DNA of 64,000 bases from Sulfurimonas sp. HSL-3221 (GTDB lineage Bacteria; Campylobacterota; Campylobacteria; Campylobacterales; Sulfurimonadaceae). A program made the translations under genes and the position numbers. Positions within the stretch are counted from its first letter, which is position 1. Every line of letters begins with the position of its first letter. Where the stretch lies: the NCBI RefSeq assembly GCF_021044585.1, contig NZ_CP087998.1, positions 1,922,001-1,986,000 of the forward strand, read 5' to 3'. Under the pieces are notes generated by a model, which ran no database searches, had not been told where the DNA came from, and saw only the letters and a program-made list of their open reading frames with translations. This document shows, in pieces, positions 1-64,000 of the stretch.

Positions 1-327
1 GAAGCGGAAGGCTTCGGCTTCGAGGAGGGTGCGCAGCTTGTCGCTGCATTCGCCCTGGAACTCCATCCACGGCGTCTTGTAGCCGCCGCCGGAGCCCAGC
101 TTTTTCTTCAGCCGCTTCAGCAGTGCCTCCGCATCGCCTTTCTCCAGGGCAAAGGGGCCAACCAGAGTCACGGTTTTTCCCCGCCGCTTTTCGCGCTTGA
201 AGACGAGAAAGTGTTTTTCGGGTGCAAGCAGCTCTTGCGGCGTTTCCGCCTCACGCTCTTGCACTTCCGACCAGCCGCTTCCAAGGTCTCCGCCGATAAA
301 GAGATCGAGCTTCTTACCGCGGCTCAT
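1..327 (-). CDS. SUI1/YciH-type translation factor homologue, C-terminus cut by window edge
   Basis: The 109 visible residues match the SUI1 (eIF1-like) fold of bacterial YciH. A basic strand KRRGKTVTLVGPF lies near residues 47-59, the helix LLKRLKKKLGSGGG at 69-82, and the EFQGEC strand followed by KLRTLLE at 89-103. Members bind the small ribosomal subunit and monitor initiation-codon choice; the bacterial role is less defined. The ATG lies 14 bp inside the end of the DUF1653 gene, so the two are probably translationally coupled. The gene continues beyond the left edge, but only the last few residues should be missing. I found no separate promoter, and I infer co-transcription from the ABC-F gene upstream. 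Confidence 0.85.
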   Translation of the reverse strand, partial: MSRGKKLDLFIGGDLGSGWSEVQEREAETPQELLAPEKHFLVFKREKRRGKTVTLVGPFALEKGDAEALLKRLKKKLGSGGGYKTPWMEFQGECSDKLRTLLEAEAFRF

Positions 328-538
328 GGGCTTCTCCGATATATTCAAACCGTTTGATGCAGACGCCTTCGTGGGGGATGCATTCGGTAAACATGGAAAG
401 CGGACGGACCCAGAGCCCGTGTTCGCCGTAGAGGGCACGGTAGACAACAAGCTCCTCCTCCGTCTCGGAGTGTTTAGCTACGCCGATCACTTCGTAGTGG
501 TTCCCCTTGTAGTGCTGGTAGCGGCCCGGTTTAAGCAC
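314..538 (-). CDS. DUF1653 family small protein
   Basis: This 74-residue protein has the full DUF1653 signature: KPGRYQHYKG at the N-terminus, then ARHSET-like AKHSETEEELVVY, ALYGEHGLWVRP and MFTE. The biochemical role of the family is unknown. I place the start at the GTG at 538 because an AGAAGG Shine-Dalgarno-like sequence lies 6 nt upstream and family members begin right before KPGRY. An in-frame GTG at 562 is possible but would add eight Ser/Arg-rich residues unlike the family. It overlaps the end of the DUF5718 gene by 8 bp and the start of the SUI1 gene by 14 bp, forming a compact four-gene series with ABC-F. Confidence 0.85.
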   Translation of the reverse strand: MLKPGRYQHYKGNHYEVIGVAKHSETEEELVVYRALYGEHGLWVRPLSMFTECIPHEGVCIKRFEYIGEAHEPR

Positions 539-1364
539 CGACGACCTTCTGGGAGAGGACACGCATCCCGTTCGCCTTGTAAGCGCCCGCGTCGATGCTC
601 TCCATCACGGTGTCGGCGTCGCAGCAGTGCGTATCGTAGAGTACGACGATCACCTCATCGCCCGCCTGCAGGAAAGTCGTCTCACCGTAAGCCGTGTAGC
701 GCGTCGCGCCGATGCTGATGATCATCTTCTCGGGGTACCCCGCCGCTGAAAGATAGGAGAGCACCGGCTCCAGCGGGCCGGTATCCGTTTGTGTATTGAG
801 CTGGTTGACGATCCAATCCGTAAGCTTGTCGTGAAAATAGCTGTAGCCTGTGAGCGCGGCATCTTCGCCGTAGCGGTGCAGCTCGCTGCCGCGGCGCAGG
901 AAGGAGGCGATGTGCCAGCTGTCCATCACGCCGCCTTCGGCAAAGGTGTCAATGGGCGTCATCTCCGCTCCGAGTCCCTTGCTCATCGCACCCCAGTTCT
1001 TCTTTTCGGAGATCTTGTTGGCCCCTGGGCGGCGGATAGAGCAGTCGTTGTAGGGGGCGAAGCGCTCCGGTGTGATCGAAGCGACCTTTCCATCTTCATA
1101 GCGCAGACGGCACTCCAGTGCCACTTCCGGTTCCGCCTGGACATTCAGCGCGGCGTCTTCGGGCAGTTTGATGGTGCCGGAGGAGAGGGGGTAGACGCCG
1201 ATCTGCCCGTCGCGGCCCGGCATGTAGAAAGGGAAGATCCCTTTGGGACCGTTTTCATCGGCGACCTCGAGGTTTTTGAAATCCTCTATTTCACCGGCCT
1301 GTTCCAGGTGCAGGGCGAAGTTTCCGGCGATGCCGAACCCGGCGTAGGCGTTAAAGTTTTCCAT
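531..1364 (-). CDS. DUF5718 family protein
   Basis: A 277-residue protein recognised from its start (MENFNAYAGFGIAGNFALH) as the DUF5718 family, which is common in Campylobacterota and has no assigned function. Later segments look like the fumarylacetoacetate-hydrolase-type fold (EPEVALECRLRYEDGK, KNWGAMSKGLG, LSYLSAAGYPEKMIISIGATRYT), a loose inference. The open frame extends upstream to 1592, but that extension is Ser/Arg/Thr-rich and lies wholly inside the ABC-F gene, so the ATG at 1364 is preferred. The start overlaps the ABC-F stop by 14 bp, indicating translational coupling. Confidence 0.85.
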   Translation of the reverse strand: MENFNAYAGFGIAGNFALHLEQAGEIEDFKNLEVADENGPKGIFPFYMPGRDGQIGVYPLSSGTIKLPEDAALNVQAEPEVALECRLRYEDGKVASITPERFAPYNDCSIRRPGANKISEKKNWGAMSKGLGAEMTPIDTFAEGGVMDSWHIASFLRRGSELHRYGEDAALTGYSYFHDKLTDWIVNQLNTQTDTGPLEPVLSYLSAAGYPEKMIISIGATRYTAYGETTFLQAGDEVIVVLYDTHCCDADTVMESIDAGAYKANGMRVLSQKVVGA

Positions 1365-2955
1365 TCTCTTTCGCCTCAACGTACTCTTCGTAGCTGCCTT
1401 TGAAGTCGTTGTAGGTGCCGTCAGGGTTGAGCTCGATGATGCGCGACGCGAAGGCATCGAGGAGTTCGCGGTCGTGGGAGACACAGATGACGTTGCCGTC
1501 AAACTCGAACAGCGCTTCGCCCAGCGCGACGATCGCCTCGAGGTCGAGGTGGTTGGTCGGTTCGTCCATGACAAGAAAGTTCGGACCTTCAAGCATCAGT
1601 TTGCTCAGCATCATCCGGTGCTTCTCACCCCCAGAGATGTTCGTCGCCGCTTTCTCCTGCTGCTCGCCGTTGAAAAGCATGCGCCCCAGACAGTTCCGGA
1701 TCTCGGAGATGTCCGCCTTCGGGTCGAAAGCGCGCAGCCAGTCATAGAGGGTGTCGTTGCTCTTGATGCGGTCGGTCGTATCCTGCGGGAAGTAGCCCGG
1801 CTCGATGGTCGCGCCCCACTTCACCTCCCCCTCTTTGGGCTTGAGCTCTTCCATGATAATCTGGCAGAGCGTCGTTTTACCGACACCGTTGGGGCCGATC
1901 AGCGCGATCTTCTCGCCTGGCTCGATATGGAGGCTGATGTTGTTCAGGACCGGGCCCTCGCCGTAGTCGTGGCTTACATTAAGGACGTCCAGGGCTTCGT
2001 CGCCCATCTGGCGCTTGGCTTTGAAGACGATGCTCGGATCGCGGCGGGAGGAAGGCTTGATATCCTCGATCTCCAGCTTTTCAAGCTGCTTCTGGCGGGA
2101 CGTCGCCTGCTTCGCTTTGGAGGCGTTGGCGGAGAAGCGGCGGACGAAGGCTTCGAGCTGCTCTTTTTCTTTCAGCTTCTTATCGCGCTCCATCTCCATC
2201 TGCTTCGCCATAACGTTTGCGGCGATGTACCAGTCGTCGTAGGTACCGGTAAATTCGCGGATCTTCTGGAAGTCGACGTCGAGGATGTTCGTGACGACGG
2301 CGTTGAGGAAGTGGCGGTCGTGGGAGATGACGACCATCGTTCCCTCGTGGCGCTGCAGTTCGTTCTCGAGCCAGCTGATCGTTTCGATATCGAGGTTGTT
2401 GGTCGGTTCGTCGAGGAAGAGGACGTCCGGTTTCGGGAAGAGGACCTGGGCCAGCAGGACCTTGAACTTGTCGCCGCTCGGCAGCGAGGACATCAGGTCG
2501 TGATGATTTTCTGCCGGGATGCCGACGTTCTCGAGGATCTTCGTGATGTTGACATCATACTCGTACGTTGGGTCTTCCTCGACACTGATCACTTCCAGCT
2601 CCGCCAGGCGGTTGTTGACGGCGTCGTCTTCGAAATCGCCGTTGGTGTAGAGCTCCTCTTTCTCTTTGATGGCATCATAGAGACGCTTGTTGCCGTAAAG
2701 CACCGCGTCTGCGATGGTGAAATCTTCGAAAGCGAACTGGTTCTGTCCGAGGACACCGACTTTCAGTCCCGATTCGATGGAGATCTCGCCCTCAAACTCT
2801 TTGTCCTGGCCGCTGAGGATCTTGAGAAAGGTCGTTTTGCCCGCGCCGTTGGCCCCGATCAGGCCGTAGCGTTTATGCGGGTCGAGTTTGAGGTTGATGC
2901 CTTCGAACAGCACGCGGCTGCCGAAGCGTTTTGTCAGGTTTGTTACTTGTACCAT
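1351..2955 (-). CDS. ABC-F family ATPase (YbiT type)
   Basis: The protein has 534 residues and two fused ABC domains with no membrane segment, as in ribosome-associated ABC-F factors. Domain 1 has Walker A GANGAGKTT (about residues 35-43) and Walker B DVLFLDEPTNNLD. Domain 2 has Walker A GPNGVGKTT, signature ISGGEKHRMML and FLVMDEPTNHLD. A charged linker rich in Lys/Glu/Met (about 245-305) links the halves. The first signature reads LPSGDKFKVLLAQ instead of LSGGE-type, so ATP site 2 may be weaker; this is also seen in some YbiT-like proteins. Family role: ATP-gated action at the ribosomal E site. It heads the series ABC-F, DUF5718, DUF1653, SUI1. Confidence 0.92.
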   Translation of the reverse strand: MVQVTNLTKRFGSRVLFEGINLKLDPHKRYGLIGANGAGKTTFLKILSGQDKEFEGEISIESGLKVGVLGQNQFAFEDFTIADAVLYGNKRLYDAIKEKEELYTNGDFEDDAVNNRLAELEVISVEEDPTYEYDVNITKILENVGIPAENHHDLMSSLPSGDKFKVLLAQVLFPKPDVLFLDEPTNNLDIETISWLENELQRHEGTMVVISHDRHFLNAVVTNILDVDFQKIREFTGTYDDWYIAANVMAKQMEMERDKKLKEKEQLEAFVRRFSANASKAKQATSRQKQLEKLEIEDIKPSSRRDPSIVFKAKRQMGDEALDVLNVSHDYGEGPVLNNISLHIEPGEKIALIGPNGVGKTTLCQIIMEELKPKEGEVKWGATIEPGYFPQDTTDRIKSNDTLYDWLRAFDPKADISEIRNCLGRMLFNGEQQEKAATNISGGEKHRMMLSKLMLEGPNFLVMDEPTNHLDLEAIVALGEALFEFDGNVICVSHDRELLDAFASRIIELNPDGTYNDFKGSYEEYVEAKENGKL

Positions 2956-2985
2956 TATGTCGTCGCTTCTGTAATTTTTTCGCGA

Positions 2986-3441
2986 TTATACCATACAGCA
3001 CTTTTTGAATTTTTTTCCGCTGCCGCAGGGGCAGGGATCGTTCCGCCCGACGGAGGCTTCATAGAGGGTGCCTTCGTCATAGTACCAGCGGCCGTCCATG
3101 CGGCGGAAGGTGCTCTTTTCGTGGTGGACCCTGATGGGACCGTCACCTTCGCGGTAGTAGGCTTTGAAGCTCACCGTTGCCGCACTGTCGGCTTCTTTTG
3201 CATCGAGCACTTCCAGTCCAAGCCACCTCGTCGCCTCCGCATGCTGCCGGATCAGTTCAGCATCCTCGGGAACCTGCTTCTCAGGAACGGTCGTCGCTAC
3301 AAGGTACTCCCCCGCTCCCACGACGTAGGCACTGTAGCGGGAGCGCATCAGCGCTTCCGCCCCCGGTGCCGTCGCAATGCCGTCTATCAGCGGCGCACAG
3401 CACGCTTCAAACGTTTTTCCGCTGCCGCAATAACACTGCAT
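2986..3441 (-). CDS. YchJ family protein with SEC-C motifs at both ends
   Basis: The 151 residues begin with a SEC-C-like zinc motif ([13 protein letters not shown]) and end with a canonical one ([13 protein letters not shown]). Between them is the YchJ middle domain, with [10 protein letters not shown] near residue 32 and a Trp/Tyr-rich cystatin-like beta sheet ([21 protein letters not shown]). SEC-C motifs bind zinc and mediate protein contact, as at the SecA C-terminus. The function of YchJ is not established. The start ATG at 3441 has a strong GGAGGA site. It lies 30 bp upstream of the ABC-F gene on the same strand and may share its transcript. Confidence 0.9.
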
Positions 3442-3493
3442 GCGTCCTCCTTCAAATCAAGGCCGCATCATACCATGCAATGCCGTCAAAGAA

Positions 3494-3937
3494 CTAGGCT
3501 TGGGAACGGTAGCGGTTCAGCAGCGCGCAGTGGCGGGCGCGCTCGTAGTGGGAAGGGGTCAGAGCAACCCCTTCGAGTCGGTGCAGCATCCCGACGAGCT
3601 GATCGTAATCATCAAAGGTCAGGCGTTCGCCGTGCAGGACGCGTCTGGCCATTTCGGAAAGGACGGCGTCACTGGAGTATTCGGGAAAGAGCATCCGGAA
3701 ATGGGCATAAACGACCGCAAAGCTGCCACTCTCCGGCGCAAAGCGCTCCGCCACGATCTGCTGGGCGCTCTGTGCTTCGAGTCCTTTGGCAACAAGTGCT
3801 TCGGCAACGGCCTTTCGCACTTCATGTTCAGACTGCTCCGCGTTACGGACCGTCACCGCATTCGGACGCAGCGGTACGGCAAGCAGTAGGTTACCCGCCA
3901 GAATCAAAGAGCCCATAACTGTCATGACCGGTCGCAT
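3494..3937 (-). CDS. Exported or membrane-anchored hypothetical protein
   Basis: A 147-residue protein of unknown family. The N-terminus has a hydrophobic stretch (VMGSLILAGNLLLAVPL, about residues 6-22) that could be a signal peptide or anchor. The rest is helical and charged, ending HYERARHCALLNRYRSQA. A good Shine-Dalgarno (GGGAGA) precedes the ATG at 3937. No catalytic motif is visible. It is followed downstream by ychJ on the same strand after 52 bp. The function is unknown. Confidence 0.65.
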   Translation of the reverse strand: MRPVMTVMGSLILAGNLLLAVPLRPNAVTVRNAEQSEHEVRKAVAEALVAKGLEAQSAQQIVAERFAPESGSFAVVYAHFRMLFPEYSSDAVLSEMARRVLHGERLTFDDYDQLVGMLHRLEGVALTPSHYERARHCALLNRYRSQA

Positions 3938-4029
3938 ACATTCTCCCTTGCCGTTAATTTTGTATTGGAACAGTCTACCGTTAAAGGGTAAACGGTTCTC
4001 ATGCCACCGCGAAAGCCCCGGATTCAGGC

Positions 4030-4035
4030 TATAAT
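4030..4035 (+). promoter_or_regulatory. -10 box for a probably leaderless S4-protein transcript
   Basis: A perfect TATAAT ends 5 nt before the ATG at 4041. Transcription would start at or next to the A of the ATG, leaving no room for a ribosome binding site. No -35 element is clear, as is common for sigma-70 promoters in Campylobacterota. Confidence 0.5.
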
Positions 4036-4040
4036 TCCGT

Positions 4041-4244
4041 ATGACTTACAAGATCGAAGACGAGTACATTGAACTCTATAAACTCATTAAACTGCTCGAC
4101 CTCGTCGACAGCGGCGGGCAGGCCAAACAACTGATTCAAAACGAGCTGGTCTACCGCAACGGCGAGGTCGAAACCCGCAAACGGGCGAAGATCCGCCCCG
4201 GCGAAACCATCCATATCGGCGAAGTGACCATTAAGACCGTCTGA
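4041..4244 (+). CDS. Small S4-domain RNA-binding protein (YbcJ/YaaA-like)
   Basis: The 67 residues form a stand-alone S4 domain: the helix YKLIKLLDLVDSGGQAKQLI (about 12-31) and the beta turn NGEVETRKRAKIRPGETI (about 40-57). S4 domains bind structured RNA, usually rRNA or tRNA. Free-standing S4 proteins of this length occur widely next to recF or in other contexts, and their exact target is unknown. No Shine-Dalgarno is present; the TATAAT just upstream suggests a leaderless mRNA. It is divergent from the 3494-3937 gene. Confidence 0.88.
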   Translation: MTYKIEDEYIELYKLIKLLDLVDSGGQAKQLIQNELVYRNGEVETRKRAKIRPGETIHIGEVTIKTV

Positions 4245-4294
4245 GGCGTGTTTATTTTCCGGAGTGTTAATGCGCCTCTAAATGGCCGCTTTGC

Positions 4295-4300
4295 TATAAT
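4295..4300 (+). promoter_or_regulatory. Extended -10 promoter, leaderless configuration
   Basis: The sequence TTTGCTATAAT ends at 4300 and the downstream ATG begins at 4307. It has the TGn extension of an extended -10 box. The spacing puts the transcription start at the start codon. Confidence 0.55.
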
Positions 4301-4306
4301 CGCGCC

Positions 4307-4783
4307 ATGATTAAAACATTTGCCCAACTCCTCGCAGAGGAAAAAATCGACACCATTGAAAGCGCCCTGAACGTCGCCCTGGACAACGCGAACGAATCGC
4401 CGTTCTGGTCGCAAAAGGTCATGCCGTTGGCGCATGCCGTTCTTTCCGTCCTCGTGCCGCTGCGCGATCAGGGGCTGCTTTTCGATCCCGAAGGCAAGCC
4501 CCAGCCCGCTTTGACGCCTGCGCTCCTCCTGCGCTGGTGCGACCTGGTCAGCCTCAAGACCCTGGCATTTACGCTGCAAAAAAGCAACGAAGCCGGCCGG
4601 CTGCTCCGCACCTCCCTCCCGGGCGAAGCCTGCGCAGCCTATACCCCCGTCGACCTGACCGAGCTCGGCACCTACCTTAGCGGCTACACGGTCAACCTCG
4701 AGAACGAAGCGCTCGACTTCCCGATCGCGCACTACAACCTGCACACGGGCATTGCCGGTGTGCTCGAACCCCTGATGAAATAA
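4307..4783 (+). CDS. Hypothetical cytoplasmic protein (158 aa)
   Basis: An alpha-helical protein with no signal peptide or recognised motif. It has long amphipathic helices (FAQLLAEEKIDTIESALNVA, LAHAVLSVLVPLRDQGLL). Its codon and base composition match the neighbours and it is followed 9 bp later by another gene, so it is very likely real. No Shine-Dalgarno precedes the ATG, and the -10 box at 4295 suggests a leaderless message. The function is unknown. Confidence 0.75.
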   Translation: MIKTFAQLLAEEKIDTIESALNVALDNANESPFWSQKVMPLAHAVLSVLVPLRDQGLLFDPEGKPQPALTPALLLRWCDLVSLKTLAFTLQKSNEAGRLLRTSLPGEACAAYTPVDLTELGTYLSGYTVNLENEALDFPIAHYNLHTGIAGVLEPLMK

Positions 4784-4792
4784 AGGCAAAAG

Positions 4793-5236
4793 ATGATGAC
4801 GCAGGAACACCCGGCCCTCAAAACCGAACAGTACCTCAACCCGACAGAGATCGCTGCGCACCTCGAAGGCGTCGAGTACATCGTCATGGCAGCCCCCGCC
4901 GTACGCGACAACGCCAAAGCGCCGATCCACTTCACGCTTTTTCTCAACACCGTCGACATGCTGCCCGCAGACATCCAGCAGGCCGTCCTCGAGAAGTTCG
5001 CCGACCAGTACGGTTTCCGCGATATTGCCGACCTCTTCAGCCAGCCCGACCGCGTCGCCTTCGCCGTGACAAATCAGGAAACGCCGATGCCGCTGCACGT
5101 CTTCAAACCGGAAGACAAAATGCGCCTCCCCTCGACGGTCATGTTCGTGATGGATTTCGAAGCCGACTCCGACAACTTCCCGGAAGTCAAAGAGAAACAG
5201 CTGACGGGCTGGACCTACGCATACGAAACGGCCTAA
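4793..5236 (+). CDS. Hypothetical cytoplasmic protein (147 aa)
   Basis: The protein is soluble with no recognised domain. A hydrophobic core segment VEYIVMAAPAVRDN is followed by a PIHFTLFLNTVDML strand and a conserved-looking end (STVMFVMDFEADSDNFPEV). The ATG at 4793 (or the second ATG, 3 nt later) is preceded by AAAGG. It lies 9 bp after the 4307 gene and is presumably co-transcribed. The function is unknown. Confidence 0.75.
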   Translation: MMTQEHPALKTEQYLNPTEIAAHLEGVEYIVMAAPAVRDNAKAPIHFTLFLNTVDMLPADIQQAVLEKFADQYGFRDIADLFSQPDRVAFAVTNQETPMPLHVFKPEDKMRLPSTVMFVMDFEADSDNFPEVKEKQLTGWTYAYETA

Positions 5237-5269
5237 CGCGGCCCCTGCCCTTATCGGGCCCCAACGTGT

Positions 5270-5275
5270 TATAAT
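5270..5275 (+). promoter_or_regulatory. -10 box upstream of the small lipoprotein
   Basis: TATAAT lies 30 nt before the TTG start at 5305, leaving room for the AAAGGA ribosome binding site. The -35 region is not recognisable. Confidence 0.5.
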
Positions 5276-5304
5276 TTTGCCACTACCACGACAAAGGAAT
5301 CCTC

Positions 5305-5559
5305 TTGTATAAACGCTTCATGATCCTCGCTGCCCTTATCGTTCTCGTCAGCGGCTGCAGCAAAGTCACCAAAGAGAACTACGACAAAATCGAGTCCGGC
5401 ATGAGCTACGACGAAGTCGTCAAACTGATCGGCAAACCCAAGGGGTGTTCGGAGACCCTCGGCATCAGCAGTTGCCAGTGGAAAAGCGACGGTGCCGTGA
5501 TCGATATCAAGTTTATCTCCGACCAGGTGACGTTCACCTCGGCCAAAGGGCTGAAGTAA
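5305..5559 (+). CDS. Small SmpA/DUF3862-like lipoprotein
   Basis: An 84-residue lipoprotein precursor. The lipobox is VSGC (Cys near residue 18) after a hydrophobic signal (FMILAALIVLV). The mature part has the SmpA/OmlA-like pattern YDKIESGMSYDEVVKLIGKP, followed by a Cys pair (KGCSETLGISSCQW) that could form a disulfide, and a DIKFISDQV strand. The start is TTG at 5305 with AAAGGA upstream; the ATG at 5320 would truncate the signal. DUF3862/SmpA proteins sit in the envelope and usually bind partner proteins. The specific role is unknown. Confidence 0.78.
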   Translation: MYKRFMILAALIVLVSGCSKVTKENYDKIESGMSYDEVVKLIGKPKGCSETLGISSCQWKSDGAVIDIKFISDQVTFTSAKGLK

Positions 5560-5845
5560 CCCTTTCTCCCCTCCTCTGCTTCCGATGGGAGCGGAAGCCC
5601 AACACACTTATATCCTTAGCAAGCCCCCTTCTACATCTTTGTTTCCGCGCGAATGCTCCAGACATAACATGCCGGTATAACGGTCATCTTTGATTTGATC
5701 ATTGAAAAGATAAAAACGGTGAAGTCGAAATAGGGAAGTAGAAGCTATCACTCTTTGACAGCAAGTTGACGTTTTTTGCAATGTTGGGCTATTGATTTCA
5801 AGCCGCCAGCGGTGCCTTCGGCACATCGCTTCTGGTTTCGTTCGG
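5560..5845. other. Intergenic stretch without a supported gene
   Basis: A convergent gap between the lipoprotein and groEL. Base composition drops compared with the flanking genes. The only frame of note (5608-5856, minus) has no ribosome binding site, family resemblance or good codon use. Apart from the groEL-side hairpin at 5846 I see nothing. Confidence 0.5.
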
Positions 5846-5871
5846 ATAAACGCCAAGAAGTTGGCGTTTAT
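5846..5871 (-). terminator. Hairpin downstream of groEL
   Basis: A perfect 11-bp inverted repeat, ATAAACGCCAA and TTGGCGTTTAT around a 4-nt loop, lies 10 bp past the groEL stop. No long T run follows on either strand, so it may act as a 3'-end stabiliser or a weak bidirectional terminator. Confidence 0.6.
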
Positions 5872-5881
5872 TGTTCCGAAC

Positions 5882-7531
<1,650 letters not shown>

Positions 7532-7538
7532 CTAAAAT

Positions 7539-7799
7539 TTATTTGATAATTCCAAAAATGTCGTCTGCATCCATGATGAGATACTCCTGACCGTCAAGCG
7601 AGAGCTCGTTACCGGAATACTTGCCAAAGACAACAGTATCGCCGACAGTAATGGTCTCCACGTCGCCGCCTATTGCTACGATCTTGCCCTGGGAAGGTTT
7701 CTCTTTTGCGTTGTCCGGGATGATAATCCCCGAAGCGGTGGTCTGAGCGTCTTCCACGCGCTCGACAAGCACACGGTTACCAAGTGGTTGAAAGTTCAT
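7539..7799 (-). CDS. groES: Co-chaperonin GroES
   Basis: An 86-residue co-chaperonin that caps GroEL. The start [17 protein letters not shown] matches GroES; the mobile loop is [20 protein letters not shown] and the C-terminal part contains [12 protein letters not shown] choose the ATG at 7799 because AAAGGAG lies just upstream. The frame extends to 7835, but the extra residues overlap the 5' leader. It is first in the groES-groEL operon, and the promoter upstream is strong. I found no CIRCE element (TTAGCACTC-N9-GAGTGCTAA), so HrcA control is not apparent. Confidence 0.97.
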
Positions 7800-7850
7800 G
7801 TGTTCTCCTTTGCGATACAAAGCACGATGTGCCATATTTTTTACGCGCTA

Positions 7851-7879
7851 ATTTTACTTGATAGGCATTTAATTGTCAA
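7851..7879 (-). promoter_or_regulatory. Sigma-70 promoter of groESL
   Basis: On the minus strand, TTGACA (7879-7874) and TAAAAT (7856-7851) are separated by 17 nt, a near-consensus promoter. The element also holds an imperfect inverted repeat, CTTGACA-N10-TATCAAG. It faintly recalls the HspR HAIR motif (CTTGAGT-N7-ACTCAAG), but the spacing differs. Confidence 0.75.
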
Positions 7880-7895
7880 GAACTTTAGTCTATTT

Positions 7896-7942
7896 GGCTA
7901 AAGAATAGTTAGCCGTTTACCATATAAACTGTTTAGCTAAAC
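7896..7942. repeat. Cluster of inverted repeats between groESL promoter and tRNA
   Basis: GGCTAA (7896-7901) and TTAGCC (7909-7914) form one inverted repeat, and GTTTAGCTAAAC (7931-7942) is a perfect 12-bp palindrome. Both share an AGTTAGC/TTTAGC core. The region is AT-rich and lies upstream of the groES -35, so it could bind a regulator. No known box fits exactly. Confidence 0.4.
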
Positions 7943-7994
7943 TATTGCCGAAAACAAGAGGCATACTTTTAGGAAAATCTAAGGACTCTGAAAC

Positions 7995-8000
7995 TATAAT
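7995..8000 (+). promoter_or_regulatory. -10 box of the tRNA gene
   Basis: TATAAT lies 19 nt before the tRNA start and no clear -35 is present. Confidence 0.45.
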
Positions 8001-8019
8001 TTCGGTCTTTCAAACGGAT

Positions 8020-8096
8020 GTCAAGGTAGCTCAGCTGGTTAGAGCGCTGGTCTCATAAGCCGGAGGTCGAGAGTTCAAGTCTCTCTCTTGACACCA
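8020..8096 (+). tRNA. tRNA-Met (CAT anticodon), 3' CCA encoded
   Basis: A 77-nt cloverleaf. The acceptor arm GTCAAGG pairs with TCTTGAC, followed by discriminator A and an encoded CCA. The D arm contains AGCTCAGCTGGTTAGAGC and the T arm has GTTCAAGTC. The anticodon loop CTCATAA places CAT at 8054-8056. The first pair is G-C, so it is not an initiator tRNA. It is elongator Met, or the Ile2 tRNA in which the C is modified to lysidine; the sequence alone does not settle this. Confidence 0.93.
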
Positions 8097-8326
8097 TCCT
8101 AATCAATTTTCCTTTTTTCAGACTTTCAAACCTATGCATTTTAAACGCATCCGATTCGTGCTCTTTTGACGCACCAGCGGCATACTACCGGCATCTACTC
8201 CGAGTGTTTTCCTGATATAAGAAGCCTTCTCGTTCTTCGGCATCAATGAGCTACAAGCCTTCAAGCAGTTCTTTCGGTATATTTGTGAGGGGTACAATAT
8301 TACCCAGTATCTATTCATAGAAAGCA
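8097..8326. other. AT-rich region 3' of the tRNA
   Basis: Lower-GC sequence between the tRNA and the response regulator. A minus-strand frame (8118-8330) has no ribosome binding site or recognisable family. No copy of the tRNA 3' end was seen downstream. It may be the edge of an acquired segment, but no integrase is visible. Confidence 0.4.
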
Positions 8327-9013
8327 TCATTCTAGACTGATTTTGCAGCCTATACCCGACACCGTTTCAATGCATGAGCAATTAAGTTTTGTACGCAGCC
8401 GGTATATAAGTGTCCGGACAGTCGATGTGCTTATTGGATTGTCTTGATAAATGAGATTTTCGATCATTTCGAAGGTCACTGTCCCCCCGTTGGCATCAAT
8501 GAGAAGCAAAAGCAGTTGCAATTCATTCTTCCCCAGGGGAACAGTTACGTTGCAGTGGTAGAGCTTTTCACTTGCCCTGTCAAAAGAGTATCCTTCTCCT
8601 AGATGAAACAAGTTGGAAACGGGTTGATACTTTTTTTGTCTATTAAGTTTGTATTGCGCCAATTGCAAATTCGTTCTGATATCATTCTCACAGAACGGTT
8701 TGAGAATATATCCTAACGGTTGTGTCTTCGCTGCACGCTCGACGGTACATTCATCACTATTGGCAGTAATATAAAGAACAGGGATATTGTACTTTTCAAG
8801 TAAAAATTCGGCCATATCTATACCGTCATACGACGCATTAAGATTGATATCCATCAAAACAAGGTCCGGTAGCTCTTTTTGGATTTGCCGAACAACTTCA
8901 TCGAATTCTGACAGGTAACCGGTGACCTTGTATCCCAATTTTTCTAAAATCCCTGCGAGGTCAAACGCAACAATAGCTTCATCTTCTACGATTAGGATCG
9001 AGCACTCATTCAT
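8327..9013 (-). CDS. Response regulator, receiver plus winged-helix DNA-binding domain
   Basis: A 228-residue regulator. The receiver (about 1-120) has the acidic pair near residues 11-12 (VEDEA), phospho-acceptor in LVLMDINLN near residue 55, and the switch Lys in YILKPF near 104. The C-terminal half is a winged helix of OmpR type (STSTVRTLIYRLRTKL, ETVSGIGCKI). It overlaps the kinase stop by 8 bp, so the two form a cognate pair. GC content is clearly lower than in most of the window. It resembles the regulator at 53023-53772 in layout. Target genes are unknown; the divergent lipoprotein at 10986 is a candidate. Confidence 0.88.
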   Translation of the reverse strand: MNECSILIVEDEAIVAFDLAGILEKLGYKVTGYLSEFDEVVRQIQKELPDLVLMDINLNASYDGIDMAEFLLEKYNIPVLYITANSDECTVERAAKTQPLGYILKPFCENDIRTNLQLAQYKLNRQKKYQPVSNLFHLGEGYSFDRASEKLYHCNVTVPLGKNELQLLLLLIDANGGTVTFEMIENLIYQDNPISTSTVRTLIYRLRTKLNCSCIETVSGIGCKISLE

Positions 9014-10841
9014 TGCTTTTCCAGATAATAGTATGGGTCACACCCTTTCGGCTTTGGGTATCGATACTTCCTTTAAGTTGCAGCGTCACCAAAATATCAA
9101 CAATCTTTAGCCCCAGCGACGTACTGGAACTTCTGGCTGTATTCCCTTTTCCATTGTCTTTAACGATCAGCGTATACAAGTCACCTTCGCGTTTTAGACT
9201 GATATCTATTTTGCCTTTATTTCCATCAAATGCATGTTTCATACTGTTGGAAACCAGCTCATTGAGAATAAGACCGCAATAGATTGCCTGCTGCAATGGA
9301 ATAGTGGTCTCGATGCTGTAGGTAACGGTAATATCTTTTCCTGAAGCCTGTAGCACGTTTTTCAGGTCTGCGATGATCCGTTCGAAATAAGTTTGTGCAT
9401 CGATATGCGTCATATTTTCCTGCATATAAAGCAGCTCATGCAGATGGCTCATCGCTTTTATACGGCTCTGAGAGACCTGCAAAAGATCGCGTACTCTCTT
9501 TTCTTGCGTCATATTCCCCTGTAGGTTTAAGAAAGAGAGTATCAGCTGCATATTGTTTTTAACACGGTGATGGATCTCCTTGTAAAGCAACGCCTTTTCT
9601 TCTAAAGCCTTCTTCAGTTCGCTCGTACGTTGTTCAATCAGGTATTTAAGTCGTATCTCTTCGCTACGTTGCTGGTTGATCAGTCGGGCATTGAGTCTGT
9701 TTTTCTGCTTCTGCAGCTGTCTCAAACGGTCGGCAAGGGCAATAGAAAAAATCAGGGCTTCCAAGAGCAGACCTGTTTCAGCCGGGTACTTGAATACTTT
9801 GGCAATAGAATAGATCCCTGTAGAATCCAGTACGACAAGAATATACACAACAGCAATACAAGCCTGTCCTGCCAAGATAAAGTAAGCCTGCCGGTTGCGC
9901 CTAATTGCCGCATAGAGAGTGATGAACGCCGTATAAAGCTGCACGATCAGGAAATAGAACAAGTCGAGCTGTGCCAATTTGCCCGTAAAGAACAACAGCG
10001 CAACGAACGGCACCGGGTACAGCAATACTTTATAGATCTGATGCGGCAAGGGATACTGCCTGGTATTGATAAAAGTCTGTACAAAAAGCGCGCTGGTCAA
10101 AACCAGCAGGGCTATGATAAACGGTATGCCGTAAATGCCTATAACGGTAATAATAGTTTGCGGGAAAAGAAGATAGAAGTAACCGGTAACATGGGCCTGG
10201 TTGAGTACTGCGCCGAGTAAAAAGCCAATATAGTATAAATAGCTTACGTCCCGGGTAAAGAAGAAAATAAACAGGTTATACAAAAATAGTACGGCCATCC
10301 CCCCGAAAAAGAGGGCGATGTTGCGCTGATGCCGCATCTCTTCTTTGTAATAGTATTGCGGATCGTCAAGTGCCATTCCCAGGGTCAACGGTAAGATGAG
10401 AGAGTAGGCTTTCAGGTAGTATGTACGCTGCGTGTGAGCGGGCAAAACAATCTGAAAGACAGGGGTAGTCGTCATCCGATCATCCGCGACATGAAAGAGC
10501 CCTTCATGCCGTGCCTCGTTCTCGCTAAAAAGAGTGAGATTAGTCGTGACCGGATTGGCGTATTTCAACAACTTTTTGACAGGAACATCTGAGTTATTGG
10601 AGAGTTCGAATTTTACCCATACCGTGAACCCAGGAGCTAAGCCGTATTGGAGGATGTTAGATTCATTCCTAGTGAATTCATCTTCATAGCGATCAATGCT
10701 ATCTATAGCCACCTTATTGGAATGATCGATAAAAACCTGACTCTGAGAGAGTACGTCAATCGTTCCTACATCTTCTGTGACATCGATCGCAAAAGCTTGG
10801 CTTGACAACAATATACCAAGTACAAGGAGAAATATTTTCAT
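9006..10841 (-). CDS. 7TM-DISM sensor histidine kinase (HisKA_2 type)
   Basis: The 611 residues comprise a signal peptide (MKIFLLVLGILLSSQAFA), a periplasmic 7TMR-DISMED2-like beta domain (about 25-165) and seven membrane helices (about 175-385). A coiled coil follows, then a HisKA_2 phosphorylation site IHHRVKNNMQLIL near residue 425, and an ATPase domain with N box NELVSNSMKHAF and G boxes DNGKGN and SLGLKIVDIL. DISM sensors are thought to bind small carbohydrates or other ligands outside the cell; the ligand here is unknown. It is transcribed with the regulator at 8327 and divergent from the lipoprotein at 10986. The low GC suggests acquisition. Confidence 0.9.
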   Translation of the reverse strand: MKIFLLVLGILLSSQAFAIDVTEDVGTIDVLSQSQVFIDHSNKVAIDSIDRYEDEFTRNESNILQYGLAPGFTVWVKFELSNNSDVPVKKLLKYANPVTTNLTLFSENEARHEGLFHVADDRMTTTPVFQIVLPAHTQRTYYLKAYSLILPLTLGMALDDPQYYYKEEMRHQRNIALFFGGMAVLFLYNLFIFFFTRDVSYLYYIGFLLGAVLNQAHVTGYFYLLFPQTIITVIGIYGIPFIIALLVLTSALFVQTFINTRQYPLPHQIYKVLLYPVPFVALLFFTGKLAQLDLFYFLIVQLYTAFITLYAAIRRNRQAYFILAGQACIAVVYILVVLDSTGIYSIAKVFKYPAETGLLLEALIFSIALADRLRQLQKQKNRLNARLINQQRSEEIRLKYLIEQRTSELKKALEEKALLYKEIHHRVKNNMQLILSFLNLQGNMTQEKRVRDLLQVSQSRIKAMSHLHELLYMQENMTHIDAQTYFERIIADLKNVLQASGKDITVTYSIETTIPLQQAIYCGLILNELVSNSMKHAFDGNKGKIDISLKREGDLYTLIVKDNGKGNTARSSSTSLGLKIVDILVTLQLKGSIDTQSRKGVTHTIIWKSNE

Positions 10842-10985
10842 AATGGATCTTCATATTTTTACACTGAAACAATATACCTGATCATAATATAACAATTATT
10901 TAAAACTATCCACCCTGCTCTCATGTGACACCATATGTGACGTGCAGTGCATACAATTGGGAAAAGAGAATATAAAGGAGCGCAC

Positions 10986-12203
10986 ATGAAAATGATGCAA
11001 GGTCTTATCGTTCTAGTACCGATAGTAATGCTATTGACAGCCTGTGTTGGCGGAGGTTCAGGTGGTGATGGAGATTCTGAAGATGGAGCAACCATCTTCA
11101 TAGGAAAATTTTTAGGTCCTGCGGTTGCTGGGTTATCCTACTCCTGTTTTGATCCACAGTCTCAAACCAGTTTGGATGATCCATTGCCATTTACCGATCC
11201 AGTTGGTTCGTACACATGCCAAGAAGACAATCAAACAATCGAATTCAGCATTAATGGCTACAGCATCGGCTCCACTGCTTTTTCCAATTTGCTAACGCCC
11301 TATGATCTGAGTACCGATCCTGTCGTCGTCACCAATATCGCCCAGCTGTTGCAGACCCTTGATTCGGACGGTGATGTATCCAATGGAATAACAATCGAAC
11401 AGAGCGGTGCCATGTTTGACGCAATGGGGACGTTGAGTGTCGCACTGGATGATCCCGACTTCGACGCTATCGTCTCAACTGCACTGGGAAAAAACATTGT
11501 AGACGAAACGACGGCAATGAGTGCACTGGATGCCGCTATTCCCAACGATGAGTTTAGTGCCGATGACATCAAAGCTGCTCTGGCGGGTAAAACTGTTTAC
11601 CCCTCACTGTATGCACAATTGATCCAGGATGGAGAGCTGTACTTTAGTTCAGATGAAACAAGTTCAAAACAGGAGTGGATCTTCGCTGCGGACGGGTTAA
11701 GTGCAAAAATGTCCGGTGTTGATTATTGGGGGTCGTGGTCCGGCAAGATGAAGATCGGCTATAGTGACGGGTACTTTACCGTTACAGGGGAAGAAACAAA
11801 AACCTTTGTGGTACTGGCCATCACCGACACCTATATGGATACAACCCAGGGGAAACTCTACTTCACGAATCAGGAGGACGCTTACTCCGATGTTATTTCT
11901 GCATCACTAGCAGGAAAAGAATTCGAATTGATGGGCGTCTCTTATACTGGTGAACCAATAGAAGGAGGCATTCAATTTCACCTTAGCGTTGACGGGGAAA
12001 ATGCAGATGTATTGATAATGAATGGTTCTTCTAACGAGACGGTTCACCTCTACATTACCTATAGCGGAAATACGATTACTTTCACCAATCAAGATACTCC
12101 CGAAACATCGTACACCTGGACTATCTCGATGCTTGCAACTTGGGGGATGCGTCTGGAAGATGCCAATCATAACGAATATCAAACAGGTTGGCAGTCATTC
12201 TAA
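10986..12203 (+). CDS. Lipoprotein of unknown function (405 aa)
   Basis: A signal peptide with lipobox LTAC (Cys near residue 19) is followed by a flexible Gly/Ser/Asp linker (VGGGSGGDGDSEDG). The mature protein is acidic and predicted beta-rich, with repeated strand patterns in the C-terminal half (GTLSV, GKLYFTNQED, NTITFTNQD). The middle part (about 110-200) is helical and resembles the region between linker and beta domain in other surface lipoproteins. The start ATG at 10986 follows AAAGGAGCGCAC; the frame could begin at 10947 but that would precede the signal peptide. The family is not recognised. It is divergent from the DISM kinase and shares its lower GC. Confidence 0.8.
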   Translation: MKMMQGLIVLVPIVMLLTACVGGGSGGDGDSEDGATIFIGKFLGPAVAGLSYSCFDPQSQTSLDDPLPFTDPVGSYTCQEDNQTIEFSINGYSIGSTAFSNLLTPYDLSTDPVVVTNIAQLLQTLDSDGDVSNGITIEQSGAMFDAMGTLSVALDDPDFDAIVSTALGKNIVDETTAMSALDAAIPNDEFSADDIKAALAGKTVYPSLYAQLIQDGELYFSSDETSSKQEWIFAADGLSAKMSGVDYWGSWSGKMKIGYSDGYFTVTGEETKTFVVLAITDTYMDTTQGKLYFTNQEDAYSDVISASLAGKEFELMGVSYTGEPIEGGIQFHLSVDGENADVLIMNGSSNETVHLYITYSGNTITFTNQDTPETSYTWTISMLATWGMRLEDANHNEYQTGWQSF

Positions 12204-12399
12204 TTGTTTGATGAGATCTTTCCTGTCGCCACATGTCAACGACATGCGGTGTGGGAAGTAATGCTGCTTCCTCTCGCCGTTTGTCTTTGTCAACGAATGT
12301 CTTGTGCTTCGGGGTCATTCTCATCCCCTTGCAATTACATGTGACATAGGACATAACGTCATTAGTGTTTTTTACAAAATCGTATATACCTATTTTCTC

Positions 12400-12618
12400 T
12401 CATTTTTCAAGTTTCATTACAGCGTCATTCAGATAATTGCGTATCTCCTTTAACGACTCACGCACCTGGACATATTTTTCTCTTATTTCCGGTTCATCAA
12501 AATAGAAATCGTCGCGATCGTACGTGCCGATTTTGTTCAGGTTTTCAAACGCCATGTCGATATGCTGAAGACGCTGTTCAATACTTCTTATGAGTATTTT
12601 CTGATGATGACTTGACAT
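12400..12618 (-). CDS. Small helical hypothetical protein (72 aa)
   Basis: Charged and fully helical: IRSIEQRLQHIDMAFENL followed by EIREKYVQVRESLKEIRNYL, a likely two-helix coiled coil. It has no Cys, signal or membrane segment. A TAAATGTCAAG context with AGGAAA upstream supports the ATG at 12618. It stands alone between the lower-GC block and the methyltransferase. The function is unknown. Confidence 0.6.
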   Translation of the reverse strand: MSSHHQKILIRSIEQRLQHIDMAFENLNKIGTYDRDDFYFDEPEIREKYVQVRESLKEIRNYLNDAVMKLEK

Positions 12619-12712
12619 TTAGTTTCCTTTGATTTGAATATGCGAATTACTAGACTGCAGATTATGTTCGAAGCGTGCCCTTTTACATCATTGGCATGCT
12701 GCCATCACCTAT

Positions 12713-13366
12713 TTAGCATGTTTTCCTGATATAGAAAGCTGCGTAGTTTTGTGCCGTATTCTTCGGCGTCGTATGGACAAAATCCTCGGCCTCGATAAGC
12801 TGCAGACCTACAGGGAGTTCCGCCGCCATCCTTTCCCGATCATAGCGTATCGTACTCAAACCGGCACATTCGGTTTCCCCGTCAGCGGCAAAGGTGTTGA
12901 TAACGGCGGTGCCGCCGGGCAGCAGGGAGGCATGCATTATTTCAAAATATTGACGGCGCTCTGTCGCATCCTGCAGGAAGTGGAACATCGCCCTGTCATG
13001 CCAAACCCGGAACTGCTTCTGAGGGTTAAGATTGACGATATCCGAACAGACATAGACGGGGATGTCCGCATCCGACGCCAGCCGATCCCGCACGATCTGC
13101 AGCGACGCTTCGGAGGCATCCAACAGACAGAGGTCGCGATACCCTTTCGCGATAAGATTGTCGACCAGCAAGGAGGCTCCGCAGCCCACATCGATGATTG
13201 CGTCATCCGGTTGTGCAAATCGCTCTATCTGCGCTAGGGATTTGGCAGGCGTGGTTTGATGCCATAAGACATCGGTATAGGTTTTTGACCTGAAAAGGTT
13301 CTCCCAGTGTTCCTTGCGAAACGCGTCTGCCGCACTTTTTTCTACGCCTTCTGCCGTCTTCGCCAT
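12713..13366 (-). CDS. Class I SAM-dependent methyltransferase
   Basis: A 217-residue Rossmann methyltransferase. Motif I is DDAIIDVGCGASLLVDNL (about 54-71), the acidic motif II is DLCLLDASEASL, and motif III/IV is FRVWHDRAMFHFLQD, of the type seen in small thiol or tellurite-resistance-like (TehB/TPMT-like) enzymes. The start HWENLFRSKTYTDVLWHQ matches the family that methylates small thiols or unknown acceptors. The substrate cannot be read from the sequence. The C-terminus FYIRK is typical. It stands upstream of the small gene at 12400 on the same strand. Confidence 0.85.
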   Translation of the reverse strand: MAKTAEGVEKSAADAFRKEHWENLFRSKTYTDVLWHQTTPAKSLAQIERFAQPDDAIIDVGCGASLLVDNLIAKGYRDLCLLDASEASLQIVRDRLASDADIPVYVCSDIVNLNPQKQFRVWHDRAMFHFLQDATERRQYFEIMHASLLPGGTAVINTFAADGETECAGLSTIRYDRERMAAELPVGLQLIEAEDFVHTTPKNTAQNYAAFYIRKTC

Positions 13367-13440
13367 ATGGTTCCTTTCGCGTTCACTGGTGATACCGGTG
13401 ATACGAGCGTACCCTCGGCAACAGAATCAGCTCCGGAGCT

Positions 13441-13770
13441 TTAGGAGAGCCCCAGCTCTTTGTCGATGTTCTTCTGGTCGAAGCCGCAGATCCAGCGGTT
13501 GCCGATGAGCACGACCGGGACGCCGCGGCAGCCGTGGCGCATGCAGTCCTTGGCCGCCTTGGCGTCTTTGGAGATGTCGATGGTGCGGAACCTGATGCCT
13601 TTGTTCTTGAGGTACTTCTTGGCCTTATCGCACCAGGAGCAGCCCGGCGCCGTAAAGAGGGCTACGGGCTTCTGGCTTGTGGGCTTCGGCTTGCCGCCGG
13701 CTTTTGAAGCGGCAGGCCTGGCACCTCCCGGCTTTTTCCCCTGCGGTCTGCTTTTGGGTTTCTCCGCCAT
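13441..13770 (-). CDS. Glutaredoxin-domain protein with basic N-terminal tail
   Basis: A 109-residue protein. The first 33 or so residues are Lys/Pro/Gly-rich and disordered (SRPQGKKPGGARPAASKAGG). The rest is a glutaredoxin/thioredoxin fold with active site CSWC near residue 44, a cis-proline loop GVPVVLIG, and NRWICGFDQKNI. It likely reduces disulfides or glutathione-type mixed disulfides in the cytoplasm; no signal peptide is present. It lies 12 bp after exbD, at the end of the tonB-to-exbD series. The basic tail is unusual for a glutaredoxin and could bind nucleic acid or membrane (inference). Confidence 0.85.
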   Translation of the reverse strand: MAEKPKSRPQGKKPGGARPAASKAGGKPKPTSQKPVALFTAPGCSWCDKAKKYLKNKGIRFRTIDISKDAKAAKDCMRHGCRGVPVVLIGNRWICGFDQKNIDKELGLS

Positions 13771-13782
13771 TGCTCTGTCGCC

Positions 13783-14160
13783 CTACTCTTTCGTCACGAT
13801 ATAGAGCTGCTCGTGGTTGTACTTCTTGAGCAGGTCCATGACCGTCACGAAGTTCTGAAAGGTCGCGTCCTTGTCACTGCGCAGCACCACCGTCTGGTCC
13901 TTGGGGATCTCCGCAATGCGCTTTTCCAGCTCCGCGACGCTGATCGGCGTCTTATCGAGGTGGTACTTCCCGTCCTTGGTGACGTAGACGTCGATCTCTT
14001 TGTGGTCCTCTTTCTTGTCCGCGGACTTGGCATCGGGGAGTTCCACGGGCAGAATCCCCTGCTTGATGAATGTCGCCGTCGTCACGACCATGACCAGCAG
14101 CACGAGGAGGATGTCGATCAGCGGGATGACGTTGATCTGATCAAAGCGTTTACGCTGCAT
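13783..14160 (-). CDS. exbD: ExbD-type TonB energy-transduction protein (first set)
   Basis: A 125-residue ExbD/TolR: a short cytoplasmic N-terminus (MQRKRFDQINVIPLIDILLV) with the conserved membrane Asp (about residue 16), one transmembrane helix, and a periplasmic domain ending HEQLYIVTKE. With ExbB it uses the proton-motive force to drive TonB. The start is the ATG at 14160, which overlaps exbB by 11 bp; the frame extends to 14262 but only inside exbB. The partner tonB is at 17191, separated by a two-component system and pyrC. Confidence 0.92.
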   Translation of the reverse strand: MQRKRFDQINVIPLIDILLVLLVMVVTTATFIKQGILPVELPDAKSADKKEDHKEIDVYVTKDGKYHLDKTPISVAELEKRIAEIPKDQTVVLRSDKDATFQNFVTVMDLLKKYNHEQLYIVTKE

Positions 14161-14611
14161 CCCGCTGATTCCCTTTTTGCGTGTTGACGTCCCAGTAGGT
14201 GAGCAGCCGTTCCATCTTGCGCAGCAGCGCCGTATAGAAGACGATGGAAGGGATCGCGACAAGGATACCGAAACCGGTCGCCTTCAGCGCCAGCGCCAGC
14301 CCCGTCATGACTTTTTTCGTATCGACCGCGCCGATCTCGCCGAGACCGTAGAAGGTGATCATGATCCCCAGGATCGTTCCCAGCAGCCCGACATAGGGCG
14401 CATTGGCACCGATCGCCGAAATCGTCGAGAGATTGTCGCTCAGATCAAGCTCCAGCAGCTCTTTGCTCTCATAGGAGTTGACGTCGACGCCTCTGTAATA
14501 CATCAGCCGCTCAATAAAAAGCCACAGAGCGATCACACTCATCACCAGCAATGTCCCCATGACTCCATAGTCCAACAACTGTTCTGCCAACTCCAACCAA
14601 TTACCCTGCAT
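14150..14611 (-). CDS. exbB: ExbB-type proton channel protein (first set)
   Basis: A 153-residue short ExbB/TolQ. It has a first helix GTLLVMSVIALWLFIERL (about 18-35) and a paired helix region with APYVGLLGTILGIMITFY and LALALKATGFGILVAIPS. The protein assembles with ExbD and TonB in the inner membrane. It overlaps exbD by 11 bp and the histidine kinase by 11 bp, so translation of the whole series is coupled. The length is at the lower end of the family, which is typical of epsilonproteobacterial ExbB. Confidence 0.92.
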   Translation of the reverse strand: MQGNWLELAEQLLDYGVMGTLLVMSVIALWLFIERLMYYRGVDVNSYESKELLELDLSDNLSTISAIGANAPYVGLLGTILGIMITFYGLGEIGAVDTKKVMTGLALALKATGFGILVAIPSIVFYTALLRKMERLLTYWDVNTQKGNQRDAA

Positions 14612-15446
14612 CTTCTGCTACCTCCGCTAAATTAAGTGTTACCGTCGTCCCCTGCCCCGGCGACGAATCGATACTGAGCCCGATCTTGTGCCGGTCGCAG
14701 TAGCGTTTGACGAGATCGAGCCCGATCCCGTATCCGGGAAGGGAGTCGTCGCTCTGATAGTAACGGTCGAACACCTTGAAAAGTTCGACCTCGTCCATGC
14801 CGCGACCCTCGTCCCGGATCTCCAGGCGCTTGGCCTTCAAACTCAGGCTGATTGTCGTCCCTTTGGGGGAGTTCTTGACCGCATTGTCGATCAGGTTGTC
14901 CACGACTTTAATGAGGCCCATTCTATCGAGTTTCAGACTAATGGGCTCTAAATCGCACGCCAGCTTAGTGCCGGGGTAGATCTCCTGCAGCGCCTCGCAG
15001 CGCTCCTGCAAAAGCGGGGCGACCGCGACGGTGTCGATCCGCTCCTTCTGCATCTGGCTTTTGATCAGGTAGTCCAGTTCGTCGTAGCGGGCTTCGAGGA
15101 GTTCGCAGGCCGAAGCGATCCGGCCGATCCGCTTGCGCGCCTTCTCATCTGTGCACCCCTTCTCGAGCATCTGGGCGTTCGTCTTGATCGTACTGACAGG
15201 GATGTTCAACTCGTGCAGCGTCTCCTTGGAAAAGCGTTCCAGGGTTTCAAAGTGGCTGATAAGAGGCTCGATCGCGATCTTGGAGAACATCCACCCCAGC
15301 AGCAGGGCAAAGGGCAAGGCGATGAAGAGCAGCGAGACAATGGAAAAGATCCCGAACTGCAGTTGGAGAACAAAGACCCCGGCGACTATTGTCAGCACCG
15401 AGACGACATAGAAGAAGGCGATCGCCAGGAAAAAGTTACGAAACAA
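14601..15446 (-). CDS. Two-component sensor histidine kinase
   Basis: A 281-residue membrane kinase with two closely spaced transmembrane helices (about 5-28 and 33-53) and almost no periplasmic part, so it probably senses membrane or intracellular cues. The phospho-acceptor His lies in KETLHELNIPVSTI near residue 79. The ATPase domain has N box VDNLIDNAVKNS, G1 IRDEGRGMD and G2 GYGIGLDLVKRY. The stop lies inside exbB and the start inside the regulator gene (11-bp overlaps). It resembles small orphan-type kinases in Campylobacterota that control metal or membrane homeostasis; the signal is unknown. Confidence 0.9.
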   Translation of the reverse strand: MFRNFFLAIAFFYVVSVLTIVAGVFVLQLQFGIFSIVSLLFIALPFALLLGWMFSKIAIEPLISHFETLERFSKETLHELNIPVSTIKTNAQMLEKGCTDEKARKRIGRIASACELLEARYDELDYLIKSQMQKERIDTVAVAPLLQERCEALQEIYPGTKLACDLEPISLKLDRMGLIKVVDNLIDNAVKNSPKGTTISLSLKAKRLEIRDEGRGMDEVELFKVFDRYYQSDDSLPGYGIGLDLVKRYCDRHKIGLSIDSSPGQGTTVTLNLAEVAEDAG

Positions 15447-16095
15447 GGCGATACCCCACCCCGCGAATATTTTCGATCATCTCCGCGCCGATCAGCTGTT
15501 TGATCCGGTTGATGTAGACGCGTACTGCCCCTTCACTCCCCGCTTCGCCGGCGCTCCAAAGCACCTCCTCGATCATCCCCTTCGTGACGGTCTTGTTGCA
15601 ATGACGCATCAGAAGGGTCAGCAGGTCGTACTCTTTGCGCGTCAACTCCAGAGGATCGCCGTCAAAGAGGACGGTATGATGTTCCGCATCATGACAGAGA
15701 CGCCCGTTGCAAAGCCCCTCGAGGCGGCCGCTTCGGCGCAGCAGCGCCGTGATCCGCCACAGCAGCTCATCGTTGTCAAAGGGTTTTGTGATGTAGTCGT
15801 CCGCCCCGGCTGTAAAACCGTCTTTGCGTTTCTCTTTTTCTTTGTGGGATGTCAGGAAGATTGTTGGCGTCGTATCGGACGCGGAACGCAGTTCGGAGAG
15901 CAGCGTCAGCCCGTCAACCTGCGGGACATTGATATCAAGGAGGTAGAGGTCGAAACTCTCCCCGAACGTCACATCGAGTGCTTCCTGGCCGTTGCGGCAC
16001 CAGCGTACACGGTACCCCTCATCCTCCAGCAGATCACCGAGCGTTTCGCCCAGCAGCAGATCGTCTTCAAGCAGGAGGATGCTGGCCGTCGTCAT
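15436..16095 (-). CDS. OmpR-family response regulator
   Basis: A 219-residue regulator. The receiver has the acidic pair LLEDD near residue 10, Asp in LYLLDINVP near 52, and Lys in YITKPF near 102. The winged helix contains [17 protein letters not shown] and [12 protein letters not shown], ending [12 protein letters not shown]. The start ATG at 16095 overlaps the pyrC stop in an ATGA motif; the frame runs on to 16296 only within pyrC. It works with the kinase at 14601. Its embedding between tonB and exbBD suggests it may regulate that energy-transduction set, an inference from context only. Confidence 0.9.
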
Positions 16096-17141
16096 AGCAC
16101 GTCTTCGATACTCCAGCCAAGCGTTTCGCCGGCGAACATCGGAACGACGTCGCCGTATTTGGCCGGTACGGTGAAGGGGGTGTCGGAGAGGGTCACCTCT
16201 TTGAACTCGGGGCAGATGCCGTAGACGCTCTGGGCATTGTCGCTGATAAAGGCCTGCAGGTTCTCCAGTTTCCCGTATTGGTCGAAGAGCTCGCACAGCG
16301 CCTGCAGCGCGATGGGAGCCGTAAAGACGCCGGCGGCACAGCCGCAGGCCTCCTTTTTATGCTGGGGGTGCGGTGCGGAGTCGGAGCCAAACATCACCTT
16401 CGGATGCGCCTCAAGCGCCACTTCAAGCAACGCCTCGCGGTCTTCGGGGCGCTTGGCAATCGGTTTGCAAAAGAGGTGTGGCCGCATCAGGCCGCCGGCC
16501 ACGTCATCGAGGGTGATGAGGAGGTGATGCAGGGTGATCGTCGCGTAGAGGTTGGGATATTTGTCCAGCATATCGACTGCCGCCTTGGTCGTAATGTGTT
16601 CCATCACGATTTTGAGGTCGGGGAAGTTGGAGGCGAGCATCTCGTAAATACTCATAAACTCCGCTTCGCGGTCCATGACAAAACCGTCGGTCTCGCCGTG
16701 GATCAGCAACGGGATCTCCAGGGCTGCCATCGCCTCGAGGGTCGGACGCATGGCGTCAAGGTCGAAACTGCTGACCCCACCTTCGGAGTTCGTCGTGATC
16801 CCGGCAGGATAGAGCTTGATGGCGAAGATGTCGTCGCGCACCTCCTCGAGGAAATCGCGCTCATAATGCTGGTAGAAAAGGGTCATCATCGGCTCGAAAT
16901 AGTCCGCATTTGTCGTTTCAAACAGATCGTCCTCGTCGCTCAGCGGCGTTCCGAGGGCTGTGAAAATACGCTCTTTGTAGGCATGAACATCCTCTTTTGT
17001 CGTGACCGGCGGGACGAGGTTCGGCATAACGACCGCCCCGCTGAAGCTGTAGGCGCTGAGCGGGGCGACCGTCTCAAGCATTACCCCGTCACGGAGGTGG
17101 AGGTGCATGTCCAGTGGCATTAAAAGCGTATGTGTTTTCAT
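16092..17141 (-). CDS. pyrC: Dihydroorotase, PyrC (class II)
   Basis: A 349-residue zinc amidohydrolase converting N-carbamoyl-aspartate to dihydroorotate in pyrimidine synthesis. Metal ligands are visible: DMHLHLRDG near the start (His-x-His), carbamylated Lys in [26 protein letters not shown], and the catalytic Asp in [12 protein letters not shown] use the ATG at 17141, preceded by AAGGA, rather than an upstream start. It overlaps the regulator start (ATGA) and follows tonB by 49 bp. Confidence 0.93.
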
Positions 17142-17190
17142 CAAAATCCTTGAAGTCTTAATCAATACTTTATTCTAACATTTCGCGGAT

Positions 17191-17958
17191 TTATTTGAGC
17201 ACAAAGCGGATCGGGACTTGCAGTGACAGCGCGTGCTTCGGGTGCGGCAAACGGCCCGAAAGCGACGTAATCGTACGGATGGCGGCCCGGTCCAGAATGG
17301 CGCGGGCATGCCGCGTGACCGAGACATCATGGACCGTGCCGTCCGTTTCAACCCTGAAGCTGGCGATGACCTCCCCTTCGATATGGCGTTTGCGCGCCAT
17401 CCGCGGGTAATAGAGGTGGCGCTGCAGCAGCTGCGCAATGATCGCCAGGTGTTCATTCATGTAACTCTCGCTGCTCTGCTGCGCAGCACTATCCGCTGCT
17501 CCGGTCTGCGCCGCAGCGGGCGCTTCGGCCGTGCTTTCTCCTTCGGCCGCCGCGACAGGCTCGGCTTCCTCCATCACTTCCGCCGGGGTATCGGGCACTG
17601 TCTCTGCAATGACCGGTGCCGGTTCCACCTCCGGCTCTGCTTCGACGACCGGTACCGGTTTGACCGCGGGGGCTTTCATGACGACTGCAGGCTTGACGAC
17701 CTCCCTGCGCTTTACAACCTTCTCCGGCTCTCTCTTCCGAACTGGGGCAGACTTTGCAGCAGCTGGCGCCGGCGACACTGCCTGCTCACTCTTCTTCGGT
17801 GGCAGTGTCGGCGCCACCCGTGAGAGCGAAAGACAGTAGTGCGGGGCCTCCGCCGAAACCGACAGCGGAATTTTCGGCAGTACGACGATCAGCAACAGAA
17901 TACCGATCATCAGGTGCAGCGACAGTGAAACCAGAAATGCCTGCGGGGAACGTGCCAT
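17191..17958 (-). CDS. tonB: TonB energy transducer (first set)
   Basis: A 255-residue TonB. It has an N-terminal membrane helix (LVSLSLHLMIGILLLIVVLP, about 9-28) with a conserved-type His, and a Pro/Ala/Glu/Val-rich periplasmic spacer (about 50-165). A TonB C-terminal domain follows (about 170-255): YYPRMARKRHIEGEVIASF, HARAILDRAAIRTI and ending VPIRFVLK. It contacts TonB-dependent receptors in the outer membrane. ExbB and ExbD partners lie downstream at 14150-14611 and 13783-14160, with pyrC and a two-component system between. No receptor gene is adjacent. Confidence 0.93.
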   Translation of the reverse strand: MARSPQAFLVSLSLHLMIGILLLIVVLPKIPLSVSAEAPHYCLSLSRVAPTLPPKKSEQAVSPAPAAAKSAPVRKREPEKVVKRREVVKPAVVMKAPAVKPVPVVEAEPEVEPAPVIAETVPDTPAEVMEEAEPVAAAEGESTAEAPAAAQTGAADSAAQQSSESYMNEHLAIIAQLLQRHLYYPRMARKRHIEGEVIASFRVETDGTVHDVSVTRHARAILDRAAIRTITSLSGRLPHPKHALSLQVPIRFVLK

Positions 17959-18006
17959 GCCGTATCCTAACCGAAAAGTATTACAGAAGTATTAATCTGC
18001 TTCTGC

Positions 18007-18012
18007 TATGAT
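18007..18012 (+). promoter_or_regulatory. Extended -10 promoter, leaderless configuration
   Basis: TGCTATGAT ends at 18012 and the ATG of the phosphatase starts at 18019, giving a transcript that would begin at the start codon. No Shine-Dalgarno is present. Confidence 0.45.
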
Positions 18013-18018
18013 TGCGCG

Positions 18019-18756
18019 ATGTACGAGAGACTGAAACGCCTGATACGGCCCGAACAAAAGAACTCAGAACCGCTGACGACCGACCTGCATTCCCACCTTG
18101 TTCCCGGCATCGACGACGGGGCCAAAGACCTTGAAACATCGCTGAGCCTCGTGCGTTCCCTCTACGACCTGGGGTATCGCCGCCTGATCACGACCCCGCA
18201 TATCATGATGCACCGCTTTCCCAACTCCCGCGACACGATCCTGCGAGGGCTGGACACGCTCCGCACTGCAGTCGATGCCGAAGGTATCCCCGTGAGCATC
18301 GACGCGGCCTCCGAGTACTATGTCGATGAACACTTCCGTGAACTGATCGACAAAGAGGAGCTGCTCACCTTCGGCGAGAATGAAGTGCTTTTCGAGCTCT
18401 CCTATGTGATCCCCCCCATCGACCTGGAGACCATCGTTTTCGAGCTCCAGAGCCACGGTTACCAGCCCGTGCTCGCCCACCCCGAGCGCTATCTCTATAT
18501 GCACAAAGATGAAGAGGCCTACGCCCGCCTCAAGGAGAAGGGCGTCCGCTTCCAGGTCAATATCAACTCCCTGGGAGGATACTACTCCAAACCGGTACAG
18601 AAAGCCGCCCGCCGTCTGATGGACAACGGGTGGATCAGCTACCTGGGATCCGACACGCACCACCGGCGCCATATCGACGCCCTGACCAAAACACTGCATG
18701 CCGACGTTGTCGCCAAGGTGCAGCGCAACAATACCCTCCGCAACAACACCCTCTAG
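18019..18756 (+). CDS. PHP-type tyrosine-protein phosphatase (CpsB/YwqE-like)
   Basis: A 245-residue metal-dependent phosphatase of the PHP family that removes phosphate from the tyrosine tail of capsule BY-kinases. Motifs: TDLHSHLVPGIDDGAKD (about 22-38), TTPHIMMHRFPN, EYYVDEHF, LFELSYVIPP, VLAHPERYLYM and SDTHHRR near the C-terminus. It faces the Wzc-type kinase at 18766-21126 head to tail (convergent, 9-bp gap), the expected substrate. No Shine-Dalgarno is present; a leaderless start is possible. The polysaccharide genes it would serve are not in the window. Confidence 0.9.
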   Translation: MYERLKRLIRPEQKNSEPLTTDLHSHLVPGIDDGAKDLETSLSLVRSLYDLGYRRLITTPHIMMHRFPNSRDTILRGLDTLRTAVDAEGIPVSIDAASEYYVDEHFRELIDKEELLTFGENEVLFELSYVIPPIDLETIVFELQSHGYQPVLAHPERYLYMHKDEEAYARLKEKGVRFQVNINSLGGYYSKPVQKAARRLMDNGWISYLGSDTHHRRHIDALTKTLHADVVAKVQRNNTLRNNTL

Positions 18757-18765
18757 AGGGCGCGT

Positions 18766-21126
18766 TTACGTATAGTACTTGTCGCCGCCGTACTTGTAGC
18801 CGTAGCCGTAGCCGTAACCGTAGTTTTTCTCAATATCTACGCCGTTGAAGATGATACCGACATGATCAATCTTGTGCTCCTGCACCAGACGGTCCAGCCC
18901 CCGGACAAACTCTTTTTTCGAATAGCCGAAGCGTGTCACCAGCAAAGACACATCCGCCTGGTGCATCAGGATCGCCGCATCCGTCACGAGGCCGACCGGT
19001 GGGGTATCCAAGATGATGTAATCGTAGCGTTCGCGCAGCGTCTCCATCATCTCTTTGGCATAGTCGGACATAATCAGCTCCGACGGGTTGGGCGGGACCG
19101 GACCGGCGGCAATCACGTCCACACCATCCTGCTCGGAGTGCTGAATAATTTCATCCAGGTTATGACGGTGACTCAGCAGGGTGCTTAGCCCTTTGTCGTT
19201 CCTTAGATCGAAATATTCGCTCAGTTTCGCCCGGCGCATATCGAGATCGAGCACGACGACTTTTTTCCCGCTCTTTGCATAGATCGCCGCCAGGTTCGCG
19301 GAGACCGTCGTCTTCCCCTCCCCCGAAACGGTCGAGGTAACGACGACCGTTTTGTGTGCACTGTCACTGCGCATAAACTCCAAATTGGTACGCAGGGCCC
19401 GGAACGCTTCGTAAAAGATCGAATTGAACTTCTTCCCCTTGACCGTCGGGATCATTCCGTATACAGGGATACTCGTCAGACGTTGAATGTCCTCCTGGCT
19501 TTTGACCGTGTTGTCAAGGAATTCACGCACGAAGGCGTAGAAAATTCCGAGGATAAAGCCGAGAATCAGCCCGACCATTGCAATAAGCGCGCGCTTCGGT
19601 TTGACCTGTTCATCCGATTTCGGCAGCAGGGCCGAATCGATGATCCGTGTTTTGGAGACCGTCGAAGAGCGCAGGATCGCCGTTTCGGCCCGTTTTTCCA
19701 GCAAGAAGCTGTAGATCTTCTCATTGACCATCGTTGTCCGGGTCAGGTTGACGAGTTTCTGCTCCTGTCCGGGCAGCGCTTCGAGCGACCGCTTGTAATC
19801 ATTAACAATCTTGGTCAAGGCATCTTTTTGCTGCTGGATCACCTTCAAAGAGCTGTCGATGGTGAAGAGGATCGATTTGCGCATTGAACTGATGGACTCG
19901 GAGAGCTTAATGACATCGGGGTGCAGCTCCGTATATTCGACCAAGAGGGTTTTGCGCTGTACCATTTTCTCTTTGAGGTCCGAGATCATCGCCACAAGGT
20001 CCTGATTGGCAAAGCCAGCCGATCCCAGTGCAATTCCTGAGATATCCGCATTGTTCAGCATATACTGCTGCAAGTTGGAGAGAACGCTCTCCTGAATATC
20101 GAGTTCCTGGAGTTTGCTTTCGTATTCGCTCAATTTATCCGTCGTGATCGATGCTTTTTGCGAAATATCGACAACGATGTTACTCTGCTTGAAACGCTCC
20201 AGATTCTTTTGCGATGATTGCAGCGCTTTGTTGATGGCATTGAGCTGGTCGTCGATGAAAGCGAGGGTATGGTCCGCCTCGGCCGTTTTGCTTTCAATCT
20301 CCTGATCGAGGTAAGCCCGCGTCACCGCATTGGCGATCTCCTGGGCACGCAGCGGGACGTTATCCTCATACGAAATGATCATGATCGAGCCCATTTTGGA
20401 TGCCAGGGATGTCGTCAGGTTCTCCTGGAGCATTTCCCACATCTCTTGGTTCGGCGTGACACTGAAGCTGTATTCATCTTCTGTCAGCTCCGTAATACGG
20501 TTCACCTTGAGTTTAAACCACGGCGACGTGATCATCTCGCCGTATCGATGCGTCCCCTCATAAACGACAGGCGCATGCTCCGGTGGCGGCAAGAGACCGA
20601 TTTCACGCAGAATCACCCGAGGGTTGAGCATCGATGGTGGATCGATTTTCAGTTCGAAACGATCCTGATCTATCGGAATCAGCTTGATTCGGACCCCGTA
20701 GGCGTCCTCATCGATAAAGGTTGTCGTGACGATAAAAGGCGCATTTTTGTAAAGCTCAGATTCACGGAAATGCTTGACCGTAAAGTACCGGGTGCCGATA
20801 TCAAGGTAACCCAGCGCTTTTTGCAGCAAAAAACGCGATTTGATCACTAGCTGTTCATTATCGAGGTTAACGCCGCTTATCCCAAAGGCCTGCGACATAA
20901 TATCCATATTGCCCAACCCATTGCCGAACTTGTTGCTCTCTTCCTGGACCTCGATCATCGTGTTGACCCGGTAGACATTTGGCGTAATATAGGCGAAAAC
21001 GGCCGCCACAAATGCGATAACGACCGTAAACGTCATAACCGCAATTTTGCGGCGCCAGATTGTTGCGAAAAGCGCTTTCAGATCGATTTCATCTTCTTCA
21101 ATAGTTGTCATGTTGTCCTGTGCCAT
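18766..21126 (-). CDS. Wzc-type polysaccharide co-polymerase and tyrosine autokinase
   Basis: A 786-residue inner-membrane protein. It has an N-terminal Wzz domain with a membrane helix (VMTFTVVIAFVAAVFAYITP, about 27-46), a long periplasmic coiled-coil region (about 260-480) with the GNVR-like region LPGQEQKLVNLTRTTMVN, and a second membrane helix (ALIAMVGLILGFILGIFYA). The cytoplasmic BY-kinase has Walker A VSGEGKTTVSA, Walker A' LDLDMRRAKL and Walker B YIILDTPPVG. The C-terminal tail alternates Tyr and Gly (YGYGYGYGYKYGGDKYYT), the autophosphorylation cluster. It controls the length and export of a surface polysaccharide. I use the ATG at 21126, 1 bp after the wza-like stop. Confidence 0.93.
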   Translation of the reverse strand: MAQDNMTTIEEDEIDLKALFATIWRRKIAVMTFTVVIAFVAAVFAYITPNVYRVNTMIEVQEESNKFGNGLGNMDIMSQAFGISGVNLDNEQLVIKSRFLLQKALGYLDIGTRYFTVKHFRESELYKNAPFIVTTTFIDEDAYGVRIKLIPIDQDRFELKIDPPSMLNPRVILREIGLLPPPEHAPVVYEGTHRYGEMITSPWFKLKVNRITELTEDEYSFSVTPNQEMWEMLQENLTTSLASKMGSIMIISYEDNVPLRAQEIANAVTRAYLDQEIESKTAEADHTLAFIDDQLNAINKALQSSQKNLERFKQSNIVVDISQKASITTDKLSEYESKLQELDIQESVLSNLQQYMLNNADISGIALGSAGFANQDLVAMISDLKEKMVQRKTLLVEYTELHPDVIKLSESISSMRKSILFTIDSSLKVIQQQKDALTKIVNDYKRSLEALPGQEQKLVNLTRTTMVNEKIYSFLLEKRAETAILRSSTVSKTRIIDSALLPKSDEQVKPKRALIAMVGLILGFILGIFYAFVREFLDNTVKSQEDIQRLTSIPVYGMIPTVKGKKFNSIFYEAFRALRTNLEFMRSDSAHKTVVVTSTVSGEGKTTVSANLAAIYAKSGKKVVVLDLDMRRAKLSEYFDLRNDKGLSTLLSHRHNLDEIIQHSEQDGVDVIAAGPVPPNPSELIMSDYAKEMMETLRERYDYIILDTPPVGLVTDAAILMHQADVSLLVTRFGYSKKEFVRGLDRLVQEHKIDHVGIIFNGVDIEKNYGYGYGYGYKYGGDKYYT

Positions 21127-21127
21127 A

Positions 21128-21943
21128 TTACTTCCCAAGATTCTTATCAAGATAGACGATGTTGACGAACGGCTGCAGCATGGCCGCAAGGAGCTGGAAC
21201 GGCGGTGCAATCTCTTTAAAGGCCATGTTGTAGCCTTTCATCGCTCTTGGCTGTACATAAACGATATCGTTGGGTTTGAGGAAAAGGCTTGTCAGACGGA
21301 TCGCCGACATCTCCGTAAGGTTAACAACACGCACGTCCGGTGAACGCAGATCCCCGCGAATGATCTTAATATTGGTCCTATCGGCATAATCAGTCAGGTC
21401 ATGGGAGCGGGCCAGGGCCTCGACAAGGTTCATCATCCCGTTCGTCACTGACACGACACCCGGATCTTTGACCTCACCCAGCACGAAGATACGCTGGTTC
21501 ATGATCTCGACAGTCACATAGGGGTTGCGCAGGTACTTCTGATACTGCGTAATCAGGAAACTGGCCGCCTGATCCTCCGTCATCCCCGTGATCTTCTGCC
21601 GGCCGATCAGGGGAAGACGGATCGTCCCCTCCTGGGTTACCAGGAGCCCCAAAGTTTCATCCCTGCCAGCATACATAGCGGAGCTGGCTCCCCCCCGGCT
21701 ACTGACCATCGAGGTCATCTGCCGCGAATCTGCCGAAGACTGGTTGTAGACCATCACCGACACCCGGTCATTGGGCGCAATAATGTTCTCGTACACCATT
21801 TCGTCGTGGTACTCCTTCGCTGAAATCGCCGTCGTTTCATCGGAAATATTTTCGTCCTGAAAAAGGCGGTACTCCTTCATCGAACAGCCGCTGAACACAA
21901 ACAGCGAAAAAAGTGTCAAAATCGTAAACAGTCGCAGGGACAT
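21128..21943 (-). CDS. Wza-type polysaccharide export lipoprotein
   Basis: A 271-residue outer-membrane lipoprotein with signal and lipobox FSGC (Cys near residue 20). The polysaccharide-export (PES) domain starts at NIIAPNDRVSVMVYN, and one SLBB/beta-grasp unit follows (RIFVLGEVKDPGVVSVTNGM). It ends with LKPNDIVYVQPRAMKGYN and an amphipathic C-terminal helix. It forms the outer-membrane exit for the polysaccharide whose length is set by the Wzc-type kinase, located 1 bp downstream. It is shorter than E. coli Wza (about 380 residues), having fewer SLBB repeats, as in Campylobacterota homologues. Confidence 0.9.
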   Translation of the reverse strand: MSLRLFTILTLFSLFVFSGCSMKEYRLFQDENISDETTAISAKEYHDEMVYENIIAPNDRVSVMVYNQSSADSRQMTSMVSSRGGASSAMYAGRDETLGLLVTQEGTIRLPLIGRQKITGMTEDQAASFLITQYQKYLRNPYVTVEIMNQRIFVLGEVKDPGVVSVTNGMMNLVEALARSHDLTDYADRTNIKIIRGDLRSPDVRVVNLTEMSAIRLTSLFLKPNDIVYVQPRAMKGYNMAFKEIAPPFQLLAAMLQPFVNIVYLDKNLGK

Positions 21944-22064
21944 GGGAACTCCAGATCGTTCTTAGAATGCGAGGGGATTATAGTCTATAGATGGTAACAA
22001 CAAGCTAAACAGAGGAAAACTATGGTTAACAATTGATGAAGAAAACGCCGCAGGGGCGTCTATT

Positions 22065-23237
22065 TTAGTGGCAGCCGCAGCCTGTGCCGCAGCTTTCGCC
22101 GCTGCTCTGCTCACTCTGCTGCGGGGCCGCAGCCGTCGAGCAGGCGGAGACACCCGGAGGAGTGTTCGGCTGGATAGCGTTATTGTCGACACCGCCCTCT
22201 TCGTTGATCTTTTCGATCTGCGCCCAGATATCCTCGGCCGCTTTCATATAACGTTTCGCCGTTTCGGATTCCGGCTTGGCGTAGGTGACCGGTTTGCCTT
22301 CGTCACCGCCGATGCGGACCGCCGGCTCGATCGGGATCTCGGCGAGGATATGCGTACCGAACTCCTTCGCGAGAGGTGCTGTGGTACCTTTGCCGAAGAT
22401 GTCGTATTCGACACCCGTATCCGGCGCAATGAAACCGCTCATGTTCTCGACGATACCGCCGATGGGGATATGCAGTTTCTTGAACATGTCGAGTGAACGG
22501 CGTGAATCGTCCAGGGAGACCGTCTGCGGTGTCGTGACCGTCACACCGAGGGTGACGGGAACGCTCTGCGCCAGGGTGAGCTGCGCGTCACCCGTTCCCG
22601 GAGGCATGTCGATGACGAGACAGTCCAGTTCGGACCAGAGGATGTCGCGCAGGAACTGCTCGATCGCCTTCATGATCATCGCACCGCGCCAGATCAGTGA
22701 CTGCCCCTCTTCCATCAAAGAGCCCATGGACATCATTTCGATCCCGTACGCTTTGATCGGCAGGACCTTGTTGCCTTCGATCTCCGGTTTCATATCCTCG
22801 ACGCCGAGCATACGCGGGACGTTCGGGCCGTAGATGTCCGCATCGAGCAGACCGACCTTCTTGCCCTGCATCGCCAGCGCGATCGCCAGGTTGACGGAGC
22901 TGGTCGATTTACCGACGCCGCCCTTACCGGAGCTGACCATAATGAAGTTCTTCACCTGCGGCGCGATATTTTTGCCCTTTGAGGAGCTTTCGCGCGGCAT
23001 CTTCGGTGCAGCGATGTTAACGGTGACATTGGCCGCGCCGGCACGTTTAAGCTCCGCCGTTGCCTCGTCAGTGATCTGCTGTGCGACTTCCGGCGCGCTG
23101 GAGGTGATGTCGACCGTGACGGCAACGTCGCTGCCGCTGACACTGATCTCTTTGACGAATCCGAAGGTCACGATATCTTTCGTAAAGCCCGGGTACGTCA
23201 CGTTAGACAATGCCGATTTTACAATTTCTTCTGTCAT
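22065..23237 (-). CDS. mrp: Mrp/ApbC-type P-loop ATPase, Fe-S cluster carrier
   Basis: The 390 residues have an N-terminal MIP18/DUF59 domain (about 1-85), then a P-loop domain with Walker A SSGKGGVGKSTSSVNLA near residue 101, DADIYGPNVPRMLG, and VIDMPPGTGDAQLTLAQSVP. The family binds and transfers [4Fe-4S] clusters. The CxxC normally found after NMS is absent here (NMSGFIAPDTGVEYDIFG). A Cys-rich C-terminal tail, SACSTAAAPQQ then SGESCGTGCGCH, could supply ligands instead (inference). It follows thiC by 19 bp, and ThiC itself needs a [4Fe-4S] cluster, so the pairing makes sense. Confidence 0.93.
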   Translation of the reverse strand: MTEEIVKSALSNVTYPGFTKDIVTFGFVKEISVSGSDVAVTVDITSSAPEVAQQITDEATAELKRAGAANVTVNIAAPKMPRESSSKGKNIAPQVKNFIMVSSGKGGVGKSTSSVNLAIALAMQGKKVGLLDADIYGPNVPRMLGVEDMKPEIEGNKVLPIKAYGIEMMSMGSLMEEGQSLIWRGAMIMKAIEQFLRDILWSELDCLVIDMPPGTGDAQLTLAQSVPVTLGVTVTTPQTVSLDDSRRSLDMFKKLHIPIGGIVENMSGFIAPDTGVEYDIFGKGTTAPLAKEFGTHILAEIPIEPAVRIGGDEGKPVTYAKPESETAKRYMKAAEDIWAQIEKINEEGGVDNNAIQPNTPPGVSACSTAAAPQQSEQSSGESCGTGCGCH

Positions 23238-23256
23238 AACTGTTTCCTTTTAAAGT

Positions 23257-24630
23257 TTAATGCTGTGCCGCCGCCGCTTCTCTGGCGATGGCTTCGATAG
23301 CTTCTGGGTTATCCATAATGTTCTGTGTAATCTTGTATGAACAGAACTTCGGCCCGCACATGGAGCAGAACTCCGCCTCTTTGAAGACGTCCTGCGGCAG
23401 GGTCTCGTCGTGGTACTCACGGGCCCGTTCGGAGTCGAGTGCCAGTTCGAACTGCTTTTCCCAGTCGAAGGTGTAGCGTGCATCGCTCATCTCGTCGTCG
23501 ATATCGCGCGCCCCTTTGCGGCCGCGGGCGATGTCCGCCGCATGCGCCGCGATCTTGTAGGCGATGATCCCTTCGCGGACATCTTCCGCGTTCGGAAGCC
23601 CCAGGTGCTCCTTCGGTGTAACGTAACAGAGCATGGACGCTCCGTGCCAGCCGCCGACGGCCGCACCGATCGCGGAGGAGATATGGTCGTATCCCGCCGC
23701 AATGTCGGTCACAAGCGGCCCGAGAATATAGAATGGCGCCTCGTGGCAGAGCTCACGCTGCAGCTTCATGTTACGCTCGATCTGGTTGAGCGGCACATGC
23801 CCCGGTCCCTCGATCATCACCTGGACGTTTTTCTCCCAGGCACGCAGTGTCAGTTCGCCCAGGACTTTCAGTTCGCCCAGCTGGGCATCGTCGCTGGCAT
23901 CCGCAAGACAGCCCGGACGCAGCGAGTCGCCCAGGGAGAGGGAGACGTCGTGGCGTGCACAGATGTCAAGGATCTCGTCGAACGCCGTGTAAAACGGGTT
24001 CTCGCGGTGGTAGTGCATCATCCATGCCGCCATCAGTGAACCGCCGCGGCTGACGATCCCCATTTTGCGCTTGGCAACCTTCGGCATCGTCTCGAGCAGG
24101 AAGCCAGCATGGATCGTGAAGTAGCTCACTCCCTGCTGCGCCTGGCGTTCGAGCACCTCGAGCATCTTCTCGATGGTAAGGTCCTCGATCTTGTTGTTGA
24201 CGTCGTGCAGGATCTGGTAGATCGGCACGGTCCCGATGGGGATCTTGGAGTTGGCGATGACCGCTTTACGGATCTCGTCGAGGTCGCCGCCGGTGGAGAG
24301 GTCCATCGCCGTATCCGCTTTATAATGTTGGGAAACCTGAACCTTCTCGATCTCGCCCTGGACATCCGAGGCGATCGCCGAAGAGCCAATATTCGCATTG
24401 ATCTTGCAGGTCGCAGCGATCCCAATGGCCATCGGCTCAAGGTTCGTGTGGTTGACGTTGGCCGGGATGATCAGGCGGCCGCGGGCGACCTCGGAACGTA
24501 CCAGCTCCGGCGACAGATCCTCGATTTTGGCGACGTACTCCATCTCTTCGGTGATAATGCCCTGCTTGGCATAATACATCTGCGTACGGACTTGATCGTT
24601 TTTACGTTTCTCTACCCATGAGGTTCTCAT
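23257..24630 (-). CDS. thiC: Phosphomethylpyrimidine synthase ThiC
   Basis: A 457-residue radical-SAM enzyme making HMP-phosphate from aminoimidazole ribotide in thiamine synthesis. Landmarks: [17 protein letters not shown] near residue 45, the AIR-binding segment [28 protein letters not shown]-like [26 protein letters not shown], and the cluster motif CSMCGPKFC near the C-terminus (CxxCx4C). It lacks the plant and proteobacterial N-terminal extension, as usual in Campylobacterota. The start is the ATG at 24630, preceded by CAGGAG; an upstream start at 24648 is less likely. No TPP riboswitch is present in the short leader. Confidence 0.95.
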
Positions 24631-24659
24631 AGCGAACTCCTGTAGCAATTCTTTGGCGT

Positions 24660-24688
24660 AATATAGTCACCGCCGATAAAAAGCCAAA
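24660..24688 (-). promoter_or_regulatory. Promoter of thiC-mrp
   Basis: On the minus strand, TTTGGC (24688-24683) and TATATT (24665-24660) are spaced by 17 nt. Transcription would begin near 24653, giving a leader of about 23 nt, too short for a TPP riboswitch. Confidence 0.55.
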
Positions 24689-24864
24689 CGGCATATCGAA
24701 CGAGCGACAATCTTTCAAAATAAATTAAGAGAAATTTACTCCGAATTGCAGCAATCTTATTTGTGGAATCATACATTATCCGGTGCGATTTTCCGCTTGC
24801 ATCGCTAGGCTGAAAAGAAAAAGTATTACGATTCTACACAAGGCGCACAAAAGCTTTGGACCTG

Positions 24865-24870
24865 TATAAT
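24865..24870 (+). promoter_or_regulatory. -10 box of ispDF operon
   Basis: TATAAT lies 32 nt before the TTG start, with AGAGGA between them as ribosome binding site. The -35 is not recognisable. Confidence 0.5.
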
Positions 24871-24902
24871 TTCGTAACATTTTTCCGTAAAGAGGATAAT
24901 TT

Positions 24903-26024
24903 TTGTCTGATTTAACGCTTATCCTGCTTGCTGCCGGAGATTCGCGCCGTTTCCAATGCGGCGTGAAAAAACAGTGGCTCCGTATCGGCGATGAACCATT
25001 GTGGCAATTTGTTACCAATCGTTTCATCCGCAGCAAACAATTTGCAGAAGTGATCATCACCGCGCACCCCGAAGAAGCCGCCTATATGCGCCTGCACGGA
25101 AACTACCATGTGGTCAGCGGCGGCAGCGACCGGCAGAGCTCCCTCGGCAATGCATTGGCCGCAGTCAAGACGCCCTACGTCATGGTGACGGACGTCGCCC
25201 GCGGCTGCATCGATGCGGCGCTCATTGCCCGGCTGATCGCGGAGCGTGACAAAGCAGATTGCATCGTGCCGGCCCTTGGCGTACATGATACCGTCACCTT
25301 CCACGGCGAGACGATCGACCGCGGCGCACTGCTGCGTATCCAGACGCCCCAACTCTCCAAGACGGACGTGCTCAAAGCCGCCCTGGCTACCAATGAAACC
25401 TACACGGACGAAAGCAGCGCTATCGTTGCCGCCGGCGGCAGCCGCCACTTCGTTGAGGGGGACGAGGCCGCCAGAAAGCTGACGACGCTGGCCGACCTGC
25501 GGGCAATGGCGTGCTTCGAAGGACCGGCGGCGACCGTGCTCACCGGCAACGGCCTGGATGTCCACGCCTTCGATACCGAAGGGAGCATGGTCCTCGGCGG
25601 CGTCGCCATCGACCATCCCGTCGGCTTCAAGGCCCACAGCGACGGCGACGTCGCCATCCATGCCCTGATCGACGCCCTGCTCGGCGCCGCGGGTATGGGG
25701 GACATCGGGATGCTTTTCCCCGATACTGACGACACCTACAAAGGAATCGATTCCGCCGAGCTGCTCGAGACGGTCGTCATGCGCTTAAAGCGCTACGGCT
25801 TCGGCATCGTCAATGCCGACATCACAATAGCGGCACAGACACCGCGTCTCTCACCTTATAAAGAGGCCATGCGGCAGCGGCTCGGCACCCTGCTCGGTCT
25901 GCCGCCCGTACGGGTCGGCGTCAAGGCGACGACGACGGAAAAACTCGGCTTCGTCGGCCGGAAAGAGGGGGTCGCCGTGATCGCCACCGCAACGATAAAC
26001 TATATGGATTGGACACAGTTATGA
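24903..26024 (+). CDS. ispDF: Bifunctional IspD/IspF of the MEP isoprenoid pathway
   Basis: A 373-residue fusion. The IspD half (about 1-205) has the nucleotide-binding LLAAGDSRRF near residue 7, KKQWLRIGDEPLW, and VTDVARGCI, and makes CDP-methylerythritol. The IspF half (about 213-373) has DVHAFD, GGVAIDHPVGFKAHSDGDV with zinc-binding residues, and MGDIGMLFPDTD, and forms the cyclodiphosphate. The fused form is typical of Campylobacterota and Alphaproteobacteria. The start is TTG at 24903 after AGAGGA. It overlaps the regulator gene by 4 bp (ATGA), the same order as in Helicobacter and Campylobacter. Confidence 0.95.
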   Translation: MSDLTLILLAAGDSRRFQCGVKKQWLRIGDEPLWQFVTNRFIRSKQFAEVIITAHPEEAAYMRLHGNYHVVSGGSDRQSSLGNALAAVKTPYVMVTDVARGCIDAALIARLIAERDKADCIVPALGVHDTVTFHGETIDRGALLRIQTPQLSKTDVLKAALATNETYTDESSAIVAAGGSRHFVEGDEAARKLTTLADLRAMACFEGPAATVLTGNGLDVHAFDTEGSMVLGGVAIDHPVGFKAHSDGDVAIHALIDALLGAAGMGDIGMLFPDTDDTYKGIDSAELLETVVMRLKRYGFGIVNADITIAAQTPRLSPYKEAMRQRLGTLLGLPPVRVGVKATTTEKLGFVGRKEGVAVIATATINYMDWTQL

Positions 26025-26908
26025 GAGTATTGATTATTGAGAATGAGATCTATTTGGCACAGAGTATCGCCAGCAAACTGGGAGAACTGGGCTATCAATG
26101 CGATATCAGCAGTTCCATACAGGACGCTTTCAAAGGGGTCGCCTACGACGTCGTGCTGCTCTCGACCAATATCAGCGGCCAGGACATCTACCCCGTCATC
26201 GAGGCGTTCCGCGACGCCGTCGTCATTCTGATGGTATCATATATCAGCAACGACACCGTCACCAAGCCTCTGGCCGCCGGGGCGAAAGACTATATCCTCA
26301 AGCCCTTCATGATCGAGGAGCTGATCCGCAAAATCGAGCATTTCCAGGAGTTCAACCGCCTCAAACTGGCTAACGAGACCTATAAGCGCTACCTCGACCA
26401 GCACTTCAAAGGCGTCAAGATCACCCAGGACCTCGACAACGTCACTCCGCCGGTCTTCATCGCCTCGAACTTCCAGAAATACGCCGACCGTTTCGCCTTC
26501 GATTACGCAAAAACCAACGGCCGGGAGCTGGTCTACATCAGTCTGGAGAACGGCAACGCCTTTAACGACATCTCCAAAGCCCCCGCCGCAGCACTGCTCT
26601 ATATCACCGACTTCCAGTCGCTGAAAAAAGCCGACCGCAAACCCTTCCTCGAACTTATCAACACGCGCAACGTCATCGTCTCCAGCACCGACTCCGTCGA
26701 TCTCGAAGGCGTACAGGTGATTGAGATAAAAAGTGACAGCACCGTCTTCGAACAGGGCGATATCCTCCCGATCGAGGACTATGTTAAATATATCGTGTTA
26801 AATTATCAGCATAAATTCCCCGATACGGAACTCTCCAAGAAACTGGGAATCTCGCGTAAAAGCCTCTGGGAGAAGCGTAAAAAGTATGGCATCATCAAGA
26901 AAAAATAA
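26021..26908 (+). CDS. HP1021-type atypical response regulator
   Basis: A 295-residue protein. Its receiver-like domain (about 1-115) keeps the acidic residues at IIENE and Lys in YILKPF. The phospho-acceptor Asp is replaced by Ser in VVLLSTNISG near residue 48, so it is phosphorylation-independent by prediction. The middle part (about 125-240) resembles a degenerate AAA/sigma-54-like core. The C-terminus has a Fis-like helix-turn-helix (LSKKLGISRKSLWEKRKKYG). Size, layout and position after ispDF match H. pylori HP1021 and C. jejuni Cj1608, known to act at oriC and in redox response. It overlaps the next gene by 23 bp. Confidence 0.92.
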   Translation: MRVLIIENEIYLAQSIASKLGELGYQCDISSSIQDAFKGVAYDVVLLSTNISGQDIYPVIEAFRDAVVILMVSYISNDTVTKPLAAGAKDYILKPFMIEELIRKIEHFQEFNRLKLANETYKRYLDQHFKGVKITQDLDNVTPPVFIASNFQKYADRFAFDYAKTNGRELVYISLENGNAFNDISKAPAAALLYITDFQSLKKADRKPFLELINTRNVIVSSTDSVDLEGVQVIEIKSDSTVFEQGDILPIEDYVKYIVLNYQHKFPDTELSKKLGISRKSLWEKRKKYGIIKKK

Positions 26909-28076
26909 CGCCCTCTTTCTCGACCAGGAAGCCCTGTCCGCCCTCAGCATCCTGAAAGCGGGCATGCTTTCGCCGGTCACGGAACTGATGAACGAAGCGC
27001 AGATGAAAGAGGTCCTCTCAACGGGCCGTTTCAATGACACGACCTTCCCCTTCCCTTTCATTCTCGCCCCCGCCGGCAGTACGAACGAAAAAATCCTTGC
27101 AAGCGCCAAGCCCGATGAGACACTGGACCTGATCGTCGACGGTGAACGCTCCGGGACGCTGGTGGTTGGGGATGTCTTCGAAATCGACCCCAATGAGCGC
27201 GTCCGCCATATCTACGGGACGGACAATCCCTCGCATCCGGGCGTCAGTTCTACCCTGAAGCGGCTGGGCAGACTGGCCGTCAGCGGAGCGCTGTCTCTGG
27301 AAAACGACCCGGTCGCGCCGATCCTGCAGAACATCGAAGAGGCCAAACAACGTATCGGCGCCAAGCATACAACGGCCATCATGATGGCGGCCAATCCCCT
27401 GCACCGTGCCCATGAGCGTCTTATCCGGCAGACACTGGACAGTACCGACCTCGTCGTCATCTTCCTACTCAAACCCTACAACCAGGCTGACCTCAGTTAT
27501 GAGATCCGGGAGCAGGCGCTCACCTACTTCGTCGAGAACTATCTCCCCCGGAACCGCGTCGTCATCATCCCGCTGGAGTACAGCTACATCTTCGCCGGCT
27601 ATAACGAGGTGATCATCGACGCCATCGTCGCCAAGAATTTCGGCTGCGACCGCCTGATGATCGGCCAGAACCACGCCGGGGTCGGCATGTACTACGACCA
27701 CAACAGCAACCAGTCCGTCAAAGACCGCATGCACGGTATCGACATCGAGGTCGCCATCGCCCGCGAATACGTCTACTGCAACGAGTGCAAGACGCTGGTC
27801 AGTACCCAGACCTGCCCGCACGGCAACCACCACCACATCTCCTATCACGCCGACTCCATTCTGGAGCTCGTCAAGACGGGCCTCATGCCGCCGGCGGTGC
27901 TGATGCGCAAGGAGATCTCCGCGATCCTGCTCTGCCGCCTCTTCCCGGGCCGCATCAAGAATATCGAGAAGCTCTACTACGACATCATGCCGGTCAACGG
28001 TCTGCTCGAAGAGCACACCGACCGCGACTTCTACATCAAACTGATGGAACTCTACCAGACGACGTCGCTGACCTAA
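26886..28076 (+). CDS. ATP-sulfurylase-like protein, altered active site
   Basis: A 396-residue protein with the Sat fold. It has an N-terminal PUA-like domain (about 20-160), the ATP-sulfurylase core with HxxH (NPLHRAHERLIR near residue 170), LMIGQNHAGVG near 255, and a zinc-binding part CNECKTLVSTQTCPHGNHH near 300. The usual QTRN catalytic motif reads MAAN here (TTAIMMAANPLHRAH), so the Gln and Arg that bind sulfate and phosphate are lost. It probably does not carry out normal ATP-sulfurylase chemistry, though a related adenylyl- or nucleotide-transfer role is possible. Its place between the HP1021-type regulator and pgpA is conserved in Campylobacterota (C. jejuni Cj1609). Confidence 0.88.
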   Translation: MASSRKNNALFLDQEALSALSILKAGMLSPVTELMNEAQMKEVLSTGRFNDTTFPFPFILAPAGSTNEKILASAKPDETLDLIVDGERSGTLVVGDVFEIDPNERVRHIYGTDNPSHPGVSSTLKRLGRLAVSGALSLENDPVAPILQNIEEAKQRIGAKHTTAIMMAANPLHRAHERLIRQTLDSTDLVVIFLLKPYNQADLSYEIREQALTYFVENYLPRNRVVIIPLEYSYIFAGYNEVIIDAIVAKNFGCDRLMIGQNHAGVGMYYDHNSNQSVKDRMHGIDIEVAIAREYVYCNECKTLVSTQTCPHGNHHHISYHADSILELVKTGLMPPAVLMRKEISAILLCRLFPGRIKNIEKLYYDIMPVNGLLEEHTDRDFYIKLMELYQTTSLT

Positions 28077-28098
28077 GACGGTATTGAAAGGACACTAT

Positions 28099-28617
28099 TT
28101 GAAACTCAACTGGATGTTTCTGACCGTCGGCTACAGCGGTCTCTCCCCCAAAGCCCCCGGCACAGTAGGCACCCTGGTCTCTTTGCCTGTAGGCATGGCT
28201 ATTCTGCTCTTCCTAGGCCCGCAGACCCTCTTCCTGGCGACGATCCTCATCACGTTGATCGCCGTCAAAACCATCGATGCCCATGAACGTGCAGGCAACC
28301 CCCATGACGACCAGCGCATCGTCATCGACGAACTGGCGGGAATGTGGCTGGCCCTCGCTATTGCGCCGGGGATGATGATCGCCCCCGAAGCCCTCGGTAC
28401 ATGGGAGAACGGCTTTGTCATCCAGAGCCTGCTCGGCTTCGCATTTTTCCGACTGTATGATATCAAGAAACCGTCGATGATCGGCCGTATCGACCGTGAG
28501 GCAAAAGGGGGAATCGGGGTCATGGGCGACGACCTGCTCGCCGGCGTGCTCGCGGGGATCTCCACGGCGCTCGTCTGGCAGCTCGTCCTCAAAGCGGTAG
28601 CGGCGTTCGCCGCCTAG
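28099..28617 (+). CDS. pgpA: Phosphatidylglycerophosphatase A
   Basis: A 172-residue membrane enzyme dephosphorylating phosphatidylglycerol-phosphate to phosphatidylglycerol. Landmarks: SGLSPKAPGTVGTLVSLP near residue 13, the metal-binding DDQRIVIDELAGMW near 70, FRLYDIKKPSMIG near 120, and GGIGVMGDDLLAG near 140. The start is taken as TTG at 28099, with AAAGGA six bases upstream. A TTG at 28084 is an alternative adding five residues. It ends the ispDF-regulator-Sat-pgpA series and converges on the 45-aa gene, overlapping it by 4 bp. Confidence 0.93.
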   Translation: MKLNWMFLTVGYSGLSPKAPGTVGTLVSLPVGMAILLFLGPQTLFLATILITLIAVKTIDAHERAGNPHDDQRIVIDELAGMWLALAIAPGMMIAPEALGTWENGFVIQSLLGFAFFRLYDIKKPSMIGRIDREAKGGIGVMGDDLLAGVLAGISTALVWQLVLKAVAAFAA

Positions 28618-28751
28618 AAGAACTCCATCAGCAGGTGGGGTGACCACTCCGGGATATAGATCCCCGCATCTTCATAATATGCCATGTGGTGCGCAAAGGC
28701 GCTTGAGGCCAGTGCACCGGCAATTCCGAACGCAATCATCAGCTTTTTCAT
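28614..28751 (-). CDS. 45-residue exported peptide, unknown family
   Basis: A small gene whose product has a signal peptide (KKLMIAFGIAGALASSAFA, about 2-20, cleavage after AFA) and a mature peptide of about 25 residues that is His/Tyr/Trp-rich and acidic (HHMAYYEDAGIYIPEWSPH). AAAGGAAACAGT precedes the ATG at 28751. The HH-M pair near the mature N-terminus could bind a metal (speculative). It overlaps the pgpA stop by 4 bp. It is upstream of nothing on its strand, so it is probably monocistronic. Confidence 0.65.
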   Translation of the reverse strand: MKKLMIAFGIAGALASSAFAHHMAYYEDAGIYIPEWSPHLLMEFF

Positions 28752-28824
28752 ACTGTTTCCTTTGAATAAAATCAGCGAAATGATAGGGAAACTGTGTGAG
28801 CAGAGTGCGAGCGGCCGGGGCCGT

Positions 28825-30120
28825 TCAGGAAGGGTTCGGCGCCAGGGCTTCCGCAATGAGTTCGATGGGGTTTTTAAAGACCGTTTCCGCCTCGGCCTGG
28901 TGCAGGGAGTTGTTGATCTGCATCCGGCAGGCCGAGCACTCCGCGGAGACGACCTGGGCGCCGCTGGCTTTGATCATCGCCGCTTTTGGCTTGCCCGCCG
29001 CTTCGGCGAAGTGGTACTTCTCCGTCTGCATCGTCACCCCGCCGAAACCGCAGCAGGCGTTCGGGTCGCTCATCTCTTTGATGGCGTAGCTCTGGCCGAT
29101 CAGTTTGCGCGGCTCCTGGTAAACCCCCTGCATTTTGCGGGCATGGCAGGGGTCGTGGTAGGTGACGGTGAGATCGCGCCGTCCCCTGGAAGCGAGCAGT
29201 TCGGAGAGGTGCGTCTTCTGCTCCAGCCACTCCGTCGCCATAAAGACCTTGTGTTTGAGCTTCTGTGCCCTCGCTTTCCACTCAGGCTGGTCGTGGAAGA
29301 AGTGCTCGTAGTCGATCTTGATCATCGCCGAACAGGTCGCTTCGGGGATGATGATCGCCTCGACCTCGTCGATGAAGCTCTCGAAGTACTCGATGTTCTT
29401 CTTCGCATTGTGGTCGACGGTCGCGAAATCCCCCGTGAAATAGGCGGGCGCCCCACAACAGAGCTGTTTTTTGGGGATGAACGCGTCGATCTCCAGCACT
29501 TCGAGGATCTCCATCAGCGATTTGCCGATGCCGGTGTAGTTGTAGTTGGCCAGACAGCCGATGAAGATGGCGACTTTGCGCTTGCCGCCATTGTCCGTCA
29601 TCTCAGGGTAGGAGTTCAGGAAAGACTTTTTGCCCATGGAGGGCAGCAGGCGTTCTTTCTTGATGAGAGGCAGGGAGAAGCGCGGCTGCATGGAGGAGGT
29701 CTGTTCTTTGATCTTGAACCCGCAGGTCTGGAAAGCGTACCCGGACTTCATGAAGAAATCCATCAGGCGGCGGTGGCGCAACAGGAAGAAGAAGGCCTTC
29801 TTGAACCAGGCGATGCCGAACTTGTCGGCGATGTCGGCGCGCACCTGCTCGATGACCATATCGGTGGGCAGGGATTTGGGACAGACGTCGGTACAGTTGG
29901 TACAGAGGAAGCAACTCTCGAAGATATCCTTGGCCGTCTTGTCCAGCTCCAGCTGGCCGCGCTCGTAGGCGCCGAGCAGGTCGATGAAACCGCGGGGGCT
30001 CGTGACCTCGTCCGCGTTGACGTTGTGGATCGTACAGACGGGGATACACTTCCCGCACTTGATGCACGCATCAGAGGTGGCCGTAAAATTGAAAATCTCT
30101 TCCGTATACCGTTTAGTCAT
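28825..30120 (-). CDS. Fe-S oxidoreductase subunit with two CCG domains (GlcF/HdrD-like)
   Basis: The 431 residues hold two ferredoxin-type 4Fe-4S motifs (CIKCGKCIPVC near residue 19 and CFLCTNCTDVC near 70) followed by two cysteine-rich CCG domains. Motifs are GCLANYNYTGIG then QLCCGAPAYFTGD, and YHDPCHARKMQG then CCGFGGV, with a final VVSAECSACRMQI. Relatives act as electron-transfer subunits of glycolate or lactate oxidases and heterodisulfide reductases. The flavoprotein partner is not adjacent, so the substrate cannot be assigned. It starts at the ATG at 30120. In many Campylobacterota a homologue is annotated simply as Fe-S oxidoreductase. Confidence 0.9.
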   Translation of the reverse strand: MTKRYTEEIFNFTATSDACIKCGKCIPVCTIHNVNADEVTSPRGFIDLLGAYERGQLELDKTAKDIFESCFLCTNCTDVCPKSLPTDMVIEQVRADIADKFGIAWFKKAFFFLLRHRRLMDFFMKSGYAFQTCGFKIKEQTSSMQPRFSLPLIKKERLLPSMGKKSFLNSYPEMTDNGGKRKVAIFIGCLANYNYTGIGKSLMEILEVLEIDAFIPKKQLCCGAPAYFTGDFATVDHNAKKNIEYFESFIDEVEAIIIPEATCSAMIKIDYEHFFHDQPEWKARAQKLKHKVFMATEWLEQKTHLSELLASRGRRDLTVTYHDPCHARKMQGVYQEPRKLIGQSYAIKEMSDPNACCGFGGVTMQTEKYHFAEAAGKPKAAMIKASGAQVVSAECSACRMQINNSLHQAEAETVFKNPIELIAEALAPNPS

Positions 30121-30177
30121 GGCGCAATTTTAGCGAATGTTTTTCAATTCGTTTATATTTTTGATCATTAATACGAA

Positions 30178-31557
30178 TCAGACAGTTTTCGAAAAAGTCT
30201 TCTTGCTGCCGGCATGTTTTTTCATGTAGGCATCGAAGGCCATCGCGATGTTGCGGATGAGCAGCGTGCCCGTCGGGGAGCACTCGATCTTCTCCGGCGC
30301 GATCTCGAGCAGCTCTTCGTGGACCATCGGCTGCAGCTCATCAAGGGCATCGGCGAAGTACTCGTCGAACTTCACGCCGAACTTCGTCTCGAAGCGGTTG
30401 ATGTCGAGCTTGAAGTTGCTCATCAGCTCCATGATGACGTGCTGGCGGATCAGGTCATCGGCGCTGTGGGTGACACCGCGCTCGAAGGGCAGCTGCCCCG
30501 CGTCGATCGCCGCTTCGTAAGAGGGCATATCTTTGAAGTTCTGTGCGTAGTAGTCCACGCCCTCGCCGATGGAGGTGAGACCGACGCCGACGAGGTCCGC
30601 CCCGCCTTTGGTCGTATAGCCCTGGAAGTTGCGGTGCAGCTCCCCCTTCTCTATCGCCTTGAAGAGCTCGTCCTCGGGCTTGGCAAAGTGGTCCATCCCG
30701 ATCATCCGGTAGCCGTTGTTCTCCATAAAATCAATCGTCTGCTGCATGATGGAGAGCTTTTCGTCCGGCCGGGGCAGGGTCGTCTCGTCGATCTTGCGCA
30801 TCGTCTTTTTCAGCCACGGCACGTGAGCGTAGTTGAAGACGGCGAAACGGTCGGGGTTCAGCGTCACGGCGAGCTTCAGCGTCTCCATGAAGGTCGCCAG
30901 CGTCTGGTGCGGCAGACCGTAAATAAGGTCGACGTTGACGCTGACCATATTGTATTTACGCGCCAGGTCCATCGCCTTTTTCGTGATGTCGTAGGGCTGG
31001 ACCCGGTGTACCGCTTCTTGCACTTTCTCGTTGAAGTCCTGGATACCGAAGCTTACCCGGTTGAACCCGGCATCGCTCATCACCTTCATCTGCGCCTCGT
31101 CGATGTGGCGCGGGTCGATCTCGCAGCTCACCTCCGCGTCGGCGGCGAAATTGGGGAAGTGGCTCTTGATGGCGGAGATGATCTCATCGAGCTGTTCGGC
31201 GCTGAAGAAGGTCGGCGTCCCTCCGCCGAAGTGCAGCTGGATCACCTCCCGTGATGTATCGAGGTGCTGGGAGAGAATATCCATCTCGCGCTTCAGGTAG
31301 TCGATGTAACGGATCTTTTTATCCTCCTTGGAGGTAAAGACGACGTTGCAGCCGCAGAAGTAGCAGGCGTTACGGCAGAAAGGCAGATGGAAATAAAGCG
31401 AAAGGGGGCGGTTTTTGTCCTGCCCCTTCAGCTTTTCGAGGTAGGTCTCGTATGCGAAATCGGTACTGAACTCCAGGGCTGTCGGGTAACTCGTGTAGCG
31501 CGGTCCCGGTCTGGAATATTTGGTGAATTTTGCGAAATCAAGCATGCTCTGTCCCAT
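30178..31557 (-). CDS. hemN: Oxygen-independent coproporphyrinogen III oxidase HemN
   Basis: A 459-residue radical-SAM enzyme oxidising coproporphyrinogen III to protoporphyrinogen IX in haem synthesis. Features: RPGPRYTSYPTALEFSTDF near the start, the cluster motif CRNACYFCGC near residue 62, FGGGTPTFFSAEQ, and MDHFAKPEDEL near 280. The C-terminal HemN domain contains QGYTTKGGADLVGVGLTSIG. The best start is the ATG at 31557; an ATG at 31545 and a TTG at 31560 are alternatives. No strong Shine-Dalgarno is visible. It lies between the Fe-S oxidoreductase and the TonB receptor operon, on the same strand. Confidence 0.94.
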   Translation of the reverse strand: MGQSMLDFAKFTKYSRPGPRYTSYPTALEFSTDFAYETYLEKLKGQDKNRPLSLYFHLPFCRNACYFCGCNVVFTSKEDKKIRYIDYLKREMDILSQHLDTSREVIQLHFGGGTPTFFSAEQLDEIISAIKSHFPNFAADAEVSCEIDPRHIDEAQMKVMSDAGFNRVSFGIQDFNEKVQEAVHRVQPYDITKKAMDLARKYNMVSVNVDLIYGLPHQTLATFMETLKLAVTLNPDRFAVFNYAHVPWLKKTMRKIDETTLPRPDEKLSIMQQTIDFMENNGYRMIGMDHFAKPEDELFKAIEKGELHRNFQGYTTKGGADLVGVGLTSIGEGVDYYAQNFKDMPSYEAAIDAGQLPFERGVTHSADDLIRQHVIMELMSNFKLDINRFETKFGVKFDEYFADALDELQPMVHEELLEIAPEKIECSPTGTLLIRNIAMAFDAYMKKHAGSKKTFSKTV

Positions 31558-31616
31558 CAAGGAAAATTAAGATGCTATTATGCCCGCAAGGGGCTTGCGG
31601 GGGGATAAAACAGGCC

Positions 31617-34600
31617 TTAGTAGGCGATCTTGAACTGGAGGCTGAACTCCTGCCCCGGCGTCGTAGAGGCGGTCTTAAGATTCCCCTGCTTGTACTCCAG
31701 CTTACTGTCGAGCAGGTTTTTGGCCTTGAACTTGACCGAATAGATCAAGTCGCTGTCTTTGAAGAAGTAGTTGTTCAGTTTCCACTGGGTGACGAAATCG
31801 AGCTTCGCAAAAGGCTGCTCGTAGACGTCTTTGTTCTTTTCCGTCCCCAGCGAGACGATGCGCTCACCGATCTGGTTGAACAGGAAAAGCGCACTGTCGC
31901 CGGTATCCGCGTTATCGTAACCGAATGTCAGGTTCACGACATAGGGCGACTGCCCCTGCATCGCACGCTTCTTGGAGGTCAGCGTATTGATGTAACTGTA
32001 AAACGGATCGGTCGCATCGGTTTTGGGGAGCTTGATCTCTGATTGGATCAGCGCCACGTTCGTCGCGAAAAGCAGGTTGCTCAGCGAATCGCTGACGAAA
32101 CCGAACCGTTTGCGCAGGTCGACCTCGACGCCGTAACTCGTCGCCGAGTCGGCGTTGATGTACGTCTCCAGGAAGGTATTGTCCTGGGAGTCATCGCGCT
32201 TGATGACCTTTTCGATCGGGTTGTCGAACATCTTCGCAAAGAGCGCCATCGAGAACATCTCGTCCGCTTCCATATACCACTCGTACTTGAGGTCGTAGTG
32301 GTCGATATAGGTCGCGTTCAGGCCCGGGTTACCGAAGACGATGTTCTCCGTCACCGGGTCCTTGTAACGGCTGTTACTGAACTCCCGGAAGTCCGGACGG
32401 CTGATGCTCTTGGCGTAGGCAAAGCGCAGCTGCATCGCGTCGTTGTCGAAACGGTAGGTTGCCCCCAGGCTCGGGAAAAGGTCCGAGGTCTCCAGCGGCG
32501 CGTAGCTTGCCGCCGCGTCAAAGAGCTGCTGCGACGAATCCTCCTGGCGGACCGAGGCGACGATGTCGAAGTCGTGCGTGACAGAGAGCAGCTGCTTCAG
32601 GTAGAAGGCCGTCACGTCCTGGGTCGCCCGGTAGGAGTCCGTCAGGCGGTAGGAGGCGGAGAAATCCAGGTCGTTGGCGTACTTCTGGTAGATCGTGTCC
32701 ATATCTTCGGGCATATCGCTGAAGTTGGAGCTGAGCATCTTGAAGCGGCGGCTGTCGAAGTCGCGCTCTTTCGAATAGACGAACACCCCCGCCTTCGTAT
32801 AGTTCTCGTTCCCGTTAAACTCGAACGGCAGCGTGAAGTCGCCGCGGACATTGTCGACCGTATCGTTGAGGATAAAGTAGTAGTACCAGTTTTTGCGGTC
32901 CCAGTTGAGCCCGGAGGTCTGGTGCAGATAGTTGTACTCCACCGTCCCCGGCTCGTCGCGGTACGCTTCCGCCGTCTCGTAGGCCCAGTCGATTTTGAGG
33001 TTGTCAAAATAGCCGTCCGTGCCGCTGCCGAACCGCAGTTCGTTGCTGCCGCTGATCTGGTGCATCGTCAGGCCCGTCTCGACATACTCGTAGTAGGTCT
33101 TTTCGCGGTCCTCGCTGCTTCCGGTGTAATCGACGGAGGAGAGCGTCGTTTTGTCGCTGGTCTGCATCGTCGCAAAAAAGGTGTACTTGAACTTCTGGTT
33201 CTCCAGGTAGTTCACGCCGAGATTGACCATCCCTGAGAGCTCTTCTTTGAAGGTCGTCACATCCGCCGTCGTATGGTTGTCGTGGTAGATCGAACCCGTA
33301 TTGATATCGTAGAAGAACTTGTTGTACTCGGTCTTGTCGTTATCGGACGTATTCTTGTAATAGACCGTCCCGGAGGCACCGACGGAGAGGTCGTCGTTGA
33401 AGGCATAGCTCTTCCCGGCCGCGACTTCAAGCTTGCCGCCCGGCGGCAGTGTCGTCGATTCACGGTTCAGCGAACGGCTGTGCAGCACATCCTGCGTCAC
33501 GGCCCAGCCACCGACGTTGTTTCCGCCGCTCAGCGCGCTGGAGGGGAGCGGAACGCTGTTGTCGCCGTTGGTCGTCGCCTTGTTGCCCGTATTGCTGTTC
33601 ATGATCGCTTCGACGGCGATAGAGGCGTACCCTTCGTCGCCCGCCGGGATATCCTTGCTCTTGATCAGGACCGTACCGCCGCCGAAAGAGGCCGGCAGAT
33701 CCCCGGTATAGGACTTCTGGATCGTGATGCTCTCGACGACGGAGGTCGGGAAGATATCAAGCGGGACGACCCGCTTCGTCGGTTCCGGCGACGGCACGTG
33801 CAGATCATTGAGCATGACCGTCGAGTAGCGGTCCCCGAGTCCGCGGACATAGACATATTTCCCGCCGACGATCGTGATACCGCTGACACGTTTCAGGGCT
33901 GCGGCGACACTGCTGTCACCGCTTTTGGAAAACTGTTCGGAGCCCAGGACGTTCCCGACCGCGTCGCTGTTGCGCTCTTCGGTGATCGCGGCGGCGACCG
34001 AACCTTCGATATGCGGCGCCAGGACGATGAACTCTTCCAGCTCCATCGCCGCGGGACTCAGCTCGACCGTGCGGCTGACCATCTCTTTGGGCAGTACCGT
34101 CACCTTGACGTTCTGGGAGGAGAAGCTCGTGTGGATGATGGAGAGTGTCCGGTTCCCCTCCGGCAGGTCGATGACGACATGGCCCTGTGCATCGGAGACG
34201 GCATTGATTTTGATCCCCGGTACGAAGACGCGGGCGCCTACGACCGGTTTCTCATCTTCGGATGAGAGCAGCGTCAGTGCCACGGTCCCGTTGACCTTGA
34301 CCACGTCCTGCTTCGCATCGCTCTGCGTCACATTCCCTTCCGGCGCTTCGACATCCGCAAACTGCAGCGTTTTGTCCGATTTCAGCGACAGAATGATCTG
34401 GGTCTGTTTGTCGGAGGCGATGACAAAATTCTTCTTGACGAAGGCCTGCGGCGCGCCGTTCTCCGTTGCCAGAAGCTGCAGCTGGTAGTTCCCCTCCGGG
34501 AGGGTCGTTCCCAGATACCCCTGGGCATCCGTCGTAAACGTCATCGTTTCAGGCTTGGCCGCTGCCGCTTCTGCCGCGGAAAGGTTCATGATCAAGACCT

Positions 34601-34709
34601 CCTGCGTCGGCAGCGGTTTGCCGTCTTTCAGCACGTAAAGCGCCAGTTCGCCGCCTGCGGCGAAGAGGCTCATTGTCAGCAGTGAAACCAGAAAAAGTAT
34701 ACGCGTCAT
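31617..34709 (-). CDS. TonB-dependent outer-membrane receptor with regulatory-like N-terminal domains
   Basis: A 1030-residue receptor. A signal peptide (TRILFLVSLLTMSLFAAG) is followed by two beta-sandwich carboxypeptidase-regulatory-like domains (about 20-115 and 140-220). The plug (about 240-345) has KRVSGITIVGGKYVYVRGLG and LPASFGGGTVLIKSKD, and the beta barrel ends in FSLQFKIAY, with the terminal aromatic typical of barrels. It imports a substrate using TonB energy. It is the last gene of an operon of DUF3450, TtpC-like, ExbB, ExbD, TonB and TPR genes whose promoter carries a PhoB-like site (39635-39677), so a phosphorus-containing substrate is inferred. The start overlaps the TPR stop (ATGA). 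Confidence 0.9.
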   Translation of the reverse strand: MTRILFLVSLLTMSLFAAGGELALYVLKDGKPLPTQEVLIMNLSAAEAAAAKPETMTFTTDAQGYLGTTLPEGNYQLQLLATENGAPQAFVKKNFVIASDKQTQIILSLKSDKTLQFADVEAPEGNVTQSDAKQDVVKVNGTVALTLLSSEDEKPVVGARVFVPGIKINAVSDAQGHVVIDLPEGNRTLSIIHTSFSSQNVKVTVLPKEMVSRTVELSPAAMELEEFIVLAPHIEGSVAAAITEERNSDAVGNVLGSEQFSKSGDSSVAAALKRVSGITIVGGKYVYVRGLGDRYSTVMLNDLHVPSPEPTKRVVPLDIFPTSVVESITIQKSYTGDLPASFGGGTVLIKSKDIPAGDEGYASIAVEAIMNSNTGNKATTNGDNSVPLPSSALSGGNNVGGWAVTQDVLHSRSLNRESTTLPPGGKLEVAAGKSYAFNDDLSVGASGTVYYKNTSDNDKTEYNKFFYDINTGSIYHDNHTTADVTTFKEELSGMVNLGVNYLENQKFKYTFFATMQTSDKTTLSSVDYTGSSEDREKTYYEYVETGLTMHQISGSNELRFGSGTDGYFDNLKIDWAYETAEAYRDEPGTVEYNYLHQTSGLNWDRKNWYYYFILNDTVDNVRGDFTLPFEFNGNENYTKAGVFVYSKERDFDSRRFKMLSSNFSDMPEDMDTIYQKYANDLDFSASYRLTDSYRATQDVTAFYLKQLLSVTHDFDIVASVRQEDSSQQLFDAAASYAPLETSDLFPSLGATYRFDNDAMQLRFAYAKSISRPDFREFSNSRYKDPVTENIVFGNPGLNATYIDHYDLKYEWYMEADEMFSMALFAKMFDNPIEKVIKRDDSQDNTFLETYINADSATSYGVEVDLRKRFGFVSDSLSNLLFATNVALIQSEIKLPKTDATDPFYSYINTLTSKKRAMQGQSPYVVNLTFGYDNADTGDSALFLFNQIGERIVSLGTEKNKDVYEQPFAKLDFVTQWKLNNYFFKDSDLIYSVKFKAKNLLDSKLEYKQGNLKTASTTPGQEFSLQFKIAY

Positions 34710-35857
34710 TGCTGGCACTCCCATATATTATTTTTGCATTTTTCCATCTTCTTGCGCAGTTCGACGGCCTTGGCGAAGAGCTCAGGCTGAGAGAGCGTCT
34801 CGAGCAGCGCTTCCGTCTGCTCGAACTCCCCCTCCATGTAGTAGGCGTACGCCAATGCGTAACGCATGCCCTCCTCTTCCATCAGGCCGCTGCGCGCCAT
34901 CGCCTTGCGGGTGACGATGATACGTTCATAGTCCCCGTACTCCAGGAAGATCGCGATGCGCTGCTTGTACTTCTCTTTCGTGTCGAGCATCTGCGTGTTC
35001 TTGAGCAGCGCCATCACGTAGTCGCGGGCGCGGCGGTACATCTCCGCCGACTCGTTGGTGTACTTCCCGTCCTCGATGGAGGCCTCGTTAAAGAGCTCCG
35101 CCGCGGCACCGATCATCTCTTTGTCGATGTAAAGGTGCGCCAGCATCACCGTCACTTTGGCGCTGCTCGGGTAGCGCAGGTTCGCCTCCTCGCCCAGTTC
35201 GATCGCCTTCTCCGTCTGGCCGCTCTGGCGCAGGGCGTTGATGAAGTTGATCAGGATCGTCTCGTTCGCCTTCGCGTTTTTCAAGTAGACCTGCGCATCA
35301 TCAAGCGCCGCCTGGAAAAGCCCCAGGGAGACGAGGTAGTAGAAGCGCTGTTTGTAGGCGTCCCAATACGCCGGGAAACGACTGTTCACATCCCGCAGGA
35401 CCGCCAGCGCCGCGTCCTTGTCGCCTTCGCGCCAGAAACACTCCGCCTTGAGGCCGAAGAGTTTCGGGTTCTGCGCCATAAGGTCGGGGACCTTGTCCAG
35501 CGCCGCGATACACCCTTTGTACTCTTTCAGCTTGAAGCTGTTCTGGGCGATGTAGAGGTAGAGCGGTTTGGACGCGTTCGTATCCTCGTTCAGTTCGATA
35601 GACTTGTAAAAGTGGACGTTGGCCTCTTTGTAAAAGCTCTTTTTCGTCTCTACCAGCCCCTTGAGCATGTAATAGCGCGGCAGGTCGAGCTCTGTGTCGT
35701 TGAGATCGACCATGTTCAGCGCATCGTTGGCACGCTCGACGTGACCGTCGCGCAGCATCATCGCGCCCAGTTCGACATAGTCGACATCATCGGTTTTTGC
35801 CGCCAGCTGGACGGAGAGAGCCCCGACCAATGCCGCTATAATCCAAAAACGTTTCAT
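34706..35857 (-). CDS. Periplasmic TPR protein of the second TonB system
   Basis: A 383-residue protein with signal peptide (RFWIIAALVGALSVQLAA) and about eight to nine tetratricopeptide repeats, for instance PRYYMLKGLVETKKSFYKEA and PSSAKVTVMLAHLYIDKEM. A C-terminal Cys pair lies in KKMEKCKNNIWECQQ. TPR proteins accompany TonB2/TtpC-type systems in Vibrio and other Gammaproteobacteria, where they are thought to organise the periplasmic assembly. It lies between tonB and the receptor, 12 bp downstream of tonB, and overlaps the receptor ATG. Confidence 0.85.
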   Translation of the reverse strand: MKRFWIIAALVGALSVQLAAKTDDVDYVELGAMMLRDGHVERANDALNMVDLNDTELDLPRYYMLKGLVETKKSFYKEANVHFYKSIELNEDTNASKPLYLYIAQNSFKLKEYKGCIAALDKVPDLMAQNPKLFGLKAECFWREGDKDAALAVLRDVNSRFPAYWDAYKQRFYYLVSLGLFQAALDDAQVYLKNAKANETILINFINALRQSGQTEKAIELGEEANLRYPSSAKVTVMLAHLYIDKEMIGAAAELFNEASIEDGKYTNESAEMYRRARDYVMALLKNTQMLDTKEKYKQRIAIFLEYGDYERIIVTRKAMARSGLMEEEGMRYALAYAYYMEGEFEQTEALLETLSQPELFAKAVELRKKMEKCKNNIWECQQ

Positions 35858-35869
35858 CGGTTCTCCTCC

Positions 35870-36508
35870 TTAATTGAGGTCGAAGCGGATCTTCTGCTTC
35901 GCCCATACTTTGACCGGCTGACCCTGGTACTGCGCCGGCTTGAATTCCCAGGTTTTGACGGCCGCAACGGCGACATCGTCAAAGGTGTCGGCCGGATCGC
36001 TCTCAAGCACTTTGACCTTTTCGACACGCCCCTGCTTGTCGATAAGCAGGTTCATCAGGACATACCCCGTGACGCCCATTTTGCGCGCCTTCTTCGGATA
36101 CTCGATCGGCGTGCGGCGGGAGGGCTGCGGCGCCTGGTCGACCGTATCGTCGGTCATGACCATATCGTTGCCGACGTCGCCCAGCAGCGCATCGTCGCTG
36201 AGCAGATCATCGGCCTGGAAAGCTTCCAGGCCCGTGTCGAGGCCCGAGAGCTGCGAACTGAGATTCGGCGTCGGCGCGCTGCGCTTCGGCTTCACCTTTT
36301 TCGGCTTCGGCTTCGGTTTAGGCTTGGGCTTCGGTTTGGGCTTGGCAACCTGCTGCATATCGAACTGCGCCGAAGCCATCTTCTTCTTCGGCGGCTCCGT
36401 CCACCCCTCGTTGTTCATCTCGATCACGACGATAAAGACGAAAAAGAGGCCGAAGACACTCCACAGGAGGGCCAGCGCATGTTTTTTCAGCGGGGAAGCG
36501 TTGCGCAC
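35870..36508 (-). CDS. tonB: TonB energy transducer (second set)
   Basis: A 212-residue TonB2-like protein. It has an N-terminal helix (ALALLWSVFGLFFVFIVVIEM, about 10-30) and a spacer with alternating Lys-Pro (AKPKPKPKPKPKPKPKKVKP). The TonB C-terminal domain (about 120-212) includes EYPKKARKMGVTGYVLMNLL and QPVKVWAKQKIRFDLN. The start is GTG at 36508, right after the ExbD stop. It is shorter in the spacer than the first TonB, in line with TonB2-type proteins that need an extra partner (the TtpC-like protein). It energises the receptor at 31617. Confidence 0.92.
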   Translation of the reverse strand: MRNASPLKKHALALLWSVFGLFFVFIVVIEMNNEGWTEPPKKKMASAQFDMQQVAKPKPKPKPKPKPKPKKVKPKRSAPTPNLSSQLSGLDTGLEAFQADDLLSDDALLGDVGNDMVMTDDTVDQAPQPSRRTPIEYPKKARKMGVTGYVLMNLLIDKQGRVEKVKVLESDPADTFDDVAVAAVKTWEFKPAQYQGQPVKVWAKQKIRFDLN

Positions 36509-36509
36509 C

Positions 36510-36914
36510 TTATCCGACCTCTTTGTTCGTGGCGACCGCAACATCCTTCGCGCCGGAGAGGCGGCACTGGTCGACGACTTCGATCAGTTTCTCCACCGCG
36601 ATCGTGTCATCGGTCACGACCAGGACGGACTTCTCCGTCGAGGTGCGCAGCATGTCGCGCAGTTTGCTCTGCAACGCCCAGACCTTGATGGGCTGGTTGT
36701 CGATGTAGGCCTGCGCCTGGTTGTCGAGGTAGACCTTGATCACCTTGCTCGATGCCCGCGTCGCCGAAGAGGCTCCCGGACGTTCAAGGTCGAGCTTCAT
36801 GTCTTTGACAAAGGTCGTACTGACCATGAAAAAGATCAGCAGAATAAATACCATGTCGATCAGCGGCGAAATATCGACGGCCTGATCCAGCTCTTTTTTC
36901 TGTCTAAAACGCAT
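36510..36914 (-). CDS. exbD: ExbD-type protein (second set)
   Basis: A 134-residue ExbD: N-terminal MRFRQKKELDQAVDISPLID with the membrane Asp near residue 20, one helix (MVFILLIFFMVSTTFV), and a periplasmic domain ending GAKDVAVATNKEVG. It is positioned directly between exbB (0-bp gap) and tonB (1 bp). With ExbB and the TtpC-like protein it harvests proton-motive force for the second TonB system. Confidence 0.93.
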   Translation of the reverse strand: MRFRQKKELDQAVDISPLIDMVFILLIFFMVSTTFVKDMKLDLERPGASSATRASSKVIKVYLDNQAQAYIDNQPIKVWALQSKLRDMLRTSTEKSVLVVTDDTIAVEKLIEVVDQCRLSGAKDVAVATNKEVG

Positions 36915-37529
36915 TTACTTTCCTTCTTCTTCCGAACAGACGATGTCCTTGATCTGTTCCAGTTCGAGTTCCATGATCTTCGAGCGGCGGTCGATCAGAC
37001 GGCCGACGACCAGACCCGGTACGGCGACGACGAGCCCCAGCTGCGTCGTAAACAGCGCCTGGGAGATCCCCCCGGCGATCCCGCCGCCCTGGCTGTAGAG
37101 CGTCATGCTCCCGAGCGAATCGAAGGTCTCGATCATCCCGGCTACCGTTCCCAGCAGACCGATCAGCGGTGAGACCATGACGATGGTGTTGACGGTTTTG
37201 CGGTACTTTTTGAGCTCCTGATAATAGGGAAAGAACGCATCCTCGATCAGTTCGCGCCCGATCGTGCCGCGGTACCCCTCGTTGACGATCTGCAGGGCGT
37301 CAACGATCGCGCCGTCGATGAGCCCCCGGGGCACTTCGCGCTTCCCGGAGTCGAACTTGCGGATCAGAACCCGCACGCTCTTTTGCGACCCGCGCTTGAT
37401 TGCGTGGAAGCGGTAGCCCAGCGCGTACCACAAAACGATGACCAGCACGAACAGCGGCCACATGACAAAGCCGCCGCTCTGCATGTAGACCAGAAACTGA
37501 TCGAAAAGGTTATGGAGTGCCGGTTGCAT
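36915..37529 (-). CDS. exbB: ExbB-type proton channel protein (second set)
   Basis: A 204-residue ExbB/TolQ with three membrane helices: GGFVMWPLFVLVIVLWYALGY (about 19-39), TIVMVSPLIGLLGTVAGMIE (about 120-139) and TTQLGLVVAVPGLVVGRLID (about 160-179). It overlaps the TtpC-like stop by 1 bp and abuts exbD. A classical ExbB and a longer TtpC-like homologue both occur in the operon, as in Vibrio TonB2 systems. Confidence 0.93.
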   Translation of the reverse strand: MQPALHNLFDQFLVYMQSGGFVMWPLFVLVIVLWYALGYRFHAIKRGSQKSVRVLIRKFDSGKREVPRGLIDGAIVDALQIVNEGYRGTIGRELIEDAFFPYYQELKKYRKTVNTIVMVSPLIGLLGTVAGMIETFDSLGSMTLYSQGGGIAGGISQALFTTQLGLVVAVPGLVVGRLIDRRSKIMELELEQIKDIVCSEEEGK

Positions 37530-38842
37530 TATTTCTGCTTGTTATACTCGTTGATCAGGTGCAGCGCGGACTGCTCCATACCGTCTTTGATGCGCTCCGC
37601 CCAGCCGTTGAGCATGTTGCCCAGCAGCAGCAGCGGGATCGCCACGATCAGACCCAGTTCCGTTGTGACCAGTGCGATCGAGATCCCGCCGGAGAGCAGT
37701 TTCGGATCGCCCGTACCGAACTCGGTGATGATGTCAAAGGTCGCGATCATACCGGTCACGGTACCCAGCAGACCCAGCAGCGGCGCGACGGCGGCGACGA
37801 CCATGATGGCCGAGCCGTAACGGTCGAGACGTTCGCTCTCGTGCATGATCGCCTCGGCAACGATATCTTCGACGTGTTCGCGGTCGCGGTCGAGGTTACG
37901 CACCGTCGCCTTCATAACGCGGGCCGCCGCCCCTTTGCGGGTTTTGAGGAAGTTCAGGGTCGCTTCAACGCCCTTGGACTGCAGCTCGACCAGCGTCTCT
38001 TTCGCTACCGGCAGCGTCTTGGACGCGGCACCGCTGAGGAAGAAACCGCGCAGGACGACAAGCAGGAGTGCGAACAGGCCCATCACGACGATGACCCAGC
38101 CGATGATACCGCCGGACTCAATGACGTCCATAACGCCCTTGTCCGCCTTGTCCTCAACCTCTTTGGAGACGTTCTCATAGACAAAGATCTCCAGGGATGC
38201 CGGCATCTGACCTGCAGCCAGCGCCGTTGCCGTCGCCGCGGACGCCGGTGCGTCCCACAGTTTCAGCTTATCGCCGCCGGCCGGGACCAGGACACCTGAA
38301 ACGCCTTCGGCAACGCCGTAGGTCGCGATGTTACCGACCTTGACGAGCTTGCCTTTCTGCTCCGTACCGTCTTTGAGGTAGAAGCTCCCCTCGGTGACGT
38401 TGACAGAAGAGAGATCACGGCTGAGCTTCAGCGTCTCTGCGAAGAGCTGGTTCAGTGTCGCCGGGTAATCGTTCTTGTCGATGGCAAGCTTGATGCCGTA
38501 CGGTGCGAGGGAAGATTGTCCCTGCAGGGCGACGGATTCAAGCAGCGCCGTATCGTCGCTAATGTTCTCCGCGTTCTGCTGTGAGCGGAAAAGCTGTTCG
38601 CCGAGGCGGTCGGATGTCTGGGTCTTGACCAGAACATCATTCTGCAGAGATGCGATCTCTTTTTTCGCAGAAGAGATACGTGCCGCATCCTCTTTTTTCA
38701 CCTGGGAAAGGCGCTGCTGCAGCATCTCTTTCTGGGCTTTCAGGAACGCAAACTCTTTGGCATAGGCGCGCTGCAGTTCTGTCTCTGTCGCGGCGGAGAG
38801 GGAAAGTACCGCCATCATCAGGATAAGGACAATACGTTTCAT
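37529..38842 (-). CDS. TtpC-like MotA/TolQ/ExbB protein with periplasmic coiled-coil extension
   Basis: The 437 residues start with a signal peptide (KRIVLILMMAVLSLSAA). A periplasmic coiled coil follows (about 20-80, Gln/Lys/Glu-rich), then a beta-rich section (about 110-235), the first membrane helix (IIGWVIVVMGLFALLLVVL near 250), and an ExbB core with two helices (MVVAAVAPLLGLLGTVTGM and LGLIVAIPLLLLGNML). The periplasmic extension of more than 200 residues separates it from normal ExbB. In Vibrio, TtpC proteins of this build are needed for TonB2-dependent uptake. The gene overlaps its neighbours by 1 bp on each side. Confidence 0.9.
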   Translation of the reverse strand: MKRIVLILMMAVLSLSAATETELQRAYAKEFAFLKAQKEMLQQRLSQVKKEDAARISSAKKEIASLQNDVLVKTQTSDRLGEQLFRSQQNAENISDDTALLESVALQGQSSLAPYGIKLAIDKNDYPATLNQLFAETLKLSRDLSSVNVTEGSFYLKDGTEQKGKLVKVGNIATYGVAEGVSGVLVPAGGDKLKLWDAPASAATATALAAGQMPASLEIFVYENVSKEVEDKADKGVMDVIESGGIIGWVIVVMGLFALLLVVLRGFFLSGAASKTLPVAKETLVELQSKGVEATLNFLKTRKGAAARVMKATVRNLDRDREHVEDIVAEAIMHESERLDRYGSAIMVVAAVAPLLGLLGTVTGMIATFDIITEFGTGDPKLLSGGISIALVTTELGLIVAIPLLLLGNMLNGWAERIKDGMEQSALHLINEYNKQK

Positions 38843-39606
38843 TATTTCACCTCCGTCGTCGCAATGGCATTCGGCAGGGTAAAGTAGCCGGTGCGGATCT
38901 GTTTGTGCATCGCGTCAAAGAGCGCGATAATCTGCTCTTGCTCCGCCTTGTTCACGGACTCTTTGTAGTACCAGCCGCTGGCGTCCTTCGCCACATAGCC
39001 GACACGATCGTCTGGCGTCATGAAGTACATCATGACGGTGCCCAGGCGCGCGATCTCGGCAAGACGGTCTTCGCCGTCAAGCTTGATCGTCTGTTTGAAA
39101 AGGCCGTTCTCCTTGGTCATGCGCACTTCGTCCGCGTAACTGTTCCAGACCTGCGCCAGCGCTTTCTGCGGCGTGATAAGCCCCTCGTTCATCTGCGACT
39201 CGATACGTGCCACATCGTCAAGGCGCTCCGCTGTTTTAAAAGGAAGTTCGGAAGCGATCTGCGTTTTGAGCTCGGCGATGGCGGCAACAACGACGGGCTT
39301 GATCCCCTCGCTGTTTTTGCTCGCCGCGGCGATCTGCTGACGGACCTTGGCGATCTCCTGCTCGATCTGCTTGATCTTCAGGTTCTCGCGTCCGATCGTC
39401 GCATCAAGTTCGTTCTTTTCGATGACGAGCGAACGCATTGTCGCTTTCGTGTCATCTTTTTCTTCCTGAATCTGCGTGTTCAGTTGTTCGACTTCGGCGC
39501 GCAGCTTCATCAGCGATGACGCCATGTTTTCTTCGGTACTTGCTGCGAGTGTTGTCGCTGCAATGAGCGAACCGGCCAGCCAGAGTTTTATCGTATTCGG
39601 TACCAT
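38842..39606 (-). CDS. DUF3450 family periplasmic coiled-coil protein
   Basis: A 254-residue protein with signal peptide (IKLWLAGSLIAATTLAAS), a long coiled coil (about 30-95) and a C-terminal globular part (AEIARLGTVMMYFMTPDDR, YVAKDASGWYYKES). This matches DUF3450, which almost always precedes TtpC-type genes in TonB2 operons. It is first in the seven-gene operon and its leader carries the PhoB-like box at 39635-39677. The start is the ATG at 39606. The role is inferred to be a periplasmic scaffold for the TonB complex. Confidence 0.9.
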   Translation of the reverse strand: MVPNTIKLWLAGSLIAATTLAASTEENMASSLMKLRAEVEQLNTQIQEEKDDTKATMRSLVIEKNELDATIGRENLKIKQIEQEIAKVRQQIAAASKNSEGIKPVVVAAIAELKTQIASELPFKTAERLDDVARIESQMNEGLITPQKALAQVWNSYADEVRMTKENGLFKQTIKLDGEDRLAEIARLGTVMMYFMTPDDRVGYVAKDASGWYYKESVNKAEQEQIIALFDAMHKQIRTGYFTLPNAIATTEVK

Positions 39607-39634
39607 ACATACCCCACATAAAAAAGATAGGCGA

Positions 39635-39677
39635 AGGGTACAGTTTTTGTGTTACGCTACCGTCACCGAAAGATTAC
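39635..39677 (-). promoter_or_regulatory. PhoB-like box with -10 for the TonB receptor operon
   Basis: On the minus strand, three pentamers GTAAT, GTGAC and GTAAC are repeated with 11-bp period (39677 down to 39651). After exactly 10 nt comes TACCCT (39640-39635). The ATG of the DUF3450 gene follows at 39606. The layout matches the other seven boxes in the window. Confidence 0.72.
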
Positions 39678-39713
39678 ATAACGGAAACATTTTTGGGTGT
39701 CAAAGGGGAGGAA

Positions 39714-39732
39714 GACCGGGGAAACCCCGGTC
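39714..39732 (-). terminator. Hairpin terminator after the duplicated lipoprotein gene
   Basis: A perfect 8-bp stem GACCGGGG/CCCCGGTC with a 3-nt loop lies 17 bp past the stop, followed on the minus strand by a T/C-rich tract. It separates the lipoprotein from the next operon, whose promoter lies just beyond. Confidence 0.7.
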
Positions 39733-39748
39733 GGGGGGAGAGAGAAGG

Positions 39749-42220
39749 TTACTGTTCCAGCGGATCGTTGGTGCCGGCTTTACCTTTCCAGACGTCAGCT
39801 TCGGTCACACCGAGGCATGATGTGTTGTCATCGACGTTGAGGTAGGCTGCGTCAACCGCTGCAAGACCTGTCGTACCGACGTTTGTTACAAAGTAGGCGT
39901 ATGCCGTGTTGGCCGTTGCGTCCTTTGAGTTCGTGTCAGAGTACGTCGTTGCGTCTGTCAGTGCCACGTTCGTGTCTTTGAAACAGACGTTGCTCGTGAT
40001 ATGCTTCGCACCTGTCAGATAAGCATCCTCGCCGCGGAAGAAGATCAGCTCAGTGTCAACCGTTTTGTCGCTGACGAACTTGACGTTGTCCCAAATGAAG
40101 CCGGCATCGTACTTGTTGTAGAAACCGCCGCCTTTGATGTACGCTGTATAGTTGATGATAGTCGGCTGTGTCGCGTTCGTGTCATCCGTTGTGATCGTGT
40201 TGTTATCGTTACCGAACTCCATACCTGAAGAGTCGTGGTTGTTCGTGCTGTCGACAAAGACCTGCTTGACCAGGACGTTCTGGATCGTACCGCGGTAACC
40301 GAGGTCCGTGTCGACAGAGTCGTCCTGGGCGTTGTAGACATAGAGACCGTTGATATCGACTGTACCACCCCAGATCTCCAGACCGTCATCCAGACCGCCG
40401 ATGATCGCAATATGATTGAGGATCGTACCCGAACCGACACCGGCCAGGGAGAGACCGTTGAGCTCTTTGTCTTTCTCGACTTCGTAACCGCTGTGCTTGA
40501 CAGCAACATACTCCAGGTGACCGGAAGACTGTGTGTTGTCACAAGCGACCGTTACACCGCCGTCACAACCGAAGGCGACCGTTTCGTCCGCTTCGTAGTG
40601 TGCGACACCGTAGTGTGTGTAAGCGTTACCGGCAAGGATAAGACCACCCCATTCGCCCGCAGCGTTGTCATGGGAGTTGCCGTCGACATCCTTCTTGGAG
40701 GTGAAGACGATCGGCTCAGCCTGCGTACCGATGGCGATCATCTGCGCGCCCGGCTCGACGACCATGAAAGAGTTCGGCGTAACACCGGCCAATGTCGTAC
40801 CCGCAGGGATCGTCAGCACCGCCGGTGCTTTGACGTTAACCTTGCCGTCGATTGCATATTTGACTGTTTTGTCAAGCGTCATGTCGCTTGTGATCTCGCT
40901 CGGAAGCGCCGTATAGATAACCGGCGGAGTCTCCAGCGGATCCAGAGAGCCTTCAGAACCTTTCCAGATTGTCGCTTCATCGGCACCCGTACAGACCGTA
41001 TCCATTGTCGTCGTGTTCGCGTCAACATAGATCGTGCCGGCACCCGCATAGAGCTTGTTCGTTACAAAGTATGCATAGGCAGTATCTGCCGTCGCATCTT
41101 TGGAGTTGAGGTTTGTATACGTGCTGTTGTCATCCAGTGTGAGCGCCGTATCTTTGAAACAGACCGGACCGTCGATGTGTTTTGCACCCGTCGTATAAGC
41201 ATCCTGGCCACGGAAGTGAACCTGCGCTTCGTCCGCCGTCTTGTCGCTGATGAACTTGACGTTGTTCCATTTGAAACCGGCGTCATACTTGTTGTAGAAA
41301 CCGCCGCCTTTGACGTAAGCCGTATAGTTGATGATGTTCGGCTGTGTCGCATTTGAATCGTCTGTCACGATCGTGTTGTTATCGTTACCGAACTCCATAC
41401 CTGCAGAGTCGTGGTCGTTCGTGCTGTCGACGTTGACCTGCTGAACGAGGACGTTCTGGATCGTACCGCGGTAGCCGAGGTCCGTGTCAACGGAGTCGTC
41501 GTTGGCGTTGTAGACATAGAGACCGTCGATATTGACCGTACCGCCCCAGATCTCCAGACCGTCATCCAGACCGCCGATGATCGCGATGTTTTTCAGGATT
41601 GTTCCCGAACCGACACCCGCGAGGGAGAGACCGTTAAGCTCTTTGTCTTTCTCGACTTCGTAACCCGTGTGGACGACACGGACATACTCGAGGTGACCGG
41701 AAGACTGCGTATTGTTACAAGGAACCGTTACGTCGTCACAACCGAAAGCAACCGTTTCGTCCGCTTCGTAGTGTGCGACACCGTAGTGTGTATAAGCGTT
41801 ACCCGCAAGGATAAGACCGCCCCATTCGCCCGCAGCGTTCTGGCTGGAGAGTCCCTGAACAAATTTCTGGGAAGTAAACGTAATCGGTGCCGCTTCCGTA
41901 CCGACAGCTTCAAGCTGGGAACCCGGCTCGACAACCATAAAGGATGCCGGAGCACAACCCGCTACCGTTGTACCGGCAGGGATCGTCAGAACAGCGTTGT
42001 TCGTAACGTTAACCTTGCCTTCCAGACCGTAGGTCAGTGCGCTGTCCAGGGTCATGTCTGCGTCGATGACGGCCGGCAGGACCACATCGATGACAGAAGC
42101 GTCACAGACGGCAGTCGTACCGCCGCCACCGCCACCGCCGCCACCGCAGCCTGTAAAGGAGAGTACTGCAGCAGCTGCTGCGCTCAGGGCAATTGTCGAA
42201 GTTTTATAAAAATTCGCCAT
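39749..42220 (-). CDS. Large surface-type lipoprotein with two near-identical domains
   Basis: An 823-residue protein with a signal peptide, lipobox FTGC (Cys near residue 25), a run of nine Gly, and two about 390-residue repeats (about 38-430 and 431-823). Each repeat has VLTIPAGTT, FMVVEPG, GEWGGLILAGNAYTHYGVAH, ELNGLSLAGVGSGTIL, IIGGLDDGLEIWGGT, SVDTDLGYRGTIQNVLV and a final WKG-DPLE. The pattern is that of a right-handed beta-helix domain. Homologues are often found with TonB receptors under phosphate control. A Pho-like box precedes it, and it sits beside the receptor operon. It likely captures a ligand at the cell surface for the receptor (inference). Confidence 0.85.
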   Translation of the reverse strand: MANFYKTSTIALSAAAAAVLSFTGCGGGGGGGGGTTAVCDASVIDVVLPAVIDADMTLDSALTYGLEGKVNVTNNAVLTIPAGTTVAGCAPASFMVVEPGSQLEAVGTEAAPITFTSQKFVQGLSSQNAAGEWGGLILAGNAYTHYGVAHYEADETVAFGCDDVTVPCNNTQSSGHLEYVRVVHTGYEVEKDKELNGLSLAGVGSGTILKNIAIIGGLDDGLEIWGGTVNIDGLYVYNANDDSVDTDLGYRGTIQNVLVQQVNVDSTNDHDSAGMEFGNDNNTIVTDDSNATQPNIINYTAYVKGGGFYNKYDAGFKWNNVKFISDKTADEAQVHFRGQDAYTTGAKHIDGPVCFKDTALTLDDNSTYTNLNSKDATADTAYAYFVTNKLYAGAGTIYVDANTTTMDTVCTGADEATIWKGSEGSLDPLETPPVIYTALPSEITSDMTLDKTVKYAIDGKVNVKAPAVLTIPAGTTLAGVTPNSFMVVEPGAQMIAIGTQAEPIVFTSKKDVDGNSHDNAAGEWGGLILAGNAYTHYGVAHYEADETVAFGCDGGVTVACDNTQSSGHLEYVAVKHSGYEVEKDKELNGLSLAGVGSGTILNHIAIIGGLDDGLEIWGGTVDINGLYVYNAQDDSVDTDLGYRGTIQNVLVKQVFVDSTNNHDSSGMEFGNDNNTITTDDTNATQPTIINYTAYIKGGGFYNKYDAGFIWDNVKFVSDKTVDTELIFFRGEDAYLTGAKHITSNVCFKDTNVALTDATTYSDTNSKDATANTAYAYFVTNVGTTGLAAVDAAYLNVDDNTSCLGVTEADVWKGKAGTNDPLEQ
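39752..42100 (-). repeat. Internal tandem duplication of 1176 bp (392 codons)
   Basis: The two halves of the lipoprotein gene align at a constant offset of 1176 bp. For example, the segment around 40281 matches that around 41457, with long stretches nearly identical at the DNA level. The N-terminal copy covers about 40927-42100 and the C-terminal copy about 39752-40926. Confidence 0.85.
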
Positions 42221-42251
42221 ACATTTACTCCAAAGTTGAAAAGTTGCCGGA

Positions 42252-42283
42252 AGTGTAGGATGCTTGTGTTACGGACGCCATAC
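42252..42283 (-). promoter_or_regulatory. PhoB-like box with -10 for the duplicated lipoprotein
   Basis: On the minus strand, GTATG and GTAAC are repeated at 11 bp (42283 to 42268), then 10 nt, then TACACT (42257-42252). The first half-site is degenerate. The ATG is at 42220. Confidence 0.55.
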
Positions 42284-42322
42284 AGCAGTGAAACAGGATG
42301 ATTACAACGGATTGATCTCTCC

Positions 42323-42363
42323 GTAATATATATGTAACCCAAGCGTAATATCCTTTCTATACT
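42323..42363 (+). promoter_or_regulatory. PhoB-like box with -10 upstream of phoB1
   Basis: Three pentamers GTAAT, GTAAC and GTAAT at 11-bp period (42323-42349). Ten nt later comes TACTGT, or TATACT at 42358-42363, which is the better -10. It suggests autoregulation of phoB1. Confidence 0.7.
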
Positions 42364-42400
42364 GTTCTGACTTCAAATACTATCTATAAGGTATGCTGGT

Positions 42401-43075
42401 ATGAAAGCAACTATCGCCGTCGTCGAGGATGATACGGATCTTCTTGAACTCCTGGAGTACAGGCTGGGGAAAGAGGGCTTCGACGTTGTCGGTTTCACCA
42501 ATACGAAAAACGTGAAGCAGGTCCTGACCGAGGAACCGGTCGACCTGATCATCATGGACCGTAACCTTCCCGATGTCGAGGGGAGCGAATATATCGCGAT
42601 GCTGCGCTACCAGGGTCTGAAAACCCCGGTCATCTTTCTCTCGGCCAAAGACAGCAGTGCCCAGGTCCAGGAAGGATTCCTGCGGGGCGGTGACGACTAT
42701 ATCACCAAACCGTTTGAAATCGATGAGCTGATCCTGCGGATCAAAGCCGTGCTGCGGCGTACCCGCGGCGAAGAGGAGGAGCAGGTCGTCACCTACCGCG
42801 ACATCGAACTGCACCTGCATTCGCGCGAAGCCTTCATCAGCGGGATGCCCGTTGAACTGACCAAGCTGGAGTTCAACCTGCTGCGTACCTTCATCGAGAA
42901 CCGCACCACCGTGCTGCGGCGCGACTACCTGCTCAAAAGCGTCTGGGGGAAAAGCGACAGCTACCAGGGGCGTACGGTCAACGTCGCCATCAACCGCCTC
43001 AAAGAGAAGATCGACCCGGACAAGAGCAAAGACTACATCAAAACCGTCCGCGGCATCGGCTACATGATCCGCTAA
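42401..43075 (+). CDS. phoB: PhoB-like response regulator, first paralogue
   Basis: A 224-residue OmpR/PhoB regulator. The receiver has acidic pair VVEDDTD near residue 9, Asp in LIIMDRNLPDVEG near 53, and Lys in YITKPFEIDE near 104. The winged helix holds VELTKLEFNLLRTFIEN and VNVAINRLKEKIDPDKSK, ending TVRGIGYMIR. It is closely similar to the second PhoB at 47340-48014, most of the DNA-recognition helix being identical. It has no kinase beside it and faces the lipoprotein, sharing the promoter region. It probably arose by duplication and may be a partner to PhoR or a separate regulator. Confidence 0.9.
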   Translation: MKATIAVVEDDTDLLELLEYRLGKEGFDVVGFTNTKNVKQVLTEEPVDLIIMDRNLPDVEGSEYIAMLRYQGLKTPVIFLSAKDSSAQVQEGFLRGGDDYITKPFEIDELILRIKAVLRRTRGEEEEQVVTYRDIELHLHSREAFISGMPVELTKLEFNLLRTFIENRTTVLRRDYLLKSVWGKSDSYQGRTVNVAINRLKEKIDPDKSKDYIKTVRGIGYMIR

Positions 43076-43129
43076 TCGGTGCGCCCGCACCGCAAACAAC
43101 GACAAAAAAATCAAAAAATATTTTTAGAC

Positions 43130-43300
43130 AAGAAGTGAAACGAAAGGTAGCGCGGTTCAACTGCGCGCGCCCTGGAAGCAGTACCCTCCGGGTATGAGCT
43201 CTCTGCTGAAGATGCAGCGCAGCGGAATTTCGCAACGCCGTGAGGACAAACACAGCGTTAGCGTAGGTAATTCGGGCTTAGCCCGTATACCGTCAAGAAA
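43130..43300. ncRNA. Candidate structured non-coding region in convergent gap
   Basis: About 170 bp between the ends of phoB1 and pstB. Several potential stems lie in series: GCGCG with CGCGC around 43150-43170, GCAG-TACCC-TCC-GGGTA with a downstream CTGC around 43178-43208, AACGC with GCGTT around 43235-43262, and CGGGC-TTA-GCCCG near 43272. No frame has gene-like codon use. It may be a small RNA, a repeat-derived element or a complex bidirectional terminator. Confidence 0.35.
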
Positions 43301-43307
43301 AAGGTGA

Positions 43308-44093
43308 TCAACCGAACTTGCCGCTGATGTACTCCTGGGTCAGTTTTTCCGCCGGGGTGACGAACATCTCGTCGGTCTTGTTCAGCTCGATCAGTTCGCC
43401 CAGGTACATAAAGCCCGTATAGTCGCTGACGCGGGCGGCCTGCTGCATGTTGTGGGTAACGATGATGATCGTCACGCGGTCGCGCAGCTCCATCACCAGC
43501 TTTTCGATCCCCTGGGTGGAGATGGGGTCGAGGGCCGAGGTCGGTTCGTCAAAGAGCAGGACATCCGGCTCGACGGCGATGGCGCGGGCGATGCAGAGGC
43601 GCTGCTGCTGGCCGCCGGAGAGGCCGTTCGCGTCATGCTTGAGACGGTCTTTTACCTCGTCCCAGATCGCGGCGTCGCGCAGCGCCTTCTCGACACGGTC
43701 GGCAAGTTCCGTTTTGTTTTTCAGTCCCTGCAGGCGCATGCCGTAGGCGATATTGTCGAAGATGCTCATCGGGAAAGCCGTCGGCTTCTGGAAGATCATC
43801 CCGATCTTGATACGAAGGTTGATCAGATCCTCCTTGCTCTCGACGATATTGCGCCCTTCGAACATGATCTTGCCGTCATACGCGTTCCCCGGGTAGAGGT
43901 CGTGCATCCGGTTAAAGGAGCGCAGCAGCGTCGTCTTCCCGCATCCGGAAGGTCCGATCAGGGCCGTGACTGAGTTTTTCGCGATCGGCATAGAGATGTT
44001 TTTGAGGTTCGGTGACGTGGCACCGGCATAGGTGAAACTGAAATTGTTGACTTCGATCGCCTTCTCGGACGGAATGTCGATAACGGTCGCCAT
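43308..44093 (-). CDS. pstB: Phosphate ABC transporter ATPase PstB
   Basis: A 261-residue ATPase that powers high-affinity phosphate import. Walker A is [20 protein letters not shown] near residue 43, the Q loop is [13 protein letters not shown], the signature is [16 protein letters not shown], Walker B is [13 protein letters not shown], and the switch His is in [13 protein letters not shown]. It ends YISGKFG. It follows pstA by 3 bp. The usual PstB length is about 255-260. It is encoded last in the pstCAB operon under the Pho-like box at 45847. Confidence 0.97.
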
Positions 44094-44096
44094 AGG

Positions 44097-44939
44097 CTAT
44101 CTCCCTTTTTTCTTGAGTAGGATCAGACGGCCCAGAATGTTGAGGCCGAGAATAAACATCGAGAGGATGAACGCCGCAGCCCATCCCATCTTCTGCCAGT
44201 CCTCGTAGGGGCTGGTAGCATAGTTGAACATCGTCACGGTCAGCGACGCCATCGGTTCACTGAGATCGTAGTTGAGGAAGTTGTCATTGAACGAGGTGAA
44301 GAGCAGCGGCGCCGTCTCTCCCCCCACACGGGCGATCCCCAACAGGACGCCGGTCAGCACCCCCGCCTTCGCGCCGCGGTAGACGACCTGCATGATCACC
44401 TTGTATTTGGGAGCCCCCAGTGCAAAGGCCGCTTCGCGCAGGGTCGAGGGAACAAGCTGGAGCATATCATCGGTGGTGCGCAGGATGATCGGGATCATGA
44501 TGATCGCCAGCGCGATGACGCCGGCCCAGCCGCTGAAGTGCCCCATCGGCAACACGACAATCGCGTAGACAAAGGAGCCGATAACGATACTCGGCGCACT
44601 CATCATAATGTCGGAGATATCGCGGATGACCTCGGCAAGCTTCGACTTCTGGCCGTACTCACTGAGGTAGGTCCCTGCCAGGATCCCCAGGGGCACCCCG
44701 ACGACGGTCGCAACGCCGACCAGGATGAGCTGACCGATCAGCGCCTGCCGCAGCCCGCTCTCCTCATAGCCCGGAGGGGCCCCTTCGAAGACGAAGATGT
44801 TCCAGTTGATCGCATCGATGCCGTTGGCGACGAGGACGTAGAGTATCCAGAAGAGAAACCCTATGCCCACGAGGGCCGAAAGGCTGGAGAGCCCCAGCAC
44901 GATTTTATTGATAAGCAGCCGTTTTTGAATCGCGGTCAT
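44097..44939 (-). CDS. pstA: Phosphate ABC transporter permease PstA
   Basis: A 280-residue permease with six predicted membrane helices. The first is IVLGLSSLSALVGIGFLFWIL, and the EAA-type loop is STLREAAFALGAPKYKVI near residue 190. The start ATG at 44939 overlaps the pstC stop in ATGA. The frame extends upstream to 45254, but that part lies inside pstC and is Arg-rich. PstA and PstC form the phosphate channel with PstB. Confidence 0.95.
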   Translation of the reverse strand: MTAIQKRLLINKIVLGLSSLSALVGIGFLFWILYVLVANGIDAINWNIFVFEGAPPGYEESGLRQALIGQLILVGVATVVGVPLGILAGTYLSEYGQKSKLAEVIRDISDIMMSAPSIVIGSFVYAIVVLPMGHFSGWAGVIALAIIMIPIILRTTDDMLQLVPSTLREAAFALGAPKYKVIMQVVYRGAKAGVLTGVLLGIARVGGETAPLLFTSFNDNFLNYDLSEPMASLTVTMFNYATSPYEDWQKMGWAAAFILSMFILGLNILGRLILLKKKGR

Positions 44940-45814
44940 TTTACCTTCCTTGTACGGCGCAAAAAGTAGAACTTGGACATCGCAATGATGACGAAGCTCA
45001 TCACCATCAGGATCAGCGCCAATCCGAAGAGGCTTGAGAAGTAGAGGTCCGTATCCGCCTCGGTGAATTCGTTGGCCAGGGTGACGGGAATCGACGTCGC
45101 CGGCGCGGTGATGTCGAGGGAGATCTTGTGCACGTTCCCCATGACGAAGGTGACGGCCATCGTCTCGCCGACAGCGCGCCCGAGGGCCAGGATCAGCGAG
45201 CCGATGATCCCCGCTTTCGCATAGGGGATGACGACATCCTTGATGACGTCCCACTTCGTCGCGCCGAGGGCGTAAGCCGACTCTTTGAGGATGTCGGGCG
45301 TGGTATTCATCGCGTCGCGGGTCACCGCCGCCATGAACGGCAGGATCATGATCGCGAGAATGATCCCCGCGGTGAGCATCCCAATGCCCAGACCTCCGAA
45401 AATATCACGGATAATCGGCACGAAATAGAAAAGCCCCCACATCCCGTAGATGACCGAGGGGATCGCCGCCAGCAGCTCGATGGAGACGCCGACGGGGGAT
45501 TTCAGTTTGGCCGGAGCAATCTCGCTCAGGAAGATCGCCACCCCGATGGCGACCGGCACGGCAAAAAGCATCGCCAGGAAGGTCGAGATCACCGAACCGG
45601 CGATCGCGGCGAACCCGCCGAATTTCTCCAGGTTCGGTGCCCACTTGTCCCCCAGGACGAAATCGAAGCCAAAAGCAGCGAACGCTTCGGTGGAGTGCTG
45701 GAAAAGCACGGTAAAGATCCAGGCGACGAGCAGCAGTATGGCCACGGCAATAATGCGGGTCGCGTTTGCAAACAGTTTGTCAATCAGAAGTGTCAAACTT
45801 TCTTCTCTCTTCAT
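44936..45814 (-). CDS. pstC: Phosphate ABC transporter permease PstC
   Basis: A 292-residue permease. Landmarks: a first helix (IIAVAILLLVAWIFTVLFQHS), LLAAIPSVIYGMWGLFYFVP near residue 115, and the EAA-type loop ILKESAYALGATKWDVIKDVV near 180, followed by SLILALGRAVGETMAV. It heads the pstCAB operon. A Pho-like box with -10 lies at 45847-45878, and the phoR stop lies about 30 bp further upstream, so the promoter is nested between the two units. Confidence 0.96.
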   Translation of the reverse strand: MKREESLTLLIDKLFANATRIIAVAILLLVAWIFTVLFQHSTEAFAAFGFDFVLGDKWAPNLEKFGGFAAIAGSVISTFLAMLFAVPVAIGVAIFLSEIAPAKLKSPVGVSIELLAAIPSVIYGMWGLFYFVPIIRDIFGGLGIGMLTAGIILAIMILPFMAAVTRDAMNTTPDILKESAYALGATKWDVIKDVVIPYAKAGIIGSLILALGRAVGETMAVTFVMGNVHKISLDITAPATSIPVTLANEFTEADTDLYFSSLFGLALILMVMSFVIIAMSKFYFLRRTRKVK

Positions 45815-45846
45815 AGGGTTTGTAGGCCCTTAATATAGTGGGCGCA

Positions 45847-45878
45847 ATGGTAAGTCACAAATGTTACAGAATAATTAC
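45847..45878 (-). promoter_or_regulatory. PhoB-like box with -10 for pstCAB
   Basis: On the minus strand, GTAAT and GTAAC at 11-bp period (45878 to 45863), 10 nt, then TACCAT (45852-45847). The ATG of pstC is at 45814. Confidence 0.72.
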
Positions 45879-45909
45879 GACGGGGGTAAAAAGACCGGGG
45901 AAAAGGCCG

Positions 45910-47346
45910 TCACTCCTCCAGGGGTCCCCCCGCCGGAAGTGCGCTGTCCGTCGGCTTCTGCAGCAGGGGAGTGATGCCGAAACCAAACGAGGAGCCCTCT
46001 CCCTCCACGCTGCTGATCTGAAGTTTCGTGCCGTGCAGTGCCAGGATATAGCTGACGATGGAGAGCCCCAACCCCATCGAATTGTCCCAGGTATTCTTTT
46101 CGACGCGGTAGAACTTGCTGCTGATGCGCTCGATCTCCTTGGCGGCGATCCCGATCCCGCGGTCGTGTACCCAGAGTGTCCCCTCATTGATCTCAAGGAG
46201 CACGGCCGATTCGGAGTACTTCATGGCATTGTCAAGCAGATTGGTGACGACCAGGTCGATCATCGTGCGGTCCGCTTCGACGAAGATGGATTCACAGGAA
46301 ACCTCCAGCGTACGGTCCGTGTACTTTTTCGTAATGTTGTTCGCACACTCCGTTGCCAGATCACAGAGGTCAAACCGGCTGTATGAAGGGGCCAGGTCGT
46401 TGTTCTCGAGTTTGACGGAGAGCGACAGGCGGTCAAGCATCGTCGAGATCTTCTGGGCGTTTGCCGTGATCTTCTGCAAGAAGCGCTGGCGGATCCGGCC
46501 GTCGATCTCCGGATCGTCGTAGAGGGTCTCCGCATAGCCGACGATCGAGGCGATCGGGTTTTTGAATTCGTGGCTGATCGCGGAGAGAATATCGTTGCGC
46601 TGCTTGTTGATCAGGCGCAGACGCGCCGTGTACTTGCGCTTCTGACGCTCGCGCTTGGCCAGTTTTTTGACGAGGTTTTTGAGCAGCAGCGAGATCTGCA
46701 GGAACTCGGTGAAGTAGCGGGGTTTCACCACCGCCTTGTAGTTCTTGTCGCTGATCTCTTCGAGATAGGCCGAGAGCTGGGCGATGTCGTAACGGATCTT
46801 GCGGCTCATCCGTATGGCGAGGTAGACCACGACGAGCAGCAGCAGCCCCAGCACGGTTGCGAGCCGGAAGAGCAGCGTGTAGAAGTCGTCGAGTACCTTC
46901 TGAAGGCTGACCGCAAGACGGAGCGTATAGGTGCTGCCCTGCCAGACGATACGCTTTGCCACATAGAGAAAATCGATGCCGATCGTATGGGAGAAACGGA
47001 CGGCCTGGCCGTACTCGCCCTTGGCCGCCGCCATCACCTCTTCGCGGTTGGCGTGGTTTTCCATCTCTTCACGGTTCGCATCGCTCTCCGCCGCCACGGT
47101 GCCGTCGACGGCAATGACGGTGATACGCTTCCCGATCTGCGGCGCCGTCTCCGCAATATAGCGGTCCATGTTCGTGACATACTGCAGGGTCGACTCTATC
47201 AGTCCGATCTCCTGCTTGAGACGTACCTCGTAGTCGCTGATAACGGACTCTTTGAGGGTAAAGTAGCCCACAAAGGAGGCGATAAGCCCCATCAGCGTGA
47301 AGATGCCGAGAAATTGGAGGATAAAGGAGTGGTGGATCTTCAGCAA
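45910..47346 (-). CDS. phoR: PhoR-like phosphate sensor histidine kinase
   Basis: A 478-residue kinase with membrane helix 1 (FLGIFTLMGLIASFVGYFTL, about 13-32), a periplasmic sensor part (about 33-165), helix 2 (LATVLGLLLLVVVYLAI near 172), a HAMP-like linker and coiled coil. The HisKA site is SAISHEFKNPIASIVGY near residue 264; the ATPase has N box VTNLLDNAMKYSE, G1 VHDRGIGI and G2 SMGLGLSIVSYI. The periplasmic part is larger than in E. coli PhoR. The start is a TTG at 47346, overlapping phoB2 by 7 bp, which fixes the pair as cognate. It likely responds to PhoU and Pst status. Confidence 0.9.
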   Translation of the reverse strand: MLKIHHSFILQFLGIFTLMGLIASFVGYFTLKESVISDYEVRLKQEIGLIESTLQYVTNMDRYIAETAPQIGKRITVIAVDGTVAAESDANREEMENHANREEVMAAAKGEYGQAVRFSHTIGIDFLYVAKRIVWQGSTYTLRLAVSLQKVLDDFYTLLFRLATVLGLLLLVVVYLAIRMSRKIRYDIAQLSAYLEEISDKNYKAVVKPRYFTEFLQISLLLKNLVKKLAKRERQKRKYTARLRLINKQRNDILSAISHEFKNPIASIVGYAETLYDDPEIDGRIRQRFLQKITANAQKISTMLDRLSLSVKLENNDLAPSYSRFDLCDLATECANNITKKYTDRTLEVSCESIFVEADRTMIDLVVTNLLDNAMKYSESAVLLEINEGTLWVHDRGIGIAAKEIERISSKFYRVEKNTWDNSMGLGLSIVSYILALHGTKLQISSVEGEGSSFGFGITPLLQKPTDSALPAGGPLEE

Positions 47347-48014
47347 AGTGTGTACCCTACTCCGCGTACCGTTTTGATGTACTCTTTGCTTTTGTCAGGG
47401 TCGATCTTCTCTTTGAGGCGGTTGATGGCGACATTGACGGTGCGGTCCTGGTACACCTCATCGCCCCCCCAGACGTGCTCCAGCAGGTAATCCCGGTCGA
47501 GCACGACGTTCTGGTTTGAGATAAGCGTATGCAGCAGATCGAATTCGAGCTTGGTCAGCGCGATGGGCGTCCCCTCTATGGTCACCTCACGCGAAGCGAG
47601 GTTGAGCAGGATGTCCCGATAGGCGACGACACCTTCGGAAGGGCTGCCCTTGGTCCGGCGGAGTATCGCGTTGATGCGCAGCAGAAGCTCTTTCATATTA
47701 AAAGGCTTCGTCATATAGTCATCCCCGCCGCGCAGGAATCCCTCTTCGATCTCGCTCTCTTTGTTCTTGGCGCTGAGATAGATGACGGGGGTCTGGACCC
47801 CCTCCTTGCGCAGTGAAGCGATAAACTCGCTCCCCTCCGCCCCGGGAAGGTTCCGGTCCATGATCATCAGATCGACGGACTCCTCGTCGAGCACGCGGCG
47901 GACGTTCTTCGTGTTCAAGAAACCGATCGTCTCGAAGCCCTCTTTTTCCAGGTTGTACTCGATGAGTTCGAGCAGATCCTCTTCATCTTCAACGATGACT
48001 ATCGTCGTATGCAT
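47340..48014 (-). CDS. phoB: PhoB-like response regulator, second paralogue
   Basis: A 224-residue PhoB-type regulator, highly similar to the one at 42401-43075. Receiver: VEDEEDLLELIEYNLEKEGF near residue 8, Asp in LMIMDRNLPGAEG near 53, Lys in YMTKPFNMKE. Winged helix: ALTKLEFDLLHTLISN and VNVAINRLKEKIDPDKSK. I choose the ATG at 48014; an upstream GTG at 48026 is less likely. It is linked to phoU (19 bp upstream) and phoR (overlapping). This is the paralogue with a cognate kinase. Confidence 0.92.
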   Translation of the reverse strand: MHTTIVIVEDEEDLLELIEYNLEKEGFETIGFLNTKNVRRVLDEESVDLMIMDRNLPGAEGSEFIASLRKEGVQTPVIYLSAKNKESEIEEGFLRGGDDYMTKPFNMKELLLRINAILRRTKGSPSEGVVAYRDILLNLASREVTIEGTPIALTKLEFDLLHTLISNQNVVLDRDYLLEHVWGGDEVYQDRTVNVAINRLKEKIDPDKSKEYIKTVRGVGYTLC

Positions 48015-48033
48015 TGCGTTTCCCACTCCCTTG

Positions 48034-48702
48034 TCAATAGCTCTGAAGTTTTCCGCCTTTTTGTTCGAACATCAGCAGGTTGGCGACGTTCACGGCACGA
48101 TCACATACCCGTTCCAACTTGCGCAGTGTTCCGAGCATACGCACATATTCGGCGGAAAGCTCGTGTTCGGAAATAATCATTGACATGATATCTTTTTCCA
48201 GGATCGCAAAGAGATCATCGTTCTTGCTCTCTTCGACCATGACCTTGCGGTACGTCTCTTCGACATCGCAGTTCGCGATATCGGAAACACAGGTGTGAAT
48301 GCAGGCCAGGGCGTTGACGACGCTCTTGTGCAGCTGCACGATGGCGTTGTCAAACGGTTCGAGATCGCAGTCGCTCTGCAGAAGCTCACGGATGCGGCGG
48401 GCATACTTTTTTGTCCCTTCGGCGATGCGTACCAGTTCGTTCGTCATCTTGAGGTAGGCGACCAGCCCCCGCAGTTCCTGGGCCTCCGGACCGAACAGTG
48501 CGAAGGTCTTGACGATCTCGTTGTCGACGGTGTTGCCGTCGTTTTCGATCATCTTCAATGTGTCTGTTGCCGCTTCGAAGCCTTCTGCACTCTTGGCGCT
48601 GTACGCCTCAAGGGCCATACGGTTCGCCGTGACCTCTTTTTGAATGATCTCGGCAATCATCCCCTGAATCTCGCGCAACTTCGTTTCGTAGCGTGGAAGC
48701 AT
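48034..48702 (-). CDS. phoU: Phosphate signalling protein PhoU
   Basis: A 222-residue all-helical PhoU with two related three-helix bundles. Metal-binding-type motifs are AYSAKSAEGFEAATDTLKMI near residue 33 and CDVEETYRKVMVEESKNDD near 155, and it ends LERVCDRAVNVANLLMFEQK. It transmits Pst transporter status to PhoR. It heads the phoU-phoB2-phoR operon, divergent from pstS. Its promoter has a Pho-like box on the minus strand at 48806-48837. Confidence 0.93.
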   Translation of the reverse strand: MLPRYETKLREIQGMIAEIIQKEVTANRMALEAYSAKSAEGFEAATDTLKMIENDGNTVDNEIVKTFALFGPEAQELRGLVAYLKMTNELVRIAEGTKKYARRIRELLQSDCDLEPFDNAIVQLHKSVVNALACIHTCVSDIANCDVEETYRKVMVEESKNDDLFAILEKDIMSMIISEHELSAEYVRMLGTLRKLERVCDRAVNVANLLMFEQKGGKLQSY

Positions 48703-48805
48703 GCTTATCCTTACTTTCTTTCAGATAGTTTATCACAATTCAGGCCTGCGGCGGTATCACCGTTTCGGGCCGTGCTATGCGATATATTTATAAATGTCGG
48801 GCGCG

Positions 48806-48837
48806 ATTATACGGAGGCTTGGTAACATAAAGGTTAC
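48806..48837 (-). promoter_or_regulatory. PhoB-like box with -10 for phoU-phoB-phoR
   Basis: On the minus strand, GTAAC and GTTAC at 11-bp period (48837 to 48822), 10 nt, then a consensus TATAAT (48811-48806). The phoU start is at 48702. Confidence 0.72.
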
Positions 48838-48865
48838 AAAAAATCCGCCCTCTCCGCCGCAAAGC

Positions 48866-48897
48866 GTAATCATTCTGTAACCATACGATTTTACAAT
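48866..48897 (+). promoter_or_regulatory. PhoB-like box with -10 for pstS
   Basis: GTAAT and GTAAC at 11-bp period (48866-48881), 10 nt, then TACAAT (48892-48897). The pstS ATG is at 48926. Confidence 0.78.
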
Positions 48898-48925
48898 GCC
48901 GCCATCACAACACGAAGGATCGTTT

Positions 48926-49930
48926 ATGCTCAAACGCATTGCAACTGCCCTCACGCTTGCATCGCTTGCACTGACCTCTGCCGCTGCCGCCGACAAGATC
49001 AGCGGTGCCGGTGCCTCATTCCCTGCCCCCCTCTATTATGACTGGGCTTTCAACTATGGCAAAGAGACTCACAGCCGCGTCAACTACCAGTCCATCGGTT
49101 CCGGCGGCGGGATCAAGCAGATCACGAACCGTATCGTCGACTTCGGTGCTTCCGACAAACCCCTCAAGACCAAGGAGCTGAACAAAGCGAAACTGCTTCA
49201 GTTCCCGGCCGTCATCGGCGCCATCGTCGTTGCCTACAACCTTCCGGGGATCGCCGACGAACAGCTCAAGCTCTCCAACGGCATCGTCGCCGACATTTTC
49301 GCCGGCAAGATCACAATGTGGAACGATCCTGCCATCGCGGCAGAGAACAAAGGGCTGGAACTCCCGAACCAGAAGATCATCGTCGTCCACCGTTCCGACG
49401 GTTCCGGCACAACGTACAACTTCACCTACTACCTGACAAAGAGCTCTGAAAACTGGGCGAACAACTACGGTGCCGGCAAGGCGATTGACTGGGCTGTCGG
49501 TATGGGCGGCAAAGGAAACGAAGGTGTCTCCAACCTCCTCAAACAGACCCCGTACACGATCGGCTACATCGAAAGCGCCTACAAAGAGAAGAACCATCTC
49601 GCCGCGGCAACGCTGCAGACGGCAAACGGCAAATGGGTCGCGGCGCGTGAAGAGAATTTCAAAGCCGCTGCCAAGTACGCCAGCTGGACGAAAGAGGACA
49701 ACTTCTACGCGCTGCTCGCCCTGCAGCCCGGCGACACTTCCTATCCGATCGTCGCGGCGACTTTCATTCTCCTGCCGAAAGAGAAACCGGCTATGGACAA
49801 GAAGGTAACCGCTTTCTTCGACTACGCCTTCAAAAAGGGTGACGACAGTGCGAAAAAGCTCGGATACATCCCGCTGCCCGAAAGCACAAAGCAGATGATC
49901 CGCGAGTACTGGACGACCAACATCAAATAA
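48926..49930 (+). CDS. pstS: Phosphate-binding periplasmic protein PstS
   Basis: A 334-residue precursor with signal peptide (KRIATALTLASLALTSAAAA) and mature start near ADKISGAGASFPAPLYYDW. Phosphate-binding loops are visible: GSGGGIKQITNRIVDFGASD near residue 58 and VVHRSDGSGTTYNFTYYLT near 155. It delivers phosphate to PstCA. The start ATG at 48926 follows GAAGGA; the frame extends to 48896 but without a signal. It is separated from pstCAB by the phoU-phoB-phoR operon and transcribed divergently from its own Pho-like promoter. Family length and motifs are normal. Confidence 0.97.
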   Translation: MLKRIATALTLASLALTSAAAADKISGAGASFPAPLYYDWAFNYGKETHSRVNYQSIGSGGGIKQITNRIVDFGASDKPLKTKELNKAKLLQFPAVIGAIVVAYNLPGIADEQLKLSNGIVADIFAGKITMWNDPAIAAENKGLELPNQKIIVVHRSDGSGTTYNFTYYLTKSSENWANNYGAGKAIDWAVGMGGKGNEGVSNLLKQTPYTIGYIESAYKEKNHLAAATLQTANGKWVAAREENFKAAAKYASWTKEDNFYALLALQPGDTSYPIVAATFILLPKEKPAMDKKVTAFFDYAFKKGDDSAKKLGYIPLPESTKQMIREYWTTNIK

Positions 49931-49975
49931 CCCGGGGGTTCCCCTTCTTTTTTGCGGCGGCTTCGTGCCGCCGAT
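49931..49975 (+). terminator. Terminator region after pstS
   Basis: A short GGGG/CCCC hairpin is followed by TTCTTTTTT, and then a strong GGCGGC/GCCGCC hairpin with loop TTCGT. The T run after the first hairpin fits a Rho-independent terminator. Confidence 0.65.
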
Positions 49976-50144
49976 TCTCCTTCAAAGCGCTCCCTGCGAG
50001 CCGCTTCACTCCTCTAAAAACACTATTTCAACCGTTTCTGCCTGAAAGCACCCTGTGCTATACTGAACCCGATACGGTTCATCTCAGCACAACCGCATCC
50101 GGTTACATGACAGTCGCACTTTGGTTACATAAAGACACAGCTTT

Positions 50145-50176
50145 GTAATCTTTATGTAATCTACCTGCTTTACAAT
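50145..50176 (+). promoter_or_regulatory. PhoB-like box with -10 for the first porin
   Basis: GTAAT and GTAAT at 11-bp period (50145-50160), 10 nt, then TACAAT (50171-50176). Two extra GGTTACAT copies 22 bp apart (50101 and 50123) lie further upstream in the opposite orientation. Confidence 0.75.
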
Positions 50177-50205
50177 TCCCGCAACTTATTATGAGGAACC
50201 GAAAA

Positions 50206-51408
50206 ATGAAACAGATCGTTTTCACGACGATTACCGCACTCCTGCTGGGCGCCACGGCTGCGAACGCAACCCAATTCTATGTCGACGGCAAGGGCCAGGT
50301 CTTTACCGAACCGGCCGAGGACAGAACGGCACTGGAATCGGAAACACCGGTTTTTGCCAAATCATCCAAGCTCGAGTTCAGCGGCCTGCACTATCTCGGC
50401 TACACCTATGAAGACAAAAAAGCCCTTCCCGAGGACAACCTCGAAGAGCTGCAAACGGGGAACTTCGAATTCAGACGGAACTACATACAGGTCAAAGCCT
50501 TCTTCTTCGACGATCCGAAAAGCTACCTCCGCGTCACCCTTGACACGACCTATGACGCGACCAACAGCTCGACCGGCGGTTATGCGAACATGTACGTCAA
50601 GTACGCCTACATCTACCTCAACAACATCCTGCCTTATACGGGTGTCGAATTCGGTATGGCGCACCGCCCCTGGATCGACTACGAAGAGCACAACGGCTGG
50701 TGGTACCGTTCAATCTCCAAAACGATGGTGGAATCGGCGCAGGCTGCCGACCTGACCAACTCTGCGGATGCCGGGATCAACTTCAAGACCAAACTCCCCT
50801 ATTTCACCTCCGAGATCGGTCTGTTCAACGGTGAAGGCTACCACGGGACGCAGGGCAACAACGACAAGATCGGTACGGGGAACTCCATCGAATGGCGCCT
50901 CACGGCTGCCGCGCTCGGAGACGGCGATGTGAAACGCAAGGCGACCAAGAACACCTACCTGGATCTCTCTTTCTTCGGCCAGTACAATATGCTCAACGAC
51001 GGCAACGAAATGAACGGAACGGCGCAGACCTATACATTCTACGGCTTCCACACCGTCTACAATATGCCTTCGTTCCTGCTCTCTGCACAATATGTTATCG
51101 CGGAGAACAACAATGACACGACCTATAAGAAGAGCGGTTCGGGCTTCTCTGTGAACGGAACATACCGCTTCGGCGACGCCTACGAGTTCGAAGTGCTGGC
51201 CCGTTACGACAACTGGACGGCAAAGATGGACAACAATCCGGATCTGAACACCGAGAACTACATCTACGGTGCGGCATGGAGACAGAACAAGAACCTCAAA
51301 TGGCTCCTGACCGGCGAGACCTATGTCGCCAACGACAAGAAGAACTATGCCGGCAGCTATACCCAGGACTTCACCGCGGTTATGCTGACCGCAGAAGTCA
51401 GCTGGTAA
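50206..51408 (+). CDS. Outer-membrane porin, phosphate-starvation type
   Basis: A 400-residue beta-barrel precursor with signal peptide (KQIVFTTITALLLGATAANA). The mature protein has alternating aromatic/polar strands (FEFRRNYIQVKAFFFDDP, YANMYVKYAYIYLNNILP, GYHGTQGNNDKIG) and a C-terminal strand FTAVMLTAEVSW ending in the aromatic needed for barrel insertion. The N-terminal QFYVDGKGQVFTEP resembles the OprO/P start in the next porin. The ATG at 50206 has AGGAA upstream; 50191 is a weaker choice. The Pho-like box at 50145-50176 predicts phosphate control. Substrate likely phosphate or another anion. Confidence 0.85.
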   Translation: MKQIVFTTITALLLGATAANATQFYVDGKGQVFTEPAEDRTALESETPVFAKSSKLEFSGLHYLGYTYEDKKALPEDNLEELQTGNFEFRRNYIQVKAFFFDDPKSYLRVTLDTTYDATNSSTGGYANMYVKYAYIYLNNILPYTGVEFGMAHRPWIDYEEHNGWWYRSISKTMVESAQAADLTNSADAGINFKTKLPYFTSEIGLFNGEGYHGTQGNNDKIGTGNSIEWRLTAAALGDGDVKRKATKNTYLDLSFFGQYNMLNDGNEMNGTAQTYTFYGFHTVYNMPSFLLSAQYVIAENNNDTTYKKSGSGFSVNGTYRFGDAYEFEVLARYDNWTAKMDNNPDLNTENYIYGAAWRQNKNLKWLLTGETYVANDKKNYAGSYTQDFTAVMLTAEVSW

Positions 51409-51578
51409 ATCCCGCCAGACAACACTACCCCAGGAGGCAGAACAGTTCCCGGAGCTCTTTTGGGCTCTGCGGACGGTTAACGCTCCAGCTATCTCCCCCA
51501 TTTTTCTGCAGCTCGATCTCCGCGTTTCATTGCATGAAGCAGATGACGCAGTATTGAGAACATTTTCATTACAGTAAT

Positions 51579-51610
51579 GTAACCCTTTTGTAATCTTTAG
51601 CCTCTACAAT
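51579..51610 (+). promoter_or_regulatory. PhoB-like box with -10 for the OprO/P porin
   Basis: GTAAC and GTAAT at 11-bp period (51579-51594), 10 nt, then TACAAT (51605-51610), followed by GCCGCC and the AGGAG ribosome binding site. Confidence 0.78.
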
Positions 51611-51641
51611 GCCGCCACCTATTTTGAGGAGTAACCCAATC

Positions 51642-52997
51642 ATGAAAAGCACATTGATTTCATCCTTGGCTGTTGTCGCTTTGAGCACAGCTGCCCATGC
51701 GACAAGCACGACACTCTACACCGACCCGACCACCGGTCAGGTCTTTACCCAAGAGGGCGAAAACCGCGTCAAAATGGGAGAGTTCATCCCTGCCGAAAGC
51801 GCGAAAGCCAACGAAAAAACGGCAACGCTGCAGGGCCCGACCGTTGAAAACGGCGATTCGCCGGAGTTCCTGCTGGGCAAAGAGACGGCGCCGAACATGA
51901 AGTTCACGGCGTCGGACAATCCGGACATGTGGCTCAAACTCGGGGTTCGCATCCAGGGGACGTTTGAAAACTACCAGCGCGATTACGAAGACGCGGCGAA
52001 GAGCGACACCGACAACTGGGACGCCTACCTCCGCCGTACGCGTTTCGAAGCCGCCGCGGGCTTCGGCAAGCACGTCTCGTTCACGATGGATATCCGCAAC
52101 GACAAGGCCAACTATCAAGATGACGGCGAGCAGAAGTTCAACGTCGGTGATGCCTACCTCAAGATCAGCAAACCCTTCAATACATCCCTCGTGAACTTCC
52201 GCCTCTACCGCGGAAAGATCGACGTGTCGCGTACCGAAACCGTCAAATCCGCCTACGTGCTGCACTACGACCGCCCGCACGTCGCCGACGAAGCGGCCCA
52301 GTACATCACCCACAACCGCCGGGGAACCAATGCGAAGATGTACGGGGACTGGAAGAAGAAAATCTATTACGAAGTCGCTTTCGGTGACGGCGTCTACTCC
52401 GGCAAGTTCAAAGACGCGGGCGGTAGCAGCTTCGACGGGGACGCTTTCAACCAGAAGAGCTTCTTCTACGGCGGGAAAGTCGTCCTCTCACCGTTTGACG
52501 GCTGGGAAGAGACCAAGCGGACCGAAACCTACTTCGGTAAAGGCAAGCACTTCGAGATCGGTGCCGCCTACTGGAACAGCCCCGGCATCGAATATGCCGA
52601 CAGCAACGTGTCACAGACCATCGACCACGAGCTGATCAACCTCGAGATGTCGGCACACTACAAAGGCGCCTTTGTGCAGGCGGAGTGGTTCCAGTTCGAC
52701 GGTGTCGTCAAGAACTGGGGCGAAGCCGAGACCGGCAAATCCAGCGGCTGGTACGTGACCGGGGAGTACGTCATCGAAGCGCTGAATTACCTCGCACCTT
52801 TTGTCCGTTACGAAAACTGGGACAAATACGACGGGAAAGGGGACTGGAAACTCGAATCGAAAATGGCAGGGGTGAACTGGTACCTCAGAGGCAACTCGAC
52901 CAAAGTCGGTCTCGTGTTCCAGGAGGATACCTACGGAAAAGATCTCGGCGACTATACCGATACGCGCTTCAAGCTGACGACGCAGTGGTTCTTCTAA
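51642..52997 (+). CDS. Phosphate-selective porin of OprO/OprP family
   Basis: A 451-residue porin with signal peptide (STLISSLAVVALSTAAHA). The N-terminal TLYTDPTTGQVFTQEGENRV and the barrel segments LKLGVRIQGTFENYQRDYE and RRTRFEAAAGFGKHVSF match the OprO/OprP (Porin_O_P) family. So do DRPHVADEAAQYI, GVNWYLRGNSTKVGLVFQED and the terminal DTRFKLTTQWFF. OprP-type channels select phosphate through a Lys/Arg ladder. The ATG at 51642 is preceded by GAGGAG. It is induced by the Pho-like promoter at 51579-51610 and follows the first porin, giving two phosphate-responsive pores. Confidence 0.92.
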   Translation: MKSTLISSLAVVALSTAAHATSTTLYTDPTTGQVFTQEGENRVKMGEFIPAESAKANEKTATLQGPTVENGDSPEFLLGKETAPNMKFTASDNPDMWLKLGVRIQGTFENYQRDYEDAAKSDTDNWDAYLRRTRFEAAAGFGKHVSFTMDIRNDKANYQDDGEQKFNVGDAYLKISKPFNTSLVNFRLYRGKIDVSRTETVKSAYVLHYDRPHVADEAAQYITHNRRGTNAKMYGDWKKKIYYEVAFGDGVYSGKFKDAGGSSFDGDAFNQKSFFYGGKVVLSPFDGWEETKRTETYFGKGKHFEIGAAYWNSPGIEYADSNVSQTIDHELINLEMSAHYKGAFVQAEWFQFDGVVKNWGEAETGKSSGWYVTGEYVIEALNYLAPFVRYENWDKYDGKGDWKLESKMAGVNWYLRGNSTKVGLVFQEDTYGKDLGDYTDTRFKLTTQWFF

Positions 52998-53022
52998 GAA
53001 CCGCCGCCCCCTCCTTTACACC

Positions 53023-53772
53023 TCAATCCTCGATGTAGTACCCGATACCCGAAGCGTTCTGGATAATATCCGTGGGCAGCTTGTTGCGCAGACGCCAGAC
53101 CAGGGTACGCACACTGTTCTCCGTCGCTCCCTTCTCCTCCCAGACGTAATTGATCGCCTGGTCGAAACTGACCACCAAGCCCAACTGGGCCACCAGCAGC
53201 CGCATGAAGGCGTTCTCTTTCTTGGTCAGCTTGATCTTCTTACCCTGATAAAAGGTCTCGCAGACGCTGATGTCGAGGTAGTAGTCCTCTCCGAAGGGGA
53301 CAATAGGCTTGTCGGAGAGCTTCTTGTTGTAAAGCAGTTTCTCGAGGTTGAGTTTGTCGTTCTTCAACCCCTCGAAGTTCTCTTCGCGCTCCTTTTCGAC
53401 ATGAAACTTGTACATCGCCATCTGGATCGTCGCATGCAGCGACTCCGGGTCGAAAGGTTTGACGATATAGCCGTACGGTTCGGTCTGTTTCGCCTCGTCG
53501 ATGATGTCGGCATCGGAGTGGGCGGTAAGGTAGATGAAAGGGAGGCAATGCCTCTCGCGGATATACTTCGCCAGTTCGATACCGTCGGCATCTTCCTGCA
53601 GGCTGATATCGACCAGGACGATATCGGGCTCATACACCTTGATCTTATTGGGTGCCTGGATCGAAGAATCTACCGTGGCAGCGACTTCATATCCCTGGTT
53701 TTCCAAAGCGATCTGCAGGTTCATCGCTGTAACGGGATCGTCCTCGACGATCATGACTTTGTAACTTTCCAT
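53023..53772 (-). CDS. Response regulator with receiver and winged-helix domains
   Basis: A 249-residue regulator. The receiver has IVEDDPVT near residue 8, Asp in IVLVDISLQEDADG near 54, and Lys in YIVKPFDPES. A linker helix of about 35 Lys/Glu/Asn-rich residues precedes a winged helix with KIKLTKKENAFMRLLVAQL and ENSVRTLVWRLRNKL, ending NASGIGYYIED. It resembles the regulator at 8327-9013 in build. Convergent with the porin; the hybrid kinase at 53916 is upstream on the same strand and a possible partner. Promoter at 53825-53852. Confidence 0.88.
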   Translation of the reverse strand: MESYKVMIVEDDPVTAMNLQIALENQGYEVAATVDSSIQAPNKIKVYEPDIVLVDISLQEDADGIELAKYIRERHCLPFIYLTAHSDADIIDEAKQTEPYGYIVKPFDPESLHATIQMAMYKFHVEKEREENFEGLKNDKLNLEKLLYNKKLSDKPIVPFGEDYYLDISVCETFYQGKKIKLTKKENAFMRLLVAQLGLVVSFDQAINYVWEEKGATENSVRTLVWRLRNKLPTDIIQNASGIGYYIED

Positions 53773-53824
53773 CCCAACCCTTAAACAATCTCGATAATGC
53801 CCCTCAAAAAGTGCATTAAAAATA

Positions 53825-53852
53825 ATTATAGTGAAAAAGGACTTTATTACAA
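53825..53852 (-). promoter_or_regulatory. Promoter of the 53023-53772 regulator
   Basis: On the minus strand, TTGTAA (53852-53847), 16 nt, TATAAT (53830-53825). A Pho-type tandem repeat is not present here. Confidence 0.5.
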
Positions 53853-53915
53853 AGTTATCATAGAAGTGTCACATAAAACAGAATTCACCAAATAATGAAA
53901 ATGTTTCGAAACGAA

Positions 53916-56555
53916 TCAGCTTCCCTCCCCGATGAAGGCATTGAAGCAGCCGCGCATCGAACCGAGCATCCCCGTATAATCCAATGCCGCGTTGCCCGCG
54001 CGCGCCTCCCATTCCATTTTTTCGGCCAGCTTGGTCATGCTGTCGAAACGGAAATTGCTGCTGGAACCCTTGATCGAATGGGCAAGCAGCGTCACCTGTT
54101 TGAGATCTTCCGCGTCAATGGCCGCCTCGAGCTCCTCAAAACTGCTCTGCATCTTTTCGCGGTAGACGCCGAGCAGCATCTGCAGCTGCGCTTCGGTGAC
54201 CTGCAGGATCTCGCGCAGCTCCTTGTGCTCTGGGAGCACCGTCTCCGGGGCCGTCTCCTCGGCGGCGGCATCTTCCGCGCGGGGGATGAAACGTTCGAGC
54301 GAACTGATCAGCGTTGCCATCCGGATCGGCTTGCCGAGGAAGTCGTCGTAGATGCGCCGCTGTTCGATCCCCCCGAGCACGTTTGCCGTCAGGGCGATGA
54401 TAGGCAAGTGCTGCCGCCCCTCGCGGTTTTCGATGTGCCGCATCGCCTGGACGGCATCCCGTCCGTTCATGACCGGCATCTGTTCATCCATCAGTACAAG
54501 GTCGTAATGTTCCGTCCGCATCCGTTTGAGCGCTTCCGCACCGTTGCCGACGATCTCGTAGCTGACACCGAGGTTGCCCAGCAGCGTGCCGATCAGCTCC
54601 TGGTTCGCTTCGTTGTCCTCCGCGACGAGCAGGTGGGCATTAAAACGCACCCCGGCAGTGTCCGCCCTCGGCTCCGGCTCCGCATCCCCCATCAGCGCCG
54701 TCTCGATCACCTCCTGGAGTTTGGAGCAGTACAGGGGCATCACAAGCGGCGTCACGCCGGAAACGTTCTCATAGGTGTCGTAGGGCGCATCCATCAGCGC
54801 CACCTTTGGCGACCCCTCCGCCAGAAGCTCCTTACGTTGCGCCTCTCCGACACAGTGCTCCGAGAAAAAGAGCAGATCGTAACTGCCGTCCAGCGCTTCG
54901 ACCGATTTGATTTTCACGCCGAAGCTCTGCAGATAGCGCATCAGGGAGGCCGCCATCGTATCAAACTTCTGTTCGGGGCAGTAGAGAGCGAGCCGGTGCT
55001 TGCGGATACACTCAAGGTCCGTCAGAAGCGGCCGGGTCTCATCCCCCACGATGACGGGGAGGGTAAAGGTGAACGTGCTCCCGATCCCGGGGTGCGAATG
55101 CAGCGTGATCTCCCCGCCCATATGCCGCACAAGCTGGGCGCTGATGGAGAGGCCAAGACCCGTGCCTCCCACCCCGGGAAGATCCTCGTTCCTGGCCTGG
55201 GAAAAGGGGTCGAAAATGTAGTGCTGGTCTTTGGCCGCGATGCCAATGCCCGTGTCAATGACGCTGATGCTGATGCGCCCCTCGGTGTAGAAAGCCTCCA
55301 CGGTGATTTCTCCCCCCGGCGGGGTGAACTTGATGGCGTTGCTGAGCAGGTTCGAGATCACCTGCTGGATCCGCAGCGGGTCGGCGATCAGCTCGTAAGG
55401 AATGCGCGGATCGATGAAGCTTGTCAGCGTCAGATGCTGCTGGTTGACGCTGGGCACGAAGAGCTCCAGGGTGTGGCTGATGGTGCTGTGCAGGTTGAAA
55501 GGGGCCGGCTCGACGGTGAATTCGCCGCTGCGTAGTTTGGAGAAGTCGAGGATGTCGTTGATGATGCTCAGCAGGTTCTCGCCGCTGCTGTAGATGATGT
55601 CGAGGTAGCGGCGGTCCTTGACCGTCTGCGCCTCGTCCTTGAGCAGGGCGACAAAGCCCAGGATGGCGTTGAGCGGCGTTCGGATCTCGTGGGACATGTT
55701 GGAGAGAAAATACTCCTTCGCCTCTCCCGCCGCGATCGCCTCCTCCTTGGCAACGACGAGGTCGGTTACCTCGTAGCTGATCGCCATGTACTCCGTCACC
55801 GCATTGTGGGTATCGGTGATGGGAACGACCGTCGTATCGATATAGAAGGTGCTTTCATCCTTCGCTCTTCCTTTGATCGTCCCTTTGAACACCCCCTCCT
55901 CGCCGATGGCCGCCGCGAGGCGGTTGAAAAAGTTCCCCGGCATGTCGGGGTGGTAGAGCATCGTGTGGGGGCTGCCGACCAGCTCCTCCTGGCTGTAGCC
56001 GCAGATACGGGTCAGTTTCGCATTGGCATAGGTGATCGTCCCCTGCGCATCGGTCTTGGCGACGATGGCGCTCTCATCGATGGCGCGCCGGTACTCTTCG
56101 AGCAGTTTGACGTTGCGCTCGATCTCCCGCTCTTTCTGGTAGATCGTCTCGGTATAGCGCTTGAGCACCCCGGAGAAGTTGAGGTCGAAAACATAGCTGA
56201 TCTCGTCGTAGACCTCCTGGGAGTTCACTCCGAGCTCGTAGGAGATGTCCACCATCGCGCGGCGGAAATGGCTGCAGAGCATAAAGAGTTCGTCAGAGGT
56301 CACCTCGTTGTCTTTGAGGTATTCGAGCAGTTCCGCCATGACCGGGCAGTCGCCGATCTGCATCTCGCCCCGGATGACCATTTCGAAATAGTCGTAGACC
56401 CCCGAGGCGTACTGGCGGATAAAAAAATCGGTTTCGATCCCGTGGCGCTTCAGCACCGATTCGGCCGTCTCATAGGAGACCCAGCGCTGCAGAATCGTCG
56501 CCTTGGCCTCCTTGAAACGGTCAATGACCCGTCGAAGCTGCGGAACGGACGGCAT
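53916..56555 (-). CDS. Hybrid sensor histidine kinase (PAS-HisKA-HATPase-REC-Hpt)
   Basis: An 879-residue cytoplasmic hybrid kinase. The N-terminal helical domain (about 1-160) resembles RsbR/globin-like sensor regions. A PAS domain follows (about 165-285; IVAKTDAQGTITYANAKLT), with PAC-type end. The HisKA His is in LSNMSHEIRTPLNAILGF near residue 298; the ATPase domain has N box VISNLLSNAIKFTPPGG, G1 VIDTGIGIA and G2 GGTGLGLSIS. A pseudo-receiver-like part (about 530-640) precedes a true receiver (LVAEDNEANQ, VLMDEQMPVMNG near 700) and a C-terminal Hpt with His in LLAHSIKGSSSNF near 835. No membrane segment is visible, so it senses an internal cue. The regulator at 53023 may be its output. 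Confidence 0.92.
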   Translation of the reverse strand: MPSVPQLRRVIDRFKEAKATILQRWVSYETAESVLKRHGIETDFFIRQYASGVYDYFEMVIRGEMQIGDCPVMAELLEYLKDNEVTSDELFMLCSHFRRAMVDISYELGVNSQEVYDEISYVFDLNFSGVLKRYTETIYQKEREIERNVKLLEEYRRAIDESAIVAKTDAQGTITYANAKLTRICGYSQEELVGSPHTMLYHPDMPGNFFNRLAAAIGEEGVFKGTIKGRAKDESTFYIDTTVVPITDTHNAVTEYMAISYEVTDLVVAKEEAIAAGEAKEYFLSNMSHEIRTPLNAILGFVALLKDEAQTVKDRRYLDIIYSSGENLLSIINDILDFSKLRSGEFTVEPAPFNLHSTISHTLELFVPSVNQQHLTLTSFIDPRIPYELIADPLRIQQVISNLLSNAIKFTPPGGEITVEAFYTEGRISISVIDTGIGIAAKDQHYIFDPFSQARNEDLPGVGGTGLGLSISAQLVRHMGGEITLHSHPGIGSTFTFTLPVIVGDETRPLLTDLECIRKHRLALYCPEQKFDTMAASLMRYLQSFGVKIKSVEALDGSYDLLFFSEHCVGEAQRKELLAEGSPKVALMDAPYDTYENVSGVTPLVMPLYCSKLQEVIETALMGDAEPEPRADTAGVRFNAHLLVAEDNEANQELIGTLLGNLGVSYEIVGNGAEALKRMRTEHYDLVLMDEQMPVMNGRDAVQAMRHIENREGRQHLPIIALTANVLGGIEQRRIYDDFLGKPIRMATLISSLERFIPRAEDAAAEETAPETVLPEHKELREILQVTEAQLQMLLGVYREKMQSSFEELEAAIDAEDLKQVTLLAHSIKGSSSNFRFDSMTKLAEKMEWEARAGNAALDYTGMLGSMRGCFNAFIGEGS

Positions 56556-56620
56556 GCGCTCCTCCTGCGATGTTTAAATGAAAAAAATTGATTTTAGCAT
56601 ATTGAGGGAAACGGTCAAGC

Positions 56621-57445
56621 CTAAGGGAGCACCCAGGCGAAAACGCCGACGGCGAGCAGGGCGAGCTGCCCCAACGCGATCCCCGCGGTACCGATGATAT
56701 TTCCGGTCTGGCAGCTGGTGCACTGCTTGTACTTTTTCGCCTCGTACTCGGCGTAGAAAAAGTAGGCAATGATCAATACGAAGATCAGCCCGAGGGCGGC
56801 CATGTCCGCCACGGCAATGGTCTGCACCGTCGCCGCTTCGACGGTAAACGGCGCAATGAAGCTGAGCAGGACGCCGAGCATCACGAGCCGGTAGGCTTTC
56901 TTGATGTAGTCGCGCACAAAGACCGTCGGGCAGCTGCCGCTCTTTTCCCCTGGCATCCGGCTCTCTTTGACAAGTCCCTGATCCAGATAGGCGTCAATCT
57001 GCTGCCGGACCGCCTTGGGGACGCGGTCGACGAAGGTGCTGCCGAAGGCGTAATCGAGCTGGTGCTGGAAGGTCCGTGCCAGTTCCCCCTCCACGTCGCG
57101 CGAATGCATCGCTCCCGTCTCATCCTCGTAGATGACTGTGAGGGAGGTGTAGCGCTCCACTTCCGCCGTAAAGTCGTAATAGGTCGAACGCTCCACCGCG
57201 GCCGCTTTCCCCTTCTCTTTGAGAAAGCGGGCGTTGATGTAGGGGGTGTATGCGTCCTCCTCTTTGAGGACAATGACGTTGTACTGGATGCCGATCTGGA
57301 TGGCGGAGAGGGCATCGAGGCCGTTGGCCTCCATCGTGTCGGTCATATCTGCGATAATGTCTTTGAGGGTCTCGTTGAAAAAACGGACATTACCGGAAAT
57401 AAGACGTATGCGCGGGTCAGGGTATTTGAGCAGAGGTTGGATCAT
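56621..57445 (-). CDS. Peptide-deformylase-like domain, catalytic residues lost, fused to a membrane domain
   Basis: The 274 residues have a PDF-like half (about 1-170) and a C-terminal part with three predicted membrane helices (about 185-275; RLVMLGVLLSFIAPFTVEA, ALGLIFVLIIAYFFYA, IALGQLALLAVGVFAWVLP). PDF motif 1 is altered (GLDALSAIQIGIQ for GxGLAAxQ). The catalytic Cys motif EGCLS is replaced by NARFLKEKG, and HExxH by FQHQLDY, so metal ligands and the acid are missing. It is therefore not an active deformylase. It probably keeps the peptide-binding fold for another use (inference). CTSCQTGN between helices may bind metal. Confidence 0.8.
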   Translation of the reverse strand: MIQPLLKYPDPRIRLISGNVRFFNETLKDIIADMTDTMEANGLDALSAIQIGIQYNVIVLKEEDAYTPYINARFLKEKGKAAAVERSTYYDFTAEVERYTSLTVIYEDETGAMHSRDVEGELARTFQHQLDYAFGSTFVDRVPKAVRQQIDAYLDQGLVKESRMPGEKSGSCPTVFVRDYIKKAYRLVMLGVLLSFIAPFTVEAATVQTIAVADMAALGLIFVLIIAYFFYAEYEAKKYKQCTSCQTGNIIGTAGIALGQLALLAVGVFAWVLP

Positions 57446-57482
57446 TGATGGATTCTTTAAAGTGGTTGAGTTACTGACGTGA

Positions 57483-57496
57483 CGGCCCGAGGGCCG
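57483..57496 (-). terminator. Hairpin after the small gene downstream of SQR
   Basis: CGGCCC and GGGCCG with a 2-nt loop form a compact GC hairpin 7 bp after the stop of the 54-aa gene. No T run follows, so termination strength is uncertain. Confidence 0.45.
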
Positions 57497-57502
57497 CAGG
57501 TG

Positions 57503-57667
57503 TTATCCGTGGCTTTTACGGACGACGATGATCATCTTGATGTTGATGATCACAAAGCGGATGAACTGCCAGATTTTGCACGTACGCATCATCCGGGCGA
57601 AACGGCCCGGGATCATTGAGGTGTTAAACTTGTCGTTCAGCGCGAAATTCACTTCTTCTTGTCTCAT
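57503..57667 (-). CDS. 54-residue basic amphipathic protein, co-transcribed with the SQR-like gene
   Basis: A short gene whose product reads MRQEEVNFALNDKF at the start, then NTSMIPGRFARMMRTCKIWQ, and ends with a hydrophobic stretch and basic tail (FIRFVIINIKMIIVVRKSHG). A strong AAAGGAGGAACATAG ribosome binding site precedes the ATG at 57667. It lies 18 bp after the stop of the flavoprotein gene, so it is very likely in the same operon. The hydrophobic second half could associate with the membrane and help tether the flavoprotein (inference). The family was not recognised. Confidence 0.75.
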   Translation of the reverse strand: MRQEEVNFALNDKFNTSMIPGRFARMMRTCKIWQFIRFVIINIKMIIVVRKSHG

Positions 57668-57685
57668 ATCTATGTTCCTCCTTTC

Positions 57686-59155
57686 TTATTCCGGAATCAG
57701 CGTCCAGCCCGGCTTGAGCTTCGCTTTGTAGATAAAGAGGTAGTGCAGGATATGCTTGATCCAGTGTCCTGCCAGACCGATCTCACCGAAGGTGTAGTCC
57801 GTATCGCGGCCCGTACCCGGGTACTTGTCGAAGTCCGGTACGACCGGGTAAACGGTCATTGCCGCCGCCTGGCCGTTGAGCCACCCTTTACCGGCGGAGG
57901 CGACACAGGCTGCGCCCATCTCAGCCATGGAGGCTTCGTGCAGGTGCGCGTTCTCACCCCGCGTCATCAGGTCGACGACGGAGTGCGCAACGGCCTTGCC
58001 CATAATACCCGAAGGCATACCCGTCCGCGGCGGTGTCGGGTTGATCACCGTGCCGTTGGGCGATTTCATCGGTTTGGAGATGATATGCGGCGGTGCGAAC
58101 GCGATACCGGCGGCGAACATGTTCTTGTACGTCGGGTTCTGGTAGGTACGCGGCCAGTCGCTCGCTTTCCACTCTTCATACGGTTTCGGCGTGTAATCCG
58201 CGTCAACCTTCATGAAGCCGTTCGGCGCGAAGACCGTATCGGTGATCTCTTCGCCCGCTTTGTTATAGGCTTTGAGACCGACACCCGCAAACGGCGGGAT
58301 CAGCATCGCGAAGTCAAAATTCTCTTCGCCGGTGGAACCGTCAAGCAGTTCGTAACCAACTTTGCCTTTTTCAACGTTGTTGACGTGCGCACCGATCACA
58401 TAATCGACGCCGCGTTCGGCAAAGAGGGATTCGGTAAAGATACGGGAGCTGACGACGTAACCGCCGACTTTCATATGCAGACCACCCATACCGAAGTCAC
58501 CGAGGAACGATTCGTTGGAGATCCACTTGATCTCTACGTTATCGCGGATCCCCGCCTTGCGCGCTTCGTGTTCGATGTTAAAGATATACTCAAACGCCGC
58601 GCCCTGGCAGGTACACATACCATGCCCTGTCCCGACGAGGATCTTCTGCTTTTCGCCCGCTTTCGCTTTTTCAAAGATCTTGTTCAGCTCTTCGCTCGCA
58701 TGCACGGCGTGATCAGCGGTACAAACGGAAACGGTGTTCTCACCGATCTCGCTGCCCTCACCCAGGCCCGGGGTCGCACCGAAGTTCAGTTTCGGCCCCG
58801 TGGCGTTTACCAGATAGTCAAAAGTGACATCTTCATTCTCGCCGGCTTTATCCTGGCCGGTATACTCAATCGTCACAAAAGGCTTGTCCGAATTCGCATC
58901 CCCCTCGGGATTGATTGAGACCGCTTTCGCTTGTTTATAGGTGATACCTGCTTTCGCATATACCGGTGCCAGATCGAAAGTGACATCATCTTTTGTCATC
59001 TCTCCTACGCCAACCCAGATGTTCGACGGAATCCAGTTCCATTTGGAATTCGGTGTCACAACGACGACTTCATGCTCTTTACCCAACCACTTTGCGGCGA
59101 ATGTTGCCGCCGTATGGCCGGCAACACCGCCGCCGAGTACGACTAATCTTGCCAT
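57686..59155 (-). CDS. Sulfide:quinone-reductase-family flavoprotein (no Tat signal)
   Basis: A 489-residue FAD-dependent oxidoreductase beginning with the dinucleotide motif GGGVAGHTAATFA near residue 8. A second FAD/redox part has VNATGPKLNFG near 117, and redox-type Cys occur in SVCTADHAVH, GHGMCTCQGAAFEY and GAACVASAGKG. The C-terminus ends HWIKHILHYLFIYKAKLKPG, a likely membrane-associating helix. Such enzymes oxidise sulfide and pass electrons to quinone. The subtype is not assigned. It starts at the ATG at 59155 with AAGGAG. It has no signal, so it would face the cytoplasm or use other targeting, unlike the Tat-dependent homologue at 61308. Confidence 0.88.
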   Translation of the reverse strand: MARLVVLGGGVAGHTAATFAAKWLGKEHEVVVVTPNSKWNWIPSNIWVGVGEMTKDDVTFDLAPVYAKAGITYKQAKAVSINPEGDANSDKPFVTIEYTGQDKAGENEDVTFDYLVNATGPKLNFGATPGLGEGSEIGENTVSVCTADHAVHASEELNKIFEKAKAGEKQKILVGTGHGMCTCQGAAFEYIFNIEHEARKAGIRDNVEIKWISNESFLGDFGMGGLHMKVGGYVVSSRIFTESLFAERGVDYVIGAHVNNVEKGKVGYELLDGSTGEENFDFAMLIPPFAGVGLKAYNKAGEEITDTVFAPNGFMKVDADYTPKPYEEWKASDWPRTYQNPTYKNMFAAGIAFAPPHIISKPMKSPNGTVINPTPPRTGMPSGIMGKAVAHSVVDLMTRGENAHLHEASMAEMGAACVASAGKGWLNGQAAAMTVYPVVPDFDKYPGTGRDTDYTFGEIGLAGHWIKHILHYLFIYKAKLKPGWTLIPE

Positions 59156-59193
59156 GCTTACTCCTTCTCATCTCATCGTAAAAACTAACGAAG

Positions 59194-59224
59194 ATTTTAG
59201 TGCAAAAAAATACATTCATGACAA
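59194..59224 (-). promoter_or_regulatory. Possible promoter of the SQR-like gene
   Basis: On the minus strand, TTGTCA (59224-59219), 19 nt, TAAAAT (59199-59194). The spacing is longer than ideal. Confidence 0.35.
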
Positions 59225-59385
59225 TTCTACGACCCTGGAGTCACAAAATTATCACTTTGATAAGTTCTGCTTAACTTATTCTCTAACATGTTTCATAAAT
59301 TTACATTTAATCTTTAAGGAAAATGACGAAGAAATGAATAAAATAATCATTAATTATAATTATTCTAATTTTATCTTATTTTAAT

Positions 59386-59428
59386 TTTGACGATAGTACT
59401 ATTCATTTTCACCATTTTCATCGTCAAA
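59386..59428 (+). promoter_or_regulatory. Inverted repeat covering the leader of the 111-aa gene
   Basis: TTTGACGAT (59386-59394) and ATCGTCAAA (59420-59428) are perfect inverted copies 25 nt apart. The second arm runs into the AAAGGA ribosome binding site just before the ATG at 59437. In RNA, a stem here would partly hide the binding site; as DNA it could be an operator. The preceding 150 bp are very AT-rich. Confidence 0.45.
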
Positions 59429-59436
59429 GGAATAGA

Positions 59437-59772
59437 ATGACAACTTTCGGAAAACTCACAACCTCCGCACTGCTGGGCCTTAGCCTCCTCACTTCTGCAC
59501 TGCACGCCGATGCAGGAAAAGGCCAGCGCCTCTATCAGAAAAAGCTCAAAGAGACCTGCGGTATGACCGGTGCCGTCTTCGCGGCAAAGCATACGCAGAT
59601 GGAGTGGGAAGAGGCCAAAGAGAACGGCAACCTCGCCGAAATGATGACCGAAGCCTGCCCCGAAGGCAAAAACTTTTTTGAAAGCGACAAGTTCGAAAGC
59701 AAATTCAAAGAGCACCTCTACGACTTCGTCCACGACTTTGCAAGCGACAGCGGCAACATCCCTTCTTGCTGA
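59437..59772 (+). CDS. Small secreted Cys-containing protein, cytochrome-c-like without haem motif
   Basis: A 111-residue precursor with signal peptide (KLTTSALLGLSLLTSALHADA, about 6-26). The mature part starts GKGQRLYQKKLKETCGMTGA and has a second Cys in TEACPEGKNF and a third at the C-terminus (SGNIPSC). Homologues are often labelled cytochrome c, but no CxxCH haem motif occurs, so haem binding in the usual way is excluded. The Cys residues may form a disulfide or bind sulfur species or metal (inference). AAAGGA precedes the ATG. It is upstream of a porin and the Tat-type SQR, which suggests an envelope sulfur role. Confidence 0.78.
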   Translation: MTTFGKLTTSALLGLSLLTSALHADAGKGQRLYQKKLKETCGMTGAVFAAKHTQMEWEEAKENGNLAEMMTEACPEGKNFFESDKFESKFKEHLYDFVHDFASDSGNIPSC

Positions 59773-59788
59773 TCGCCTGACTCTTTTC

Positions 59789-59811
59789 CCCGGAGGGTAA
59801 CGCCCTCCGGG
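59789..59811 (+). terminator. Hairpin between the small secreted protein and the porin
   Basis: A 9-bp stem, CCCGGAGGG and CCCTCCGGG, with loop TAACG. No T tract follows, so it could be an attenuating or processing element as well as a terminator. Confidence 0.55.
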
Positions 59812-59849
59812 TCCCTCGCGACAACCCGTTTAACACCAAAAGGAAAACC

Positions 59850-61247
59850 ATGCGAAAAACCCTCCTCTCGACTGCGGCACTGACGCTGTTCTCCAGCGCG
59901 CTTCTTGCCGATGATGCATCGATGCAGGCAGAGATCGACGCCCTGATGCAAAAAGTGCAAAAACTCGAGAAACAGCAAAAGCGCACCAACAAGAAGCTGA
60001 GCCAGGTTAATGCGCAGAGCGCCAACGACAACATCAAGTTCGGCATCGACTTCAGGAACGCCGTTGACGTCATCGACTACCGCAACAACGACGCCGACAC
60101 CTATGCCACCAACCCCTCCTTGCTCTCCAGCCGTCTCTACCTCACCATGGGCGCGGCGCCGATGAAGGGACTGACCTTCCAGGGCAAACTCGCCGTCTAT
60201 GCGACCTGGGGCAGCCATCTTTACGTGACCGACCCGGCACTGAAAGACTGGGCGGCCAGTTCGAAAGCCTCCGATACGGTCATGCGCGTCAAGGAAGCCT
60301 ATTTTGTCTACTCCGACGAGCTGGGCGGACAGCCGATCAGCGTCTCAATCGGCCGGCGCCCCTCCACCAACGGCTTCCTCGCCAACGTCCGGGAAAACGA
60401 AACCGACCCCGGTTCTCCGCTCGCGCACATCACCAATATGGAAGTCAACGGCGCCATGGTCCGTCTCGACTGGGGCCGCTTCATTGACGGCGCCTATACC
60501 AAATTCGTCTTCGGCCGCGCGCACAGCGGTGAGATGCAGGACGTCTACGGCGACGTATCGGGTGCGCGCACGCCCTATGCCTTGAGCGGCGGCGACGTCA
60601 ATACGACGCTCGAAGACACCAGCGTCGACTTCCTCGTCATACCGGGGAATGCCTATGATGACGGGCAGTACCAGGTGATGTACCAGTGGGCGCACATCTT
60701 CAATACCAAAGGCAGGAAGCTCGACGGGAACATCCCCAAAGCGGCATCCGGGACAGCGGACCTCTTCTCCGTCGGTCTGAAAATCACCGGCATCGGCGAG
60801 GAGATCAGCGACTTCCTGGACGAGACGACCCTCTTCGTCTCCGGTGCCTACACGAACTACAACGCCAAGAACGGCTACACGCTTATCGGTTCCGCCGACG
60901 GAGGCAGTCGCAGCGGCAGCTCCGTCTGGGCCGGGGTCATCATTCCGGACATGCTTACCGAGCGCGGCAGACTCGGCTTTGAATACAACCGGGGTTCAAA
61001 GTACTGGACGCCGATGACCTGGGCGGAAGATACGGCAATAGGCTCGAAAATCGCCGTGCGCGGCAGTGCTTATGAGGCGTACTGGAACTTCGACCTCTTC
61101 GGCGTCAAGTACCTGCCGTCGCAGATCCGCTACACCTATGTGCAGCACGACTATACGCCCAATATCAACTGCGCCGGATGGGTGGCGCCCGTCGAAACGG
61201 ACATTACGGCGACCGACCTGCGTTTTGCCGTCAGCTACCGATACTGA
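59850..61247 (+). CDS. DUF3373-type outer-membrane porin
   Basis: A 465-residue precursor: signal peptide (RKTLLSTAALTLFSSALLA), a coiled coil (MQAEIDALMQKVQKLEKQQK near residue 25), then a beta barrel with aromatic strands (LYLTMGAAPMKGLTFQGKLA, VSIGRRPSTNGFLANV, KYLPSQIRYTYVQHDY). The terminal strand is RFAVSYRY. The coiled coil and barrel match DUF3373, an outer-membrane family of Campylobacterota found near sulfur and other respiratory genes. AAAAGGAAAACC precedes the ATG. It lies upstream of the Tat-type flavoprotein with a hairpin in the gap. Confidence 0.88.
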   Translation: MRKTLLSTAALTLFSSALLADDASMQAEIDALMQKVQKLEKQQKRTNKKLSQVNAQSANDNIKFGIDFRNAVDVIDYRNNDADTYATNPSLLSSRLYLTMGAAPMKGLTFQGKLAVYATWGSHLYVTDPALKDWAASSKASDTVMRVKEAYFVYSDELGGQPISVSIGRRPSTNGFLANVRENETDPGSPLAHITNMEVNGAMVRLDWGRFIDGAYTKFVFGRAHSGEMQDVYGDVSGARTPYALSGGDVNTTLEDTSVDFLVIPGNAYDDGQYQVMYQWAHIFNTKGRKLDGNIPKAASGTADLFSVGLKITGIGEEISDFLDETTLFVSGAYTNYNAKNGYTLIGSADGGSRSGSSVWAGVIIPDMLTERGRLGFEYNRGSKYWTPMTWAEDTAIGSKIAVRGSAYEAYWNFDLFGVKYLPSQIRYTYVQHDYTPNINCAGWVAPVETDITATDLRFAVSYRY

Positions 61248-61268
61248 CAATACCGTCTAAACGACACC

Positions 61269-61288
61269 CCTGCCGTTTTTACGGCAGG
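61269..61288 (+). terminator. Hairpin between porin and Tat-type SQR
   Basis: CCTGCCGT and ACGGCAGG form an 8-bp stem with a TTTT loop. It lies 21 bp after the porin stop. Because the ribosome binding site of the next gene (AAGGAG) is just beyond, it may partly terminate or stabilise the porin mRNA. Confidence 0.5.
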
Positions 61289-61307
61289 AGCATAAGGAGT
61301 GGAATAA

Positions 61308-62750
61308 ATGAATATGAAAAAACGGTTTAACAACCCGGAGCCGAAAACGCCTTCGGTCAACCTGTCGCGCCGCGAGGCGCTCAAACTGATGGGGATCTCC
61401 CCCATCGCCGCCGGGGTCATTGCCTCCGCCGGAAGCAGCAGCCTCACTGAAGCCCGTGCCTCCGGCGCGAAGGGCAAAATCGTCATCGTCGGCGGGGGTG
61501 CGGGCGGCATCATGGCGATGGCGCGCCTGCACCGCGCCCTCTCCGACCCCGACATCACCCTGATCGCGCCGAACGAAAAACACCTCTACCAGCCGGGGCA
61601 GGTCTTCATGGCCGCGGGCGAATACACCTATGACGACATTGTCAAAGAGAACCGGGAGTTCATCCCCGACGACGTCAACTGGATCAAAGACGAAGTCAAG
61701 ACCTTCGACCCGGACAACAACAGGGTCATTACCCGCGCGGGCGAGGAGGTCTTCTACGACTACCTCGTCGTCGCGACGGGCCTGCAGTACCATTATGAAT
61801 GGATCGAGGGTCTGAGCGCGGAGATGATCGGCCAAAACGGCATCTCCAGCGTCTATCTGAACGACCCGGAAAAGGGAACGGCCGACGGCGGTTCGATCAC
61901 CTGGGAGTGGTTCAACGCCCTCAAAGCCGCGGCGAAAACCGGGAACCCGAAGGTCATCTGTACCCAGCCGGGCACGCCGATCAAGTGCGGCGGCGCGCCG
62001 CAGAAGATCCTCTACCTCAGCGACGATTTCCTCAAACGCGACAAGCTCAGCGCGGCGTTCACCTTTGCGACAACGAGCGGCAGCCTCTTCGGCGTGCCGG
62101 AAGTAAACAAGACCCTGGTCGAAGAGGTGCAGCCGCGCTACGGCAACATCACGAACAAGTTCGGCCACAACCTCGTCGCCATCGATGCCGCCGGCAAAGT
62201 CGCGACCTTCGAACACAAGTACGAGGTCCAAGGCGAGTATGACGAGGACCTCGAAGAGTACGATATGATCACCAAGGTCGACCGCGTGGAGATGCCCTAT
62301 GACTTCATCCACATCGTCCCGCCGATGAGCGCGCCGGATGCCGTCGCCTCCTCGCCGCTGGGGTGGCAGAAAGGCTCCGCCAAAGGGTGGCTCGAAGTCG
62401 ACCGCTACACCCTGCAGCACCTGCGCTACCCCAATGTCTTCGGTATCGGGGACGTCTGCGGCATCCCGCTGGGCAAAACGGGCGGGAGTGCCCGCCACCA
62501 CGGGCCGATCATGGTCGCCAACCTCCTGGCGCAGATGGAAGGCAAGGAACCCAAAGAGAAGTTTGACGGCTATACCGTCTGTCCCCTCAAAACCCAGTAT
62601 GGTAAAATCATCCTGGCCGAGTTCGACTACGACGGTGCCGCGCCCTCCTTCCCGCTCGCCGTCGGCGAGCAGCGCTGGGCGTGGTGGGCCTTTGACCTGT
62701 ACATGCTCAAACCGATGTACTGGTACCTGATGATGCGGGGGCTGATGTAG
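61308..62750 (+). CDS. Tat-exported sulfide:quinone oxidoreductase, type II-like
   Basis: A 480-residue flavoprotein precursor with a Tat signal (SRREALKLMG near residue 20, then a hydrophobic stretch and AxA-type site). FAD motif VIVGGGAGGIMAMARLH near 59, NEKHLYQPGQVFMAAGEY near 95, and the type II SQR/FCSD pattern PGTPIKCGGAPQKILYLSD near 223. VPPMSAPDAVASSPLG and GIGDVCGIPLGKTGG follow, and the C-terminal LKPMYWYLMMRGLM may anchor it to the membrane. It oxidises sulfide in the periplasm and reduces quinone. Second SQR-type protein in the window; downstream of the DUF3373 porin. Confidence 0.9.
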   Translation: MNMKKRFNNPEPKTPSVNLSRREALKLMGISPIAAGVIASAGSSSLTEARASGAKGKIVIVGGGAGGIMAMARLHRALSDPDITLIAPNEKHLYQPGQVFMAAGEYTYDDIVKENREFIPDDVNWIKDEVKTFDPDNNRVITRAGEEVFYDYLVVATGLQYHYEWIEGLSAEMIGQNGISSVYLNDPEKGTADGGSITWEWFNALKAAAKTGNPKVICTQPGTPIKCGGAPQKILYLSDDFLKRDKLSAAFTFATTSGSLFGVPEVNKTLVEEVQPRYGNITNKFGHNLVAIDAAGKVATFEHKYEVQGEYDEDLEEYDMITKVDRVEMPYDFIHIVPPMSAPDAVASSPLGWQKGSAKGWLEVDRYTLQHLRYPNVFGIGDVCGIPLGKTGGSARHHGPIMVANLLAQMEGKEPKEKFDGYTVCPLKTQYGKIILAEFDYDGAAPSFPLAVGEQRWAWWAFDLYMLKPMYWYLMMRGLM

Positions 62751-62753
62751 CAG

Positions 62754-62993
62754 ATGCGTAAACTGATGATAAGAGAGGGCGCGATCTTCGCGCTGCTGCT
62801 TGTCACATTGTCACTGCTGCTGCACCCGGACCTGCTCAGCGATCCGGGCGTGCGTCTTTCGCAGATGACCGGGAGGGGGAACTACCTCCATCCCCTGGTC
62901 TATACCCTGCTTGTCTATTTTGTCGTGCTCCTGCTGCGGGGGGTGATCCGCCTCTTCGCGCGCCTCTTCCACCGCAACGGCAGCGCAGACTAA
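62754..62993 (+). CDS. Small membrane protein downstream of the Tat-type SQR
   Basis: A 79-residue protein with two predicted membrane helices (REGAIFALLLVTLSLLLHP and LVYTLLVYFVVLLLRGVIRL) and a short polar loop (MTGRGNYLHP). It starts 3 bp after the SQR stop and is likely translationally coupled. It may help anchor or quinone-couple the SQR (inference). The family is unknown. Confidence 0.75.
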   Translation: MRKLMIREGAIFALLLVTLSLLLHPDLLSDPGVRLSQMTGRGNYLHPLVYTLLVYFVVLLLRGVIRLFARLFHRNGSAD

Positions 62994-62998
62994 ACGCT

Positions 62999-64000
62999 TT
63001 ATCCCGCCAGAATCTTTCCAACGATCTCGTAAACGTTTTTCGAAATGCCCCGGTGCGCCTGCACTCTCTCCAGCGCATCGCGCATCTGGGCACGGCTGTG
63101 CGCGTTCAGACGGTTATAGGTCTTGAAGGCACCCGCCAGCCCCGCCGCGATCATCGGGTTGATCGCGTCAAGGGCGATGATCTGCTCCGCGACGAAGGCG
63201 TAGCCGCTGCCGTCATAGGCGTGGAAGTGGTAGGGGTTGCGGGCGAAGCTTCCGATCAGGGAGCGCACGAGGTTCGGGACTTTGATGTTGAAGACCTCAT
63301 CCTCCATCGCCGCGCGCACGTTTGAAAGCGTATCGGGCTGAGGAGAGGAGGCGATAACGCTGAAGTACTTCGTCATCACCAGCATGTCAGCGCTGTAGCG
63401 CTCGTAGAAGTCGCGCATCGGCGCCTCCGCCGCCTCCGGAGCCCCGTGGTGCAGCAGCTGCAGCGCAGCCAGGCGATCCGTCATCGTATGGCTCTCTTCG
63501 TACTGTGCCATTGCGCTGTCGATGCTCTCGGCGTCCTGCTGCGCCATCAGATACCCGAGAAGCCGGTTTTTCAGCGCGCGCGCCCCGATGCTCTCCGCTT
63601 CAAGCCCCATATGTGCCGGACGGTGCAGGAGGGCGTAGAGCCGGCGCATCGTCGCTTCGCAGGCAACGGCGATCTCGCGCTTCAGAGCGTCGGAGGCTTC
63701 GAGGATGGCGTGCACGTCGACGGTCTCCTGGCTCTGCATCAGCATCGTCACCGTCGGCAGGGAGAGCAGCTGCGCCTTGAACTGCAGATCGAGGGATTCA
63801 TCCTCGAGAATATGCCGGAAGCTCTCGAGGAACTGCGGGCTGACCGCCTCCCCGCGCATCATCGCCTCCAGGGTCGATCGCGCGAAGGACTGGGCCGCTT
63901 CGTAGCGAACGAACCCGTCGCTATCATAGCGCATCAGGTTCATCACGTCCTCCTGGGGATACTCCATGACCACCGGGGCGCCAAAGTGGCGGTTGAGCGA
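62999..64000 (-). CDS. pepN: Aminopeptidase N C-terminal part, cut by window edge
   Basis: The visible 333 residues are the C-terminal helical domain of an M1-family aminopeptidase N: SLNRHFGAPVVMEYPQED at the edge, then NLMRYDSDGFVRYEAAQ, EIAVACEATMRRLYALL, LIGSFARNPYHFHAYDGSGY and a final GISKNVYEIVGKIL. The catalytic HExxH part lies beyond the window. The protein trims N-terminal residues from peptides in the cytoplasm. It is convergent with the small membrane protein. Confidence 0.93.
   Translation of the reverse strand, partial: SLNRHFGAPVVMEYPQEDVMNLMRYDSDGFVRYEAAQSFARSTLEAMMRGEAVSPQFLESFRHILEDESLDLQFKAQLLSLPTVTMLMQSQETVDVHAILEASDALKREIAVACEATMRRLYALLHRPAHMGLEAESIGARALKNRLLGYLMAQQDAESIDSAMAQYEESHTMTDRLAALQLLHHGAPEAAEAPMRDFYERYSADMLVMTKYFSVIASSPQPDTLSNVRAAMEDEVFNIKVPNLVRSLIGSFARNPYHFHAYDGSGYAFVAEQIIALDAINPMIAAGLAGAFKTYNRLNAHSRAQMRDALERVQAHRGISKNVYEIVGKILAG

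Follow-up and report, generated by a model that had tools for sequence, protein, structure and literature searches.

A Pho-box-preceded TonB operon with its own receptor and a lipoprotein partner in Sulfurimonas: a probable phosphate-regulated uptake system of the outer membrane

In the usual view, phosphate crosses the outer membrane through porins, and organic phosphorus is cut outside the cytoplasm first. A TonB-type energising machine is encoded beside the pst and pho genes of Sulfurimonas sp. HSL-3221. The DNA that was analysed (64,000 nucleotides; hereafter the window) comes from a single-contig genome of 2.52 Mb. A seven-gene operon runs along its minus strand from 39606 to 31617 in the order DUF3450(TtpB)-TtpC-ExbB-ExbD-TonB-TPR(TtpD)-TonB-dependent receptor (TBDR). 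The original prediction had proposed this gene content and order, and both were borne out by Pfam matches for seven of seven genes. The operon consists of:

38842..39606, minus strand: DUF3450 protein, TtpB homologue (254 aa; PF11932, 3.6e-31; weaker-scoring DUF3450 class)
37529..38842, minus strand: TtpC homologue, a long ExbB with an N-terminal extension (437 aa; MotA_ExbB PF01618, 4.4e-29)
36915..37529, minus strand: ExbB (204 aa; PF01618, 5e-22)
36510..36914, minus strand: ExbD (134 aa; PF02472, 7e-28)
35870..36544, minus strand: TonB (224 aa; TonB_C PF03544, 2.7e-22)
34706..35857, minus strand: TPR protein (383 aa; TPR families), TtpD homologue by position, as compared with V. vulnificus ttpD2 (PMC6957404)
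31617..34724, minus strand: TBDR, whole gene (Plug PF07715, 7e-9; CarbopepD_reg_2 PF13715, 1e-11)

The DUF3450/TtpC and TtpC/ExbB junctions overlap by 1 bp each, ExbB and ExbD abut, and 12 bp separate the TonB and TPR genes. The longest ORFs of ExbD and TonB overlap by 35 bp and those of the TPR protein and the TBDR by 19 bp, the latter falling to 4 bp if the TBDR starts at its next ATG. No phosphatase gene lies within the seven-gene operon. This gene content supports the self-contained, energised outer-membrane uptake system that had been claimed. The genome encodes five TonB_C proteins, four besides the operon's own, so that dedication of this TonB to its receptor is presumed rather than certain.

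Upstream of the operon lie a lipoprotein gene and a divergent PhoB-like regulator, then pstB-pstA-pstC, phoR, phoB and phoU, and finally divergent pstS and porin genes. The original prediction had overlooked both the lipoprotein, whose gene has a Pho box to itself, and the divergent PhoB paralogue. No gsp genes of a type II secretion system (T2SS) were among the genes annotated from 17 to 53 kb. The promoter elements and neighbours are as follows:

39635..39688, minus strand: Pho box of the operon, with 11-bp-spaced repeats GTTTCC, GTAATC, GTGACG and GTAACA and a -10 element TACCCT
39749..42220, minus strand: lipoprotein (823 aa) with lipobox FTGC and two related domains; beta-helix model; ElpS-like family
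42252..42305, minus strand: Pho box of the lipoprotein gene, with repeats GTAATC, GTTTCA, GTATGG and GTAACA and a -10 element TACACT at the same distance
42323..42365, plus strand: Pho box before the PhoB paralogue (pattern match)
42401..43075, plus strand: orphan PhoB-like response regulator (PhoB paralogue), divergent, 66% identical to PhoB
43308..45814, minus strand: pstB, pstA and pstC, the pstA start lying inside ORF 44097-45254
45847-45878: Pho box upstream of pstC (pattern match)
45910..48702, minus strand: phoR, phoB and phoU, annotated neighbours
48896..52997, plus strand: pstS and the genes of two porin-like proteins, all three preceded by a zero-mismatch Pho box

The PhoB-like repeats reported before the operon are real and exceed chance. 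The pst and porin promoters carry GTAAYC-N5-GTAAYC followed by a TACNAT hexamer that starts 15 nt beyond the second repeat's G. The operon's box is degenerate (three to four repeats, the last being GTAACA), and its TACCCT begins 15 nt past the G of the last repeat; this fixed geometry is common to pstS, pstC and both porin promoters. With three mismatches or fewer, the two-repeat pattern matched 23 times in the window against 2.94 expected, and the maximum of 100 shuffles was 7. In a pattern-based scan of the 2.52-Mb genome with at most one mismatch, 8 of the 17 matches fell inside the 12 kb of this locus. Zero-mismatch boxes outside the window precede genes for a Phytase-like lipoprotein, PhoD, an Acyltransf_2 and GNAT protein and one protein without a family. 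The Acyltransf_2 and GNAT protein is OlsB-like, that is, it resembles enzymes of ornithine-lipid synthesis. Since these boxes stand before Phytase-like, PhoD and OlsB-like genes, the motif marks a plausible Pho regulon. Generic scans of the region for sigma-70 promoters and terminators gave no more matches than in shuffles, and no Fur box was present in the window within three mismatches of the E. coli consensus.

One explanation for such a locus is an ordinary iron-type TonB2 system that lies beside the pst genes by chance, and its six-gene core is indeed that of Vibrio TonB2. Relatives were informative on this point. DUF3450 matches in 397 genomes of the phylum fell into two classes by score, and each match of the weaker-scoring class, to which the window belongs, was taken with 20 kb around it. 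All 20 Campylobacterota loci showed (lipoprotein)-DUF3450-TtpC-ExbB-ExbD-TonB-TPR-TBDR to the extent that the contig covers it, with a single locus (L059) carrying the lipoprotein gene behind the receptor. At 15 of the 20, the fetched stretch also held a PhoB-like regulator, pst genes or both; the original prediction would have been refuted by an operon lying mostly apart from pho genes in relatives, and on this count it was not. In many relatives, a homologue of the orphan PhoB-like regulator adjoins the TBDR. A weight matrix built from the four pst/porin sites only (p<=0.05 by shuffling) detected boxes ahead of DUF3450 at 13 of these 20 loci, one of the 20 being cut at a contig end and the four loci of the window's genus not being mutually independent. 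Before internal genes of about 20 loci, the matrix detected none at TtpC, ExbB or the TBDR and three at the TPR gene; one of 17 ordinary-class DUF3450 genes had a box.

The system, which had been proposed for Campylobacterota, was not confined to them, the same TtpC clade being present in Nitrosomonas and in gamma- and deltaproteobacteria. A TtpC-alignment scan of named genomes extended the clade to Lysobacterales, Marinicella, Methylomonas, Wenzhouxiangellaceae, Oceanospirillales, Nitrosomonas and deltaproteobacterial/myxobacterial genomes, giving 53 loci (the 20 from Campylobacterota and 33 others). In the TtpC tree, all listed loci and the window formed one group (support 0.75) with one extra member, which also carries the lipoprotein. 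Of the 43 loci with enough sequence, 40 have the receptor after the TPR gene, and the lipoprotein family accompanies the operon in 30 of the 34 with enough sequence on both sides. Among the distant loci, 16 of 28 testable ones had Pho-like boxes in front of DUF3450, as against 3 of 39 loci of the other class (Fisher p=1.5e-5), a count in which box detection misses about 40% of the distant loci; boxes before internal genes numbered 1-2 of about 30. The neighbouring regulator was a best match to PhoB (TIGR02154) in three Nitrosomonas loci (two above the cut-off), Methylomonas and one deltaproteobacterium. The regulator downstream of locus L119 was rejected as PhoB and is CpxR-like; this locus counts through its pst genes only.

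None of the 17 strong-class DUF3450 loci has the lipoprotein, PhoB or a neighbouring receptor of the operon's type, and on these grounds chance adjacency of an ordinary TonB2 system was rejected. The Vibrio loci that were found belong to this other DUF3450/TtpC class. Distant relatives keep the Pho boxes that the ordinary class lacks (1/17, 3/39), the TtpC clade is distinct, and the receptor and lipoprotein partners are conserved, all of which makes the ordinary TonB2 explanation very improbable. The boxes kept in relatives, together with the absence of a Fur match in the window, support the original proposal of control by phosphate rather than iron.

Control by phosphate still allows for different ligands, and the sequence does not point to any of those that the original prediction named (phosphate, polyphosphate or organophosphorus). 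The main rival explanation is Pho-induced import of a metal (Fe, Ca or other), in which the receptor would take a metal complex and not a phosphorus compound; phosphate starvation would increase the need for metal cofactors of phosphatases, e.g., PhoX and PhoD. Genes for a PhoX-like protein and PhoD are both present in the genome, and Vibrio TonB2 carries iron (PMC6957404). The AlphaFold2 model of the receptor has the plug and beta-barrel fold of TonB-dependent transporters (pLDDT 84). It matched solved transporters with a best E of 3e-25, the closest being mostly siderophore and heme receptors, which partly reflects library bias. However, the receptor shares about 12% of its sequence with solved ones, a search of solved structures by receptor sequence returned no relative, and the structural ranking is not predictive of the ligand. 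The window has no Fur box, and the phosphate-starvation-induced TBDR/lipoprotein pairs of Caulobacter and Flavobacterium point to phosphorus. Based on these observations, we consider metal import unlikely.

The lipoprotein matches no Pfam or NCBIfam family and thus neither of the SusD families (PF07980, PF14322). A right-handed beta-helix was predicted for one of its two domains (pLDDT 75 for the model as a whole and more than 90 over most of residues 1-210). The Foldseek matches were all of a generic right-handed beta-helix kind, with no E value below 0.001, and no enzymatic role can therefore be read for the protein; a search of solved structures by its sequence gave nothing meaningful. In Sphingomonas, a homologue (E 9e-22) adjoins a TBDR and T2SS genes in the order lipoprotein-TBDR-gsp, and in Pseudoalteromonas a homologue sits within a complete TtpB-to-TtpD plus TBDR operon. 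Not every member is anchored, since beta- and gammaproteobacterial homologues have no lipobox; by-eye inspection revealed no C-terminal sorting tag on the non-lipoprotein homologues.

A further alternative is that the machine displays, releases or activates the beta-helix protein or a phosphatase, a role of the kind put forward for ElpS, and that the receptor is a sensor and not an importer. ElpS is released and increases extracellular phosphatase activity (PMC2996285), and the PUMA3 system of P. aeruginosa links PhoB to exbB2D2-tonB4 and the pdtA/pdtB genes (PMC4971064). Nevertheless, the receptor is predicted to have a full plug and barrel, and the conserved module is without T2SS or sigma/anti-sigma genes. 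This alternative is, in our view, quite improbable.

A comparison with the congeners L045 and L046 pointed to a connection between receptor and lipoprotein. Locus DNA identity is about 84-93% outside two replaced blocks, one running from about aa 351 of the receptor to its stop codon and the other from about aa 31 of the lipoprotein to just past its stop. The receptor is divided accordingly:

33672..34724, minus strand: N-terminal part of the TBDR, two beta-sandwich domains and most of the plug (PF13715, PF07715), kept within the genus
31617..33671, minus strand: TBDR barrel, aa ~351-1035, block-replaced in L045/L046 as far as its stop codon

What the congeners keep comprises the receptor's N-terminal periplasmic domains with most of its plug, the lipoprotein's signal peptide and lipobox, and the remaining operon. 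Across 34 loci, barrel and lipoprotein similarities were correlated with a partial r of 0.87 given TtpC (0 of 2000 permutations), versus 0.33 for the receptor N-terminus and lipoprotein; the permutation test models the tree incompletely, and the within-genus swap is independent of it. Such co-variation would be expected if both proteins contacted one ligand, or one another, at the cell surface. We tentatively propose, at slightly less than an even chance, that the barrel and the beta-helix surface lipoprotein are a cognate pair, swapped as a cassette in a multi-phylum phosphorus-scavenging TonB system whose energiser, plug, promoters and signal peptide are left in place. If true, evolution would have produced a counterpart of SusCD that handles phosphorus polymers or complexes; the exchange might be driven by the choice of ligand or by evasion of phages and bacteriocins.

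Judging from gene content, conserved order, Pho boxes, conservation across the clade and the co-variation of lipoprotein and barrel, all read at the sequence level, the locus probably encodes a self-contained uptake system of the outer membrane that depends on TonB, is controlled by PhoB and has a surface lipoprotein as its partner. When phosphate is scarce, PhoB, or the paralogue encoded next door, would bind the GTNAC repeats and thereby activate both the lipoprotein gene and, as a second transcription unit, the seven-gene operon. TtpB, TtpC, ExbB, ExbD, TonB and TtpD would form a proton-motive-force-driven energiser of the single co-encoded receptor, and the beta-helix lipoprotein at the surface may capture the ligand or present it to the barrel, much as SusD or TbpB would. 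The imported ligand would then reach the periplasm, where Pho-regulated phosphatases would free phosphate for PstSCAB. Since the regulon already has two Pho-box porins for free phosphate, large or complexed phosphorus compounds are weakly favoured as the ligand. Several observations count against this account: the operon has no phosphatase gene, its box is degenerate, about 40% of the distant loci gave no box, some lipoprotein homologues have no lipobox, and the genome has four further TonB proteins.

If this is true, energised import of phosphorus ligands would be a general strategy, including in chemolithotrophic Campylobacterota and ammonia oxidisers. The same machine in several bacterial groups suggests a widespread, uncharacterised form of phosphorus capture. 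The system also offers a role, with a defined gene set, for part of the pool of TBDRs and beta-helix lipoproteins that have no substrate assigned.

The original prediction had also regarded the system as not previously described. This holds for the combination, as we found no description in the open-access literature of a TtpBC-type system under Pho control with such a receptor and lipoprotein, but phosphate-regulated TBDRs and a TonB/ExbBD set are known (PMC2996285, PMC11208175, PMC8115612, PMC4971064). P. aeruginosa PUMA3 (vreAIR) includes an extra PhoB-dependent TonB-ExbB-ExbD set, exbB2D2-tonB4; in contrast to the window, it needs sigma-VreI, its receptor VreA has no barrel, and no TtpB, TtpC or TtpD is described (PMC4971064). 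A Bacteroides fragilis Pho regulon table lists an ExbB-family gene (PMC3547664). In Flavobacterium, the phosphate utilisation systems (PUS) PusCD, and phosphate-starvation-induced TBDTs with pectate-lyase-like exoproteins, likewise combine an induced TBDR with a surface lipoprotein, whereas the PUS lipoproteins are of the SusD type, phosphatases are encoded by PUS and no TonB set is described with them (PMC8115612).

The PhoB regulon of Caulobacter includes TonB receptors (PMC11208175), and the surface lipoprotein ElpS (CC0170) and the TBDR CC0171, beside a T2SS, are a pair linked to phosphate starvation (PMC2996285). The Sphingomonas lipoprotein-TBDR-gsp locus has the ElpS layout and is homologous to the window's pair; ElpS itself is likened by layout. 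The ElpS/CC0171 locus is T2SS-linked with no TonB/ExbBD machine described, whereas the window's pair has no T2SS linkage. CC0171 is expressed alike in rich and poor media and its deletion leaves ElpS production (PMC2996285), which counts against our preferred explanation. V. vulnificus TonB3, compared by description, likewise joins six TonB2-type genes to a receptor gene without iron regulation; its receptor comes first, under reported Lrp/CRP control (PMC6957404), whereas the window's comes last. The energiser is of the type of Vibrio TonB2, whose partners the original prediction had named: the same six genes in the same order, TtpB2-TtpC2-ExbB2-ExbD2-TonB2-TtpD2, are there iron controlled through a Fur box in an operon without receptor or lipoprotein (PMC6957404). 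The window's operon differs in having Pho boxes, a receptor gene, a lipoprotein and a separate TtpC clade.

Beside the operon that ends in the TonB-dependent receptor (TBDR) lies a regulatory gene that lacks an adjacent kinase and possesses its own Pho box (GTNAC repeats at 11-bp spacing, predicted PhoB sites):

42401-43075, orphan paralogue of PhoB (66% identity between the two)

In many relatives a homologue of this gene directly adjoins the TBDR, so its product may regulate this system specifically or act in a feed-forward manner.

Elsewhere in the genome, Pho-box candidates were found at four loci (genome coordinates):

1538298 (L077), precedes a Phytase-like lipoprotein
2038229 (L083), precedes PhoD
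2506609 (L085), precedes an OlsB-like acyltransferase (ornithine lipids?)
2349206 (L093), precedes a MipA-type barrel

These sites outline a predicted Pho regulon that would extend to lipid remodelling. A motif distinct from the Pho box, TAACAC/TAACCC repeats with 11-bp spacing and a -10 element, was located just upstream of other TBDR genes:

36126-36157 (genome), TAACAC/TAACCC motif
1626130-1626161 (genome), TAACAC/TAACCC motif

This motif suggests that a further regulator of the OmpR family controls part of the genome's remaining receptors. The window also contains a lone TonB gene (17191-17998), preceded by a TTAATACTTCTGTAATAC repeat and located near polysaccharide export genes (Wzz/Wza type).

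Homologues of the 823-aa beta-helix lipoprotein encoded beside the operon lack a lipobox in beta- and gammaproteobacteria (L110, L116, L119, L122, L124, L128 and L138) and share a C-terminal GAF..DWT.GWT motif. A Pseudoalteromonas megaplasmid (NZ_CP091443.1, L187) carries a TtpB-to-TtpD operon together with a lipoprotein and a receptor. Since fhuF and a siderophore receptor are found near this operon, some relatives may serve iron.
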